Position numbers and translations under genes: made by a program. A stretch of DNA of 64,000 nt from Sycon ciliatum (lineage: Eukaryota; Porifera; Calcarea; Leucosolenida; Sycettidae): contig NC_088645.1 of the NCBI RefSeq assembly GCF_964019385.1, forward strand, positions 8,295,794 through 8,359,793, read 5' to 3'. The notes under the pieces were generated by a model. It had not been told where the DNA came from, made no database searches, and saw nothing but the letters and a program-made list of their open reading frames with translations. Shown here one piece after another: positions 1 to 64,000 of this stretch; positions within the stretch are counted from its first letter, which is position 1; each line of letters begins with the position of its first letter.

Positions 1-1131
1 CGCCTAACCTTGTTGGCGGATGACATGTGTCGGAATGGTTTACGAAGACTACTGATATGCCCACGTACAAAGTCCGCCCATGCGACGCTGACAAGGAGAG
101 GCATTTCCGTGTGAGCTTGGAGACTTGAGAAATTCACACATCTGTGACAAGTGACATGCTGCACCTGGGTATGCTCGTGGTGACACGTCACGGGCAGCAG
201 AAAAATCCTATAAAGTCCGACTCAACACTATTGAGAGGACAAACAGTACCGAACCGTTTTACGTACTCTCGTTGTTTCTATGAATTGGACGGCATTGCAA
301 TGGGCAAGGTCAAGTTCAAAGTACTATTGAATGCTGTATGTTTTGACAAGTACAACATAAACGATAAGGGGAGAGCAAAGTGCATCTACATCGCACCACC
401 AACCGGAGTCTTGTCCCATGGTTCTGTCCGTTATATGGAGCGCAACGGGCAGCTGTAGCCAGAGATAGGACTGCACAGCTGCCCGGATAACCTGCTATAA
501 TGCATTTACTGTGACATAGACGAGGGATTGTCCACAGACTCTCCACCGTGTACAGGATTGCGTTGCAAGTAGAGGTCCCTACATCTTCATAGAACGGGAA
601 GGGAATTCATCACTTGTGGATGCACTTGTCAACTATTCAGTGTCGTGGGTTGAGCGTAAAGCTCACAAGTGTTCTTCATGTACATGTAGGCGTTAGGTGT
701 GTCCAGGGTGACATCGAGCTCTGCATGTCGCTCGTTGGTCACCCCAAAATAATACCACAAACGGTTTTAGGTTTTTATGGGTAGATGGATCTTCCAGGTG
801 TTACGGGGAGAACTCCATCTTCCCTGACTTTGTACAGCGGCACATTGAATACAGGGTTTACCGTAATATTCTCTTAGCGCTAGAGTATTGATGGCCGTGG
901 TTCGAGTCCTGGCCGTGGCAGTCAACTTTGTGGACAGACATTTTCCGTTTCAACGCGCTCAAACCAACGTACTTGGGTAGTGTGAATACAGGTTTCACGG
1001 AGAGTCCATGCTTATGGGCGGTTCGTTTCACTGAAAATACAATGTACATGTACAATCGATATTCCATATTTAGGGCAGTGATGCCTTTTCATTAGCCAAG
1101 GGGTGACGTGACACACACACTGAATGATGGA
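1..1131. other. Intergenic, no gene found
   Basis: No open frame here has coding character or convincing splice sites. Near 894-906 there is a sequence resembling a tRNA B-box (ggttcgagtcc), but no matching A-box or cloverleaf, so it may be a remnant of a tRNA-derived SINE. Confidence 0.5.
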
Positions 1132-1211
1132 AAGGGTGTGGGTTAAAAGGATGGTTGAGTATGAGGTAGTGCTCATACTCAACCATCCTTTTAATATTAA
1201 CCCACACCCTT
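1132..1211. repeat. Short foldback element (about 34-bp arms)
   Basis: The left arm at 1132-1165 is the reverse complement of 1172-1211 apart from a 6-nt bulge (tattaa) in the right arm; the loop is 6 nt. It would form a strong hairpin in RNA or single-stranded DNA. It is either a minimal foldback transposon or an inverted duplication. No target duplication was identified. Confidence 0.8.
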
Positions 1212-1918
1212 GTTTAATTTTTATGAATAGTTCACACGGAGCGAATCCATTCCTAAATAGTTCATACACTCAAAACAAAGTTTCCCTTGGTGTACGAAAA
1301 TCCTCAACGCACGAAGAGGAGGCAGCGACACGAGCTTACAATGAATGGGAAGGGGGGAAGGGGGGAGGGGATTACGACACATCTACAATTTCCGCCCTTG
1401 CGAACTTGCGCAATTTTCATCTGTACATGTACTGATGTATATAATATATTACTAGATAAACCTTGTATTCAATAATTGTAGAAACACGCTTTGTAATATG
1501 CTGTCAAACTAAAAAATGTACTTGTTGCAAGTATGTACATGTACATGTAGGTACGCAAAATGACAATTAGCCACAGTAGCCTACTACGCACACGCTCATG
1601 TACATTGTATCTTGTAGTTCAGGGCAGATAAAGAGCGTATTGTAGGGCAATCACAATGAGAGCATACTATTGTAGCGTAGCCACAAAACTCATACACGTA
1701 GAAAGGAGACGTGTCGCCACACGTTTAAGAACGTCTGTATTGTATTGTAGGAATTTATTTGAATCCGGCATCTCAACAGTACAAGGTACAACTTATTCTA
1801 CCGGTATTCCCGACCCTCCCCCCCCCCCGTTATGCTACCTATTCAATATCGTACAAGTCAGGGAGAACCCCTCGATAGGCTACCTGCCTCTGGGTCATCC
1901 CTCAAATGAAGATAACAG
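1212..1918. other. Intergenic, no gene found
   Basis: Contains a purine-rich run near 1350-1370 and a homopolymeric C tract at about 1820. Nothing coding or structured was recognised. Confidence 0.4.
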
Positions 1919-2244
1919 TAATAATTTTAATATAGCTATGAATAGGATGAAGGCCGCAGACATCACGCAACTACGTTACTTTTTTGCGTTTCCTCTAGTG
2001 GTTTTATTGCACTTGTATCTTGATGTTATTTCTAACACCTTTCTATTTACAGTACTTAACTTCAGTTTCTTTGGTTGTATCCTTAGTTCCGTTTTTTCCC
2101 ACTGATGATAGGAACGAGAAAATCGATTCTGGGTTTTCAATAATATTTTTGTTATAAAATACACAGTAATACATGTCAAACAAGTAACGTAGTTGTGTGA
2201 TGTCTGCGGCCTTCATCCTATTCATAGTTATATTAAAATTATTA
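1919..2244. mobile_element. MITE with about 62-bp terminal inverted repeats
   Basis: The sequence at 1919-1981 reappears inverted at 2182-2244 with only a few mismatches, flanking about 200 bp of AT-rich DNA without coding sequence. Size and structure fit a miniature inverted-repeat transposable element. The flanks are AT-rich, so a short target duplication cannot be told from chance. Confidence 0.75.
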
Positions 2245-2284
2245 TCTCCACGTAGGTTATTTATTATAACAATAATAATAATAA

Positions 2285-2428
2285 TAGCTCAGTGGTTAGA
2301 GCATTGCTCATGACAAGCAGGGTCCCAGGTTCGAGTCCTGGTGGGTCTGGCGTTTTTTTCTCTTTTCAGGCAGTTCACTTCCCCGACAGATCCTTTGAAT
2401 TTGAAGTTCTCCCAATCCTTTCCAAATA
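2285..2428 (+). mobile_element. tRNA-derived SINE copy (5' truncated)
   Basis: Begins with the A-box-like tagctcagtggttagagc, continues through a B-box (ggttcgagtcc) and shares its body with the SINE copies at 4.1-4.9 kb (the ctcttttcaggcagttcac segment). (ATT)n tracts lie on both sides. The first bases of the tRNA-like head (ggtccca) are missing compared with the 4756 copy. Transcription would be by RNA polymerase III from the internal boxes. Confidence 0.8.
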
Positions 2429-4057
2429 ATAATAAAGATAATAATAATAATAACTTGGGAAGATCCGAATGACAATATACATGTAAATGAACATAAAACT
2501 GGGATGTGAATGTACTGTTAGGGAAGAAGGGATCGAAGGGAAGGAAGCCCCGGCGGGAAGATTAGTGGGGACATGATCGTGTGTGATATTGTGATGGTCT
2601 GCAAGGTTGTCCAGGTGTTTTTGGGCAGCTGTTTGCCGGTTCTAGCCGGTCCAGGTCTATCTACGATTGGCGGGTTTCAAGTTGACCCATGGGAAAAGGC
2701 GGACATTACCAATAAGCAGTTGTCGATGTCAAACAACTCTCCTCAGTTACTCCTCCATGCCTTTTAATACAGGTGGAAGGGCGTGATAGTATTGAAGGAA
2801 CATTGGGAGTTACAGGTGTATGACGTACATGTACGTGAGAAGGTGGTGCGGCAGAGCTCCACCCAGATTGGAGTAGTGAAAGTTGTGCCTTATCCGTGCA
2901 AGCTGATTGGCTGAGCAAATCCACTCCCTGCAGGTAGGTGACTTGGGCGTCGTGACATTAAGAATAACATCAACACTAACACAGTTATGAGCACAAAGAA
3001 ACACAGGCATAATCGTGCACAGGTGTCGACAGAAAACGCCCCTGCATTTTGAAGTACCGGTCCAGTTTTCACATATGATAATTATGGCAATTCAGACAAA
3101 CACTGTCTTGCTCCGCAGCAGTGAGCTAATATTCTAGAGTAACACATGATTGCTCTCTAGATACAACCACCTATACAAAATTAACATCCCACGATAAGCA
3201 GAAGAACGTGTCTAGAAATGGAAAACACTACACAGAGGGAGCGCTGGGCCCGCCACTCCCTGAGATAAAGACTCTGCCCTCTCGTCAATCGTACAGATTT
3301 CATGAACAGGAATACTTCAACACAGTCAACTGAGGTGAATGGGCTGAACGTTTGCTTACGACAATGACATATTGGTCTGGGGATTTGGATCGTTTGGCCT
3401 TGGCAACGGTGGTTGAACCCACGGTTGTGAAGGAAGCCCTGTGCAAGTGAATGACTGGTATGCCGTGAAGGACTGGCTCCACATCAATGGTATACCGTGC
3501 AGGATTGGGTCAACGTCATGGAGGGGACACTGAGCGGCGGCGTATTGACAGTTACAGGTAGTTGAAAGGCAAACACTCTCACCGTGCACTGAATGCACGT
3601 ACACAGAACTCGAGTCTTATACTACATGTAAGTACTAGTCTTGTAGTTGTAGATCATTGTTATCCTAGCCTGAGCTGGTAGGACGTCCCCAGACCCCAGT
3701 ACAGTGCTAAACGCCTCGGCCCAGTGAAGCAATAATTATTCTATACCACATCATAAATGTTTGGTGTGGCACGTAGCAACGCTAACGCTGAGTGACAGCT
3801 GGTTTCAGGCTCGCTGACACTGTGACAGCTTTGTTCTGGCTTACTGACACACTAACCTGACCGCAAGTGTCCTATGCGCGTACACAGTAACTGGCTGATG
3901 CTGTCAACAACTAACTGTCAACTACTCGCTGTCAACAACTACTGACACGGCTGAGTTGCAAATAATGCAAAAAGCCTTTTTAAAAGGCTTTATGCACTGT
4001 TGACAGATGCGTCGACTCTGCTCCTGTCTAACAGGTTCAGGGAAGATGCGAGCTGTG
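2429..4057. other. Intergenic, no gene found
   Basis: No supportable gene. A small hairpin at about 3966-3995 pairs aaagcctttt with aaaaggcttt. Around 3790-3960 short imperfect repeats of ctgtcaacaact and tgacac units occur. Confidence 0.4.
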
Positions 4058-4090
<33 letters not shown>

Positions 4091-4091
4091 T
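4058..4091. repeat. (ATT)n microsatellite
   Basis: About 11 units of att, adjoining the 3' end of a minus-strand SINE copy. The same trinucleotide tract borders the opposite end of the palindrome at 4880-4904, so it is probably the SINE tail. Confidence 0.85.
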
Positions 4092-4113
4092 GGAAAGGAT
4101 TGGGAGAACTTCA

Positions 4114-4879
4114 AATTCAAAGGATCAGTCGGGGAAGTGAACTGCCTGAAAAGAGAAAAAAACGCCAGACCCACCAGGACTCGAACCTGGGACCCTGCTT
4201 GTCATGAGCAATGCTCTAACCACTGAGCTATGGGACCAGGCTGAACCTAGAAGGCGCTGACAAGTTTTTCACTCCAAAGGCAGCTCACAACACGTGCCAC
4301 ACATACTGATGGCACTTGGGTCTTTTTCCCTCCCCCAGGGGACCAACCACGGTCAGTTTCTGGAAACTACCAGAGGTGAAAGAAAGTGATTAAATTTGGA
4401 AAGGATTGGGAGAACTTCAAATTCAAAGGATCAGTCGGGGAAGTGAACTGCCTGAAAAGAGAAAAAAACGCCAGACCCACCAGGACTCGAACCTGGGACC
4501 CTGCTTGTCCTGGTGGGTCTGGCGTTTTTTTCTCTTTTCAGGCAGTTCACTTCCCCGACTGATCCTTTGAATTTGAAGTTCTCCCAATCCTTTCCAAATT
4601 TAATCACTTTCTTTCACCTCTGGTAGTTTCCAGAAACTGACCGTGGTTGGTCCCCTGGGGGAGGGAAAAAGACCCAAGTGGCATCAGTATGTGTGGCACG
4701 TGTTGTGAGCTGCCTTTGGAGTGAAAAACTTGTCAGCGCCTTCTAGGTTCAGCCTGGTCCCATAGCTCAGTGGTTAGAGCATTGCTCATGACAAGCAGGG
4801 TCCCAGGTTCGAGTCCTGGTGGGTCTGGCGTTTTTTTCTCTTTTCAGGCAGTTCACTTCCCCGACTGATCCTTTGAATT
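4114..4879. repeat. 372-bp-arm palindrome of head-to-head SINE copies
   Basis: Arms 4114-4485 and 4508-4879 are reverse complements about a 22-bp spacer. I found one mismatch by eye (gcc versus ggc in the segment near 4310/4680). Each arm holds a tRNA-like unit: 4167-4237 on - and 4756-4826 on +. The unit has acceptor ends ggtccca and tgggtct, a 5-bp anticodon stem (ttgct with agcag) and the B-box ggttcgagtcc. The loop catgaca lacks the invariant T before the anticodon, so this is a SINE head rather than a working tRNA. A partial third copy lies near the centre. An inverted-read assembly artefact is possible. Confidence 0.85.
4756..4826 (+). mobile_element. tRNA-like head of SINE (right arm)
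   Basis: 71-nt tRNA-related unit with D-arm box tagctcagtggttagagc, anticodon stem ttgct/agcag around a 7-nt loop, and T-arm ccaggttcgagtcctgg. The acceptor stem has one T-T mismatch. Loop sequence and the shared downstream body argue for a SINE promoter head. Its mirror image is at 4167-4237. Confidence 0.75.
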
Positions 4880-5452
4880 ATTATTATTATTATTATTATT
4901 ATTATGCAGTGAAAGACTGGGGTGGTGAAGGTGTTCAAGAGATGGTTCATTGGCTGCTGCGGAGCCGCCGAGTGTTGAAGAAACTGACTGCCAACATTCA
5001 ACAACATCCATGTAATGGGAACATTGCGTTGCTACTTGTAATTCGCAGATGCAAACGGGAGCTTCATCTCAGCAGCAAGGTACTGATTGTCAAGAACTAC
5101 CTTACCCAGCCGTGATTGAATTGCTCTGGGCCTAGGCCTGGGCCTGGGGCACCCGTATATGTAGCTCTAGCCTCAGTGTCAGTGGTATACGCTCTGGGAC
5201 TGGGAGAGGTAGAGGCAAAGAAGGAAAGGTAACTGAAACCGGGGGATTCCTGGAACACGAAATCGAAATGAATCAATGTACCGTTGCATGGATACAGTGA
5301 ATAGATAGTGGAGCATGAAGTTTACTTGGAGACCAAGTACAATAACATAAATGATGGTGACACAGTTTGGCTAGCATTTACATGTGCAAAGTACACGTAC
5401 CGTTACATAAGCTACAGTTCATATGAAGAATGATGATTTGGTACTCAACTGC

Positions 5453-5629
5453 AGGGACCGGCGGATTCTGCTCGAAAAGCAGTGACATTGGCAGAACCAT
5501 ACCAACCTTATGGCGGGCAATTCCTCGAATTCTGCTCATTTTTTATCCACATATCAAACATGCAAGAAAATTACCAGAAAAAGTACCGAATTCTGCCAAT
5601 TTGTCTGCCAGCAGAATCCGCCGGACCCT
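5453..5629. mobile_element. Small MITE, 20-bp inverted termini
   Basis: Left end agggaccggcggattctgct and right end agcagaatccgccggaccct are inverted repeats matching at 19 of 20 positions, 177 bp overall. The inner part of the terminus (ggcggattctgc) resembles the termini (ggcggattatgc) of the elements at 18,568 and 41,544, suggesting a related transposase source. Confidence 0.65.
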
Positions 5630-7443
5630 ATATTCAAGTATCTGGTAACTGGTGTTTACCACAATAATTATGAATAAAATGCTCTGCGTAACTGGTAACT
5701 GGACGTCATGCATCACCAAGTGTGCAAGTGTGGGGTTAACCTTCTCTTGGTACATGTATGACTCTCGCAATGACGGCGTCATCAGTACAGCGTATTGTGG
5801 CAAGGGTGCATAGCACGTGATAACAAACAACTGCTCAGTGCTACAGACGTGCCACGGTTGGGCTCGGTGAAATCCGACCAAGAATGCATTTTGGCGCCCT
5901 TAACTAGCACGCCCTTGACGCCCTGGAAGTGGCACGAATGTGAAGTATCCACGACATGTACTCCAGATCTACGAGCAATGGACGTGTACATGACTGTATT
6001 CTTCTTTATGTTCAACTAAATGCAAGACGGCCTCTTACTATTCTTGATCGGACAAGGAGGAGATAGGCGACTCTCCACGACTCCAGAGTCTAGACCCAAC
6101 TACTCTGCACAATCATGCTCGACAATGACGTTACAAAAATGATCACGTGATCCTTTAATGGGCAATTGGGCATTCTAAAATTATAAGTAAATATGCAATG
6201 TGCACACAAGGCCAATGCAGACAGTTCTGGTATGAGCGATGCCCGTGGCGGCCTGGAAAAACCGACGTCGCCTTGCAAGTGCGCGAGGCATTTTGTGGTC
6301 GACCAGTTCCTTGGAAGTCGCTGACAACCCGGGACAAAAATATCCCATGCCAAGGCGAGTAAACGCGAGTAAAGTAGATAGAGAGAGAGAGGGGTGGGGG
6401 GCGATTCTATGGGCCGCACGGTACCTAACAGAGCAATGGAATTGGAGAGTTGGAATCGGGAATCACTACGCACATACTGGCAATCTGGACAGATCAGTGG
6501 ATACCATCGTTCACTTATGTATACATGTACTTATAATTGGGGTGGCATATATGGGTGGTATACATGGGTGGTATACATGGGTGGTATATGGGTGGTATAT
6601 GGGTGATGCATGTACATGACATTGTACATTAACATGAACTCAGTATTTGCTGGAACGGTACAATCATGCAGATGTATGCTACCGAGCAAGGCAGTACCTC
6701 CAGTATGGGCCTCGTACATCTTGCCAGTGCCCACACGGCCACAGCAGGCCCAACACTACTACATGTACATCTTATCAGTGCCCACAGCATGCAGGCCCAA
6801 CACTCAACAGATCCAGGAGGACATCACGTGCTCCTCTGAGCCTGTAGGCTGTAGCCCAAACCATCATACTGGCATTAGGCGAAGATCATAGGCCATATCC
6901 CGGCCTGCTGGGATGTAAATTCCAATCGCACAGATACATAGTCATCGTACTTGTTGTGCCAATCGTGCATTGGCTGGCAAGCGCAAAGGGGCGTGCGTAC
7001 ATCGCGTCTATATGGGGCATCGCTTGACAGGACGCCTGACAACAGCGCGCTATTTCTGCTCAAGCTGCTTGTCCATAATGACAGGCGCACAACCTTCATT
7101 GTTTCTCATCTGGTGATCATGTCGGAGAGTGACAGGAGGCGCGAAGCTGGAAATTCAGAAAGCACAACAACTGGCTCCAACCTCCATAATTGCAGCAATT
7201 ACTTTACTGTTCGCGTAGCACTATTAACTTGAGTTCATTTTCAGCAACCTTGAACGTTTGTGAAGAAGAGGTTGGTGCGACTTCGGCGATACTTGGGGAA
7301 TTATGTGTTGCTCCCTATGTGGAAGCTGGCGTTTTCCTGCCGACTTGAATCTCATTTCACTCACTCATAACTGTCATCCAGAGCACACGAGAAGTCCATC
7401 GAACCTTCCACTCGACAAATCTGCAAAAAAAAGCACCACTCCA
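5630..7443. other. Intergenic with a small minisatellite
   Basis: No gene recognised. At about 6541-6607 a 13-15 bp unit (gggtggtatacat and variants) is repeated four to five times. Around 7250-7400 the sequence resembles the foldback at 56,386 (tgcgacttcggcg, later actgtcatcc and agcacac), so it is probably a decayed relative. Confidence 0.45.
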
Positions 7444-7888
7444 CCAGACAGTCGGCATAATGCTCCAGGCATATTTTAGGCATGTTACAGGAAATAGCCT
7501 GGTGAATGTTACCCCTTATAAGCCGTACTGTCATGGTGCCAGAGTCGTCGTAACGTTGCGAAGTGCAACAAGAGTGTGAGGGTACAGTATAGCAGCATCA
7601 TTGACATACTGATGATTCCAGCATAGCACCATCACTGCCAGGCCTGGCATAATTTGGGCATAATGGCAAACATAATTCAGTACTTTACCGAGCATTGTCG
7701 ACCAAGGGCTGTTTGTACTGAGTTCACCATCCCATTACATTGGACCGCAGCATAGTATAGCACCATCATTGGCATAATTCCAGCATAATGTAGCATAATT
7801 ACTGGCATAATTTGGGCATATTGGAGAGCATTATTCTGATTTATTCAGCAATTTACTGATCATAATCCGACAAGGGTTAGTGCACTGC
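7444..7888 (-). mobile_element. Decayed GCATAAT-rich transposon copy
   Basis: In reverse orientation this matches the elements at 18,568 and 41,544: repeated gcataat/ccagcataat units, the segment around gtttgtactgagttcacc, and a degenerate terminus cataatccgacaagggtta corresponding to gcataatccgccaagggcta. Being outside the segmental duplication, it shows that the family transposed independently. Confidence 0.7.
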
Positions 7889-8881
7889 ACCTCATCAGTC
7901 ATGTAGTCGGACCAGAACTGCCGTCATTGTGAATACTTGTAATAACGACCTACTTCTTGCGTAGGGATGTCAATTGAATTTTATTTTATCCTATCCACGA
8001 TGGGGATTAGCCATATTGCGTGACCGATCCTTTCAATGTTATAATCTTTAATTTTCCTTTCCCACCTGGACTCCTCCTTGGTTTCCCTTTTCTCTCTAGC
8101 TCTTCTCTTGTACCTTCTTGCTATTATTCACTTAACACGCACTGGGGATTTACACAGTATTATCATTTTTTGCTTAAACAAAAAAATATATTCTGTCCAA
8201 TCATGCAGAGCTCGCACCCATATCTTCCCGTGCCAAAGTTTTGCCTTGTTTGGAGCAACGTAAGCTGTTTGCCCCTGTTGTCACTCACGCCTGCCACCAT
8301 GCGACGAGATGTAGCAGTGCACAACCCGTCAACATGTCAGCCAGATCGTGCAGATGCGACGGTAGTACAGTCCTGCTGCCCCCCCCCTCCCCCCCCCCCC
8401 AATCACAGGTTTTATCGCCTCCGCTGTGTGTGAAGCCTGGATGTACGAGAGATTTGCACCAGGTTTTGGGATCCCCATACAATGTTTGTGGCATACCATG
8501 GCCTCTCCTGTGAGGCAGAGGATGCATCTGAAATGTGCACACTATTGCACGTATTGCGACTTTCTTACAAGGTGAAATCCCATCCAAAAGCGAGCATAGA
8601 ATGTGACACAACTTAGATGAGCTAGTCTACTCGCACCCTGGTCTACACTGTGCATCCTACCACCAGTTCAAACATGCCTGCCTCCCGTTCTGTCTTGCTA
8701 GCAGTAGCACCCACTACTGGACACTACATGACCCTTTGAACGTTTGCGGTATTCCACAGTACCAGTCGTCTGCTGTCTACCGCCTTCCCGGTGTTTTGTT
8801 CTAACGTTATTCATTGACTGAGCATTCTTTGCTTTGTACTACACCCTGCTATCATGTTGGGCTATTGTCTACAATAGTTTA
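7889..8881. other. Intergenic, no gene found
   Basis: No supportable gene. A C-rich homopolymer stretch lies at about 8383-8400. Confidence 0.4.
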
Positions 8882-8972
8882 TTGTTTCCATTCGCTTCCA
8901 TGTAATTGGTCGACACCGCCCGTTTGGTTCTGCGAATTCAAATAAAAACGTACCCACCTACTACCTACATGC
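8882..8972 (+). mobile_element. Retroposon 3' tail, copy 1
   Basis: Shares about 75 bp with 10,164-10,255, including cgacaccgcccgtttggttc and a polyadenylation-type aataaa, then a cctac-type simple tail. Two copies of a common 3' end with a microsatellite tail and unrelated upstream sequence are what 5'-truncated LINE or SINE copies look like. Confidence 0.6.
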
Positions 8973-9744
8973 ATCGCGACCATAATAAGACCTCAGGTTT
9001 CAACCGTTTGCACAATGAATGCGCATGGCCCTGGCCTGCTGGGCGGAGTGGCTGAGGTCACCACGTGATCGTCGTGCCTATACAAGACCCAATACTAGAA
9101 ATAGATGTAGTAGTACCCTGCAGAAGCCTGGACATGTACCACTGGTCGCGACGACGCAGTGGGTTGTCGCACTGGACCAGTCCGATCACGTTTCACAACG
9201 TCTGGCCTGGCTGCCTTGGGCTTACACTTCTAGTAGTCCATAGCGCTATGACTCTGAGACAGTAGCCTTTGGCTGTGTGGGGAGTGTTAGATTTAGACGA
9301 GCTGGCAACATCTGCCCCTGGGCTCGTGGCGTCACTTGTGCACCAGAGACGGATAGTATAGACAGTGTAATCCGCTCACCACCCCCACCAGCACCAACAA
9401 CAACCATACCAGAAAATGGCCGTCATAGGTACTACATCATGTCATCTTGATGACAGTACTACTAAATTAATAGGCAAAATGGCGGTTATACGGTTGCCGG
9501 TGACATAATGGTCACCATACCACAGATGTGCTCTAGCATAGTCATCGCACCATACATGTACATGACATGTAGATGTGCGAGCTACACTCCTGTGTATAAG
9601 GGCACACTATGGCGCCTGTACTCTTGTACCGGCTATGGCTGGTGTGACGTGCGCAGTGTACTTTCTTCTGCTGGAGTATCATCTCTAGTCTAGACTTGTG
9701 CAGGGCGTTGGCACGCGCACGCATGTACTGTATTACTAGTATTA
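8973..9744. other. Intergenic, no gene found
   Basis: No coding sequence or ordered repeat was recognised. Confidence 0.35.
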
Positions 9745-10141
9745 GGGAGGTTTAGTCCCACGTAGTCCGTGGGTACTTTACGTGTGCGTACCACGTGATA
9801 CTCAGTGACCCACGTACAGACGTTTTCTGATTCACGACATACCGTGTATGGAGGCTCACCCACGGCCACGTTCCGCCAGAACGTGGGTGAAAATCAGAAT
9901 GGAGCGCATTGTGCGTACTGTGAGGGTGCTCAGCTGAAGAAGTTTCCGAAGCACGAAATCAAAATATTGGATGAGCTTCTTAGGCCCGGGTAGCTTCGTC
10001 TTTGACCAGGTTTGGGCCTTTCACTTCATGCTTTTGTTTGTTCCGTGTGACTAAACACAACATTGCAACGTGGGTACCCTTCATCCACTTTACGTGGATC
10101 ACCCACGTACGCGTTTCCGTTACGTGGGAACTAAACCTCCC
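9745..10141. mobile_element. MITE of 397 bp, TA target duplication
   Basis: Ends gggaggtttagtcccacgta and tacgtgggaactaaacctccc are inverted repeats with a single-base indel, flanked on both sides by TA. Subterminal cccacgta/tacgtggg motifs repeat inside both ends, as transposase binding sites often do. The TA duplication fits a Tc1/mariner-type source. No transposase is encoded. Confidence 0.8.
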
Positions 10142-10163
10142 TAATTATTATGACATATTTTAC

Positions 10164-10255
10164 TGTTTCCATTCGCTTTCATGTAATTGGGCGACACCGC
10201 CCGTTTGGTTCTGCGAATTCAAATAAAAATGTACCTACTTACCTACCTACCTACA
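10164..10255 (+). mobile_element. Retroposon 3' tail, copy 2
   Basis: Second copy of the 3' tail at 8882-8972, ending in aataaaaatgta and then tacctacctacctac repeats. It starts just after the MITE at 9745-10141. Confidence 0.6.
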
Positions 10256-11522
10256 TGTAACACCAAGAGTATATAAGCGCCATAGCTTGCAGCTGCCTAT
10301 ATCAGTCATATCTTCAGAAAATTGTAGTCAAGTAAAGTTAGTTGCTGTCTGATGACCGTGAAATTTCAGAGTTACAGCAGAAACGCTTTTGATTCCTCTC
10401 AAGTGTGTGTAAGCGCCATGTACATTGTACATGTACATGTACATGTACGTGTACATGTACTTATGCTAAGTTATGGTAGATCTACCTCCAACCAGAGTCT
10501 GCTAATCATAAATGCATGGTGCATGTCCCACAAAACTGTAGTCGCGAGGCTTCTGGCGTTTGGACCCCTGCTTCAGGTACATGAGTTCAGAGGACGGAGA
10601 TAGTGCGCAGATAGTGCGCAGATAGTGCGCATATGAGCCGCAGTCACTACGCGCTTTATCCTCAAACTGCGTATCACGCCCAATAGATCTACGCCTCGCC
10701 CTTCCTTTCCGCACTTCCGTTATACGTGTACGTAAGCCATTCCAATCGCTCTGGTGCAACACCCCTTACACACACAATGTGCATTAGTTAGTCATAACTC
10801 GTAACAATTAATTGTCCTTCTCCTTTTTCACCATAGTGTGCATTACGTACGGAGAATCGTTGAAAAGTACATCGTGCATGACTATGTGCCATGGTTCTCA
10901 GACGTATGATGGTATCATTGATATTTACCTTATAAGCTTATCGTACTGTTGTTTACGCCACTAACTAGTAAAGTACTAGTCGGTGCATGTCCACGTTAAC
11001 AGCGGTCGTTGTCCACGTGCTAAAAAACAGTTCCATGTACGTCACATCAGATAATTATTCATAAAACGCCGAGTGCAGTGTACACGTACTACCCGTTTTT
11101 AAGCGTTGACGTCATGTTCACTGTAGCACTGGCCTTGACTATTGCCTTGGTCAATGGTGATGCCGCTCCCCTCACTGCCCCCCCCCCCCCTCTCTCCCTC
11201 CGTTATACCATACACAGGCGCCATAACATATACAAAGGCCGAATCTTCAGTTCAGAACATACAGTGTAATAGAGAGAATGTCCTCGTTCTACCTTTCCCT
11301 TTCAACCCTGAATGCTGTGCAGCTACGTGTATGCCTTGCAAGAGTATAATTATTATAATTGTTAAAACTTCTCGGACCCTCTCCGTCTTTCTCCGTACCA
11401 CTACAAGTATCGTGAAAGAGAACCACAAAATCACATTTGCGCAGACAAGCCTCCGAAATAGAGATCGGCTCTTCCGAGTAGCGCGCAACCATACAGTGTA
11501 CTACTGTACACGCCCAATACAC
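10256..11522. other. Intergenic, no gene confirmed
   Basis: A TATA-like tatataag at 10,270-10,277 is followed by no convincing gene. Palindromic acatgtac runs occupy about 10,420-10,460. A C-rich tract lies near 11,180. Confidence 0.35.
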
Positions 11523-11592
11523 AGCAGTTGAACAAGTAAAGTATATAAATGTACACACCCACACCCCCCCCCACACACACGCGCACACACGC

Positions 11593-11684
<92 letters not shown>

Positions 11685-11695
11685 GGCAGTTGAAC
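11523..11695. repeat. (AC)n microsatellite bracketed by a 10-bp direct repeat
   Basis: About 110 bp of nearly pure (AC)n at 11,572-11,683, preceded by a short unique leader and flanked by the 10-bp direct repeat gcagttgaac (11,523-11,532 and 11,686-11,695). The bracketing suggests the tract arrived by insertion rather than growing purely by slippage. Confidence 0.7.
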
Positions 11696-12375
11696 GACTG
11701 CGATCGAATGATAATCGCCATTCTACGTGTGCCACGTTGTACAACGTGATTATTGTTGTTAGTTTTGAACTAGTATTGGGTTATATACTAACGTGGTTAT
11801 TGTGTACAATCTGTTCATGTGCGAAAGGATGCTGGGGGGCCCCCACCCCACCACCCGCATTGCACTGAACCAGGACTAGACTAGACCTGCAGAGCGGTAC
11901 AGCCAGAGGCTGGCAATGGTATGCACAGCGGAGCCACGGATCCAGACCAGGGCCTGGCACGCACATCTCAGTCTCAGTTGTCAAGTCTGCCCTTGCTGGC
12001 AGGTGCTGGCTTGCTTGGCAGGACGATCCTAAAAATAGGACCTCTTTATCAGCACCAGATGACAGGCCGCGTCAAATCTAGACAGTAGGCTGGCTACTAT
12101 ACCGCGGCTTGTCAGCCGTCGTCTCAAATTAAGCTGTTGACAGGTCCGACCATGCCGTGGAGGTGCGTTTAAAATATGCTCGCACATTACCTGGCAGCAG
12201 TAGAATACGTTGGCATGTGATCCATGGGCGGCGTGATTGCCATATTGCCTCCCCACCGTGAAACAGCCCGTGCCTAGTTTACCTGCATGCATATATTCAC
12301 GGAGCACGAAAGCAAGCAAGTCGGAACGTGTCTATGAGGCTGCTTCTCCATTGGCTAGCTGTGTCGAAGCTCAAC

Positions 12376-12383
12376 TATAAAAG
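12376..12383 (+). promoter_or_regulatory. TATA box of the HLH gene
   Basis: tataaaag stands 146 bp before the first in-frame ATG. No ATG occurs between the expected start of transcription (about 12,405) and the start codon at 12,522. Confidence 0.7.
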
Positions 12384-12521
12384 GGCCGGGATGCAGGCCA
12401 ATCCGGCACGAGTACGATTACTAACACTTCGACTGAGCAAAGCAAAGCGAACGGTTCTGGTGCTCAAGTCGGTCAGTGTTTGCACAGGTGTGAATCTCTG
12501 CCAATAGCTCGTCTGCTGTGT

Positions 12522-14075
12522 ATGCAAGTGTACGTACCAAGGTGTGACACTCACTTGGGCAGCAACGAAATGAGGATGATTCAGCCGTCACACGCCGGCA
12601 ATGCTGCAGTCCGGCAGCAAGGAATGGCCGACCTGGTGGCGAACCTGGGCCTGGGCGACTTCAGCCTCGATCAACCACCGCAAGCACACCACCAGCACCA
12701 GTATCTGAATCACTACCAACACCAACCAGGGGTGATGCCGCAGAACATCCCACACGCCCATCAATGGGTGCAGCAGCCGGAGAAGCAGCAGCAGCAGCAG
12801 CAGCAACTGCAGATGCCGCACAACACCAACCCCCCGGTGCAGGAGCCAGTCATGGACCCGGTCTGCCCCGGCGGCGGATTCCCGTACACTGGTGGCTGCA
12901 CAACTCGCTTCCCTTCTTCGGCAAGACTGGCAGCCAATATCCAGCCCGTCTCTACACCTCAGCAGCAAGTGTTGGGTACATCAGCAGGAGTGTCAAGCAC
13001 GCCCCAGTACCGTATTGAAGGAAACAGTCAGTTTGCCAACCAGTCGAGCCCAATTAGCAGGCCAATGGGCACGTACGTTACCCCTCCCTCAACGCCTGAG
13101 AGCATCCCTACTGCAATGCCGACATCCCAAACCAGGCCCCCAAGTAGCCTGGCTTCGACCAGCAACAGTGCAGGTGCTTCCGTGGTCCTGCGGCGCAATT
13201 CAGCCTCCAAGTACACTCCCAGAGCCTTCCCGCACGGTGTTCAAATGAAGCCTGCCTCATCACGCCGCTCCTCGTCGGATCGCCAACTCAGCGTGGCCTT
13301 TGATACCCTGCGAGACAAGCTCTCCCATGTCGTTCCCAGCGGTACAAAGCTAACCCGCAAGCGAACACTAGAATGGGCACTTCGCTACATCCAGAAACTG
13401 GGCGAGGAGGCAAAACGGCAAAGCAAGGCGGAATCGCCCGCCCCCAGCTCCTCACCTGCACCTCCAGCCACTGTCATCCAACCTGCTGAAAGCATCGGCA
13501 ATGCTGTGAGTAACAGTACAAACCTCCACTCAGAGGTAGACCTCTTCAACGAACTATCGCGTGAGTTCAGTGGCTTTTCTAACTCATACGCCTGGGAGAG
13601 CGAATCGGAATCCTCGGATAACTCCATGCACGTCTATACGGGCACAGAGGCACCTCGACTGAATGAGACCGGACCAGTGATCGCCTCCCTTGCTACTGGC
13701 AGCATGCAAGAGAACTCGCCACCGAGCCATGTCCTGTTCGCTCCAAACCATCCACACCAATTCCCGGCAACGACATCATCGCTCGGATGTACCTCACTGG
13801 CGGCAATGCGACCTGTGACTCCACCATCCTCATCATCCTCCCCAAGAACATCCCCTGCGACGGTCCCACAGCCGAGGAGAAATCCCAGCAAAGAGGTTTG
13901 CGCGGTGATCAAGGCCAGCGCTAGACAGTCAGCCAAACTAGGCCGTCCCAGCAGCGCCAGCATCAGAGACGTGCCCTGCTCGGCATTGGAAGCAGAGCTC
14001 ATTAGTCAGTACAGGTCTGGCCAGGCAGCCAGCCTCCCAACGTGGATCACCACCAGAAAGGTTCGCACCGCCTGA
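12522..14075 (+). CDS. Intronless HLH transcription-factor-like protein with degenerate basic region
   Basis: The protein is 517 aa from the first ATG after the TATA box; ATGs at 12,570 and 12,576 are alternatives with better context. The start is followed by a His/Gln-rich segment with a seven-Gln tract (about residues 89-95), then long Ser/Pro/Thr-rich regions. Residues about 256-294 fit a helix-loop-helix: LSVAFDTLRDKL for helix 1, a loop ending in TKLT, and RKRTLEWALRYIQKL for helix 2. This is close to the class A/B metazoan consensus (LNxAFxxLR, KLSKxxTLxxAxxYIxxL). The preceding region reads SSRRSSSDRQ. Compared with NxRERxR it lacks the Asn, the E-box-contacting Glu and most of the Arg residues. 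By family knowledge such proteins dimerise but bind E-boxes poorly (Id/Emc style). The family within bHLH is not resolved. The lack of introns could mean a retrocopy, but the good TATA box argues for a native promoter. Confidence 0.8.
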   Translation: MQVYVPRCDTHLGSNEMRMIQPSHAGNAAVRQQGMADLVANLGLGDFSLDQPPQAHHQHQYLNHYQHQPGVMPQNIPHAHQWVQQPEKQQQQQQQLQMPHNTNPPVQEPVMDPVCPGGGFPYTGGCTTRFPSSARLAANIQPVSTPQQQVLGTSAGVSSTPQYRIEGNSQFANQSSPISRPMGTYVTPPSTPESIPTAMPTSQTRPPSSLASTSNSAGASVVLRRNSASKYTPRAFPHGVQMKPASSRRSSSDRQLSVAFDTLRDKLSHVVPSGTKLTRKRTLEWALRYIQKLGEEAKRQSKAESPAPSSSPAPPATVIQPAESIGNAVSNSTNLHSEVDLFNELSREFSGFSNSYAWESESESSDNSMHVYTGTEAPRLNETGPVIASLATGSMQENSPPSHVLFAPNHPHQFPATTSSLGCTSLAAMRPVTPPSSSSSPRTSPATVPQPRRNPSKEVCAVIKASARQSAKLGRPSSASIRDVPCSALEAELISQYRSGQAASLPTWITTRKVRTA

Positions 14076-15839
14076 ATCACGGCAATAAGAACTTGAGAAG
14101 TGCATTACATTCTACCATCATGACTATCGGTACTTTCCAGTCACAAAAGCTTGATTTCTTCACTCTATTGTTGATACCCCTATCCGAACTACTGTGCATG
14201 CTTTCACCGTGCAATGATTTGACAGATCCAATCCCGTGCCTGTGACATTCGACCAGCCGCACGCAATCACTGCTGCATTTGCAATGTGTACGATCATTGC
14301 CAAGAGATTCTTCCCCACTTGTAGTTGTACCACCAGAGAAGCAGAGATGTCGGAACTCAAAGTTTATTTATTTTATTTGATTCTCGTCGGTTACATGCTT
14401 TCTACCTTTAGTTGTCTACTACATTACATTGAATGTGTACATTGTATTTGACGACATGGTGATGTTTTATTTAATATGTCTGGCTTGAATTGAGTATCCC
14501 TACACATTCCGGAACTGTATCTGATTGGTCTACGATGCGATTCATAGTAATTATTAGAAAAGAACAACTTCTTGAACATCCAAAGATAAAAGTTGAGCTT
14601 AGTCACCCTCCAAACACCTCATGCCATGGTTACAGCTGAGAGTGAGAGTGTTTCGTAAACTGTAGCGTGTAGCTCCGTGTGAAGTGACATGTCATTGTCA
14701 TAGTGCTGTGGGTCCCTAGATAGTGTTGCCTGTTGGCAAGTAGTTTCCCAGGTTGACACTACGTCGTGTATTGACAGTACTATGGACTGTATGAAGTTGT
14801 ACAGGTATTTGGAGATCTCGTTAGAGCATGCAGGCACCCCAACCCCAGCATTGTACTTTTCCCCTATAACTGCATGGGACCTGACCTTGGCTCAGTCATG
14901 GTCATAGGAATGCGACGTGGTCATTGCATGGCTGATTGTATTGCGCATTAGCTGGGCGCTTGGCAGGCTCCTTTGCAAAATACTTGCACGCATTTTTTTG
15001 TAGCTATGTTTGTCATCTGCGACGGTGTGTTCCGTCAAGTCGAGCGAAGAGGATCTCTGACGTCATTGGCCATCGGGCCGTTGTCTGCGCGGAGGCATGA
15101 TTGAAGGTAGCACGCCGAGCGCTTCAAGATGAAGTCTATTCTTGAAGCTCACCATTCTGTTTTGTCTTGCCTCAGTCTGTAAACTGATGGGGTTCTTTCG
15201 CTCGTAAACTCTTTATCGCGGTATCTAGATATGAATCCGAACATGTTTGCAGGAAACGAAGAGCAGAATCCTCAGAGACATAATTCACAGGAAGTAAAAG
15301 AAGCCTCGAAGCTAAATTCTTAATTTGTGAAGTTCTTTTCAAACCTGTTTGTTACGGGGACGTGGCCCAATGGTCCACCATGCTACTCTGAGTACTGTTC
15401 AGTCAGCAAATGTGTAAAGGTGGAAGGGATTACTAGTATAGCGAATGGACTACCCGAACACTCTAGGTCAGCTCCTTACACAAGTGGACTGCACCAAACT
15501 AATCTCCTGTCCCTTGCCGCCTTTGCCTCCCAAACCAAAGTCCCAGAGGGAGGGGGGGGGGGGGAGAGATGAGTGGTACTAATCTCTGCGCGTTCGATTC
15601 CCAGATTATGTTAAAACAGAAACTGGGAATTCAATAGAAAGCGCAACCCCATCTGTTTGGAAGACCCATAACCATTTCACCGACAACGCATCCATAGTTG
15701 CCGTTACTACACTTTCAGCCTTTGCATGCATCATGCCATATCATTATTTTGGAGGAATGCACGAACGTCAGTGCGCCATCGGTCGGTATCGTGCAATGTT
15801 ATCGCATGAGGGGACTATCAAGTAACTAGTGATGTTTCA
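14076..15839. other. 3' flank and intergenic
   Basis: Presumed 3' UTR of the HLH gene at first; no clear aataaa was found close to the stop. A G-run near 15,550 is followed by a B-box-like gcgttcgattccc at about 15,590, possibly a SINE remnant. No other gene recognised. Confidence 0.4.
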
Positions 15840-15998
15840 GGAAAAGAAAAAGGAGCAAGGAACTACAAGTTACGCTATGATGTCCACTAAAACCACCAGC
15901 TTCTAAACAATCAGCTCATGGCTCTCCATCCGAGTCCAAACTAGTGGTGTTAGTGGACGTTATAGCGTAACTTGTAGTTCCTTGGTACTTTTCTTTAC
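15840..15998. mobile_element. Foldback MITE (ctttactgtaa family)
   Basis: The segment at about 15,851-15,898 is repeated inverted at about 15,943-15,990 (aaggaactacaagttacgct with agcgtaacttgtagttcctt). Outer ends are aaaagaaaaagg and acttttctttac. The same terminus and the ggtggtgttagtgga core recur at 56,255-56,345, and partly at 17,860-17,925 and 23,975-24,030. Confidence 0.7.
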
Positions 15999-16466
15999 TG
16001 TAAATTAATCCTTAGCGCCCCCCCCCCCCGAGTCTATCCTTACACACCTGATGAGCCGCACATATCCATACGGAGAAACGATCGTCGTGTGAAACTGCTG
16101 CATATTGTCCATCTAAATTGTCTTTGCAAAATGACAGTCCTGTCTAACTGAGGCGTTCGTTTTTTCATGGTTCATGTTCGTTTACCTTCCATTTACATTT
16201 GATTTTTGAATCTTTAGAGTTGTGTGGTATGTTGCTAAGCGTCCTTAAATCGTGGTTTGACCGTAGTGTCCAATCATCGGGTTTTTCCTAACCAGTATCG
16301 TCATCGACATACATGTACATGACTGTACATCCGCCAATGTCCTGCACAGCTGAGACTTTCAGCTCCGACTTATCTTGGTTGCGCTCACCTCCCCTCCTAT
16401 GTTATACATGTAACTTTGAGCCTTCCAAGTAACGTTAGTTGGAAGGCTGTTGGAGTGCGCATCCAA

Positions 16467-17772
16467 GCAGGCTGTTGTGGGCGGCCAAGAGTCCTCCCTG
16501 CACCATATCCAAGCAGGGGTACCACAAGGTAGCATCCTTGGACCAACGTTATTCCTCCTGTACGTGAATGACTGCGAGGACACCTTGCCTGCTGGTGCTG
16601 AGCTTGCCACGTATGCAGATGACACGACACTATATCAGTGCATCTCTGCCACCGCCAGCATATCCGATTCTGCAGCACAACTCCAGGAAGCAGTGGACGC
16701 CGTCTCCCACTGGGGTTCCAAGTGGAAGGTCACCTTCGAGCCATCCAAATCTCAGGCCCTCATCATCGACCACCGCAAGCCTCCCCCAGCGTTCCCACCA
16801 GTGCTCTTCAATGGAGTGACTGTTCCTGAAGAGAAGGAAATTAAACTTCTGGGCATAGCATTCGACTCGCAACTGTCCTACGCAGCACACCTCCGGGCCG
16901 TGGCCTCAAAGGCTGCCCAACGCCTACACTTCCTGAGAAAGGTTGCGCCCCTGTTGGACTCCAGCGGCCGCACGGCAGTCTACAAAGGCTTCGTGCGGCC
17001 AACAATGGAATACTGCTGCCTGGTGTGGATGGGGTCAGGTACATCCAGACTGGACAAAATCCAGCACAAGGCACTGAAGGTGATTGGCCCAGGCGCCTGG
17101 CTCCCCAGCCTGAAACACCGCCGACTGGTTGCTGCGCTTTCGTTCACGTTCAAGCTGTCTTACCTTCCAACAACAAGCCCCCTGAAGCCCATCCTCCCAC
17201 CTCCAGCCAATCCCCGCCCAGCGGGTGGTCGATCCACTAGGTTAGCCACGGAGACTGCCCACTGCCACCCGCTCCAGCTCAAGTCGACGCTGCCCGTGCG
17301 CATTCGTAGCAGCCTCCAGGGTTCCTACCCAGACTGCATTATTCCCTTGTGGAACAGCCTACCAGCGACCATTCTACCAGCACGGCCGCAACCCAGCCAG
17401 CTCCAATTATTCAAAGAAAAATGCAACAAGTATCTGCTGCACCTGAACTGGCAAGCAGCCACCGACGCCCTATGAAACGGTTTAGACCAGTGGCTCACTA
17501 GCATCCTCCTCCCCCCCCCCCTTACCACAGTGTGACGTTATCTTTCACTCTGCTTCTCTCACGACCATCTACCCATTGTCCTTGTTTCTCACTATTATTC
17601 ATTTCCCCTCTTCCTCCTCTCTACATGGTTTTACTGCATTATGGCGCGCTTTGTCTGCGTAGACGCGGAGACCTTTGAGGTCGGCAGAGCAGCCTGGCCC
17701 CGCCACCACTTCTCGCACATATTCGGGAATATAGTGGACTTTCGTATAAAAAAAAAAGAAAAAAAAAAAAAA
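16467..17772 (+). mobile_element. 5'-truncated APE-type non-LTR retrotransposon with poly(A)
   Basis: The frame through 17,475 encodes the C-terminal half of a reverse transcriptase: GVPQGSILGPTLF (about 16,516), the catalytic YADDTTLY (about 16,612), then thumb and C-terminal region (LLGIAFDSQL, YKGFVRPTMEY) to a TGA at 17,473-17,475. A 3' UTR and interrupted poly(A) to 17,772 follow. Unit B has the empty site at 23,886 (gcatccaa directly joined to gacgt), which fixes both ends precisely. No clear target duplication is visible. It is related to, but distinct from, the element ending at 41,138. The frame is open but lacks the endonuclease and fingers, so it cannot act alone. Confidence 0.9.
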
Positions 17773-18567
17773 GACGTACTAGAGCTGATTCGCAGTTACT
17801 TGTAGAACGTCAGTACCGTCGGTCAGTGTCGTGCAATTATGTTATCGCATGAGCTGATGATAAAGTAACTGGTGGTGTTAGTGGATATTGTAGTTGTCCT
17901 CAGTTTTCTTTACTATAAATCAAGAAACCCTCGCTCAATAGTCTCGACAGTGTATTTTAACAAGTAACCAAGAGTTCGGCCTGAGTTCACCAGGATTGAT
18001 AAGAAGCGAATACAAGTAAAGGGTTGCCTTAGCTCTTCCATGCAGCGACTATGTCAGGTGAAACGGCTACACAAATGCCTAAAACTACACCTTTTCTGTA
18101 TTCACTTACAGGTACAAAAAGCTGTGTGGACCCTGGCTAGCGCCAGACGTCACTGAAGTAACGTCTTTTGCATAGCTACGGGAATAATTGAACTACGTTC
18201 TGTAGCTTTTGTGGTGTAGCTGGCGTGCGGATGACTGGCTCACTAGTTATTATTCGTATGAATATTGTTGTGGAGTCTTCTTTGTTTCTCTAGTCTGGGA
18301 CATGTTGGGCATCACTTCCATTCTTTGCACCACAATCTCAGCGCATGCTGTGATTAGCTTACTCAGTGCAACATTGTGAATTCGTACCATCACTGCATAA
18401 TTTTCTTCTTCTTCTTGTCTTCGTATTTCCTTTTTCTTCTTTCAATTTGTCTTCCGATGTTTCTATTTTGTTACTCCCTCACTGACTATGAATAACTGCA
18501 GAAGTATAGTATTCTCAGCTGATGTACATGTACATGACAGTCGTAGTCTGCAAAACGATAATGCATA

Positions 18568-19338
18568 GCCCTTGGCGGATTATGCTCGGTAAATTGCTGA
18601 AGTATGCTTTCCATTATGCCCAAATTATGCCAGTGATTATGCCAGTGATTATGCTACATTATGCTGGAATTATGCCAATGATGGTGCTAAGCTATGCTGC
18701 GGTCCAATCTAATGGTATGGTGAACTCAGTACAAACAGCCTTTGGGGATTACGCTCGGTAAAGTGCTGAATTATGCCAGTGATTATGCCAGTGATTATGC
18801 CAGTGAGTATGCCGCATTATGCTGGACTGATTATGCCGATGATGGTGCTACAATGTATATTGTCCTCGCACACGCTGGTTGCAGTGAGAATAACAAGGAT
18901 GCAGTTTACAGGGTTATGGGCCGTTACACGCCCGATTGGTTGAGAGGCTCACCTCCTCTCCCCTGACTCACTTGTGAGGTCTGCATTCGCCACTATTAAA
19001 AGGTGAACAGGCATATTGGTGGCCTCCGGATGCGAAGGCTAGTTTGTGTGTTTCTGAACATTCAAGCGATGCCGACGCGGATCCCGCGAATATTATTATT
19101 TTACACGCTGGTTCAGCCTGGTTGCACTTTGCAACGTTACAACGACTCTGGCACCATGACAGCACGGCTTATAAGGGGTGACATTCACCAGGTTATTTCC
19201 TGTAACATGCCTAAATATGCCTGGAGCATGACTATTGCCGACCGTCTGGCCTCAGAAGTCCCTTTATGCCAGGGAATAATTTTTAGACAAAATCCGAAGA
19301 TTTTGCCAGAAATTATGCCTGCATAATCCGCCAAGGGC
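18568..19338 (+). mobile_element. GCATAAT-family DNA transposon, copy in unit A
   Basis: Terminal inverted repeats gcccttggcggattatgc and gcataatccgccaagggc are flanked by TA on both sides. Inside are arrays of 12-bp ccagtgattatg-type units. There is no transposase. The copy carries a later 222-bp insertion at 18,881-19,102. Its counterpart in unit B (41,544-42,115) has the same flanks and so predates the duplication. Confidence 0.85.
18881..19102 (+). mobile_element. SINE-like insertion with 11-bp target duplication
   Basis: Absent at the orthologous point of unit B (about 41,900). It is flanked by acacgctggtt at 18,870-18,880 and 19,103-19,113 and ends in tattattatttt. The (ATT)n tail and duplication length fit retroposition. 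The head shows no clear A/B boxes, so the family is unidentified. Confidence 0.75.
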
Positions 19339-20710
19339 TACTAATGCAACCTCTGAGACGCTGCTATTTTGGTTGTTTCTTATCGCTGCTGATGTTGAAC
19401 CCAGGCGGAGATATTTGTTGATATTGTTTTCTCGAATGCCGTGAAGAGGCCATGGCATTGTCATTTGGAAGGCAGTTTTCCATTATTTCTGTGCCTTGAT
19501 CCATAGAGGGTTGTGGTGTTCCTACGCGGAAGCGGAAAACTCCGCATCCAGCGGAGTCTCACGAGAACCGTAGTTTCTATCACTAAGTATGTTACCTAGG
19601 ACACACTATGGCATGAATACTCACTGGTCCGTACACGTACTACCTGGGAGTTATGCATTGATGGTTTCGTGTGTAGATTTTGTCTCTGAAGTCTGCAGTG
19701 GCTATGGCTATGCTCCTCCTCCATTGTATTATAATGGGAAGCTACCGACATAAAAGTTACACGTAGTTCTAGAATCGTAAAAAAGCGGCCTAGAAAACTC
19801 CAAAGGCCACAGTCTAGCACGAAAGCCTACGGAAAGGCGAGTGACACCCAGCCCAGGCTAGGCCCAAGCACGCGTGCACGTGAGACGCAGTGCACGTGAG
19901 GTTGCCATCCAAACTGGACGGGACTCACATGTACGAATCGATGCGCCGTAACATTTTTCTGTTCACCAATTATTTTATGAAATGATTGAATACATCGCAT
20001 TGCACTGTACTTCTAGTTACTTGTTGTTCTTGTTGCTGAGTTCGTTCTCAATGAAGCTGTCATGACACTGCCATGACCTGCAGCTTTAGCGCTGGTAGTG
20101 TCGCCAAGGGATAACATCCCCCCTGTGATCTAGCCGAACAATCCGGCCAGATACCGTTCACAGCACAATAAATTTTGCTGTCGAGTATTTCTGGCGGTAA
20201 TTTCGAATTAGAGCCATTGACGCAGCACAGTGCAGTCAGCGCAGCCAAAGGGTATAGGCTATAGCCTAATACTGGGCGCACGCAGAGTAATTAGAGCGAA
20301 CATCATTCCAGTATAGTGTCCAGTAAGTCGAAGAGTAGTGTTGGATGACTTGCCCAGCATGGCCAGCGATCGCAGCGCCGTGCCGAAACAACAACAGGAT
20401 CAGGAGTTGCACGCTGCACATGCTGATGATGGATTGAGATGGTGAGAGCATCGTAGATCTGCTATAGTTGTGACGTTGTGCAATGCTCGCCCGTTACTAA
20501 ACAGTTACACGCTATACCCATTGGGCGTAGCTGAGCTGGGTACAAATCTATCGCATCCTTTCAGTGCAGACCGGTTCACGCACGTCCCCAGAACCCCTCC
20601 GCGCTACGAACGTCCCAGTTCATTTCGCCATGAACTCACTGCATACCCTGTGCATCCTGTGAGAAGACCTCAGTGTCTGTTGGGATTGCCGCAGCAAATA
20701 GAGGCGCAGG

Positions 20711-20941
20711 CGCAATCTTCGCAGTGATGCATGCATTTCACTGGAACTTAATATACCCTTGGTTTAGCTACAAGTGACGCCCATGTCAACGGTGAGCAAT
20801 GCACACGCACGCTCCTCTCTCCGCACTAGTTTTCTAGTGAAAAAAGAAGAACCAAATGTTTACAAGTTATCCTTTGTTTGTGTCCAACACTAACCAATTA
20901 TTATAAGCAAGCAAGTGGATAACTAATTGCGAAGATTAGCG
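20711..20941. repeat. Segment inverted between the two duplication units
   Basis: Bounded in unit A by the inverted repeats gcgcaatcttcgca and tgcgaagattagcgc. The interior (20,723-20,930) appears in the opposite orientation in unit B (about 45,067-45,283) while its right flank keeps its orientation. It behaves like a DNA element or hairpin-flanked segment that flipped after duplication. Confidence 0.75.
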
Positions 20942-21807
20942 CCAGCACGATATATTTCGGTGTGCTTGGTGAGAGGCGAAAATAATAACGCCGCAAGATG
21001 GATGTGTTGTCTCAACGTCCCGTACAGGCACGGCGCCTCTATTTGCTGCGCATAATTTCCACATCTATTCCCATCGCTCCTGTCTTATAACCCTGGACAC
21101 GTGCCACTAGTATCGTTATCTGAAGATTGGTGAATAACAGTAGACCTCGGTGGAACAGGAAGACTATAGGTAGCCTTGTGCCAGAGCTGACTTGTGTAGT
21201 TTCAAAGTCATAATTTTAGCACTTTGAATCTCACCACAGGGGTGCAACTCTATCACTGGATACAGGCGTCACTCGCCACTAAGCATTCCTCAGTCACTTT
21301 GTGCGCAACATCTTTTTTCCCATTGTACCCAAGCCTTTTGTAGGAGCGAAAGACACACAAGACACACAAGCGCAACCTTAACAGGAAGAAAATGAGCTAA
21401 AATGGAGGGAGGGAGCTAACATTGGCGCAACAGTACACCATTACAAGCACTGGCATTGCTGGCATGACTGATTCATATCAAACGTATACTCTGACTTTGG
21501 CTCACTTTCCCCTTCGACACATTCTGAGCATTTGTAGAGACAGCCTCTATTGTTCCTATGCCGACTACTGTTGAGCAGCATCTCCCCACCGAGTCTGCAT
21601 CAATGGAAGTCTGACACTCAGTGCACATTCTAGTTTGCAACTCTGAGTGCTAACGTCGACTGGTCCACAGAACTGCCTCGCTATCTCGTGCTAGTGTCTG
21701 CATACAGTGTCTGACCAACCTGTTTCAGTTTGTAGTGTTGCACCATTGGAGAATAGTGTGCTGTATCTCCCCAACACTGTGAGTGAACCACTCTGCACTG
21801 AAGCACA

Positions 21808-23148
21808 ATGGCCCAATACCTTGGCTGCTTGGGCCAATTGCCTCTGAACCGCAAGCACGTCCTCGACCTCTTCACGAACCGGTCTGGCCAGCCGTTCGTT
21901 TGCAAGTTGAACCGTCGTCGTTCGGGGTCAACATCCGACGTGCCCTTCACCTCTGCTGCTGATCTGGGACCAGATAGTTTCCCCACATTGGATGGTATGG
22001 ATGACTATGCTGAGCTAGAGGAGGGCAAGGATGATGCGGAGACAGCACGGACGGCTGCTGCTGGCAACGACGGTGAAGAGCAGTGTCGCACGTGTAACTG
22101 GCACATGACGCAGAACATTCACCTGGTCGTCGAGGAGGACGCCCTCAACGACACGAACGGCGATGGTGCATTGGCCCGGCAGGCGAAAAAGGAGATAGAG
22201 CGCGTAGTCAACAGTGCCAGCGCCTCACGTGCACCACCAAGGCTGGGAGCTGTCAGTAGTTCTGAACCTAGTTCTGCTCGCAATGGTCAAGTCATGGCTG
22301 TGATAGTTCCGGGCAAGGAAGATCAAGAGATAATGAGTAAGGATTCGTCCAGGTCGGTGTTTCAAACGGCATCTAGTGTATGTCAGGATATTGTTGCCGA
22401 CATACAGTCCGGCGGGGAGACAGAGTTTATATTTCACGAGGTGGTCGTGAACGTGGAGCGCGACTTTAACCGCGACGAGGCCTGCCTGAACGTTCTCCAG
22501 TCGGTTCTGAGCACTTTCGGTTCTCCCTGCTGCAGTACCTGCACAAAACTGGTTGCTATCCGCTTTGTCTTCCACTCCTGCAAGCTAATCTTCTTCCTGC
22601 CTCACGGCTGGATGACGGAGTCAATGACGCGCGCCATTGTCCGTATCAGCAATTTGGACAGCACCTATTCCGTCTACCTTAACTTGCAAAACAGCCAGGT
22701 CCAAGGCACACTGCCTGTGTCGGCAATGCAGCCGCTTGTTGACTGGCTCGAGGGGAATCCCCGTATCTCCTTCGTGCAGCTGCCCAAGTGTCCTAATCTT
22801 CTGCTGCGTGTAGTGAACGCGGCACTTAAGAACGGCAGCCTTAAGGAGTTGATCATGACGCCGACGCAGGAACCCGACAATCAGCGAGTCCTGCACATCA
22901 TACTCAACCACTACACGACGTCGGAGCGCTGCGTACCGCGTCTAGCCATACCCTGTCCCACGCCGGACGTGCTCATGGTGCTGGTGCTGCTCATTCGCGA
23001 CTTTCAGAATGGTCTACGCCGCCTCACCTTGTTCGGTCCACCCGACGAGGTTGCCAAGGATACGATGAGTGTCGAGTGTGCAGAGATCGCCGTGGAGATG
23101 CGCGCAATGGTCGACAGGAAGTTTGTGATTGAGTTCCGTAATCCATGA
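21808..23148 (+). CDS. Unrecognised 446-aa protein, copy A
   Basis: I do not recognise this family. The frame is intact and intronless, with a good start context (gcacaATGg) and a stop at 23,146-23,148. The first 20 residues are compact and cysteine-bearing. Residues about 50-90 are acidic. A CRTC motif lies near residue 94, and a Ser/Ala-rich stretch near 125-155. From about 195 onward the protein looks globular, mixing hydrophobic beta-like and helical segments (for example VVVNVERDF, a CCSTC cysteine cluster near 248, LVDWLEGNP). The alternation of VQLPKCPNLLLRVVNAAL and SLKELIM faintly recalls leucine-rich-repeat-type folds, but this is weak. No signal peptide or membrane segment is evident. 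Its duplicate at 46,154 differs at 14 residues, 13 of them in the first 200. Lineage-restricted gene or old retrogene are both possible; conservation of both copies suggests function. Confidence 0.8.
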   Translation: MAQYLGCLGQLPLNRKHVLDLFTNRSGQPFVCKLNRRRSGSTSDVPFTSAADLGPDSFPTLDGMDDYAELEEGKDDAETARTAAAGNDGEEQCRTCNWHMTQNIHLVVEEDALNDTNGDGALARQAKKEIERVVNSASASRAPPRLGAVSSSEPSSARNGQVMAVIVPGKEDQEIMSKDSSRSVFQTASSVCQDIVADIQSGGETEFIFHEVVVNVERDFNRDEACLNVLQSVLSTFGSPCCSTCTKLVAIRFVFHSCKLIFFLPHGWMTESMTRAIVRISNLDSTYSVYLNLQNSQVQGTLPVSAMQPLVDWLEGNPRISFVQLPKCPNLLLRVVNAALKNGSLKELIMTPTQEPDNQRVLHIILNHYTTSERCVPRLAIPCPTPDVLMVLVLLIRDFQNGLRRLTLFGPPDEVAKDTMSVECAEIAVEMRAMVDRKFVIEFRNP

Positions 23149-23365
23149 CACTGTAGCATAGTTAGGGATAGGCCATATCGGAGATGATCGGCAAACTTAC
23201 TGATCTTCTTCTACCTTAGGGATCATCCATCAAGATTTTAGTCACCACTTTCTTTCTTGCTTCTTGTGTACTGTTGCATGGTCAGTATATGTGAGATTGA
23301 TGTGCACATCCAGTGGGCTGTGGACATGTTTGTGTGCGTGCGTGTGTGTGCGTTCCTGCATGCAT

Positions 23366-23451
23366 GTGTGTGTGTGTGTGTGTTTGTCTGTGTGGTGTGT
23401 GTGTGGTGTGTGTATGCATGTATGTGTGTATGTGTGTGTATGCGTGTATGC

Positions 23452-23478
<27 letters not shown>
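23366..23478. repeat. (TG)n-rich tract after gene copy A
   Basis: Interrupted tgtgtg repeats with gcatgtatg variants. The matching tract in unit B is at 47,670-47,834, with different unit numbers. Confidence 0.9.
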
Positions 23479-23483
<5 letters not shown>

Positions 23484-24308
23484 CCACAGTGGATATTGTG
23501 TATTGTATCTCACTTAAACTTAATTAAGATGATCCTCACTTCTTGGCATAGTTGCCAAGCTGCGGGTCTGAGAATATCAGTATATTCTGCATTGGCTGAC
23601 ATTGATTTTTGATTGTGAACATGATTGTATGTGCGTGTGCATGTAATTTGTTGTGGGGTCATATTGAATATTTGGGGTATTTTGGTGTAGGTGCAGATAC
23701 TACATGCTGCTGCTGGATTTCCGCCGCTATTTCTATTGTCATCGCTTATTTCTATTGTCATCGCTTGAAGAGAATTCTGGCCATATTCTAACAATTTCCC
23801 GTACATTTCCCGTACCTTCCCCTCCTATGTTATACATGCAACTTAGAGCCTTCCAAGTAGGAAGGCTGTTGGAGTGCGCATCCAAGACGTGCTAGAGCTG
23901 ATTGGCAGTTAGTTGTAGAACGTCAGTACGTATACCGTCGGTCAGCGTCCTGAAATCTTATCGCATGAGCTGATGATAAAGTAACTGGTGGTGTTAGTGG
24001 ACATTGTAGCCGTCCTCAGTTTTCTTTACCATAAATCAAGAAACCCTCGCTCAATAGTTTCGACAGTGTATTTTAACAAGTAACCAAGAGTTCGGCCTGA
24101 GTTCCGACACCAGGATTGATAAGAAGCGAATACAAGTAGAGGGTTGCCTTAGCTCTTCCATGCAGCGACTATGTCAGGTGAAACGGCTACACCAATGCCT
24201 AAAACTACACCTTTTTTGTATTCACTTACATGTACGGTCCATGTACAAATAGCTGTGTGGACCCTGGCTAGCGCCAGACGTTACTGACGTACTGAAGTAT
24301 AAAGATAG

Positions 24309-24623
24309 TGTAATGGGTAGCCGAGTGGTAGGCGCGGTGAAATCAACAAGAATTACTTTTATTCTACTTTCAGGTACACACCTGAGATATAATTATTAGT
24401 GAAAGAAGAAGCGGCAAAATAACTGACTTTCTCTCCGGTGCACACCTGGAGGTTGAATAGCTCGTTATTATCAAAATCTCATCTTCATCAAAACAGAAAT
24501 GCGCAGCCGCTTTTATGCAGCAGACGCCGCACGCTTACATACGGAGATACACTAAATATGCATCAGGCAAAGCTCCGTATTAGTTCCGTACTGCTTCCGT
24601 ATTGGTCGGACAGGGATACTACA
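24309..24623 (-). repeat. 3' LTR of the small LTR element
   Basis: Begins TG and ends CA on the minus strand and contains aataaa (gtagaataaaagtaa). Its last 70 bp match 25,532-25,601 almost perfectly. Confidence 0.8.
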
Positions 24624-25112
24624 CCCTCCCTTCCTACAGATAATCACGCCCTCGTGATTTTCAAAAAATTAGTGAAGAGTTATGAACACAGCGTCAACCG
24701 GAAGATGGCAAATTATATCGGAAATGATAACGTTTAGAGTAGACAGAAGAAATGAACTGATAACAAATCATAAAGTAGAAGTAAAAGCACACCAGGTTCA
24801 CACCATCTCACGGGGTCAAAAGGGGAAAGAACTGTCCTCCAAATAGGACCTGAAAAACTACAGCACTCTTGCTGCACAACGCTGGCACAACCCGCCAGGA
24901 ACATCGCAGTTCAAAAAACCTAACTGAATACACTATAACTATAAGGGGCGTTGTCACACACATTGTCCCACGTTAGCTGGGTAAGCCGTGGCTCACCATG
25001 ATCAGACGCCTACCAAACTAAACTGGAGTCACACACTCGCATAAAGGAAGACTGAAAAGAACAGGGAGACTGAAGGAAGAGAGGAAAGAAAATGCCATAC
25101 CTAGAATCAGCG

Positions 25113-25465
25113 TTAGTAACCACGGCGGCGGCTGAAGCTACGGCCGAGGGCAAGCCAGGTTTTATCTTCATCTTGGTTGAGCCGGTCACTCAGAGCGGCT
25201 AGCTCGGCGTCAGACAAATGACCTCCCTCCTCGTCTTGAATCGTGGTTTTCACATTGTCGATAGCATCGCTTTGCGTGACGTAAAGAGTGATGGTCTAGC
25301 CAGGAAGAGTGTTGACGAAAATCTGCATTCCACCACGGAGGCGAAGTACCAAAGTGAAGAGTGGGCTCCTGCTTCCGACTGCGTGCCGGCGAAAATCAAA
25401 CGCTGCTGGTCTTGGGGAATACCCTCCCTTGATTCGTCGCAGGGAGCTGCAGCGGGTTGAGCCAT
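25113..25465 (-). pseudogene. Decayed polyubiquitin fragment captured in an LTR element
   Basis: From the ATG at 25,465 a short leader is followed by EGIPQDQQRLIFAG (25,426-25,385), nearly identical to ubiquitin residues 34-47. A frameshift and loss of about ten codons follow. In the next frame (from 25,355) LVLRLRGG runs straight into MQIFVNTLPG, an in-frame stop where ubiquitin has Lys11, then TITL and IDNVKTTIQDEEG. This is the head-to-tail junction of two ubiquitin monomers, as in polyubiquitin genes. Several acceptor lysines are altered (K6 to N, K11 to stop, K29 to T, K33 to E, K48 to T). After the second IQDEEG the frame continues with an unrelated 36-residue tail (HLSDAELAALSDRL, TWLALGR) that weakly recalls a Death-fold helix pair, ending at 25,113. 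It cannot make ubiquitin now. It occupies the gag position just after the primer-binding site. Confidence 0.85.
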
Positions 25466-25758
25466 GGGGGTCTGGGGTCGAATCACGTTGTCTACACGTT
25501 GTTTTATTTAAAACTACACCGCTGCCACCAATGTAATGGGTAGCCGAGTGGTAGGCGCGGTGAAATCAACAAGAATTACTTTTATTCTACTTTCAGGTAC
25601 ATTGCTTTGTGAGTTGATTTTTTTTTTTTTGAATCGTCGACACTGCATTTATTCGCACTGCAGAAAAGCAACCAACAGAAAATCACGGAATCATAGCAAA
25701 CAAAACAAGATCATCGGATAATAAAAGTGTGGCTAGACACGGCTACTCCGCAAGAGTC

Positions 25759-26520
25759 TCAGTCACGCAACTGACAGTCGTTGACTGCCAGCACAACAGG
25801 AGTGGCAGCATCCAAACGACTGCGGTAGGGAGAAGCACGGTGACCACGGAGGCTCATGTTGCAGGATCGAACCAAAGCAAAGGAGACAAGAGAGCGGATC
25901 CAGGACATGGCGGAGGAGTAGGGTTCATGCCGCTTCTCCGAAACCATATGGCTAAGACGCTTCAGGAAAGCGTGGGCTACCTTGCCGCACCCACCAGATG
26001 CACTGAATACCAGTGGGAGAAAGGAAGCATGCTCCACCTCCCTGACGCGTTCTTCGTAGGCCCTTCTCTTCTGCTGTTCGTGCTTGGCATAGGTGGACGC
26101 GGGAGTTGAGGAAGTGTTCGAGCGCGCATGAGGGTTAAAAACCCGAACATCACAGAACGTGTGCTCAAAACGACTTCCCCAGACACCAGATGCCGCCACA
26201 TCAAGACGAGCACCATCTTCCAAGATGGCAGAGCGATACCGGAGCCGTTCACCCTCCAGGGGCTGCAGAGGAGGTTCTATCTTCACATCCGTTGCCACTT
26301 CACGCAGTAGGTCGGCTGTCAGGTCGCGGATCGTGTTATGGCGGAGAGCCGGGTATCCACCAGTTGGGCACGAAAGAGCATGGCTGGTGTTAAATGCCTT
26401 GCCACACACACAAGTGGATGGCAGGCGGGGAGGGACCCAGCCGAACCGCAGACAGAGTGCGTCTCTGAAGGCGCCTTTGTGGAGGACAAACCCGAACTGC
26501 TTCAGGGGCCGGCAAGTGAG
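25759..26520 (-). pseudogene. Restriction-like endonuclease domain of the RLE retrotransposon
   Basis: Continues the reverse transcriptase frame after one nonsense codon. Contains a zinc-knuckle-like CGKAFNTSHALSCPTGG followed by RHNTIRDL, then the PD-(D/E)xK-type core ARLDVAASGVWG and FCDVRVFNP, then KRRAYEERVREVEHASF and a conserved C-terminal helix. It ends at 25,759, shortly before the poly(A). Confidence 0.85.
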
Positions 26521-28359
26521 TCAGTTGGACGCTCCTTTCTCGGCCGCCATCCCCAGGGTTCGCTGGGTGGGCACATCACATGTGGCCAGGAGCTGACTGG
26601 CTTGGTCTCGAGCGGCTCTCCTGGTTGCTGCTGCTGCAGTTAGCTTGGCAGCATGGATGGTGGTGGCCACTTCGTCCATGTTGGTGTCTTGGTCCAGTAT
26701 CCGGCTCACGAGGATGTTGGTGACAGCGACAGACATATTGTATTGGTCCGTCAAAGACCTCGGGTCAATGAGACCAAGGCCACCTTCTCGACACGGGAGG
26801 GACAGTATGGCGCGCTCTTCGTCACCAGGTGCGGGGCGACTGGTTAGAGCAGGGATGAACCGCTGTCGGATGGAGTGCTCCAGCGGGTCTAGCAGTCCGC
26901 TGATGCCTGGGACCGTCCGGGCCACAAACGACCACTTGTGGCGGAGGCCATGAATAAAAGCAGCGTATGCCGCTTGTGGCTGAGTGGTGGCGAAGTCAGC
27001 CAGTCGTCCAACCTCTAGCGCCCATGTCTCTACCTTCTCTGTGACATATTGCTTGCAGAATTCGGGAGACCCAAGTACCGCACCGAAATGCCGCCAGCCA
27101 TCCGTGCGAATCTGGACTGCCGTGTCAGCAAACAGGGATTCTGCTTCCTGAAGATACTCCGGCTTCACAACAAGAACCGACTTGGCATCATTGGGGAAGT
27201 ACCCATATGCTGGGCCTCGTTGCTTAAGCAGTGACCACCAGTGATGCAGCTTTCGAATGGTGGAAGCGGCAGTGGAGTCGTCTGCATACCACGACTGGAG
27301 TGCTCCGCTCTGAGACACTTCCTGGATGAGAGGAACGGTTGCCAGGGCATACATAGCCATGGCTAGTGGATCTCCCTGCGTGGTGCCTTCACAAGACAGG
27401 AGACATTCACCATCTACAAACAGCCGAGTCGGGCTGCGGTAGCTGTTGATCAGTGCCGGAGCAATGGTGGGGCAGGTGTGCTGGATATTGTGCAGTGAGA
27501 CAGCACGGTTAAGGGAGTTAAATGCGTTTGACGCATCTGCAAACAGAACGCCTTCCGCCTCGTCTTCCTGAAATGCTGTTTGCATAGCATGTATTGCTGC
27601 TTCTATGCCACACTCTTGACCCGCACATAGCTGTAGGCAGCCAGCTGACTTCTGTATTGAAGATGAGGCGCATCGCAGGATGGCTTTCCCGATGATGCGA
27701 CGGGCCACTTCTCCGATCCCAATTGGTCTGACACCCGGTTGTTTATCTAGTGGTATGAGTCGGCTGGCCAAGAAAGCTTCCAATGCTGTGGGGTCAACAT
27801 AGGACGAGGCGATGCGGCGGGCACAGCTGGCCAGTGAATCGCAGAGGTCATCAGATGCTCCGTGAAAAGCTGTGCACATTCTGCGCCACGACGCAGCGTC
27901 TAGTCCAGAGGGTCCTGCAGCACCTTGTGTGTGGAGGGCTGCCTCGCGTATGGCCTCCCGGGTGATGCTGGAGTAGAGAACTGGATGCGGTGACGGAGGG
28001 ACATCTCCTGTAATCATCGCCGTCGCATTTGCTGGTGCCGCGGGAGGGTGTTTGCTCTTGAGAATGTCCAGAACTGTCTGGCCATTGATGGTGGTGCCCA
28101 CGGAGTGTACTCCGCCCTTCTGGTCTTCAGACAACGTGCGGATTGCAGCACTGGTTTTGCCTGTGGTGATGAGGTTGGCAAAGGTACGAGCTTGGTCCTG
28201 CGCTGAGCCTTGCCTTGGAAGGCTGTGGAAGATTGCACTAGAGATTGGATAGTCCGGGCTTCTATCATCAGTTCGTTGATGTTGCCTTCCTCCCAGAGTA
28301 GCATGCGGCGCTGTAGACAGGTGATGTGCTCCTGTCTGGTTGCAGAGCGGTGCGGACAT
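26521..28359 (-). pseudogene. Reverse transcriptase of the RLE retrotransposon
   Basis: Frame of about 600 codons with recognisable RT blocks: GVLFADASNAFNSLNR (fingers/palm, first catalytic Asp), GTTQGDPLAMAMYAL, and WYADDSTAA (catalytic YADD), then a long thumb and linker with AAYAAFIHGLRHKWSF. It ends at the premature TGA at 26,521-26,523; the endonuclease continues in the same frame beyond. The upstream part of the same protein lies in another frame at 28,014-28,520. Confidence 0.85.
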
Positions 28360-29334
28360 TGCAGGAGCAGCTGAGTGGCCACTGCAGCTGCTTTCAGAGA
28401 CTTGCCTTCACCTGCACATTTGTCACCAAACTGTTTGTAGAGTGTTGCAAGGAGCTTCACAAACTTTGATCTGACTGACCCGGAAGGGAGGAAAAGTAGG
28501 TTAGGCCTAAAATGCACCACTTCTTCATATGCAGCATCTACAATTTGTGCAGACGAGTTTGAATCGTGGGTCCCAACTGTGATGTTGCAATTTGCTTCCA
28601 GATATAGGGGAGCTGGGCTGGATCCGGTGCTTGGGGCTCCTCAGTAACAGATTGGCTTTGTGCTAGGTTGGCCAGCACCTCTGCATCATGCCCTAGGGTG
28701 CCGTCATTACTGTCAACTCGATCTGTGGCACTGATGCTTGCTGCGTGCTGCTGGTCCAGTATGTTCCATGCTAGTTGTTGAGAGCTCGACACAGGCATGG
28801 CATGCAGGTCAACCCTATTGACGTCACTGGAGGTGGTGGCAGCTATCTGACCAGGTTGTGAATGTGAGCATGGTGCCGTTGGTGGTCCTGTGGATGTCGG
28901 GTTTCGGCATTCCGTGAGCAGGGTTTCAGTGAGTGCAGCAGCTACCAGCTCTTCCGGGGTGGCTACTGAGGATGACGGTTGGTTGTCGGTACTTGTATCT
29001 GTCACTGCTACGGGTACGGGTGACGGTTGGGATGTCGAGGGGCTGTTGTTTCGGCATCTGCTTTTTTTCCCGGGAGACAATTCTGACACTCGCGGCCCTC
29101 CTTCTTGCATTCACACCGAACGCAGGTGCCATTGCCGTTGCACCGGCAACAAGTGGCACTCTGCATCAGTGGGCTTGCAGGAGAGACGCGCTGAGGCCTG
29201 AAAATCCACAGAAAACTACAGAGCTCGAAAAACCAATCCTACTCCCACTCTGATCTGCAGTTTTTTCTTTGTGAGTTGAGTGCGGTTTACGTTTTTCGAG
29301 CTCCGTCTGGTGAGCATTTGCCAGCTGATTCGAT

Positions 29335-29813
29335 ATGCCTGGGCAGGATCCCCACCCACCAGGAACTCTCCAGCAGCATACTAGTAGCCATAAGGTAGCA
29401 GACCATGAAGGACAGGATCCCTGGAGACGGCTGACAGCCACCGAGCTGAAAGCCAATACAGTTACTTTTCCTGCCGTGAACGACACCAAACTCATTGGAT
29501 ACGTGCAGTGTCTGGAGAAGCACGGTATTCAAGCCGAAGAAATCCTGTCTCTGCAGATAAGCACTGGGGGTCAGTGCAGATTAACTTTTGCTGACAAACA
29601 GTTAGCTAACCAGGTCTGCCAGCATGAGTTTGTTTTTAATGGAAGCCATATCATCCCCAGATCCCCTGTCCTTGAACACAACATTCAACTCCACATACAC
29701 GATGTGCCAGTTTGGATTGCTGATGCTGTTGTGATCGCCGCGCTTTCCCAGTACGGCACCGTACTAGGCCAGATCAGGCATGGCAGGGTGGAAGTACGGG
29801 AAGGCGTCCACGT
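29335..29813 (+). pseudogene. ORF1 N-terminal part of the APE retrotransposon
   Basis: From ATG at 29,335, about 160 residues matching the N-terminal region of ORF1 proteins of CCHC-bearing non-LTR elements (HIQLHIHDVPVWIADAVVIA-like core, SQYGTVLGQIRHGRVEVREG). The frame breaks after the second base of a Val codon at 29,813, where the first Helitron-like element is inserted, and resumes in register at 36,630. Confidence 0.75.
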
Positions 29814-29873
29814 CTTTGTGGTCCACTTCACAACAATAGAGAGGTTTTGCATTCCGAATTTCGGAATTATTTT

Positions 29874-31120
29874 GTGAAAGTTTCAACAACTGCCAAGCCT
29901 CTTATACGGGCAAAATAAACACAATTACGAGTGCAACCTCAACAGCACCGGCAGAAAAACGAGCAAAAAATGGCTGTGAAGACAGTCGAGAGAGCAAAAA
30001 ATTAATGGCTGTGAAAACAGTCGAGAGAGCAAAAAAAGGCTGAGAGCAAAAATGGCTGTGAAAACAGTCTAGTACGGAGCCTCGGGAGGGAGCTTTAACC
30101 GATGCTGCTCATGGCAACCGCAAATCGGGCCGAGTCGTTTGCATCTGAGGGCACGCGGTGCCGATGGCCTCGCAGACTGGCAACAGCTGCACGGATGAGG
30201 GCAAAGCTGAGCTTACATCGGATGTAGGACATTGTGGCAGCGTACGGCTCCTGCTTCTTGTCGGCGAGCATCGATGCCAGCCGAGCATAGAGTGCTGTCG
30301 CAGCTTTGCCATACCCTCCAGTGCAGGACAAGACAACTGGTGAGAAGGAGGCGTGCTCGACGTTGGTGATCCGTTCCTCGTAGCGGCGACGCTTCTCCTG
30401 CTCATGTCGCTTGTACACAGCGGGCAAGGCAAACTTGGCGTTGGTGGGGGCGTGGGGGTTGAAAACCCGGACATCAAAGTACGAACGCTCGTACCGACCT
30501 CCCCAGACTCCACTGGCACCGATGTCTAGGCGGGCGTTGTCTTCAGTTGAAGCTGACCGTAGCGTCATCCTCTCACCTGTCAGCGGCTCTAGCAGCGGTT
30601 CCACCACAACTTGGTGCGCAACTTCCTTCATGATGGATGCTGTGAGGTCGCGTACCTCGTTGTGGCGGAGGCTAGGGTAGCCGCCGGTTGAGCAGGAGAG
30701 AGCATGGGCCACGGTGAATGATTTACCACAGCTGCAAGCAGAGGGCAAACGCTTCAGAGGCCAGCCATATCGCAATGAAACCGCATCGTGAAATGCGCCC
30801 TTCGATAGCGTGAAGCCAAACATCTTCAGTGGTTTGCATGTCAGCCACGACGAGGCACCCTTCTCCGCCGCCAGCTCCCTGGACCGCTTTAAGTCCGAAG
30901 CGATGCTCTCTTCCACAGCGACTAGGGTCTCCTTCTCCCTTACGGAGTGGATCCTGCGCACCTTCGCCTTCTCTGCCTTCATGGTGTGGTGAACATCACC
31001 TAGGTCCGTGTTTTGCACGATGATCCGCTCCACCAATGGCTGCGTGATGGTCCTGGAGTCATCCAACTGGCTGGCGAGATCGCACGGGTTGATTAGACCC
31101 ATGCCCCCTAGGCGACAAGC
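29874..31120 (-). mobile_element. 5'-truncated RLE retrotransposon, 16-bp target duplication
   Basis: Flanked by atttcggaattatttt (29,858-29,873 and 31,121-31,136), which is part of the surrounding transposon's terminus. On the minus strand it carries the end of the reverse transcriptase linker and a complete endonuclease region, then a 3' UTR with three to four copies of a ggctgtgaaaacagtcgagag-like unit. The copy has no poly(A) tail and its 3' tail differs from the element at 25,618, so it is a different family of the same class. Confidence 0.85.
30095..31102 (-). pseudogene. RLE endonuclease region of the truncated retrotransposon
   Basis: An open frame of 335 codons, intact to its stop, with GASSWLTCKPLK, CSCGKSFTVAHALSC, RHNEVRDL, ARLDIGASGVWG, YFDVRVFNPHAP and KRRRYEERITNVEHASF. 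It lacks the reverse transcriptase because of 5' truncation. Its Trp in GASSWLTC shows that the TGA in the other copy is a nonsense change. Confidence 0.85.
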
Positions 31121-33179
31121 ATTTCGGAATTATTTTCGACTGTGCTTTTCCGAAAAAAGCGCGTTCCGAAAAACGGTATTTTCAGTGTTTTGCATTCCGA
31201 AAATCTGATTCGACTTCGTTTCCAAGGGTTGCCATGCAAAACAAAATGGAGAGCGTCGAAGGGGTTGAGCAGGATCAGGAAGTCGTAAAATACCTGGTAT
31301 TTTACGACTCCCTGAGCAGGATCAAATCCATGTGCGCAGGCCAAACTGTTTTTGGGTGCGGTTCGAAGATGAGGACGTACTGATGGTGGACCAAGTGATC
31401 CAACAGCTGAAGACGAGGTTGGCGAACTACTGTCTTGTACTGTCAGTAGGCTCCATGGCAAAGGAAGATAGAGTGTGATGGAGTGTGAGAAGATTAGTCA
31501 ACATGGCGAGATCAGCGAGAGCAGCAAAACCAGCAAAAATCAAACTGACTACAATTGTACATACGTGGAAATTTTTTCAAATAATCGAGAGCAGCAGAAA
31601 GCAAAAATACAACCATGAAAAATACACTTTTTGTATTCAAATATGTACTCCCAAACATGAAAGAGCCGAAAATCCATTTTCGGAAAACCATGCACTTTCG
31701 CCACCACACTTCCGAAAGTTCGACTACTTTTTCGACTGCTGCCGCCACATTCCGAAAATAATTCCGAAATTCGGAATGCAAAACCTCTCTAATAACACAC
31801 ACAGAAGTCTCTGCTGTGAGCACGGTGGCTCGGCAATGGCTTTATTATTGATATTATTATATCTCCTTCCTGATATTTTTTTTCTTCTTTTTTCTTTTTA
31901 ATAATTGTACGCATAGGGCCTGATATCATAAGAAAAATTAGCACAAGACACTGCTGCTACTTAGTCGCACAGCAAAACACACAGAAAACGACAAAATGTT
32001 ACAATGAATGTAACAACATCCGTCCAAGCTAAAGGACCGACATCCCTGCCCCAGGACGGCATCTCGAACCCCCCACACACTCACCACACGGTCATCATCC
32101 AGCTTCAGTTCAATCACTGTATTCTTCCCCTGCAGACTCAACCCCCCTGTCACTAGCCATACAATCTGAAGCTGTATGTAACCATACAATGGCCCACGAC
32201 GCACACACCACCCCTACGTTTTTTAACTAAAAAAGAAAAGCAGTCGTAACTGCAACAGCCACATGGCCAATAAGAAAAACCAATACGATAATAATTATAT
32301 CGATAAACACACACCCAGAAGTCAGGGGTGGGAGGGTGGGATACAAACTGCACCAACGAAAAGCCACTGCGAAGTGACAGGAATGCGGTCCAGCACAACA
32401 TTTTTGCGGACGCAAAAAGTTGTGGGGAAATCCCAAAATCGGTGCGATTTTGCATGAGCCCAAATGTTCAGGTTACCCACAAAGACACAATCTTTCCAAC
32501 TCTCTTTGGCCGTTGGAAAGCGTACCGTCTTTGTGGTCCACTTCACAACAATAACACACACAGAAGTCTCTGCTGTGAGCACGGTGGCTCGGCAATGGCG
32601 ACAGAAAAGGATAGCCCTGGGTACATGCCTTGCCATATACTCTGTGTTACCTGTCAAATTGTGTCATCCGATTCGGCTGCATAGCGCTTGCATAGATTCC
32701 CAATATTTGCCAATACGAGGTTTGGATTCGTCCAGTAAGGCAGACTGCACTATCCATGTTCCTGAACAACACTCTCATTAACATCCTACTCGCGCAGCAT
32801 CTATAGAAAACAGCTCTCGGCCCTGGTATACGTCATAGAGATGTAAAGGCCATGGTAAATGCCAAGCATGTGTCTCGCCATACAATGGCTGGCCCAGCTG
32901 CTGATGTGATCATGCCAAAACGTCTGTATATAGGCCACAGTCCATACTGTACGGTCAGGGCATTGACTCGGTAGGTACCAAATGGCCCCCCTGAACCCAG
33001 GCATCTTCGTGCTCTTCAGACCACTGCGATAGCCACACAACTGAGCGCAAGATTAAGACAAGATATGTCACTTCCGTGCCCAACGCCTCCACCTGTGGAA
33101 ACATACAAGTCACAGAAGCGAAGCACAAACACAACACACAACTGCAGGCCAAAGAGGTACTGTACTGTATTTCTCACTA

Positions 33180-33306
33180 ATTCCCCGACGGTACTCACAC
33201 CCATCAAACTGTGCCACTTTGGCAATATTTCTCTCACTCGTTTCCCGAAGGCATTCACTAGTACTAGCATTCGCACCCATGAAACTGCGGCATCAGCTCT
33301 CTCTTC

Positions 33307-33363
<57 letters not shown>

Positions 33364-33420
33364 TCTCTCTCTCATTACCCGAAGGCATTCACACAGACCA
33401 AACTGTGCCACTGCAGCATT

Positions 33421-33483
<63 letters not shown>

Positions 33484-33524
33484 CGAAGGCATTCACACAG
33501 ACCAAACTGTGCCACTGTGGCATT

Positions 33525-33619
<95 letters not shown>

Positions 33620-34380
33620 ATTGCCCGAAGGCATTCACACCCACCAAACTGTGCCACTTCGGCAATATCTCGGTGCCACTGCGGCATTAGCTCTCTCTCT
33701 CACTCATTGCCCGAAGGCATTCACACCCACCAAACCGTGCCACTGCGGCATTAGTTCTCTCTCTCTCATTGCCCGAAGGCATTCACACCCACCAAACTGT
33801 GCCACTTCGGCAATATCTCGGTGCCACCGCGGCATTAGTTCTCTCTCTCTCTCATTGCCCGAAAGCATTCACACCCACCAAAACTGTGCCACTTCGGCAA
33901 TATCTCCGTGCCACCGCGGCATTAGCTCTCTCTCACTCATAGCCCGAAGGCATTCACACCCACCAAACTGTGCCACTTTGGCAATATCTCGGTGCCACCG
34001 CGGCATTAGTTCTCTCTCTCTCATTGCCCGAAAGCATTCACACCCACCAAAACTGTGCCACTTCGGCAATATCTCTGTGCCACCGCGGCATTAGCTCTCT
34101 CTCTCTCTCTCACTCATTGCCCGAAGGCATTCACACCCACCAAACCGTGCCACTGCGGCATTAGTTCTCTCTCACTCATAGCCCGAAGGCATTCACACCC
34201 ACCAAACTGTGCCACTTCGGCAATATCTCCGTGCCACCGCGGCATTAGCTCTCTCCCTCACTCATTGCCCGAAGGCATTCACACCCACCAAACTGTGCCA
34301 CTGCGGTATTAGCTCTCTCTCTCTCTCTCTCTCATTGCCCGAAGACATTCACACCCACGAAATTGTGCCACTGTGGCATT

Positions 34381-34442
<62 letters not shown>

Positions 34443-34490
34443 ATTGCCCGAAGGCATTCGCACCCTTCACACTTCTGAGCCGCACTGGGG
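33180..34490 (+). repeat. Minisatellite with (CT)n blocks
   Basis: About a dozen copies of a unit of the form cattgcccgaaggcattcac, then a short variable segment (accaaactgtgccact), in some copies followed by cggcaatatct, ending gcattag, each separated by (CT)n of very different lengths (pure runs of 50-90 bp near 33,301, 33,423, 33,527 and 34,382). The frame is open in places only because CT repeats lack stops. Confidence 0.9.
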
Positions 34491-34557
34491 CTCTCTTACA
34501 CTTCACTGACAAGGGCAAAGTAAGAATAGGATACCAGATATACGGTAATCGGCTACA

Positions 34558-34918
34558 CAACTATTTCACACTTTTCGGTGTTTGTCTCCTTCATGCTCGT
34601 TACTCCTTATTCATGCTTCCGCAGGTACCCTTGTCTCATTCATGCTCGTTATTCCTTATTCATGCTTTCGTAGGTACCCAACTATTTCACACTTTTTGGT
34701 GTTTGTCTCATTCATGCTCGTTATTCATTATTCATGCTTCCGCGGGTACCCTTGTCTCATTCATGCTCGTTATTCCTTATTCATGCTTTCGTAGGTACCC
34801 AACTATTTCACACTTTTTGGTGTTTGTCTCATTCATGCTCGTATTCATTATTCATGCTTCCGCAGGTACCCTTGTCTCATTCATGCTCGTTATTCCTTAT
34901 TCATGCTTTCGTAGGTAC
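34558..34918 (+). repeat. 121-bp tandem repeat, three copies
   Basis: Units start at 34,558, 34,679 and 34,800. Each contains two half-units sharing ctcattcatgctcgttattc and ending in gcttccgcaggtaccc or gctttcgtaggtaccc. Divergence between units is a few bases. Confidence 0.9.
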
Positions 34919-36440
34919 CTATATACCTTATAATGGATTCTGTTTTTCATGTCCATGGATCATAGTGATGTTTCATCACTGGTTTAGCGGCAAAGCACCG
35001 AGAATTATGAGTAAATACATCCCTTGCACACAAATTGCATGACCTACCAGGCCCCTACATTATACTCATCCGCTTGTAAGAAGCTCGTTGCATGGCCTGA
35101 CCACTCATTCAATGCAAAATGAATACCTTAAGCCCAAAACAGACATTGTTTATCATCATGTACACTTGCCTGATGGATAATTCAGCCCAGGTGGTATCTG
35201 AGGGGATTTATATGCCCTCGGCACAGGTGTGGCTGTAAAGCATCTCACTTGTCAGATTGCCGCTGTGGGCGATTCCAGCTTTTTCTTGGTGGCTGCCAAG
35301 AACTCGGCTAGCCTCCTCTGCTGCAATACCGCTACTGAGAATAGGAGGCGGCCACATCAAATCCATCCACTTCCGCGCCACTCAAATATTGCAGCATCTC
35401 TGCCATCATGGTTTGATCATTCTCCACGGCCTCCAGACTTAGATTGACGCCGGCTCTCACACTACGCTCGAACATCTTTCTGCTTGTGCAGAAGTTGCTT
35501 GCTGAGCGGTCGGGGTGTTGCCGCTACTTACTGGAACCCCGGAATTTTGGAATTTTGTGTGAAAATCTCTCCACTCATTCACGCGGCCAAAGAGCCCATG
35601 CAGGGGCAGCACTGTGAGGTACGTCCATTATTACCGTGATGTGAGATAACTCGCTGGCTAGTTGCAGCTGGCAACATGCGCAACTGAATGCAATACGCGA
35701 CATACGGGTACCGACCGACCGACAAAGCTGGCATATACGGATGACCACCAGCAGGAAAATTAGTGGCTGACTGGCTGTGAAGGGCGAATATGGGTGCCCA
35801 GCAACATACTGCATTGTGAACAATGTACGAGTGATTACTTATACATGGTCGATGGTTTTACATGTTGACTGACAAACAGCAACATTCACCAGGCCTGCAG
35901 CAGATGCCACAATGGTTGGCTGACCAGCTGCACTGGACGAATCATTTGGCAGATTCTCCGCAGATAATACTGTATGTGACGGACTAGAAGTAGTAGCAAT
36001 GGCCAAATTTGGCATATTCGCAGCAGATGACACTGGATTTGGCTGATAAAACGCAGCAACAAAGTTGGCTGGACAGCATCAATGGACAAACTTGGCAGCC
36101 CCGCTGTAGATCACACTATTATTTGGATGAACACTCGCAGCAGGCCGGCCGTACGTAACAATGACATGCTTGGCCGGCAGTTGACGTCCAGGGATCTAGC
36201 TGTTCAGCAGCAGAGGTAAAAACGGCCGAAGCTGAAGAAAAACTAACCTGCCTACGCCCCGGCAGGGTGAATATTTGACTTGCCAACATAAAACAGCCAA
36301 TAAATCGTTCAATCACGTCTTCCCTCTGACCACCAGCATCGATTTTCTTTCCTGCTGTAAAGCTACAGTTGAAGCCCTGTTCTCGTCGAAAGAGCACTCT
36401 TCCATGATCATGTTAGACCCAAAATGTCATAGAACTCCAA
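34919..36440. other. Unique interior of Helitron-like copy 2
   Basis: No gene recognised. Around 35,840-36,110 short imperfect repeats (gcagcagatgacac, ttggctga) recur, perhaps an old degenerate tandem array. Confidence 0.4.
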
Positions 36441-36629
36441 AATACAAACTGCACCAACGAAAAGCCACTGCGAAGTGACAGGAATGCGGTCCAGCACAAC
36501 ATTTTTGCGGACGCAAAAAGTTGTGGGGAAATCCCAAAATCGGTGCGATTTTGCATGAGCCCAAATGTTCAGGTTACCCACAAAGACACAAGCTTTCCAA
36601 CTCTCTTTGGCCGTTGGAAAGCGTACCGT

Positions 36630-39600
36630 TGCTTCTGGTGTACGGTTCGCAACCTTCAAGCTGGCAAGTGGCAAGCGCATCCCCAGCTTTGTGCGTACCA
36701 GCGACGGCAAGAGCACATTTCGAGTTTTTCACGAGGGTCAATCTCCCACTTGTAGAGTATGCGATTCTACCACCCATATTGCGAGAAACTGTCCGAAGCT
36801 GGAACAGCGAGGTAGAACTCGCACAAAAATCGCGCACGACACCTCTAACTCAACTGGTACGAACACATCTGCACCGAGCACACTCACCTACTCTAGTGCC
36901 TTGCAGGGAGTGCAAGCTCCCACTTCTAAGTCCCCACCTGAAAAACACGTGGGCTCGCATGGACTTACTCAGCACCAGTCAGCCATTGGCACTTCGGTTC
37001 AAGAAGCTGCAATGAAGTCCCCACCCTGTGCTTCCACATCCGACACCACACAACAGGGAGGCACAAAAGAAAACCATGAGGAAGAGAGTCCACACAGCAG
37101 GGCCACCGGCACCGGCGGAATGAGCAACGAAACCACGTCGAAGGCACCAGACATCCCTAATAACAGCAGCAGCACTGAGGAGGAGGGGGACGACGATGAC
37201 AATGACGACGACGCCCCTGCTCCTTCTTCTGATGTCGAGCGAACCGAGCTGTTAATTGCTAGCGCTCTAAAAGCATCCAAACGCCAGAGGCAATCCATAT
37301 CACCGGAGTACAAACGTTCCGGGCAAGACAAAAAGAAGCTGCCAAGTTTTTCAAGCAGAAAGCCCCCTAGCCGGAAGCCCGTAGACCATGCAATCATTGT
37401 TTCTCTATGCACTCACAACGTTTTTTGTTTGTTTTTCATTCTAATTTCTACTGTTACTATGTCATTGCTAAACACTCCCACCCCTCTACCTGCATTACCA
37501 AGTGCATCAGCAGGTCCGGCTCGATCCCTCCGGATCCTTGTGACAAATGCGTTCAGTATCACAAACAAGATGAGTAACCTGCAGCATACAGTTTCCCAGA
37601 ACGATGTCGACATCGCTATTGTCACAGAGACTAAGTTAGGAAATGGCACTCTGGACTCGGATATCTCACTGCCTGGATACACTGTTGCTCGAAAGGACCG
37701 TAACGAGAACGGGGGTGGTGTCGCCATCTGGGCTAAGTCCGAGCTCTCCTTCACGTACCTCTCCCACCTGGAATGTTCAGCGCACGAGGTTCTGTGGGCG
37801 TCTGTCTCCACACAATGCGAGAGCCGAGTCATTATCGGTGCCGTCTACCGCCCAGGGTCATGTGCGGAGTCAGATGTGTCCCTGATTGACCACCTAGATG
37901 GTGCCCTTGAGGGTGTTCGCCGCCTTGGCACCAATATAATCTTGGCTGGGGATTTCAATGTCCACAACGAGGAGTGGCTTCGCAGCACAAAGACAACTGT
38001 GGCTGGGGAAGCTTTGGAAGTGTTGTGTGCAACCCACCACCTCGACCAGCATGTACACCATCCAACACGCGGTGAAAATGCGTTAGACTTAGTTCTTTCC
38101 GACTTCACTACCCCAGTATCAACCAACGTGCTTGCCCCCCTCGGCAGGTCCGACCATGCCGTTTTGATATGCAACTTCCAAGCAGTTTCCGCCCGCCGCG
38201 ATCCAACAACCTCCCGCAAGGTGTGGAAATACGATAGTGCTGACTGGAACAGACTCAGGGCATTTTACCGCGGTCACGCTTGGCAGTCGATAATGTCAGA
38301 CGATCCCACTCTGTATTGCGAGCGATTAACCTCGGCCATCCTGCAAGGCATGGACCAGTACATACCCACCAAAGTCTTCACCACTCGTTCCTCTGACCCT
38401 CACTGGTGGACTCCAGAGTGCACCATTGCTGAAGAGGCAAAGGAGAAGCAGTGGAAGAAGTGGAGGCAGAACCCGCACCGCGATGACCTCAAGACCTCCT
38501 TCATTGCTTCTGTCAACCGAGCTGTTCACACACAGCAGAGCGCCCATATGTCTAGCGTCAATCGACTGCGCCACACACTCAGCTGCCAGTCACTTAGTGA
38601 TAAACAGTGGTGGACAAACATGAAGAAAGCCACTGGCGCTACACGCAACTCCGCTGATGTTCCTTTGCTAGTCGATAGCCATGGCAAGGAGTTCCACACC
38701 TCAGCAGAGAAGGCTGAGTGCCTGGCACAGCATTTCTCCTCGAAGTGCAGCTTGGGTGACCAAGAACTGACTATCAATGACCTTCCTGCGGTGACCATCC
38801 CGACCCACGAGCCATTAGAGCACGTCCATTTCCGAGAAGCTTCAGGCCAGCGGCATCTTGCAAGGCTAGTCCCATCCAAGGCATCTGGACCTGACAGCAT
38901 TCCATGTCGGGTATTGAAAGAGTGCTCTAAGGAACTTGCTGCTCCCATCACGAAACTGTTCCGTGTTAGCTTTCGTGCCGGTGTTGTACCGTCCCAATGG
39001 AAGCTCGCCCACGTTGTCCCGGTATACAAGAAGCCACCTCAATCTAGGCCATCCAATTACCGGCCTGTGTCCCTGCTCTCCGTTTTATCCAAGGTCATGG
39101 AGTGTATTATAAACCAACAAGTCACCAATTTCCTGGAGCGCAACGACCTGCTGCCTGACAGCCAGTTTGGTTTTAGACGTGGCCGTGGCACAGCTGACCT
39201 CCTCACAGCACTCCAGAGCGAATGGGTGCAGGTTGTAGCTGAGGGAGGCTGTGTCCCAGTAGTAGCAATTGATATTGCCGGTGCGTTTGACCGCGTCTCT
39301 CACGTCGGCCTCCTCAACAAAGCAGAGCGAGTAGGCATCGGCGGACCTCTTCTCTCTTGGCTACGCGACTACCTGAGCAACCGCTGCCTAAAGGTGGTAA
39401 CTGGAGGCCACGCTTCCAAGAAGTACCCGATCACTGCCGGAGTGCCCCAGGGCAGCGTCCTGGGCCCCACACTCTTCATATTGTTTGCTGCCGATATCGA
39501 CCAATGCCTCTCGCATGGAGTAAAGCTCAGCTCTTTCGCCGATGACACTACCGTGTACAGCCTGATCAGACCAAACGACAACCTCCAGGAGAAGGCAGCA

Positions 39601-40390
39601 TCCTTACAGACAACCCTCAGCAATCTTGCCGCATGGGGCCAGCAATGGCGGATCCAGTTCGAGCCCACCAAGAGCCAGCGCCTGATTTTGTGCAATGCTC
39701 GAAAGCTTTCCACCAACCACTTTTGCCGGCGAGATTATTCCGGACTCGGACCACCTAAAGCTGCTTGGAGTTACATTCGACTCTAAGCTTGGGTTCCAGC
39801 GCCATATTCATGCTGTCGCTGTCAAGGCCAGCCAGCGCCTGGGATTCTTGCGCCGTGCCGCTTGGCTTCTGGGTCATGAGGGCCGCCTTGCCGTGTATAA
39901 GGGGTTCATTCGGCCCATCCTGGAGTACGCTCCCCTAGCCACCATGTGTGCAGCCCAATCCCACCTAGCACGCTATGACAGGGTGCAGGAGAAGGCAATG
40001 CGCATCATCGGACCTGGCACGATCCTTCAGAGCCTGCAGCTCAGGAGGGCAGTCTCAGGGCTTGAATATGTGTACAAGTTGCACTACATTAAGGGTCCAC
40101 CCCAGCTGACAGCCCTCCTCCCACCACCGTCGGCGCATGCGCCTACTCCAAGAACCCGCCGACAACTAGCTTCTCGCCACCCTTTCCAGTTGCAATGGCC
40201 ACTTGCTCGGACAGCACCGAACTACCTACTGAGGTCATTCCCCTACACCCTCATTGCGGCATGGAACGACATTCCTGAGCAAGCCATCCCGGAGCCTCCG
40301 GCATCGAAGGGAATGCAGGCCTTCAAGTCTCGCATTTGTCAGCACCTGATGCGCCAAGATTGGTTGTGGGCGACAGCATTCCATGGCTAA
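36630..40390 (+). pseudogene. ORF1 C-terminal part, APE endonuclease and reverse transcriptase
   Basis: From 36,630 the frame carries ORF1's GVRFATF region and a CCHC knuckle (CRVCDSTTHIARNC, about 36,751-36,792), a charged linker, then from about 37,525 an APE endonuclease (VTETKL, GAVYRPGS, LAGDFNVH, LGRSDHAVL) and a reverse transcriptase (VPVYKKPPQSRPSNYRPVSL, GVPQGSVLGPTLF, FADDTTVYS at about 39,535). ORF1 and ORF2 share one frame without a stop; ATG at 37,459 could start ORF2. A one-base frameshift near 39,695-39,720 moves the remainder (LLGVTFDSKLGFQRH to 40,390) to another frame, so the copy is inactive. Confidence 0.85.
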
Positions 40391-40728
40391 ATTTGACGAT
40401 GTTCCATTCTCCAGTCCCACAACAATCACCTTGCCTTCACCCCACTGAACTGTACCTTGCTCCCTAGACCTCTCGAATCACCTCAGTGCAGAATGTTTTG
40501 CGTTAATGTTTATTTCTTCTCTTCTTTCCTTTTTACTGCTTTTCGTGGCCCCTTTCTCGCTGATCCAGTGCCTGCACACTACTCTGCGTGGCAGCAGCTC
40601 AGATCTAACTTCTCCGTATTGCCCCCCCCCCCCCACTGAAAGCAACGCAGCTGTTGGTCCATTGCCATAGTTTCCTGAACCAATCTGGCACTCACCCTCA
40701 CTCACCCGCCCCCGCTCCCCCCCCTCTC

Positions 40729-40892
<164 letters not shown>

Positions 40893-41543
40893 CATCATTG
40901 TCTGGCTCTCAGGTTCTCACTCTTCACACACAGTCTTTCTTCTCTCCCTTTCCCCCATGGTGCGTGATGTGCGCCTTGATCCCGAGACCATTGGTCGGGG
41001 GAGCGCACTTCACCTCACCGGCACAGCTCAATAGCACCTACACGCCCATTGTAGTCCCCTATGTTCTCTTGATGTTGTTGTTGTTTTTCTCTTCCATTCT
41101 ATATGTAGGCATGTGCACTTTCATTTAAAAAAAAAAAACGTCTTTTGCATAGCTACGGGAATATTGAACTACGTTCTGTAGCTTTTGTGGTGTAGCTGGC
41201 GTGCGGATGACTGGCTCACTAGTTATTATTCGTATGAATGTTGTTGTGGAGTCTTCTTTGTTTCTCTAGTCTGGGACATGTTGGGCATCACTTCCATTCT
41301 TTGCACCACAATCTCAGGGCATGCTGTGATTAGCTTACTCAGTGCAACATTGTGCATTTGTACCATCACTGCATAATTTTGTTCTTCTTCTTGTCTTCGT
41401 ATTTCCTTTTTCTTCTTTCAATTTGTCTTCCGATGTTTCTCTTTTGTTACTCCCTCACTGACTATGAATAACTGCAGAAGTATAGTATTCTCAGCTGATG
41501 TACATGTACATGACAGTCGTAGTCTGCAAAACGCTAATGCATA

Positions 41544-42115
41544 GCCCTTGGCGGATTATGCTCGGTAAATTGCTGAAGTATGCTTTCCATTATGCCCAAA
41601 TTATGCCAGTGATTATGCTACATTATGCTGGAATTATGCCAATGGTGGTGCTAAGCTATGCTGCGGTCCAATCTAATGGTATGGTGAACTATTATGCTCG
41701 GTAAAGTGCTGAATTATGCTTTCCATTATGCCAGTGATTACGCCAGTGATCATGCCAGTGATTATGCCAGTGATTATGCCAGTGATTATGCCAGTGATTA
41801 TGCCAGTGATTATGCCAGTGAGTATGCCGCATTATGCTGGACTGATTATGCCAATGATGGTGCTACAATGTATATTGTCCCCGCACACGCTGGTTGCACT
41901 TTGCAACGTTACAACGACTCTGGCACCATGACAGCACAGCTTATAAGGGGTGACATTCACCAGGTTATTTCCTGTAACATGCCTGAAATTAATATGCCTG
42001 GAGCATGACTATTGCCGACCGTCTGGTCTCAGTAGTCCCTTTATGCCAGGGCATAATGTTTAGACAAAATCCGAAGATTTTGCCAGAAATTATGCCAGCA
42101 TAATCCGCCAAGGGC
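41544..42115 (+). mobile_element. GCATAAT-family DNA transposon, copy in unit B
   Basis: Same TA-flanked termini as 18,568-19,338. The internal array has more ccagtgattatg units (about seven around 41,735-41,820) and no SINE insertion. The array length difference between units reflects slippage. Confidence 0.85.
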
Positions 42116-42192
42116 TACTAATGCAACCTCTGAGACGCTGCTATTTTGGTTGTTTCTTATCGCTGCTGATGTTGAACCCAGGCCGAGATATG

Positions 42193-42740
42193 TATAGGAT
42201 ATTGACCAAGACGAGGTCTATATGGGAAATATAGGCCGAGTAAAAGACCGAGGTCCGCCGAGGTCTTTTACGAGGCCTATATTTCCCATATAGACCGAAG
42301 TCGAGGTCAATATCCTATTTATCACGATTCCTTTGCCATAACCCCAAAATTTGAAACTTTAGGAGCTATTTTAACAAATTTAGTATAGCATTTGTACTAT
42401 AGTGTACATAGGATGTTGCCTATTTTGGGTACAAGATTGTAAGAACAACAGAGTTCAGCATCTGCAGCACAGTGGCTTGGGTGGTATGAGCGGTTGCTTG
42501 AGATTCATACTGTTGTGAGTTCAAATCCTGCTTGTTCTCTTCTGTTGTCTTCTTTCTTTCAATTTTTCTTTTTGAAGTGGAGAGAAAAATTCTAAGTCCC
42601 TCCAAAGTCGAAAGATTACAATGCCTAAGTGGTCGATACAAGCGGTCGATATAAGCGGTCGATATTGCGGCGATATGGGTAATATAGGACCAGTCAAGGA
42701 TCACGAGAATTAGTGGAGGTCGATATAGAAGAGTGATAAT
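42193..42740. mobile_element. Hairpin-headed insertion 1, private to unit B
   Basis: Absent at the homologous point of unit A (about 19,412). Starts with a 121-bp near-perfect palindrome (42,196-42,316; aggatattgacc at one end, ggtcaatatcct at the other) and ends gaagagtgataat. The interior from atttatcac (about 42,317) to gtgataat has short inverted ends. A tRNA-like stretch (about 42,475-42,530, B-box-like gagttcaaatcct) lies inside. Confidence 0.7.
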
Positions 42741-42965
42741 TGTTGATATTGTTTTCTCGAATGCTGTGAAAAGGCCATGGCATTCACATGATTGTCATTT
42801 GGAAGGCAGTTTTCCATTATTTCTGTGCCTTGATCCATAGAGGGTGGTGGTGTTCCTGCGCGGAAGCGGAAAACTCCGCATCCAGCCGAGTATCACGAGA
42901 ACCGTAGTTTCTATTACTAAGTATGTTACCTAGGACACACTATGGCATGAATACTCACTGTACGT

Positions 42966-43350
42966 ATCTAACATTGACTGAGTACGAGGTCAATATAGGA
43001 AATAAAAGCCGAGTAAAAGACCGAGGCGAAGCCGAGGTCTTTTACGAGGTTTTTATTTCCTATACTGACCAAGTACGAAGTCAATATTAGATTTATTACG
43101 ACAAACAGTCCGTATTTCAAATTCCAAAACCATAACCTCATGAATCCCGGTTTTATGATTGCACAAGCGTTGCGCCACCACCTACTCATGCAGTGACAAT
43201 GCTGCACTAGGCACCGTTCAACTGCGCAACCCTAAGCAGTCAAATAATTATAAGCAGTCAATATAGCCCTTAGGAGTGAAATATGCAGGAATATTTGACT
43301 GCTTAGGTATGGCAAAAATCTATGTGAGTCAATACTAAGGGAGTGATAAA
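42966..43350. mobile_element. Hairpin-headed insertion 2, private to unit B
   Basis: Second member of the family 0.2 kb downstream, absent from unit A (about 19,627). A head palindrome (about 42,972-43,092, with gagtaaaagaccgagg and ccgaggtcttttac) is followed by a different body and the same gggagtgataaat end. Confidence 0.7.
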
Positions 43351-44597
43351 TACACGTACTACCTGGGAGTTATGCATTGATGCTTTCGTGTGTAGATTTT
43401 GTCTCTGCAGTCTGCAGTGGCTTTGGCTATGCTCCTCCTCCATTCCTCCACACGTATTATAATGCGAAGCTACCGACATAAAAGTTACCCGTACCGTAGT
43501 TCTAGAATCGTAAAAAAGCGGCCTAGAAAACTCAAAAGGCCACAGTCTAGCACGAAAGCCTACGGAAAGGCGAGTGACACCCAGGCCAGGGCCAGGCTAG
43601 GCCCAAGCACGTGCGCACGTGAGGGATTGCCTTTGCCATCCAAACTGGACGGGATTCACAATCGAATCGATGCGCCGTAACATTTTTCTGTTCTCCAATT
43701 ATTTTTATGAAAATTAATGATTGAATACATTGCATTGCACTGTGCTTCTGCTTGTTCTTGTTGCTGAGTTCGTTCTCAATGAAGCTGTCATGACACTGCC
43801 ATGACCTGCAGCTCTAGCGCTGGTAGTGTCGCCAAGGGATAACATCCCCCCTATGATCTAGCCGAACAATCCGGCCAGATACCTTTCACAGCACAATAAA
43901 TTTTGCTGTCGAGTATTTCTGGCGGTAATTTCGAATTAGAGCCATTGACGCAGCACAGTGCAGTCAGCGCAGCCAAAGGGTATAGCCTAGTATAGGCAAC
44001 ATCATTCCAGTATTGTCCAGTAATTCGAAGAGTAGTGTTGGACGACTTGCCCAGCATGGCCAGCGATCGCAGCGCCGTGCCGAAACAACAACAGGATCAG
44101 GAGTTGCACGCTGCACATGCTGATGATGGATTGAGATGGTGAGAGCATCGTAGATCTGCTATAGTTCTGACGTTGTGCAATGCTCGCCCGTTAGCCTGGG
44201 AGAACATTTAATTTTATGTCATGAAAATCTGGCTTTGGAAAATGTATTTTTCATTGCTGTCAGGTTCGGCCTCATTTTCTCTGTGCAGCGCTGATGAGTC
44301 AACAAAGGACGAAACAGTTCTGTCCGCAGATTGAGTATGTCATGAAACATTCAAGTGTGCCATTGTGCCAGCTATTCATAATGGCGTTGGCACTGTGGGC
44401 ATGAACATTAAAGTTAATTTTGTGCAATCCGTTACAAAACTACAGCTCTGGGCAGAGAAATTCGACCTCATGAATGTGGTCGCGCCACGTTCAAGTGCAC
44501 AGAACAGTGTGTAGGGCTAAGGGCCAATCTGCGCATTACCCAGTCCTAATGATGAGGTTGGATTTCTTTGGCCAGTACTGATTGCCACATGACTGGC

Positions 44598-44684
<87 letters not shown>
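44598..44684 (+). repeat. (GT)n microsatellite
   Basis: About 43 pure gt units within a stretch (about 44,195-44,780) that has no counterpart in unit A. Confidence 0.95.
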
Positions 44685-44685
<1 letters not shown>

Positions 44686-46153
44686 AAAAAGGTGTATTTT
44701 ATGCCCATGCTCCATACATGCAACTGAGGACACTCAACACAGAGTGCTGAGCATGGATCCTGTGTAGCAACAGTGCGCTACTAAGCAGTTACATGCTATA
44801 CCCATTGGGCGTAGCTGAGCTGGGTACAAATCTATCGCATCCTTTCAGTGCAGACCGGTGCACGCACGCCCCCAGAACCCCTCCGTGCTACGAACGTCCC
44901 AGTTCATTTCGCCATGAACTCACTGCATACCCTGTGCATCCTGTGAGAAGACCTCAGTGTCTGTTGGGATTGCCGCCTGCTAGAATAATAAAATGCAGTA
45001 GAAAAGAATACAAATAGAATACGACTCGGATTGAGAGCCAAGGATTAAAGTGAAGAAAGAAAGGACCAAATGTTTACAAGTAATTAGTTATCCAGTTGCT
45101 TGCTTATAATAATTGGTTAGTGTTGGACACAAACAAAGGATAATTTGTAAACATTTGGTTCTTCTTTTTTCACTAGAAAACTAGTGCGGATAGAGGAGCG
45201 TGTGCATTGCTCACCGTTGACATGGGCGTCACTTGTAGCTAAACCAAGGGTATATTAAGTTCCAGTGAAATGCATGCATCACTGCGAAGATTAGCGCGAG
45301 CACGATCAATTTTGGTGTGTATGGTGAGAGGCGAGAATAATAACGCCGCAATATGGATGTGTTGTCTCAACGTACCGTACAGGCATGGCGCCTCTATTTG
45401 CTGCGCATAATTGCCACATCTATTCCTATCAGTCCTGTGTTATAACCCTGGACACGTGCCACTAGTATCGTTATCTGAAGATTGGTGAATGACAGTCGAC
45501 CTTGGAGGAACAGGAAGACTATAGGTAGCCTTGTGCCATAGCTGACTTGTGTGGTTTCAAAGTCATAATTTTAGCACTTTGAATCTCACCACAGGGGTGC
45601 AACTCTATTACTGGATACAGGCGTCACTCGCCACTAAGCATTCCTCAGTCACTTTGTGCGCAACATCTTTTTTCCCATTGTACCCAAGCCTTTTGTACGG
45701 GCAAAAGACACACAAGCGCAACCTTAACAGGAAGAAAATGAGCTAAAATGGAGGGAGGGAGCTAACATTGGCGCAACAGTACACCACTACAAGTACTGGC
45801 ATTGCTGGCATGACTGATTCATATCAAACGTATACTCTGACTTTGGCTCACTTTCCCCTTCGACACATTCTGAGCATTTGTAGAGATAGCCTCTATTGTT
45901 CCTATGCTGACTACTGTTGAGCAGTATCTCCCCACCGAGTCTGCATCAATGCAAGTCTGACACTCAGTGCACATTCTGGTTTGCAACTCTGAGTGCTAAC
46001 GTCGACTGGTCCACAGAACTGCCTCGCTATCTCGTGCTAGTGTCTGCATACAGTGTCTGACCAACCTGTTTCAGTTTGTAGTGTTCCACCATTGGAGAAT
46101 AGTGTGCTGTATCTCCCCAACACTGTGAGTGAACCACTCTGCACTGAAGCACA

Positions 46154-47494
46154 ATGGCCCAATACCTTGGCTGCTTAGGCCAAATGCCTCTGAACCGCAA
46201 GCATGTCCGCGACCTCTTCACGAACCGGTCTGGCCAGCCGTTCGTTTGCAAGTTGAACCGTCGTCATTCGGAATCAACATCCGACGTGCTCTTCACCTCT
46301 GCTGCTGATCTGGGACTAGATAGTTTCCCCACATTGGATGGTATGGATGACTATGCTGGGCTAGAGGAGGGCAAGGATGATGCAGAGACAGCATGGACGG
46401 CTGCTGCTGGCAACAACGGTGAAGAGCAGTGTCGCACGTGTAACTGGCACATGACGCAGAGCATTCACCTGGTCGTCGAGGAGGACGCCCTCAACGACAC
46501 GAACGGCGATGGTGCATTGGCCCGGCAGGCGAAAAAGGAGATAGAGCGCGTAATCAACAGTGCCAGCGCCTCACGTGCACCACCAAGGCTGGGAGCTGTC
46601 AGTAGTTCTGTACCTAGTTCTGCTCGCAATGGTCAAGTCATGGCTGTGATAGTTCCGGGCAAGGAAGATCAAGAGATAATGAGCAAGGATTCGTCCAGGT
46701 CGGTGTTTCAAACGGCATCTAGCGTATGTCAGGATATTGTTGCCGACTTACAGTCCGGCGGGGAGACGGAGTTTATATTTCACGAGGTGGTCGTGAACGT
46801 GGAGCGCGACTTTAACCGCGACGAGGCCTGCCTGAACGTTCTCCAGTCGGTTCTGAGCACTTTCGGTTCTCCCTGCTGCAGTACCTGCACAAAACTGGTT
46901 GCTATCCGCTTTGTCTTCCACTCCTGCAAGCTAATCTTCTTCCTGCCTCACGGCTGGATGACGGAGTCAATGACGCGCGCCATTGTCCGTATCAGCAATT
47001 TGGACAGCACCTATTCCGTCTACCTTAACTTGCAAAACAGCCAGGTCCAAGGCACACTGCCTGTGTCGGCAATGCAGCCGCTTGTTGACTGGCTCGAGGG
47101 GAATCCCCGTATCTCCTTCGTGCAGCTGCCCAAGTGTCCTAATCTTCTGCTGCGTGTAGTGAACGCGGCACTTAAGAACGGCAGCCTTAAGGAGTTGATC
47201 ATGACGCCGACGCAGGAACCCGACAATCAGCGAGTCCTGCACATCATACTCAACCACTACACGACGTCGGAGCGCTGCGTACCGCGTCTAGCCATCCCCT
47301 GTCCCACGCCGGACGTACTCATGGTGCTGGTGCTGCTCATTCGCGACTTTCAGAATGGTCTACGCCGCCTCACCTTGTTCGGTCCACCCGACGAGGTTGC
47401 CAAGGATACGATGAGTGTCGAGTGTGCAGAGATCGCCGTGGAGATGCGCGCAATGGTCGACAGGAAGTTTGTGATGGAGTTCCGTAATCCATGA
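46154..47494 (+). CDS. Unrecognised 446-aa protein, copy B
   Basis: Intact duplicate of the protein at 21,808, same start context and stop. The 14 amino-acid differences include Leu/Met, Leu/Arg, Gly/Glu, Pro/Leu (twice), Arg/Trp and Glu/Val in the N-terminal 200 residues and one Ile/Met near the end. In DNA, about 20 differences fall in the first 600 bp but only four in the last 740 bp, with a run of more than 500 identical bases. Both copies kept full frames after duplication. The upstream 350 bp (tgtctgaccaacctg and following) are also conserved between units and probably hold the promoter and 5' leader. Confidence 0.8.
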   Translation: MAQYLGCLGQMPLNRKHVRDLFTNRSGQPFVCKLNRRHSESTSDVLFTSAADLGLDSFPTLDGMDDYAGLEEGKDDAETAWTAAAGNNGEEQCRTCNWHMTQSIHLVVEEDALNDTNGDGALARQAKKEIERVINSASASRAPPRLGAVSSSVPSSARNGQVMAVIVPGKEDQEIMSKDSSRSVFQTASSVCQDIVADLQSGGETEFIFHEVVVNVERDFNRDEACLNVLQSVLSTFGSPCCSTCTKLVAIRFVFHSCKLIFFLPHGWMTESMTRAIVRISNLDSTYSVYLNLQNSQVQGTLPVSAMQPLVDWLEGNPRISFVQLPKCPNLLLRVVNAALKNGSLKELIMTPTQEPDNQRVLHIILNHYTTSERCVPRLAIPCPTPDVLMVLVLLIRDFQNGLRRLTLFGPPDEVAKDTMSVECAEIAVEMRAMVDRKFVMEFRNP

Positions 47495-47669
47495 CACTGG
47501 AGCATAGTTAAGGATAGGCCATATCGGAGATGATCGGCAAACTTACTGATCTTCTTCTACCTTAGGGATCATCCATCAGATTTTAGTCATCACTTTCTTT
47601 CTTGCTTCTTGTGTAGTGTTGCATGGTCAGTATAATGTGAGATTGATATGCACATCCAGTGGGCTGTGG

Positions 47670-47720
47670 ACATGTGTGTGTTGCGTGTATGTGTGTGTAT
47701 GTGTGTATGTGTGTGTATGT

Positions 47721-47759
<39 letters not shown>

Positions 47760-47834
47760 TCTGTGTGGTGTGTGTGTGGTGTGTGTATGCATGTATGTGT
47801 GTATGTGTGTGTATGCATGTGTGTGTGTGTGTGT
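47670..47834. repeat. (TG)n-rich tract after gene copy B
   Basis: Interrupted tgtgtatg/tgtgtg repeats, homologous to 23,366-23,478 but of different length and pattern. Confidence 0.9.
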
Positions 47835-48145
47835 CCACAGTGGATATTGTGTATTGTATCTCACTTAAACTTAATTAAGATGATCCTCACTTTTTGGCAT
47901 AGTTGCCAAGCTGCGGGTCTGAGAATATAAGCATATTCTGCATTGGCTGACATTGATTTTTGATTGTGAACATGATTGTATGTGCGTGTGCATGTAATTT
48001 GTTGTGGGGTCATATTGAATATTTGGGGTATTTTGGTGTAGGTGCTGATAGTACATGCTGCTGCTGGATTTCCGCCGCTATTTCTATTGTCATCGCTTAT
48101 TTCTATTGTCATCGCTTGAAGAGAATTCTGACCATAGTATAATAA

Positions 48146-48592
48146 TTTCCCGTTCGTTTTGGTGTTTTGATCGTACCCAGCTGCGCACACTCTATTATCC
48201 ACCCCAGCGTCTGGAGATAATGTGGGCTTTGTAGAAAAAAAAACACTCCCTGCTCAACTGATGAGGGATGAATTCCCCAGAGCACCGTACATTGTCCGGG
48301 GAGCGGTGCTTTTTTTCAGTTTCCAGACTAAAAAGACTTAGTATAGATTTTGTATGGCCTCTGGAGGTATGGTATACTGACTAGTCACTGTAGGAATACG
48401 TGCAGTTAGCTGCGTGCGCAGAGATCCCCGGGTCAGAGTAGTGATACTGACCAGATTTCTGTACATGCAGGCGTAACAGGAACTCTTCTCCCCCCCCCCC
48501 GCACCCCTGGGTTTCGGTTGAGTTCGCAAAGTAAGCACCCTTCTGGATGTTTTCACGTTCTCCATCTTAGTACTGTGTTGGTTTTCATCTAC
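48146..48592. other. Spacer before the TEDC2-like gene
   Basis: Holds a possible hairpin (agcaccg with cggtgct followed by a T-run, about 48,280-48,317) and a C-run near 48,490. It should contain the promoter of the next gene, but no TATA box is clear. Confidence 0.35.
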
Positions 48593-50747
48593 ATGTTCAC
48601 TCCGTACAGCCTGCAGAAGTACCTGGATGAACTGCTTGCCGTGTGCGAGCTGCGAAAGTCCAGACTGGAGTTTGAGTGTGATGAGTTGGCACGAATCCTC
48701 CACAAGCCCTGGCCCAGGCTACCGAGAGAAAGACAGCTAGCAGCAACAGCAATAGCAAAAGGTGTAATGTCTGCCCCTGCCCTGAGCAAACAGCCATCAC
48801 ACCGCAGTGTGGACAGCGCACACGGCATCAACAAGCCTGATCAGTTCCCTGCGCAGGTGCAAACCCAGCGGCCTAGTGAACCACGCACCGATGCCACAGC
48901 ACCCGTATCAGTCTCTGCCACGCCGGCCGCAGATTCAGCGGCTGCGTCGGCGGACGAGGCTCTGCTTGCTGAGGTACTCGCAAAGGCAAGGCGTGTATGG
49001 AAGCAACCGCCCAGCCAGTCATCCCACTCCACGACCTCCGCCTCCACCACCAGTACCAGCAGTAGCACCAGCACAGCTGCCAGACCAAAGCAGACTGCAG
49101 CAAGCAAGGGTAAGTGTTGCTCCTCTGTGTGTCTCTGTGTGTCTCTGTGTTGCTCCTCTGTGTTGCTCCTCTGTGTTGCTCCTCTGTGTTGTGTGTAGAT
49201 TGCGTGCACGAGACTTACTACGGCCACGCTCACGATCCAGATTGCAACCAAATTGCATTTCTGTATTGTGCATGATGTTTTAGAGGTGACGGTCCTGTGT
49301 CTGCTCCAGTGTCGGGTCAGCCGGGTCAGCGACCCAGGGGGGGGGGGTACTTGGACCCGCTTGGTAAAAGAACCCGGGTGGGCCTCAATCAGGGAGCCCT
49401 AAGATTCCCACTTCTCCCACGACTCCCTGATATACAATAGCCGCACTTGAATGTACCCGGGATTGACCTGTTGCTTGAGTCGTGCCCAGGTACACGTGGA
49501 CCCGGTTGGTTTGAAATCCTAGAGCAGACACTGGGGTCCCATTGATATGATACTGTAGCAAGAAGGACCCATGAGTGTGTGTGATCCCCGGTAGCCTAAT
49601 CAGTAGGGCACTGTCCCGGAAAGACAGGGGTGCTGGGCTCGAATCCCGCTCGTGGGCCCTTCTTTGCAACAATACTTACTGACGTTGTAGCTTTGGCCTA
49701 GGTGAAACCATGGAAACAACCCAATTTTTGACCAATCGTCAATCATTGTTGAAAGGTAATTTTTTGTTCCGCAGATCTGAGTATGCGATGCATGTTGTGG
49801 CAGAGTAGGCTGCCAGAAAACATCATGAATTTGTAATAGCGGTCGCTCATGACACTCCTCTTTTCATCATAAGTATCACAAGGTGTTTGGAGTATGGGAG
49901 CTCATAAAAAATCCATTGCGGTTGCTTTCGTTCCTTGTGCAGGCACCTGCCAAATACTACACTCATTTTTTTTAATGTACATGTATGCTGATCACTCACT
50001 CCTCCCACACCCCCTTCCCCACCACGTTTATCCATCTTTCATTTTGTTCACTTTCAGCTGATTCTGGTTCCAGCCATAGCGCTACATTCAGACGTCCTCC
50101 AGTGCATCCGGACACAAGAAAGCAGAGAGAGCAACCCGGTCAGAAACCCAAGCCGGGTGCAAAGGAGCGACGGCGCAGCTATAGCCCTGGCGTCGCGCGT
50201 GCCCACGTGCCCAAAGACGGCCCAAGAGCGAAGAAATCCGACCCAGTGGCAAGACGGCAATCTGACAGTGCTGGACCTGACGTTGGTGGCCCAGGCTCTG
50301 CATCTGTGAACACGTCGCCGCACAGTATAGCTGTAGGGAGTGCGTCACCTGCAGGTCCAGACCAGTCTCACCAGGTGCTTCCATCCAAGACACTACCCAG
50401 CGAAAACGTGGATGATGATGATGACTGTGCCAGGAGCACACATGACAGTGATGACGAGAAGTTCTTGTTACATAGAGATGGGTAAGGTACGAAAGTGATC
50501 GCATGGGGTAGTAACTAGTTAGTCTGGTCCAGATGTATGATGATTTGTCATCACATTCCCTCTCTCAACTCCCGTACTACCATCTCCCATCTCTATTTTA
50601 CGTTTGTCGCTCCATTCTCTCTTTCTCTCTCCCTCCCTCTTCTCTCTGTCTCTCTCTCTCTCTCTCTGTCTCCCTCTCTGTCTCTCTCTGTCTCTCTCTG
50701 TCTCTCTCTGTCTCTCTGTCTCTTTGTCTCTGTCTCTCTCTTTCTCG

Positions 50748-50832
<85 letters not shown>

Positions 50833-50849
50833 TCTCTCTCTCTCTCTCC

Positions 50850-50889
<40 letters not shown>

Positions 50890-51965
50890 GCCCTCATCCT
50901 ATCATGCCTGCCCACCTGTGTCCCCTGCCCATCTATCTCTCCCTCCCTTGATCCCCCCCCCCTCACATGCACCGTCCCTCCCCTCATTCCCTCTGCTTTT
51001 AAATCTTTATTTGGTCATACTGTTGGTCCAATGTTTTGTCTGTTATCTGCTGTGTTTGCTGTGCACATGGCAGGGCAAGTCTGAAGTTGCCCGGAAGGTA
51101 CAGCAAGTTGCTTGAAGATCACAATACGTGAGTAGTGCCCGGACACACTGAACGGTAGTAGCACCCAAGCACACTTACTCACATTTGCTAGTATTCACTT
51201 CATAGTTCCTACACTTTTCGTGTTATTGCGCCCAGGGCACAGGCTTCAAGTGGTATGTTACTTTAGCTAAGCTATAAGCTCGCAATGTTTCTCGCAGGTA
51301 GAGCACTCTGACTTTGACACTGTGAGCTGGTTTCAAAGTGCTTCGTTTTTCACTGGACTTGGTTGCGATTGGTTCAGCCAGTCTCTGTCAGCTCTACTGA
51401 CGAGAACTAACAAGGGAGGATCAGCTAGCTGTAGCTGACCAGAGATTGAGCACACCGGGGTGGTTTTTATCTGGTGTGATTTGAATGTCATCGTGCCATG
51501 TCTGCATACACAGCACAATATGACTGTTGTGTATGCAGACTACACAGTTCAGTCTGATAATATGCAGTGCTGCTTACTGCAATCCGATCGAGTGAGTCAA
51601 TGCCACGCCATGTGCAGCCATTGCCGGACCTGCGGACACTGCAATACTAGTATAATTATGTGAGCTGGTGCAGGACACAAATTTGACTCGCACGAGTGGA
51701 TTTCATAAAGTACATATTTTATGGCTCTTGGATATGCAGTTCCACCCCTATTCACTGATCTGTTTCACTGTGTGTACATTGAATATCTATCCCCTGCTCA
51801 GGCTGCTTACTCAAATACATGGAGCAAAGCAACCAGCTGCAGCAAGTCAGGCCCGGCACAAGTTCCTCTCACGCTTCACTCGCGACGTTGATGGCGCATC
51901 TCCATCATCTGTACCACCAGGAGAAGAAGCAGCAGAAACAGCAACTGCTGCTAATCCGCAAGACG
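48593..51965 (+). CDS. TEDC2-like centriole protein, 5' four exons
   Basis: Spliced model with consistent phases: 48,593-49,109, 50,058-50,481, 51,074-51,127 and 51,802-51,965, all introns GT-AG (gtaagt, gtaagg, gtgagt, gtaagt). The start ATG at 48,593 gives MFTPYSLQKYLDELLAVCEL, the same spacing from Met as remembered for human TEDC2. Further matches in order: a charged helix with ELARILHKPW, a helix EALLAEVLAKARRVW, a long disordered basic linker, then GASLKLPGRYSKLLEDHNT joined to LLTQIHG and AASQARHKFLSRF. The last corresponds to the LPAAF...AAAKTQFLQNM region of human TEDC2. By family knowledge TEDC2 acts with TEDC1 and delta/epsilon-tubulin to stabilise centriolar triplet microtubules. 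After 386 codons the C-terminal exons were not found before 54.8 kb; the gene may continue or be truncated. Confidence 0.6.
49585..49660 (+). mobile_element. tRNA-like SINE head in intron 1
   Basis: A-box-like tagcctaatcagtagggc, a 5-bp stem ctgtc/gacag around a 7-nt loop ccggaaa, and B-box ggctcgaatccc. No proper acceptor stem and no T33, so a SINE or tRNA relic rather than a working tRNA. Confidence 0.5.
50620..50885 (+). repeat. (CT)n microsatellite in intron 2 of the TEDC2-like gene
   Basis: First part ctctctgt-type compound repeats, then about 75 bp of pure (CT)n and further interrupted runs. It forms the pyrimidine-rich body of the intron before the acceptor at 51,073. Confidence 0.9.
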
Positions 51966-52653
51966 GTAAGTATCAGTCGTTGCAAAATGATATCCAGCCC
52001 CTTTGGCTCGGGTTACTTGACTGAGCAGACACATCACATCAAGCCATGTGAAAGCAGGGGGCTGGATTTCATTTGCTACCACTGCATGTTGCAAACAGTG
52101 ATTCTCATATGGGCATTTTTGGCAAATGATTTCATCCAATTCAGTTCAAGGTAAGGTGATTTGTCCATCTAGCTGTGTCTGCACTTGTCAAAATGAGAAT
52201 CCTGGACAAAAGGGATGTGCACTAATATTGTCCTGTTGTCAGCGTTGTACGGGTATCGTCAACGTCCACGCGTCTTTTACTACGCATGCCCAGTCACGGT
52301 TTGCTGCTGAGATCCTGGATAGGCAAAGCTGAGGCCATCTCCCTGTCTCCACCCAGTCCTCCATCTTATCCGGAGGTGATAGATGGTTGTCATGTGGCAA
52401 AGCGACTTCTCGCTCCACATATACTGGCATACACAAAGACATGGACAGCAATAGCGACAACACACAAAGTGAAGGGTAGTTGGCCGCAGCCAGATGTGAA
52501 CCGGATAACGAGTGAGGTATGGAAGCAAGGACTGAGAGCAGAGTGTCTCAGATAGAATAGGCGTGCCAGTGGATAGCTGAAATAGGCCATGATGCAGAAC
52601 CACTTGGGACCGTCAGATTAATTTTCCTGGACCGAGCCAGCCGGGAAAAAAAC
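51966..52653. other. Downstream of the last recognised TEDC2-like exon
   Basis: If the donor at 51,966 is not used, the frame reads through 19 codons to a stop at 52,022-52,024. No further exon with matching phase and recognisable sequence was found. Confidence 0.4.
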
Positions 52654-53075
52654 TAGGGCTCAAACGGTTAGTCCGATTAACCGGTTGCAGACCGGTTACG
52701 AAGAATTAACGGTTAACCGATAAAGATAACGGTTACGCACTAACTTTTCAGTCAATTTTTCAAGTATCAGGTCGTTGCAAAGTATGCACTTTCGCGCAGG
52801 CTGTCGCACGCGTACGCAATTAATTCTGGGCTGTCAACTCGGTCATATCTGGTCTCTTGGTGTGAGAGTATGTATGAATGAGCATGCAAGAGAATGTACA
52901 TGTGTGCGTTGTACTGAATAGGGTACATTTTTTTGAATGAGTATAGTCAAATATACGGTTAAAAAAGAGTCCGCAGGATTGCCGTGGCTGGCCTTAATAT
53001 AGGTTATAACCGTTAAACCGACCGTTAGCTTAGCAGTTAACCGTTAGGGGTAAAACCGTGACCGTTTGAGCCCTA
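52654..53075. mobile_element. hAT-type MITE, 422 bp
   Basis: Ends tagggctcaaacggtta and the inverted cgtttgagcccta, with repeated subterminal aaccggtt/taaccgtta motifs. The 8-bp flanks aaaaaaac and gaaaaaac match at seven positions, fitting the 8-bp target duplication of hAT transposons. Non-coding. Confidence 0.8.
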
Positions 53076-53083
53076 GAAAAAAC

Positions 53084-53898
53084 CCTCGCGCCGACGGACG
53101 CAGTTGTGAGGGAAAAAGCCGGGTGTATATCCCCAATGGCGATTAGGCATCATGTAGGCATGGCAAGCACATCACGGCAAACAGTGATAAAAAAGCAATG
53201 ATAATATGCACAGAAAAGAAGGGTGGGAGGGCAGGGACACTGGTGAGACTCGAAACTGACTGAAGAAGTCAGGAAAAGAAGCGACAATAAAGAACACACC
53301 AGATGCCATATTTGCAACTGAAAATATTTCACGAGAAATCATTTCTCGCGTATCTCGCTGCGCTCAGCGCCGGCGAGAAATACAACTTCCTGCATTTTCG
53401 GCAGAATTTGTTCATGTTTGTTGAACATGAATAGAACTTGCCCGTCTGGGTTTCACACATGCAGACACCACTAACACACACAGAAACGGACACACACACA
53501 CACACACATATATATATACATACACACACGCAGAGTTTATAATCGGCAGCATTCTGCAAATGTACTACAATCTTATGTTTGCCAGACGAGCCACAGTGAC
53601 TATGGTCATGGCTGTAACTTGGCACCCCAGGTGGCAGAGGAGTATTATTTATGAGATGCTACACATCCTGTTTTGTAATGAAGAAGACCAGTGGAGAGTC
53701 CTAGTACCTCTCACGCATACTACTCTGCAATATATGCCAATTTTTCCTTGCAACATCGGATCTAGACGTTACTGGAACACAACCAGTGCCTATCATGAAG
53801 AGATCCACTAACATTCAAACTTCCGGTCACTCCCGGCGGTTGTGCATGCACAGAACAAGTTACTTGTTGGAGCAGGAGCTTCTGATCGCACACTATAA
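53084..53898. other. Intergenic, no gene found
   Basis: Contains a short ca/ta-rich microsatellite (about 53,488-53,530). Nothing coding recognised. Confidence 0.4.
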
Positions 53899-54122
53899 TG
53901 TATACTCCAAAGCAACTTGTGCAGTATTTCCAACATACGAGTATTGTCTGTGCGAGGAGCCTGAATGGGCTCGTGACAGTCAGTGGAGTTCTTTCACGCA
54001 TGTACACAGATGTATACTCCAAAGTAACTTCCGCTGTATTTCCAAAATACGAGTATTGTCTTTTGTCTGTGCCAGGAGGATGGGCTCGTGACAGTCAGTG
54101 GAGTTCTTTCACGCATGTACAG
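53899..54122 (+). repeat. 112-bp tandem duplication
   Basis: Unit tgtatactccaaag to ctttcacgcatgtacag starts at 53,899 and again at 54,011 with several differences and a small indel (ttttgtctg). Confidence 0.85.
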
Positions 54123-54356
54123 AGCAGTAAAGCTGCTAGTTTCTTACTAGTGCTCAGTCAGCTGTCAAAACATTTTCCAAACGGTTTTCAACTTTTCAAC
54201 CCACTGTTCTCAGTAGTGGACTACATTGGAATGAAGTAAATAGAGCGTGAAATTTCATTCATGGGCATACCACTAAGAAGGTGGTGGAAGGCTAATATAT
54301 TAGTACTCCGCAATTCAAGTGCAATGGCAATAGCATGGTGTGTGTGTGTGTGCGTG

Positions 54357-54389
<33 letters not shown>

Positions 54390-54867
54390 CACCGATTATG
54401 CTTTAGACAATAGGGTATCAACAAAAGGATATATTAGCAGAATGTCACTGCTCAAGGGGAAATTGTGTGTACAAAGATTTGTCAAAAAGCAGGGTTTCGA
54501 TATCACAATGAACGTCGATTTTCACTTTCATCAACAATTGAAGTAACACCTCTCCACACAGTCTGACGTAAAAAACATGTTGAGTGCTACAATACGTATT
54601 GTGTGGTAGATGGCAGAATGTAGAACAGTGTACGTGTATGCGTAATGTGCAATGCCCTATCGTTACAGGATTCTCCGCAAAGTGGTTCAGGTGTCACAAA
54701 ATCTCTATGAACGTAGTGCTCCTTTAAAAAAAATTCACTTTGAAAGTAGGATTCTCGCCTTCATTCTAGATTGTTATAGGGTTTTGAAGCTTCACAAAGA
54801 CAAGACCTGCATAGCTGATAGATATGATTGTGTAAGACATTGGTTGGAGTAGAGCTGGTCAAAGAGT
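54123..54867. other. Between the TEDC2-like gene and the GTPase gene
   Basis: A (GT)n tract at about 54,338-54,389. No exon recognised. The two genes converge here, so their 3' ends probably lie in this stretch. Confidence 0.4.
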
Positions 54868-57800
54868 TCACTTTTTTGACTTGGTGGATTTGATCTTGGT
54901 TTGGAAGCGGACGAGTTGAGTTCGCAAGCTGGCACGCAGCCACCACTGATGACGGCTTGGTCGTGTGCTTTCCGGCGAGAGTGTCTTGCTGCGGAAATCG
55001 CTGGCCTCCGCCACCCAACTGCCGGAGTGCTTGATGGCGTAGATGTCGGACTGCGATCGTCGTCGCTTCTCCTGCACTTTCCTTGTCATGGCCGAGCGGC
55101 CTAGCGTGAGAACGGAGCCGCGAGCTGCGAGTGCCGACATGCCGCTCGGCCCCTCCATTGCGTTGCCGGGGGCGATTGCGCCGCCGCCGAGAATGGCACT
55201 GCCACTGGTCATTGGCGACGTCGGCATTTTATTGGGTGTGCCGGAGCGGCTGCCGGAGTTACTCGGTGTCAACGCGCCGTCCTTAAACAGACTGGGGCTG
55301 CGCATGATCTGCACCAGCATGGCCATGACGCGGTCCACGCCCTCGTGCCCGGACCGTGCCGACACCTCGTCGAAGTAGCAGCGCGTCTCCAGGCTGACCT
55401 GGCGTGCGTCGCGTGTCGGCACTTTGCGCTCGCTCTCCAAGTCACACTTGTTGCCGATCAGGATGATGGGCGGGAAGTCGCGCGCACTCCATGCGTCCAG
55501 GCTGTCGCGTGACCTTGCATTCGACTTGTCAATGTGTACCAGTGGTATACTGTTGGCTTGGCTTGGGCTCGTGAGTAGCGGTGACGCAACGCCCGACGCA
55601 GTTACCGTGCTCTCAGGCGACACACCGGGAACGGTGGGTGTGCTGCTATCGGAGTGTTCCGACGTGGCCGGCGAGAGCGATATGTGCGGCGGTGGCTGAG
55701 CCGCGGGCACGGCTTCCGCGTCGCGGTCCGCGTGAGAAGGTTCCTCGTGTGGCGATTGCGCGACGCACTCCGACATTGACGACCGGTTGCTGTTGGAAGC
55801 CGACGGTATGGTCAGAAGCTCTCGCTGTATGTGATCGATGGTGCGTTCGGCCTCGACCAGCGTCGACGGATCCGTGATGTCATACACCACTATGAACCCA
55901 TCTGCACCCAGCACCTTGGAGCGGAACAGCCCACACGACTCGGTCAAGTTCTGAATAGGAAAAAAAAACAATTCACAAGAAAACCGAAGAAGAATGACGT
56001 CAAAGCAGAACAAAAACCTTTATTATAAATCACTCTAGTGTTGAAGTTGGTTGCTCCAACGAGGAGCAACAAGTTCACTCTAGTGTTGTAAAAGAATGAC
56101 ATCAGTCAGTAATGACCCAGTGAGTGTTGATATGTACAATGCCAGGATGCGAGTACACGTGTACGATTGTTTGATGCCATTGTTGACGCAATGACTGTTT
56201 TGATTATTTCAGATCAATTACATCTAGACTCGGATGGAGAGCCGATGGATTATGTTATAGTAAAGAAGAGGACCAAGGACTGGTGGTGTTAGTACACATT
56301 ATAGAGCAACTTGCAGTTCCTTGGTACTTTTCTTTACTATAAATTTCATACGAACTTAGAAGTTGCGACTTCGGCGGTAATAGTCATGAAGTTGATTGTT
56401 CCAACTAGGAACACACGCTTCTTGCCGAACTTGACATTTGACTGACTCACGACTGCCATCCGGAGCACACGGAGCAAGTTCGGGAAGAAGCGTGTGTTCC
56501 TAGTTTGAACAATCAATTTCATTTAAGGAGATGTTTACATGTTATTCTGGCCCAGGGTATAGTAAGTTTTTGCTTTTGCGAGGTTAAAGTCGATATGGAA
56601 ACATCAGTAGCAAGTTGGGCAGTCTAGTCATGGGGTTACCCCGTCCCTGAGAGTCAAACATGGACCCTGGCTGAACATCGACTTATGATGTCGATGGTGC
56701 ACCTTAGATCCATTTCGAACCTATGCAAACAATTATAGTCTTGTGAATCGTCTTGTGATAGTGGAGGTTATGTACTTGGCAAGAGAGGAGGTATCATTTC
56801 GCGCACAAAATCACCCTGAAAAGGTCAAGTGAGCTGTATTGCAAACTACAATACTGTTTGTTCATCAATACAATACTCTCAGCACTAGTACGTCGTAGAC
56901 AAGCGGCTCACTCACCTGTCCAGCTAGCTCTGTAATGTCCAGTTCAGCACAACAGCCATCCAGTGCAAGGAACGAATGATAGCTCTCCTCTGCAAATAAA
57001 GATCAGAACATGGACAGAACACCATTGTTATGCACTGTACAGAACAGCATTGTTATGCACTGTACTGTCAAATCAACCTCACTGTTGTACCGTGCAGGTA
57101 CATTGTACATTTGCTGTATTACGATTAAGACCTAAAATTAACCACTCACACCATCAGCATACTAGTACTAGTTAGTAGAAGTGGACCTACCGACACCAAC
57201 GGGTTAAGTTCTGTGGGAAATTTTCATCAGTTTGGGGAATGAAAAGGAAAAAGTCCGAAGAACACCTTGACTGCCAATACCAGCCAGCCCTCGGACCGCT
57301 CCGATCGCTGTAGTCCAGCGATAGAAGCATACTATTTTCCTTGTGCCTGCTGGGATCCTTGATAGGCGAGGAATCTTACATGGGTGCGCGGGGGCACACT
57401 AGTTTGCAGCATGTATCATCAGTATAACAAGGATCACTCGATCTGCAATCTACCCGATGATGGACCTCAATATTTTTATCATGATCTGATAGATACAATG
57501 TACTGCATTATCAAGAGCTCACTCTTCAGACTTGGGAGAAAGGCGGAGAAACATTTGCGGTAGGAAAGCGAGCAAGAGATATAGACAGATGATAGAGAGT
57601 GAAGAGAGGATGACACATGGGGGAAGGCGGAAGAGATATAGACCTGAACACAGCAATCATTGTCGAACACATCCTAGACCTAGTGCGTTTGCTTACCAAG
57701 TGTGGGATCATAATCGTAGATGAACCTGTGCGTTAGATACTGTACTAGCAGAGCTGCAGGAATCATATTCAGACGCGGGGAACACGCACATACACATACA

Positions 57801-60800
57801 CACATGGGGGTACAAATGGTCAGTATAGGTACACTGGATCTTGGACGAATCATTATTACAAGGGTGTCTGTAAATAATAATTATTACGGGTACACGTTCA
57901 GGCCAAGTAAAGTCCACGCTTCTACCCCAGAGACACTGCAACGACCAAAATAGAATGGTTTTGAAACGTTTAGGCTTCATCGCCTCGCAGACGTGACCGA
58001 TCACAGCATTGCTACTGGCTATTTAGAAAAGAATCTCCTATCTTCAAACAGACAAACTACTTCTCTTCCCGTGATAACAAGCCAGGATAAAAGCGGAACG
58101 ATACAAAAACGCTCTATTTGTTGGTTTTACTAGCAGTGTCTAGAAACGGTGAACTCGTGTTCCTCTTGTGCTCCCATGAACTTATGTTCCCGTGCGTTAG
58201 TTGCTGGTTGAAACATTGAACCGCTGTGTTCCCCTACGTGAGTTGCTCGTTCTGCTATCTGTGCTTCTGCTATCATCCCCTGGCCTTCGGCAAGTACATA
58301 GACTAGATACCTGGACGGGGCGCGACGGAACTCACACAATCCGCTGGGATACCGTTGAACCCTTAGAACACTATAACTATAAGCATGCTGCATTATTTTC
58401 CACTTCGAGGGCTTCCTGGGGTCACCAATGCGCGCGGAATGCGATACATTGACACCGATTTCTGGCGTGTGACTTCCAGAGACTTTATCACCCATATGGA
58501 TGATATGGGCCGTTCTGTTTTAGTCTTTGTGCTGGTGGATCTTTTTAGTGGACGGGTACCACTGCAAGAACCGCTGACACCTTTCTCTGCTTGGTTACAG
58601 TTGTACGCCATTATGTCTCTGATCTGTTTATAGAGACACCCAAGGACGAATAGGTCATTGTTCTTTACAGCATGTCTACATTGTAGTTCGTTTGTGTGGA
58701 CCGGTTATTGTGAGAGCGTGAGTCTTGCGCGGCGGATATGTCTACCGTCCCGAGTACATTGGACACCTTGTGCGCTCATCCTTACCCAGTCTACCCACAC
58801 TGCACGATTGTACACAGCTGCTACTTGCTGACCTGTTGAAATGATCGTACACGTCTCGACAATATGCTCTCGACATGTCTACACAGTAATCCAAGCTAGA
58901 CTTTAGGTCTGCATGTAAGTTCATGTACAGGTACATGTACATGTACACGCAATGTGGCTATCGACATCATTTTGTGTGGCGACCACCTTGTCCGTGGAAG
59001 CTAAACATCGCACATACTTCGATCTGTGAATGATTTTGTAACATGTCAATTCGCCCCTAACGAGCCCTCCATTGTTCGTCTATATATAGCACACTGGATT
59101 CCTGGGTTTGTGGCGAGTGGTTTGAAAGAACGTACCCAGTCACCAAGCTGATAGTGTTTTGCTGTCTGTGGAGAGTAACCAGGTAACATCGGAACGCGTC
59201 ATTCATGACTGCGTGTGGACGCCCAACGTAAAGTGTAGATGGGCGGTAAAGAAATAGGACTGACTGGCATGACCTGACCACGGAATATATTCACCTTGTC
59301 CAATCGCCACATTGCATACGATCACATGGATTAGGTGGTTGTGCAACTTCGCTACAATGCCGAGCCAGAACATGTTCTCCATGGTTAAAGAACGCTAGCC
59401 AATGCAATGGCCATGTATTCCATCAGCGCTACTAGATCTAGTATCATGTCGCCTCTGATGACATCTCCACTATGTATCTGGCCTTTCACCGCCAGTGGTC
59501 GTGTTGAGCTCTGAATCGACATCGCTGAGGAGTGTTCTTGCGTCCGGTACAATACATGAAATCATACGTGAACTGGCACTCAATAGTCGTACCAGCGTTC
59601 TGTTACACACTTATATCATTGGATATTTTCCTTTGCAATTGCGTGCCAGTTCGAGCGAGCAGATACATGGCCGCAAATGCGCAATGATGATTGTCGCATG
59701 CGGTCGCAATCGCAATTACACTCGACGCCACTGACTGTGCCAATACGCATCGGTAACTGAACAGTGGTCCCTGTCAATCATCTCCCTTCCACAGTTCCAG
59801 ATGCTGTCAATAGACTCAGTACTAATCTACCTGGGCCAGCATCTGTCTCTAGTTCTGGCACGGTGGTACTTGCTTGGTCCACAGTTTCCGGGCGAGAGGG
59901 TAAATGCAGCCCTCTGCAATCCCATTCACTCAGGCCAGAACGATGGAAGCTACATCCTGCAAGGCTACAGGCAGAGTTGAATTAGTTCCTTCTCGATGTT
60001 ACTCAAGCTCAATGCCTTCGCGAGGTACATGACTATTACAGCCTGAAGCGGGAGAGTAATCGGAGTCATCTCTATAAATACTGAAGAAGTGTAGTCTTCA
60101 CGCGAAGATACTGGGTAATGACGAGATTTTCATGGCTCGGCATAATCCACCCAGTGCCAAGAGTCTATAAGATATTAACCCCCCCAAATGAACTCTTGTT
60201 AGCTCTGATTAGGTACGCAGATCCGCGCCTGAATGTCCAGGAAAACCAGCCAACACATCACCTCTTGCACAATACACAAGACAGTCATGCATGGTGAAGA
60301 TCTTCGCAACTTGTTCACAACCAGAGTCTGGGTGCAAGGTGGCCAGACTCTATTGCAGCCTACATCCAACCATCCCCTAGCCATGTACAGTGTAATAGCA
60401 CTACATGTACGTGATATGTAGGTTTACAGAAGGGCACTAGACTCACTCAACAAGTGTGCCACTGAGCATGCCATGCAGATGCTGAATTCCCTCTACATGA
60501 CGCGCACACCAGTGCCGACAACACGAGGCACATGTAGATCAATAAGTTGTGAACTTCACAATGCGACCATCTACAGATGAAATTCAACCAGTAACATTAA
60601 GTTTGTCTTCCTGCCAACGTCTGCCACGAGTCAGGATGCCGCGTTCGATTAGCGGCACTGACTAGTTTGTGCTGTTTTGGTGATATTCGCCTCATGTCGA
60701 CGTGGACACCTTGCGTCCTAACATATCACCCAGCAAACCATGCTGGGCTCCTCGAAAATGCAACCTATCCCCCATTATGCTGATTCTCTGTTCATGTGGG

Positions 60801-61494
60801 ACGTGTGCGTAGATCTACTATACCGCAATGATGCGACCACCGACAGTACAAAAGACGTTGTGCACTGTTCATACCATTCCCCGTCTTACTTCCCTCTTCC
60901 GGAACGGTGGACATACGAAGAGAGGATAAGACAGCTGTTTCTTTTTGTTGTTTTTTCTAACACAATAAAATACAGACCTGTGAGTTCATCTGCAAAAGTC
61001 TTACCTGATTTTCCCACTCCGCCTGCACCGCATACGACCACGTTGTGATGTGTTTTCCGCCACCGACACAGTACGGCTCCACAGCGTCGACACGCTCCAG
61101 TACCGGTGGTCGGCGAGGCTGTGTTGGAGCGTGGCCGAACTGTCAGGTGCTGCTGGCACTGCGTGGAGCTGGCGTATCCAGACGACTTGCCGCTATCACT
61201 CCGGCTACTACTGGCACTGGACGGCACGGTTGGTGTCTGTCGATGCGGGTCAGCCGTCTGCCCCGCTCCTGGCGTTGATTGCTTTCTGGACTTGGACAGA
61301 GAGAATGAGGACAGCGAGTGCCAGGATTGCGACTGAGGGATACCGGCGACCATTTTGCGACCAAGTGTGTTGCTGCTGCTAATGTTTGTCAAGGTGGGAC
61401 TATCAGCAACAGTGCTAACAATACTCGATTCTATCGTTCTCTCCAGGTCCCCCTCGTCGTCCTCTTCACGTATAAACGCTGGACTGCGTATCAT
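54868..61494 (-). CDS. RERG-like Ras-family small GTPase with long insertion, four exons
   Basis: Exons on the minus strand: 61,005-61,494, 57,697-57,753, 56,916-56,989 and 54,868-55,950; phases agree and all introns are GT-AG. They give 567 aa. A Ser-rich N-terminal extension of about 150 residues precedes the G domain. G1 is GAGGVGKS (156-163). Exon 2 supplies ALLVQYLTHRF and switch I YDYDPTLEESY. G3 is ELAGQ (203-207) where Ras has DTAGQ. G4 NKCD is at 374-377 and G5 SAR at 404-406. About 110 Ser/Pro-rich residues (about 256-364) are inserted between helix 3 and strand 5. The C-terminus is long, basic (RKVQEKRRRSQSD) and ends KSTKSKK without a CAAX box. Switch I and the ADGFIVVYDITD strand resemble RERG/RASL-type proteins, which also lack CAAX. 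Expected role: signalling GTPase held by basic residues rather than lipid. A nearby ATG upstream is excluded by an in-frame stop, but a further 5' exon is possible. Confidence 0.85.
56255..56345. mobile_element. Foldback MITE in intron 3 of the GTPase gene
   Basis: ttatagtaaagaagaggaccaagga at the left is repeated inverted as ttccttggtacttttctttac at the right around a ggtggtgttagtacac core. Same family as 15,840-15,998. Confidence 0.7.
56386..56522. repeat. Foldback with 48-bp arms in intron 3 of the GTPase gene
   Basis: Left arm about 56,386-56,434 (atgaagttgattgttccaac and following) pairs with about 56,475-56,522 (ending gttcctagtttgaacaatc and so on) around a 40-nt loop. It would form a long hairpin in the primary transcript. 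Confidence 0.8.
57754..61004 (-). other. Intron 1 of the GTPase gene
   Basis: 3.25 kb intron between the P-loop exon and the switch-I exon, donor gtaaga and acceptor ctgcag. No embedded gene was supported. Palindromic tacatgtac runs occur near 58,920-58,945. Confidence 0.75.
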
Positions 61495-61738
61495 TGGTAT
61501 ACGACCGAGCTGCTCCAACTCGCAGCACGTCTAATGAACTCCTAGCTCCAACACCACCGAGCGACACGTTTTTCGTGTAGGCGCTGTACACCATCTGCAG
61601 GTTGTGAAGAATTCTGACAGCCTTCTGGAGACTAATATACTGCGACTGCCCCAGCTTCTGACCGCTTCTCCAACACGGAAGTTGCGTATCCCGTTTTCTC
61701 CCAAAGTCAACTACGCCGTTCAGAGATGCGACAGTGAA

Positions 61739-61746
61739 TATTTATA
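61739..61746 (-). promoter_or_regulatory. TATA box of the GTPase gene
   Basis: On the minus strand tataaata lies about 245 bp before the ATG at 61,494, giving an expected transcript start near 61,710. Confidence 0.5.
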
Positions 61747-64000
61747 CTGAATGCTACCTGCTGGCTATCCGGCTTTAACCGCTCTGGACACGAGTGTCCT
61801 ATTCAATTTTATTATTCCTTATTGGCCGGAGTGCCTCTCTCTTTGCCTTGCTTCTAACCGACCATCTTCCGTCGACCTGGGGCTCCTTTTAAGCTGGCGC
61901 TTCGGCGCTTCGGCCAGCGCAGGAGAGGAAGGCGCGCAGAGATAGCATTTACGCAGCGAGGTCTGTGTGTGTGTGCGTGTGCGTCTCCACTGCTAGCATG
62001 TGGTAGGTAGTTCATATCTTCCCCGTGGCGCATGTCGTTTTCAGCTCGCGTCCTGCTAACACCAGTGCTCTTCCTCCTAGTAGGTAGCAGGGTGTTGAAC
62101 AGAAAGCCTGTGAGCCTCGTCGCCGTGCTCGGTTTCCGTGAGTTTCCGTGAGCTACTTCACTGCACCACCGGCGTGCTGCAAATTGCCAGGTGTGGAGCG
62201 TGAACAAGCTGTCCTCCACGACTTGGCCTGGCCAAAGCTTAGCTTAGTCTAGCTTGGCTTGGCCTAGTCGCACAGATCCTGTTCTCTTGCCCCATCTTCC
62301 ACTTCCCCTCTGCATTGGCCCTGGTAGCGCAGTAACCCTTTGTGTCCTTCTCATAAGTGTGCTCTCCACACGGACCCTACTGCCTCAGGTGCCGCCACCC
62401 ATGTGATGGCGTGCCGTGTAAGGTATTCATTCTCTATTCTCTGCTCTCTCTCTCTTTTTCTCTCACTCTCCCTGACCACTGCATTGTGTCACCTTGGATC
62501 CTGGCGTGTATACCTCGCACTCGTTTTGTGTGAGCTCGCGAGGTGCCAACACTAACTACCACTTGCAGCACCTTCACAGCTTTGTTCTCGCATCCTGTGC
62601 CTGTTGTACTACTGCTTGAGCATGCAGCACCATGCAGGAGAAGCAATTCTGCACTGCAGCGCATAGACAGCGGAAGACCAGGCGGGCAATTAGCACCGGT
62701 CGAGGTACACTATATCCTACACCAGCTACCCTACCATCCACAGCGTTTGTTTTCAGTCTCCCCTACAAAGTACAATGCATGCAGGGTCTGAATCACTGAT
62801 TCCAGGCTTTGCACGCTTAATCCGTACTGTGTTATAAAAATGGTCAGTGCAATGTTCATGTAACGTCCATGTGCATGGTTATTACGTACAGTGGTCATGA
62901 CTGTACATAACATATGCGACGGCGGTTACGGTCAGTGGAAACGCACATGTACATGGTTGCAACGTACAGTGGTCATAAAAGGTGATGTACATGTACATGG
63001 ATATTACGTACAGTGGTCATGGATGGACACCGTTGTTCGTTATCTCGTGTTTATGCATGCATACGTGTATGGACATGATGTCCTCTAGTTGCAGTCTGAC
63101 GGTCGATGGTGTTGAGGTTGGAGAACCACTAACAACGTTACGTGTTCCATTTGTTCTCATTGTGTCGTCTACTAAGTAATTAGCTATCATTGGAAGTCAT
63201 TAGATCCAGACATGCATGACCTTATACAACGACAACGTACATGCCTGTACTGAAGGAATTTAAAAGACAGTATTCACATACACACGAAGCCGTATACAAA
63301 GAACTCGTTTCATTCTGTTCACAGTCCGTGTGTCGTCTAGTTTATCATAAGCAGCAATCAGATCTAGACGTGCATGACCTTATACAACGACAACGTACAT
63401 TGTACTGAAGGAATTTAGACAGTATTCACACAAACACACACACACAGTGGAATAGGTTCAGTGCCAATATTATTCGAATCAGCTGTCTCTATGTCCACAT
63501 AGGCATGGCACAGTACAATCATCATTCGGAGACGTTCCCAGACAGTACATGCAAGTACATGGACACGCTAATAATTATTATGATTATGTGTGTGGGGTAG
63601 ACAGTACGCGCAAGTACACTCACTGCTCTTGTGGAGTAGACGGTATTCATGCCTTGGTCATGCTATCTCGTCTACACTCACATTGGCCCATGGCATAGGT
63701 AGTCCACACTCACAGTTGCTAGGTGAATGCAGGTAAAAGCTGTACATGTATGATAATGTACATGGGCGATGTGGATGACTTGTGTGCTGTGTCTCTGTAG
63801 TGTACTGTACGGAGTCTCAACTGCTGCCCAGTATCGTATCGCCAATATTGGCAGTAGATCTAGTGCTGGTACACATTAAGTACTAGTATGTCGTTGGCGT
63901 GACCCCGTGGGGCCTACGCGTGACCTGATCATGCGATTCCAAGTTGATATCACGAGATGACATGAACAATCTGGTCAATTATGCATGTACCTTAAACGCA
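61747..64000. other. Intergenic with short direct repeats
   Basis: No gene recognised. Between 62,870 and 63,020 a unit (acgtacagtggtcat with a preceding catgg-ttat/ttgca part) is repeated three times. A 70-bp segment (gcatgaccttatacaacgac to acagtattcaca) occurs at about 63,212-63,277 and about 63,372-63,430. Confidence 0.5.

Follow-up and report, generated by a model that had tools for sequence, protein, structure and literature searches.

A short LTR retroelement of the sponge Sycon ciliatum with a probable chimera of two host mRNAs, for an acidic protein and ubiquitin, as its cargo

How did a broken piece of ubiquitin come to lie between the LTRs of a small retroelement, and does anything keep it there? 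The locus that raises this question is found in a 64,000-nucleotide stretch of Sycon ciliatum DNA (RefSeq assembly GCF_964019385.1, contig NC_088645.1, positions 8,295,794 to 8,359,793 of the forward strand), which as a whole is referred to here as the window. The element at 24309-25601 is a short LTR element on the minus strand with a broken ubiquitin piece inside (Table 1). The initial annotation had described it as an LTR retroelement with captured polyubiquitin in the position of gag, and its placement of the ubiquitin junction and of the LTRs proved exact: the direct repeats at 24309-24378 and 25532-25601 are identical over 70 bp, and tblastn (E 2.8e-18) returned LVLRLRGG/MQIFVNTLPG*TITLYVTQSDAIDNVKTTIQDEEG at 25352-25224 and EGIPQDQQRLIFAG at 25435-25367. 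The order of primer-binding site (PBS), ubiquitin, polypurine tract (PPT) and complete LTR was likewise confirmed, as was the lack of pol in the element, for which the reading frames and Pfam were consulted. The PBS, TTGGTGGCAGCGGTG, presumably matches tRNA-Leu, a candidate primer. No second copy of the element was found within the 64-kb window, and an Rfam scan of positions 24200-25700 gave 0 matches at E values up to 1, including none to a tRNA-like sequence, which is a feature of Helenus elements.

Table 1. Features of the LTR element in the window and of the LINE beside it
Feature	Position	Strand	Basis or remark
Complete 3' LTR, family A, TGTAGTATCCC...CCCATTACA	24309..24623	-	315 bp; two-LTR relatives
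Polypurine tract AGGAAGGGAGGG	24624..24635	-	Relatives have the PPT at the same place
Remaining putatively host-derived cargo	24690..25480	-	Approximate borders, transferred from the block common to LTR families A and B
Remainder of tail reading frame to TAA	25113..25157	-	
Putative piece of host acidic protein gene (LSDAEL..LSD.LNQ), start of tail	25158..25235	-	Placed by analogy with L066
Start of next ubiquitin repeat	25236..25328	-	Codon 11 is TAG (25296-25298)
Ubiquitin C-terminal half, to LRLRGG	25329..25426	-	32-nt deletion and 1-nt insertion
GGAGGG, internal-deletion junction (CDESR / EGIPQDQQ)	25422..25427	-	
Leader reading frame MAQPAAAPCDESR	25427..25465	-	
Primer-binding site TTGGTGGCAGCGGTG, adjoining the 70-bp LTR copy	25517..25531	-	Place and form of a PBS; relatives
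5' LTR remnant, the last 70 bp	25532..25601	-	100% identical to the 3' LTR end
LINE-type retroelement (RVT_1), poly-A end	25618..29266	-	Flanks CTTTGTGAGTTGA at 25605-25617 and 29267-29279

The ubiquitin piece in the window contains no intact 76-residue unit. Its 1-nt insertion shifts the frame, the codon for K11 is a TAG stop, and the TAG is followed by 24 more ubiquitin-like residues and then the tail. The changes that had been reported at K6, K11, K29, K33 and K48 are all present, but that at K33 is an effect of the junction described below and not a mutation; K63, beside the 32-nt deletion, is changed as well (CAG). Furthermore, the tail, described at first as non-ubiquitin sequence, begins as the host acidic protein discussed below; no source was found for its remainder at 25113-25157. 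GGAGGG stands at both ends of the window ubiquitin and was considered as a capture junction; the left one was rejected because database relatives identify it as an internal deletion.

The neighboring LINE has an intact 13-bp target duplication on both sides, 3 bases outside the LTR end, which indicates that it did not cut the 5' LTR; it inserted beside the truncated LTR and not into it. The window copy itself is without a target duplication, because its 5' LTR is truncated. Several other features were recorded in the window. A repeat of ~400 bp at 17771-18160, where it comes after an A-rich run, and at 23884-24291 is 89.5% identical and ends 17 bp before the LTR element. At 4114-4879 lies an almost perfect palindrome, 98.3% identical to its reverse complement over 769 columns, that contains two tRNA-Ser(UGA) genes in opposite orientation; part of this palindrome recurs inverted at 2284-2453. 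A segmental duplication (20928-23808 and 45283-48159) is 95.8% identical over 2.9 kb, each copy with a 448-residue frame that matches a RASSF RA domain weakly, below the cut-off. At 36559-39783, a LINE frame of 1075 residues with endonuclease and reverse transcriptase runs without interruption.

The expectation that the element is multicopy was borne out when the Sycon ciliatum assembly (538 Mb, 313 contigs) was searched with the window element as the query. This search gave 1335 first-look candidates, a number that is not one of confirmed copies; 40 were scored and yielded 96 matching rows, with LTR matches not confined to the window. Among 30 fetched loci, 29 had at least two LTR matches (L020 had a single one), and both outer ends were complete in 26; an imperfect LTR end was seen in L002, which is the window copy, and in L016 and L025. 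Exact target duplications, of the type left by an integrase, flank 25 of the 26 two-ended copies (4 bp in 21 and 5 bp in 4), the exception being the disrupted copy L018. Within the LTR pairs of these 25 copies, at most 10 of 311-364 sites differ, and 9 pairs show no difference, which indicates recent transposition. Paired LTRs with TG...CA ends, a PBS and a PPT were found in 26 copies, with the qualification that the sequence at the PPT position of disrupted L018 is not a PPT. No forward ATG frame in the 26 interiors exceeds 174 residues; thus, none of them holds pol or a gag-pol of its own, and the element is non-autonomous.

The 26 interiors comprise 18 short ones (887-902 bp; 969 bp in L022), 7 long ones (1096-1191 bp) and the disrupted L018. 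The long interiors contain an extra segment, which starts with a signal-peptide-like stretch, MFLAFLGLALLISLQHSQG (judged by eye), and continues into an acidic run; in these copies the segment follows the leader frame, and it is deleted in the window copy. A database protein, P0009, has the leader frame of the window fused directly to the signal-peptide/acidic segment, showing that the short form derives from the long one by an internal deletion. The window copy is therefore an internal-deletion derivative that has lost the signal-peptide segment and part of the ubiquitin. With 8 further loci fetched beyond the first 30, a set of 38 (L002-L039) was available, in which the 32-nt ubiquitin deletion was found in 32 loci and the extra T in 20. 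Codon 11 of the second unit was TAG in 35 of the 38 and TAT in 3, and TAT needs at least two changes on a tree whose bootstrap was not settled; we therefore rejected the stop as a late mutation, and TAG looks like the older state. The copies that we read keep the ubiquitin and the same junctions, in place of the ubiquitin-free copies that a later insertion between the LTRs had been expected to leave.

Tandem arrangements were also seen. At C5:31971431-32320678, four long-form copies with nearly equal scores follow one another at steps of 94-147 kb, and the two that were read, L032 and L039, do not differ in the ubiquitin region; the four probably represent a large tandem segmental duplication. 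At C226:469938-474569, four matches to the database protein P0050 (see below) at 1,465 bp spacing, equal in score and frame length, are a tandem array of the cargo or of the element. A pol element at L070 was considered as the autonomous partner and rejected, since it has its own terminal repeats and no type A or B LTR there; the type A LTR match at this locus lies 3' of the pol element, on the other strand, with a cargo copy. Long frames with an rve domain are many in the genome (best 150 of 3665 candidates scored).

A search of the genome with canonical ubiquitin, in which the best 150 of 1102 candidates were scored, returned 12 canonical host units (two polyubiquitin arrays and ubiquitin-L40), one ubiquitin-S27a exon and one host protein with multiple ubiquitin-like domains (L072). 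Most of the other scored matches were of the cargo type, covering residues 20-76 or nearly so, and the commonest open-frame length listed among them was 147 codons. That copies with an open ubiquitin frame would exist had been anticipated, and 16 of 18 newly read cargo loci (L052-L069) have a frame of 124-125 residues that runs through ubiquitin residues 31-76 into MQIFVNTLPG and then TAG, which makes the TAG at codon 11 the usual end of the frame. The frame begins with a signal-peptide-like stretch (judged by eye), and its last ten residues before the TAG vary in some copies. Even these open copies carry only ubiquitin residues 31-76 plus 10 and no intact 76-residue unit. The frame is shorter in L061 and has an inner TAG in L062, and L053 and L054, 14 kb apart, have the same frame. 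LTR sequence of type A or B was present at 17 of the 18 loci; L064 had only a 59-bp LTR-like match.

Three further matches were set aside: a 1815-codon "ubiquitin" frame on C8 is a run of N, C4:24139160 (98% to ubiquitin 34-76) is the ubiquitin-S27a exon and not cargo, and a donor role for L072 is without support. L072 has, at 1289-3688 on the minus strand, an 800-residue host frame with several ubiquitin-like domains in a row (judged by eye). Two 174-residue database frames, P0022 and P0023, have ~50 residues ahead of the cargo start, with a weak match to a membrane protein, below the cut-off, and thus point to additional upstream sequence in some copies.

The source of the sequence around the ubiquitin emerged when a protein database was searched with the region of the signal peptide and acidic run (50 proteins returned out of 56 candidates). 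One of these is P0050, which NCBI lists for Sycon ciliatum as 'transcription initiation factor TFIID subunit 7-like, partial'. It shares the signal-like start and the acidic run with the cargo but has no ubiquitin, and near its end it contains LSDAELDALSDKLNQEED, the start of the tail sequence. Its residues 37-102 match C109:1371-1568 at 100% (C109 is 13,353 bp long), the one near-identical place of a P0050-type gene in the genome; the other 149 scored rows were 59-69% identical. Here, a 593-bp intron with GT..AG ends lies between the exon for residues 22-36 and that for residues 37-102. Exon A ends CTGGAG/GTAGGT and exon B starts CTTGTAG/ACTCCG, and the element reads CTGGAGACTCCG without the intron, indicating that a spliced RNA was captured; the interior thus contains intronless host coding sequence between LTRs, as in Bs1-like mRNA capture. 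In L066, host exon B aligns on either side of the ubiquitin, over 111 columns at 78% identity and over 78 columns at 82%; between these blocks, L066 lacks 16 nt of the acidic run. Exon B on C109 has no ubiquitin. An identity of only 78-82% between host gene and cargo means that the actual donor may have been a paralogue that is lost or unseen. The signal-peptide exon of the host gene was not found in L077 or in 1.2 kb beyond it.

The ubiquitin lies inside the acidic run and spans residues 31-76 followed by about residues 1-32 of the next unit. When it was compared with the host ubiquitin genes, as had been proposed, the nearest of the 12 host units for both parts was in the C1 array (L040) in every copy compared (17 rows, 15 distinct places). 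D24 and T28 already occur in the host ubiquitin and therefore do not count as changes that arose in the element. K33E falls on the right boundary, at which the host acidic gene has GACGAGGAGG; it is a junction effect. The two donors resemble each other at both boundaries, with CAAGAC(A/G)AGGA at the left and GAC(G/A)AGGAGG at the right, so that short similarities at the junctions, as in Bs1-like mRNA capture, were found by sequence comparison without a shuffle control. The exact switch points are uncertain, given the 16 missing nucleotides and the repetitive purine-rich context. Altogether, these alignments indicate that the cargo combines two host mRNAs, that of a secreted acidic protein being interrupted by one ubiquitin repeat. 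The earlier view that a small LTR element had captured a host transcript is upheld to this extent, but polyubiquitin alone does not account for the cargo.

Other origins for the tail were rejected, namely a diverged ubiquitin (shuffle tests of four tails in two modes, p 0.04-0.45) and a death domain (no Pfam or PDB support), and AlphaFold models of the 71-residue frames had a mean pLDDT of 60, which is too low for a comparison of folds. No useful match came from plasmid, viral or prokaryote collections. One contig labelled as an uncultured Olsenella bin contains a ubiquitin N-terminus (L001, 5001-5114; 47% to the query), which is probably foreign DNA in that bin.

Three loci, L052, L057 and L058, have a second kind of LTR (family B), TGTAGCGTATA...GGCCCGCTACA, with the same PBS core as family A and with 4-bp target duplications, whose borders at the TG...CA ends were read by hand because the script did not place them. 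The LTRs of the two families align over only 50-55 bp, whereas family B copies and L066 share one cargo block of 1,023-1,045 alignment columns at 93-97% identity. To judge from this comparison, the same cargo of ~1 kb resides in two LTR families with unrelated LTRs. In 100-column windows of the L058-L066 alignment, identity was 96-100% in the frame, 94-99% in the part that follows and 88% and 84% near the end of the block; the frame is thus not clearly more conserved than the remainder.

The reading that we consider very probable is that this is a non-autonomous LTR retroelement whose cargo, a chimera of two host mRNAs, was put together by template switching and has spread as a passenger. The element would supply an RNA with LTR, PBS and PPT, and an autonomous partner would supply the proteins in trans. 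During reverse transcription in the partner's particles, the enzyme may have left the acidic-protein RNA for the polyubiquitin RNA at a purine-rich stretch, which encodes acidic residues in one RNA and QDKEG in the other, and may have returned at the same stretch one repeat later. Entry and exit at the same stretch of successive repeats would explain why about one repeat length is present. A similar template switch could have exchanged the cargo between the LTR families. The element would spread because it keeps its LTRs, PBS and PPT and borrows the proteins in trans, and the cargo would be a passenger that is now decaying.

Alternatively, the chimera could first have been a host gene. A polyubiquitin repeat might have recombined into the acidic-protein gene, and the spliced mRNA of the fusion might then have been captured in one step. 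The final product alone is seen, both of its sources are host genes, and a P0050-type gene has one near-identical place in the genome, all of which would suit such an origin. However, it is that C109 copy whose exon B lacks ubiquitin, the cargo loci L052-L069 carry type A or B LTR sequence with the single exception given above, and the host ubiquitin rows examined, a part of the best 150 of 1102 candidates, were polyubiquitin, ubiquitin-L40, the ubiquitin-S27a exon and the multi-domain protein, with no such fusion among them. We regard a fusion in the host as a minor possibility, and rather unlikely.

Less likely still, the junctions arose in DNA, through unequal exchange or repair between purine-rich repeats, and not through reverse transcriptase. 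The acidic run and the codons of ubiquitin QDKEG are alike, and the four C5 copies at their 94-147 kb steps fit DNA duplication at that place, but the missing intron calls for an RNA step for the acidic part anyway.

These alternatives concern how the cargo arose; another question is whether its protein matters. It seems quite improbable to us that the cargo is an expressed, secreted gene of the element, in which a signal peptide is followed by an acidic run and by half of ubiquitin without K48 and K63, the lysines on which chains usually form, and that helps the element or has been co-opted by the sponge. If this were true, the acidic run might bind calcium, and the frame would have been kept open and handed between LTR families. 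Acidic secreted proteins of Sycon spicule-forming cells, namely Triactinin, Diactinin and Spiculin, are described in the passages cited (PMC5390275, PMC12419799).

A ubiquitin fusion that works as a Gag-like or helper protein and is kept by selection is, in our judgment, highly improbable. Many copies are open through the signal peptide, the acidic run and ubiquitin 31-76, and the open-frame copies L056 and L057 have LTR pairs without a difference over the 277 and 311 bp that could be aligned. Among 16 frames (the short one of L061 and 15 full ones), the signal peptide and linker had a pN/pS of 0.61 and ubiquitin 31-76 one of 0.05; between LTR families the values were 0.49 and 0.08, respectively. 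As the 16 frames were picked by their similarity to ubiquitin, the low ubiquitin value is biased by this choice. Against selection, the variable columns in the signal peptide and linker of these frames number 19, 16 and 15 of 70 at codon positions 1, 2 and 3, and in 12 long copies, which came from the window-based search and some of which have indels, they number 23, 22 and 23 of 70, with a pooled pN/pS of 0.65. The ubiquitin varies at 25 of 46 positions, including R72, R74 and G75, in 19 database proteins, which were kept from 34 (P0050 left out, and proteins from an earlier search not among them) for an in-frame ubiquitin passing a filter of 36/46 identities that itself favors conserved ones. 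Residues other than the majority one made up 4.9% of the ubiquitin, 4.0% of the signal peptide and 9.1% of the linker in these 19; as ubiquitin varies about half as much as the linker, there may be a weak constraint.

Furthermore, all 9 window-like copies with identical LTRs, found with the short form of the window as the query, are without an intact frame, 8 through the short-form deletion and L030 through a broken frame. No Gag family, and thus no capsid or nucleocapsid domain, was among the Pfam matches at E values up to 1 or 10 (8 frames; 4 and 6 proteins). The proposal that the cargo acts as a Gag-like protein is therefore not supported, given these Pfam results and the signal-peptide-like start of the frame. 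Nor is there support for the suggested role in particle budding or turnover: copies that moved recently include some that lack the frame, and coding and non-coding parts of the cargo diverge about alike; these two results do not support a needed protein. We conclude that the protein is needed neither in cis nor, as far as shown, in trans. Loss of lysines was also considered as a functional signature and rejected: the Fisher test behind it (p 0.0046; fixed change at 5/8 lysine sites versus 10/73 others) was post hoc and counted duplicate rows as well as the K33 junction effect. A bases were changed at 4/16 places within lysine codons versus 5/43 elsewhere, and K29, though changed in all rows, became T or M.

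Finally, insertion of a processed pseudogene between the LTRs by LINE machinery at a later time is hardly credible, since the cargo borders in the window show no poly-A tract or target duplication, aligned copies share the cargo junctions and the interval from PBS to PPT consists almost wholly of cargo, even if the window has reverse-transcriptase frames in three places and the element adjoins a poly-A-tailed LINE.

The passenger chimera can be set beside several known systems. Tan and co-workers reportedly described how LTR elements retropose host mRNA when the template is switched at microsimilarities. In the passages cited, this process is documented for invertebrates and vertebrates (PMC5408686); the proposed mechanism is the same, but its products there are retrocopies, whereas here the chimera makes up nearly the whole interior of a family that has spread. 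Bs1 of maize is an LTR element whose interior, as outlined in two accounts, consists of pieces of three host genes (PMC13317346, PMC5408686), and the element studied here is alike in being an LTR element with pieces of host genes in its interior. It differs from what is outlined there in that it is a sponge element with other genes, with one donor inside the other and with the same cargo in two LTR families.

TRIMs, among them Helenus and Ajax, are characterized in part of one account as short LTR elements with PBS and PPT and without pol, and animal Helenus elements as having 4-bp target duplications, using tRNA-Leu in some cases and reaching 1,263 bp at the longest (PMC10886601). Compared with the TRIMs so characterized, the sponge element, likewise non-autonomous, is longer, at ~1.5-2.05 kb, and carries a captured coding sequence with its frame. 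For the Veju TRIMs of wheat, abnormal template switching is reported to have put foreign sequence into a TRIM and so produced a longer subfamily (PMC13317346); the inserted DNA is given there as of unknown origin, while both donors can be named here. In a limited PMC subset, the titles and openings of abstracts listed showed no report of ubiquitin captured by an LTR element or of Sycon retroelements as a subject. The known kind to which the element belongs is LTR-mediated mRNA capture.

For annotators, the element is a warning that ubiquitin-domain entries from the Sycon ciliatum genome can be transposon cargo. It is also a place to measure how long a captured coding sequence stays open under little or no upkeep. 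In an early-branching animal, it offers a readable case of LTR elements building new chimeric sequences, in which the loss of the intron and both junctions can be read and the product has spread and moved between LTR families.
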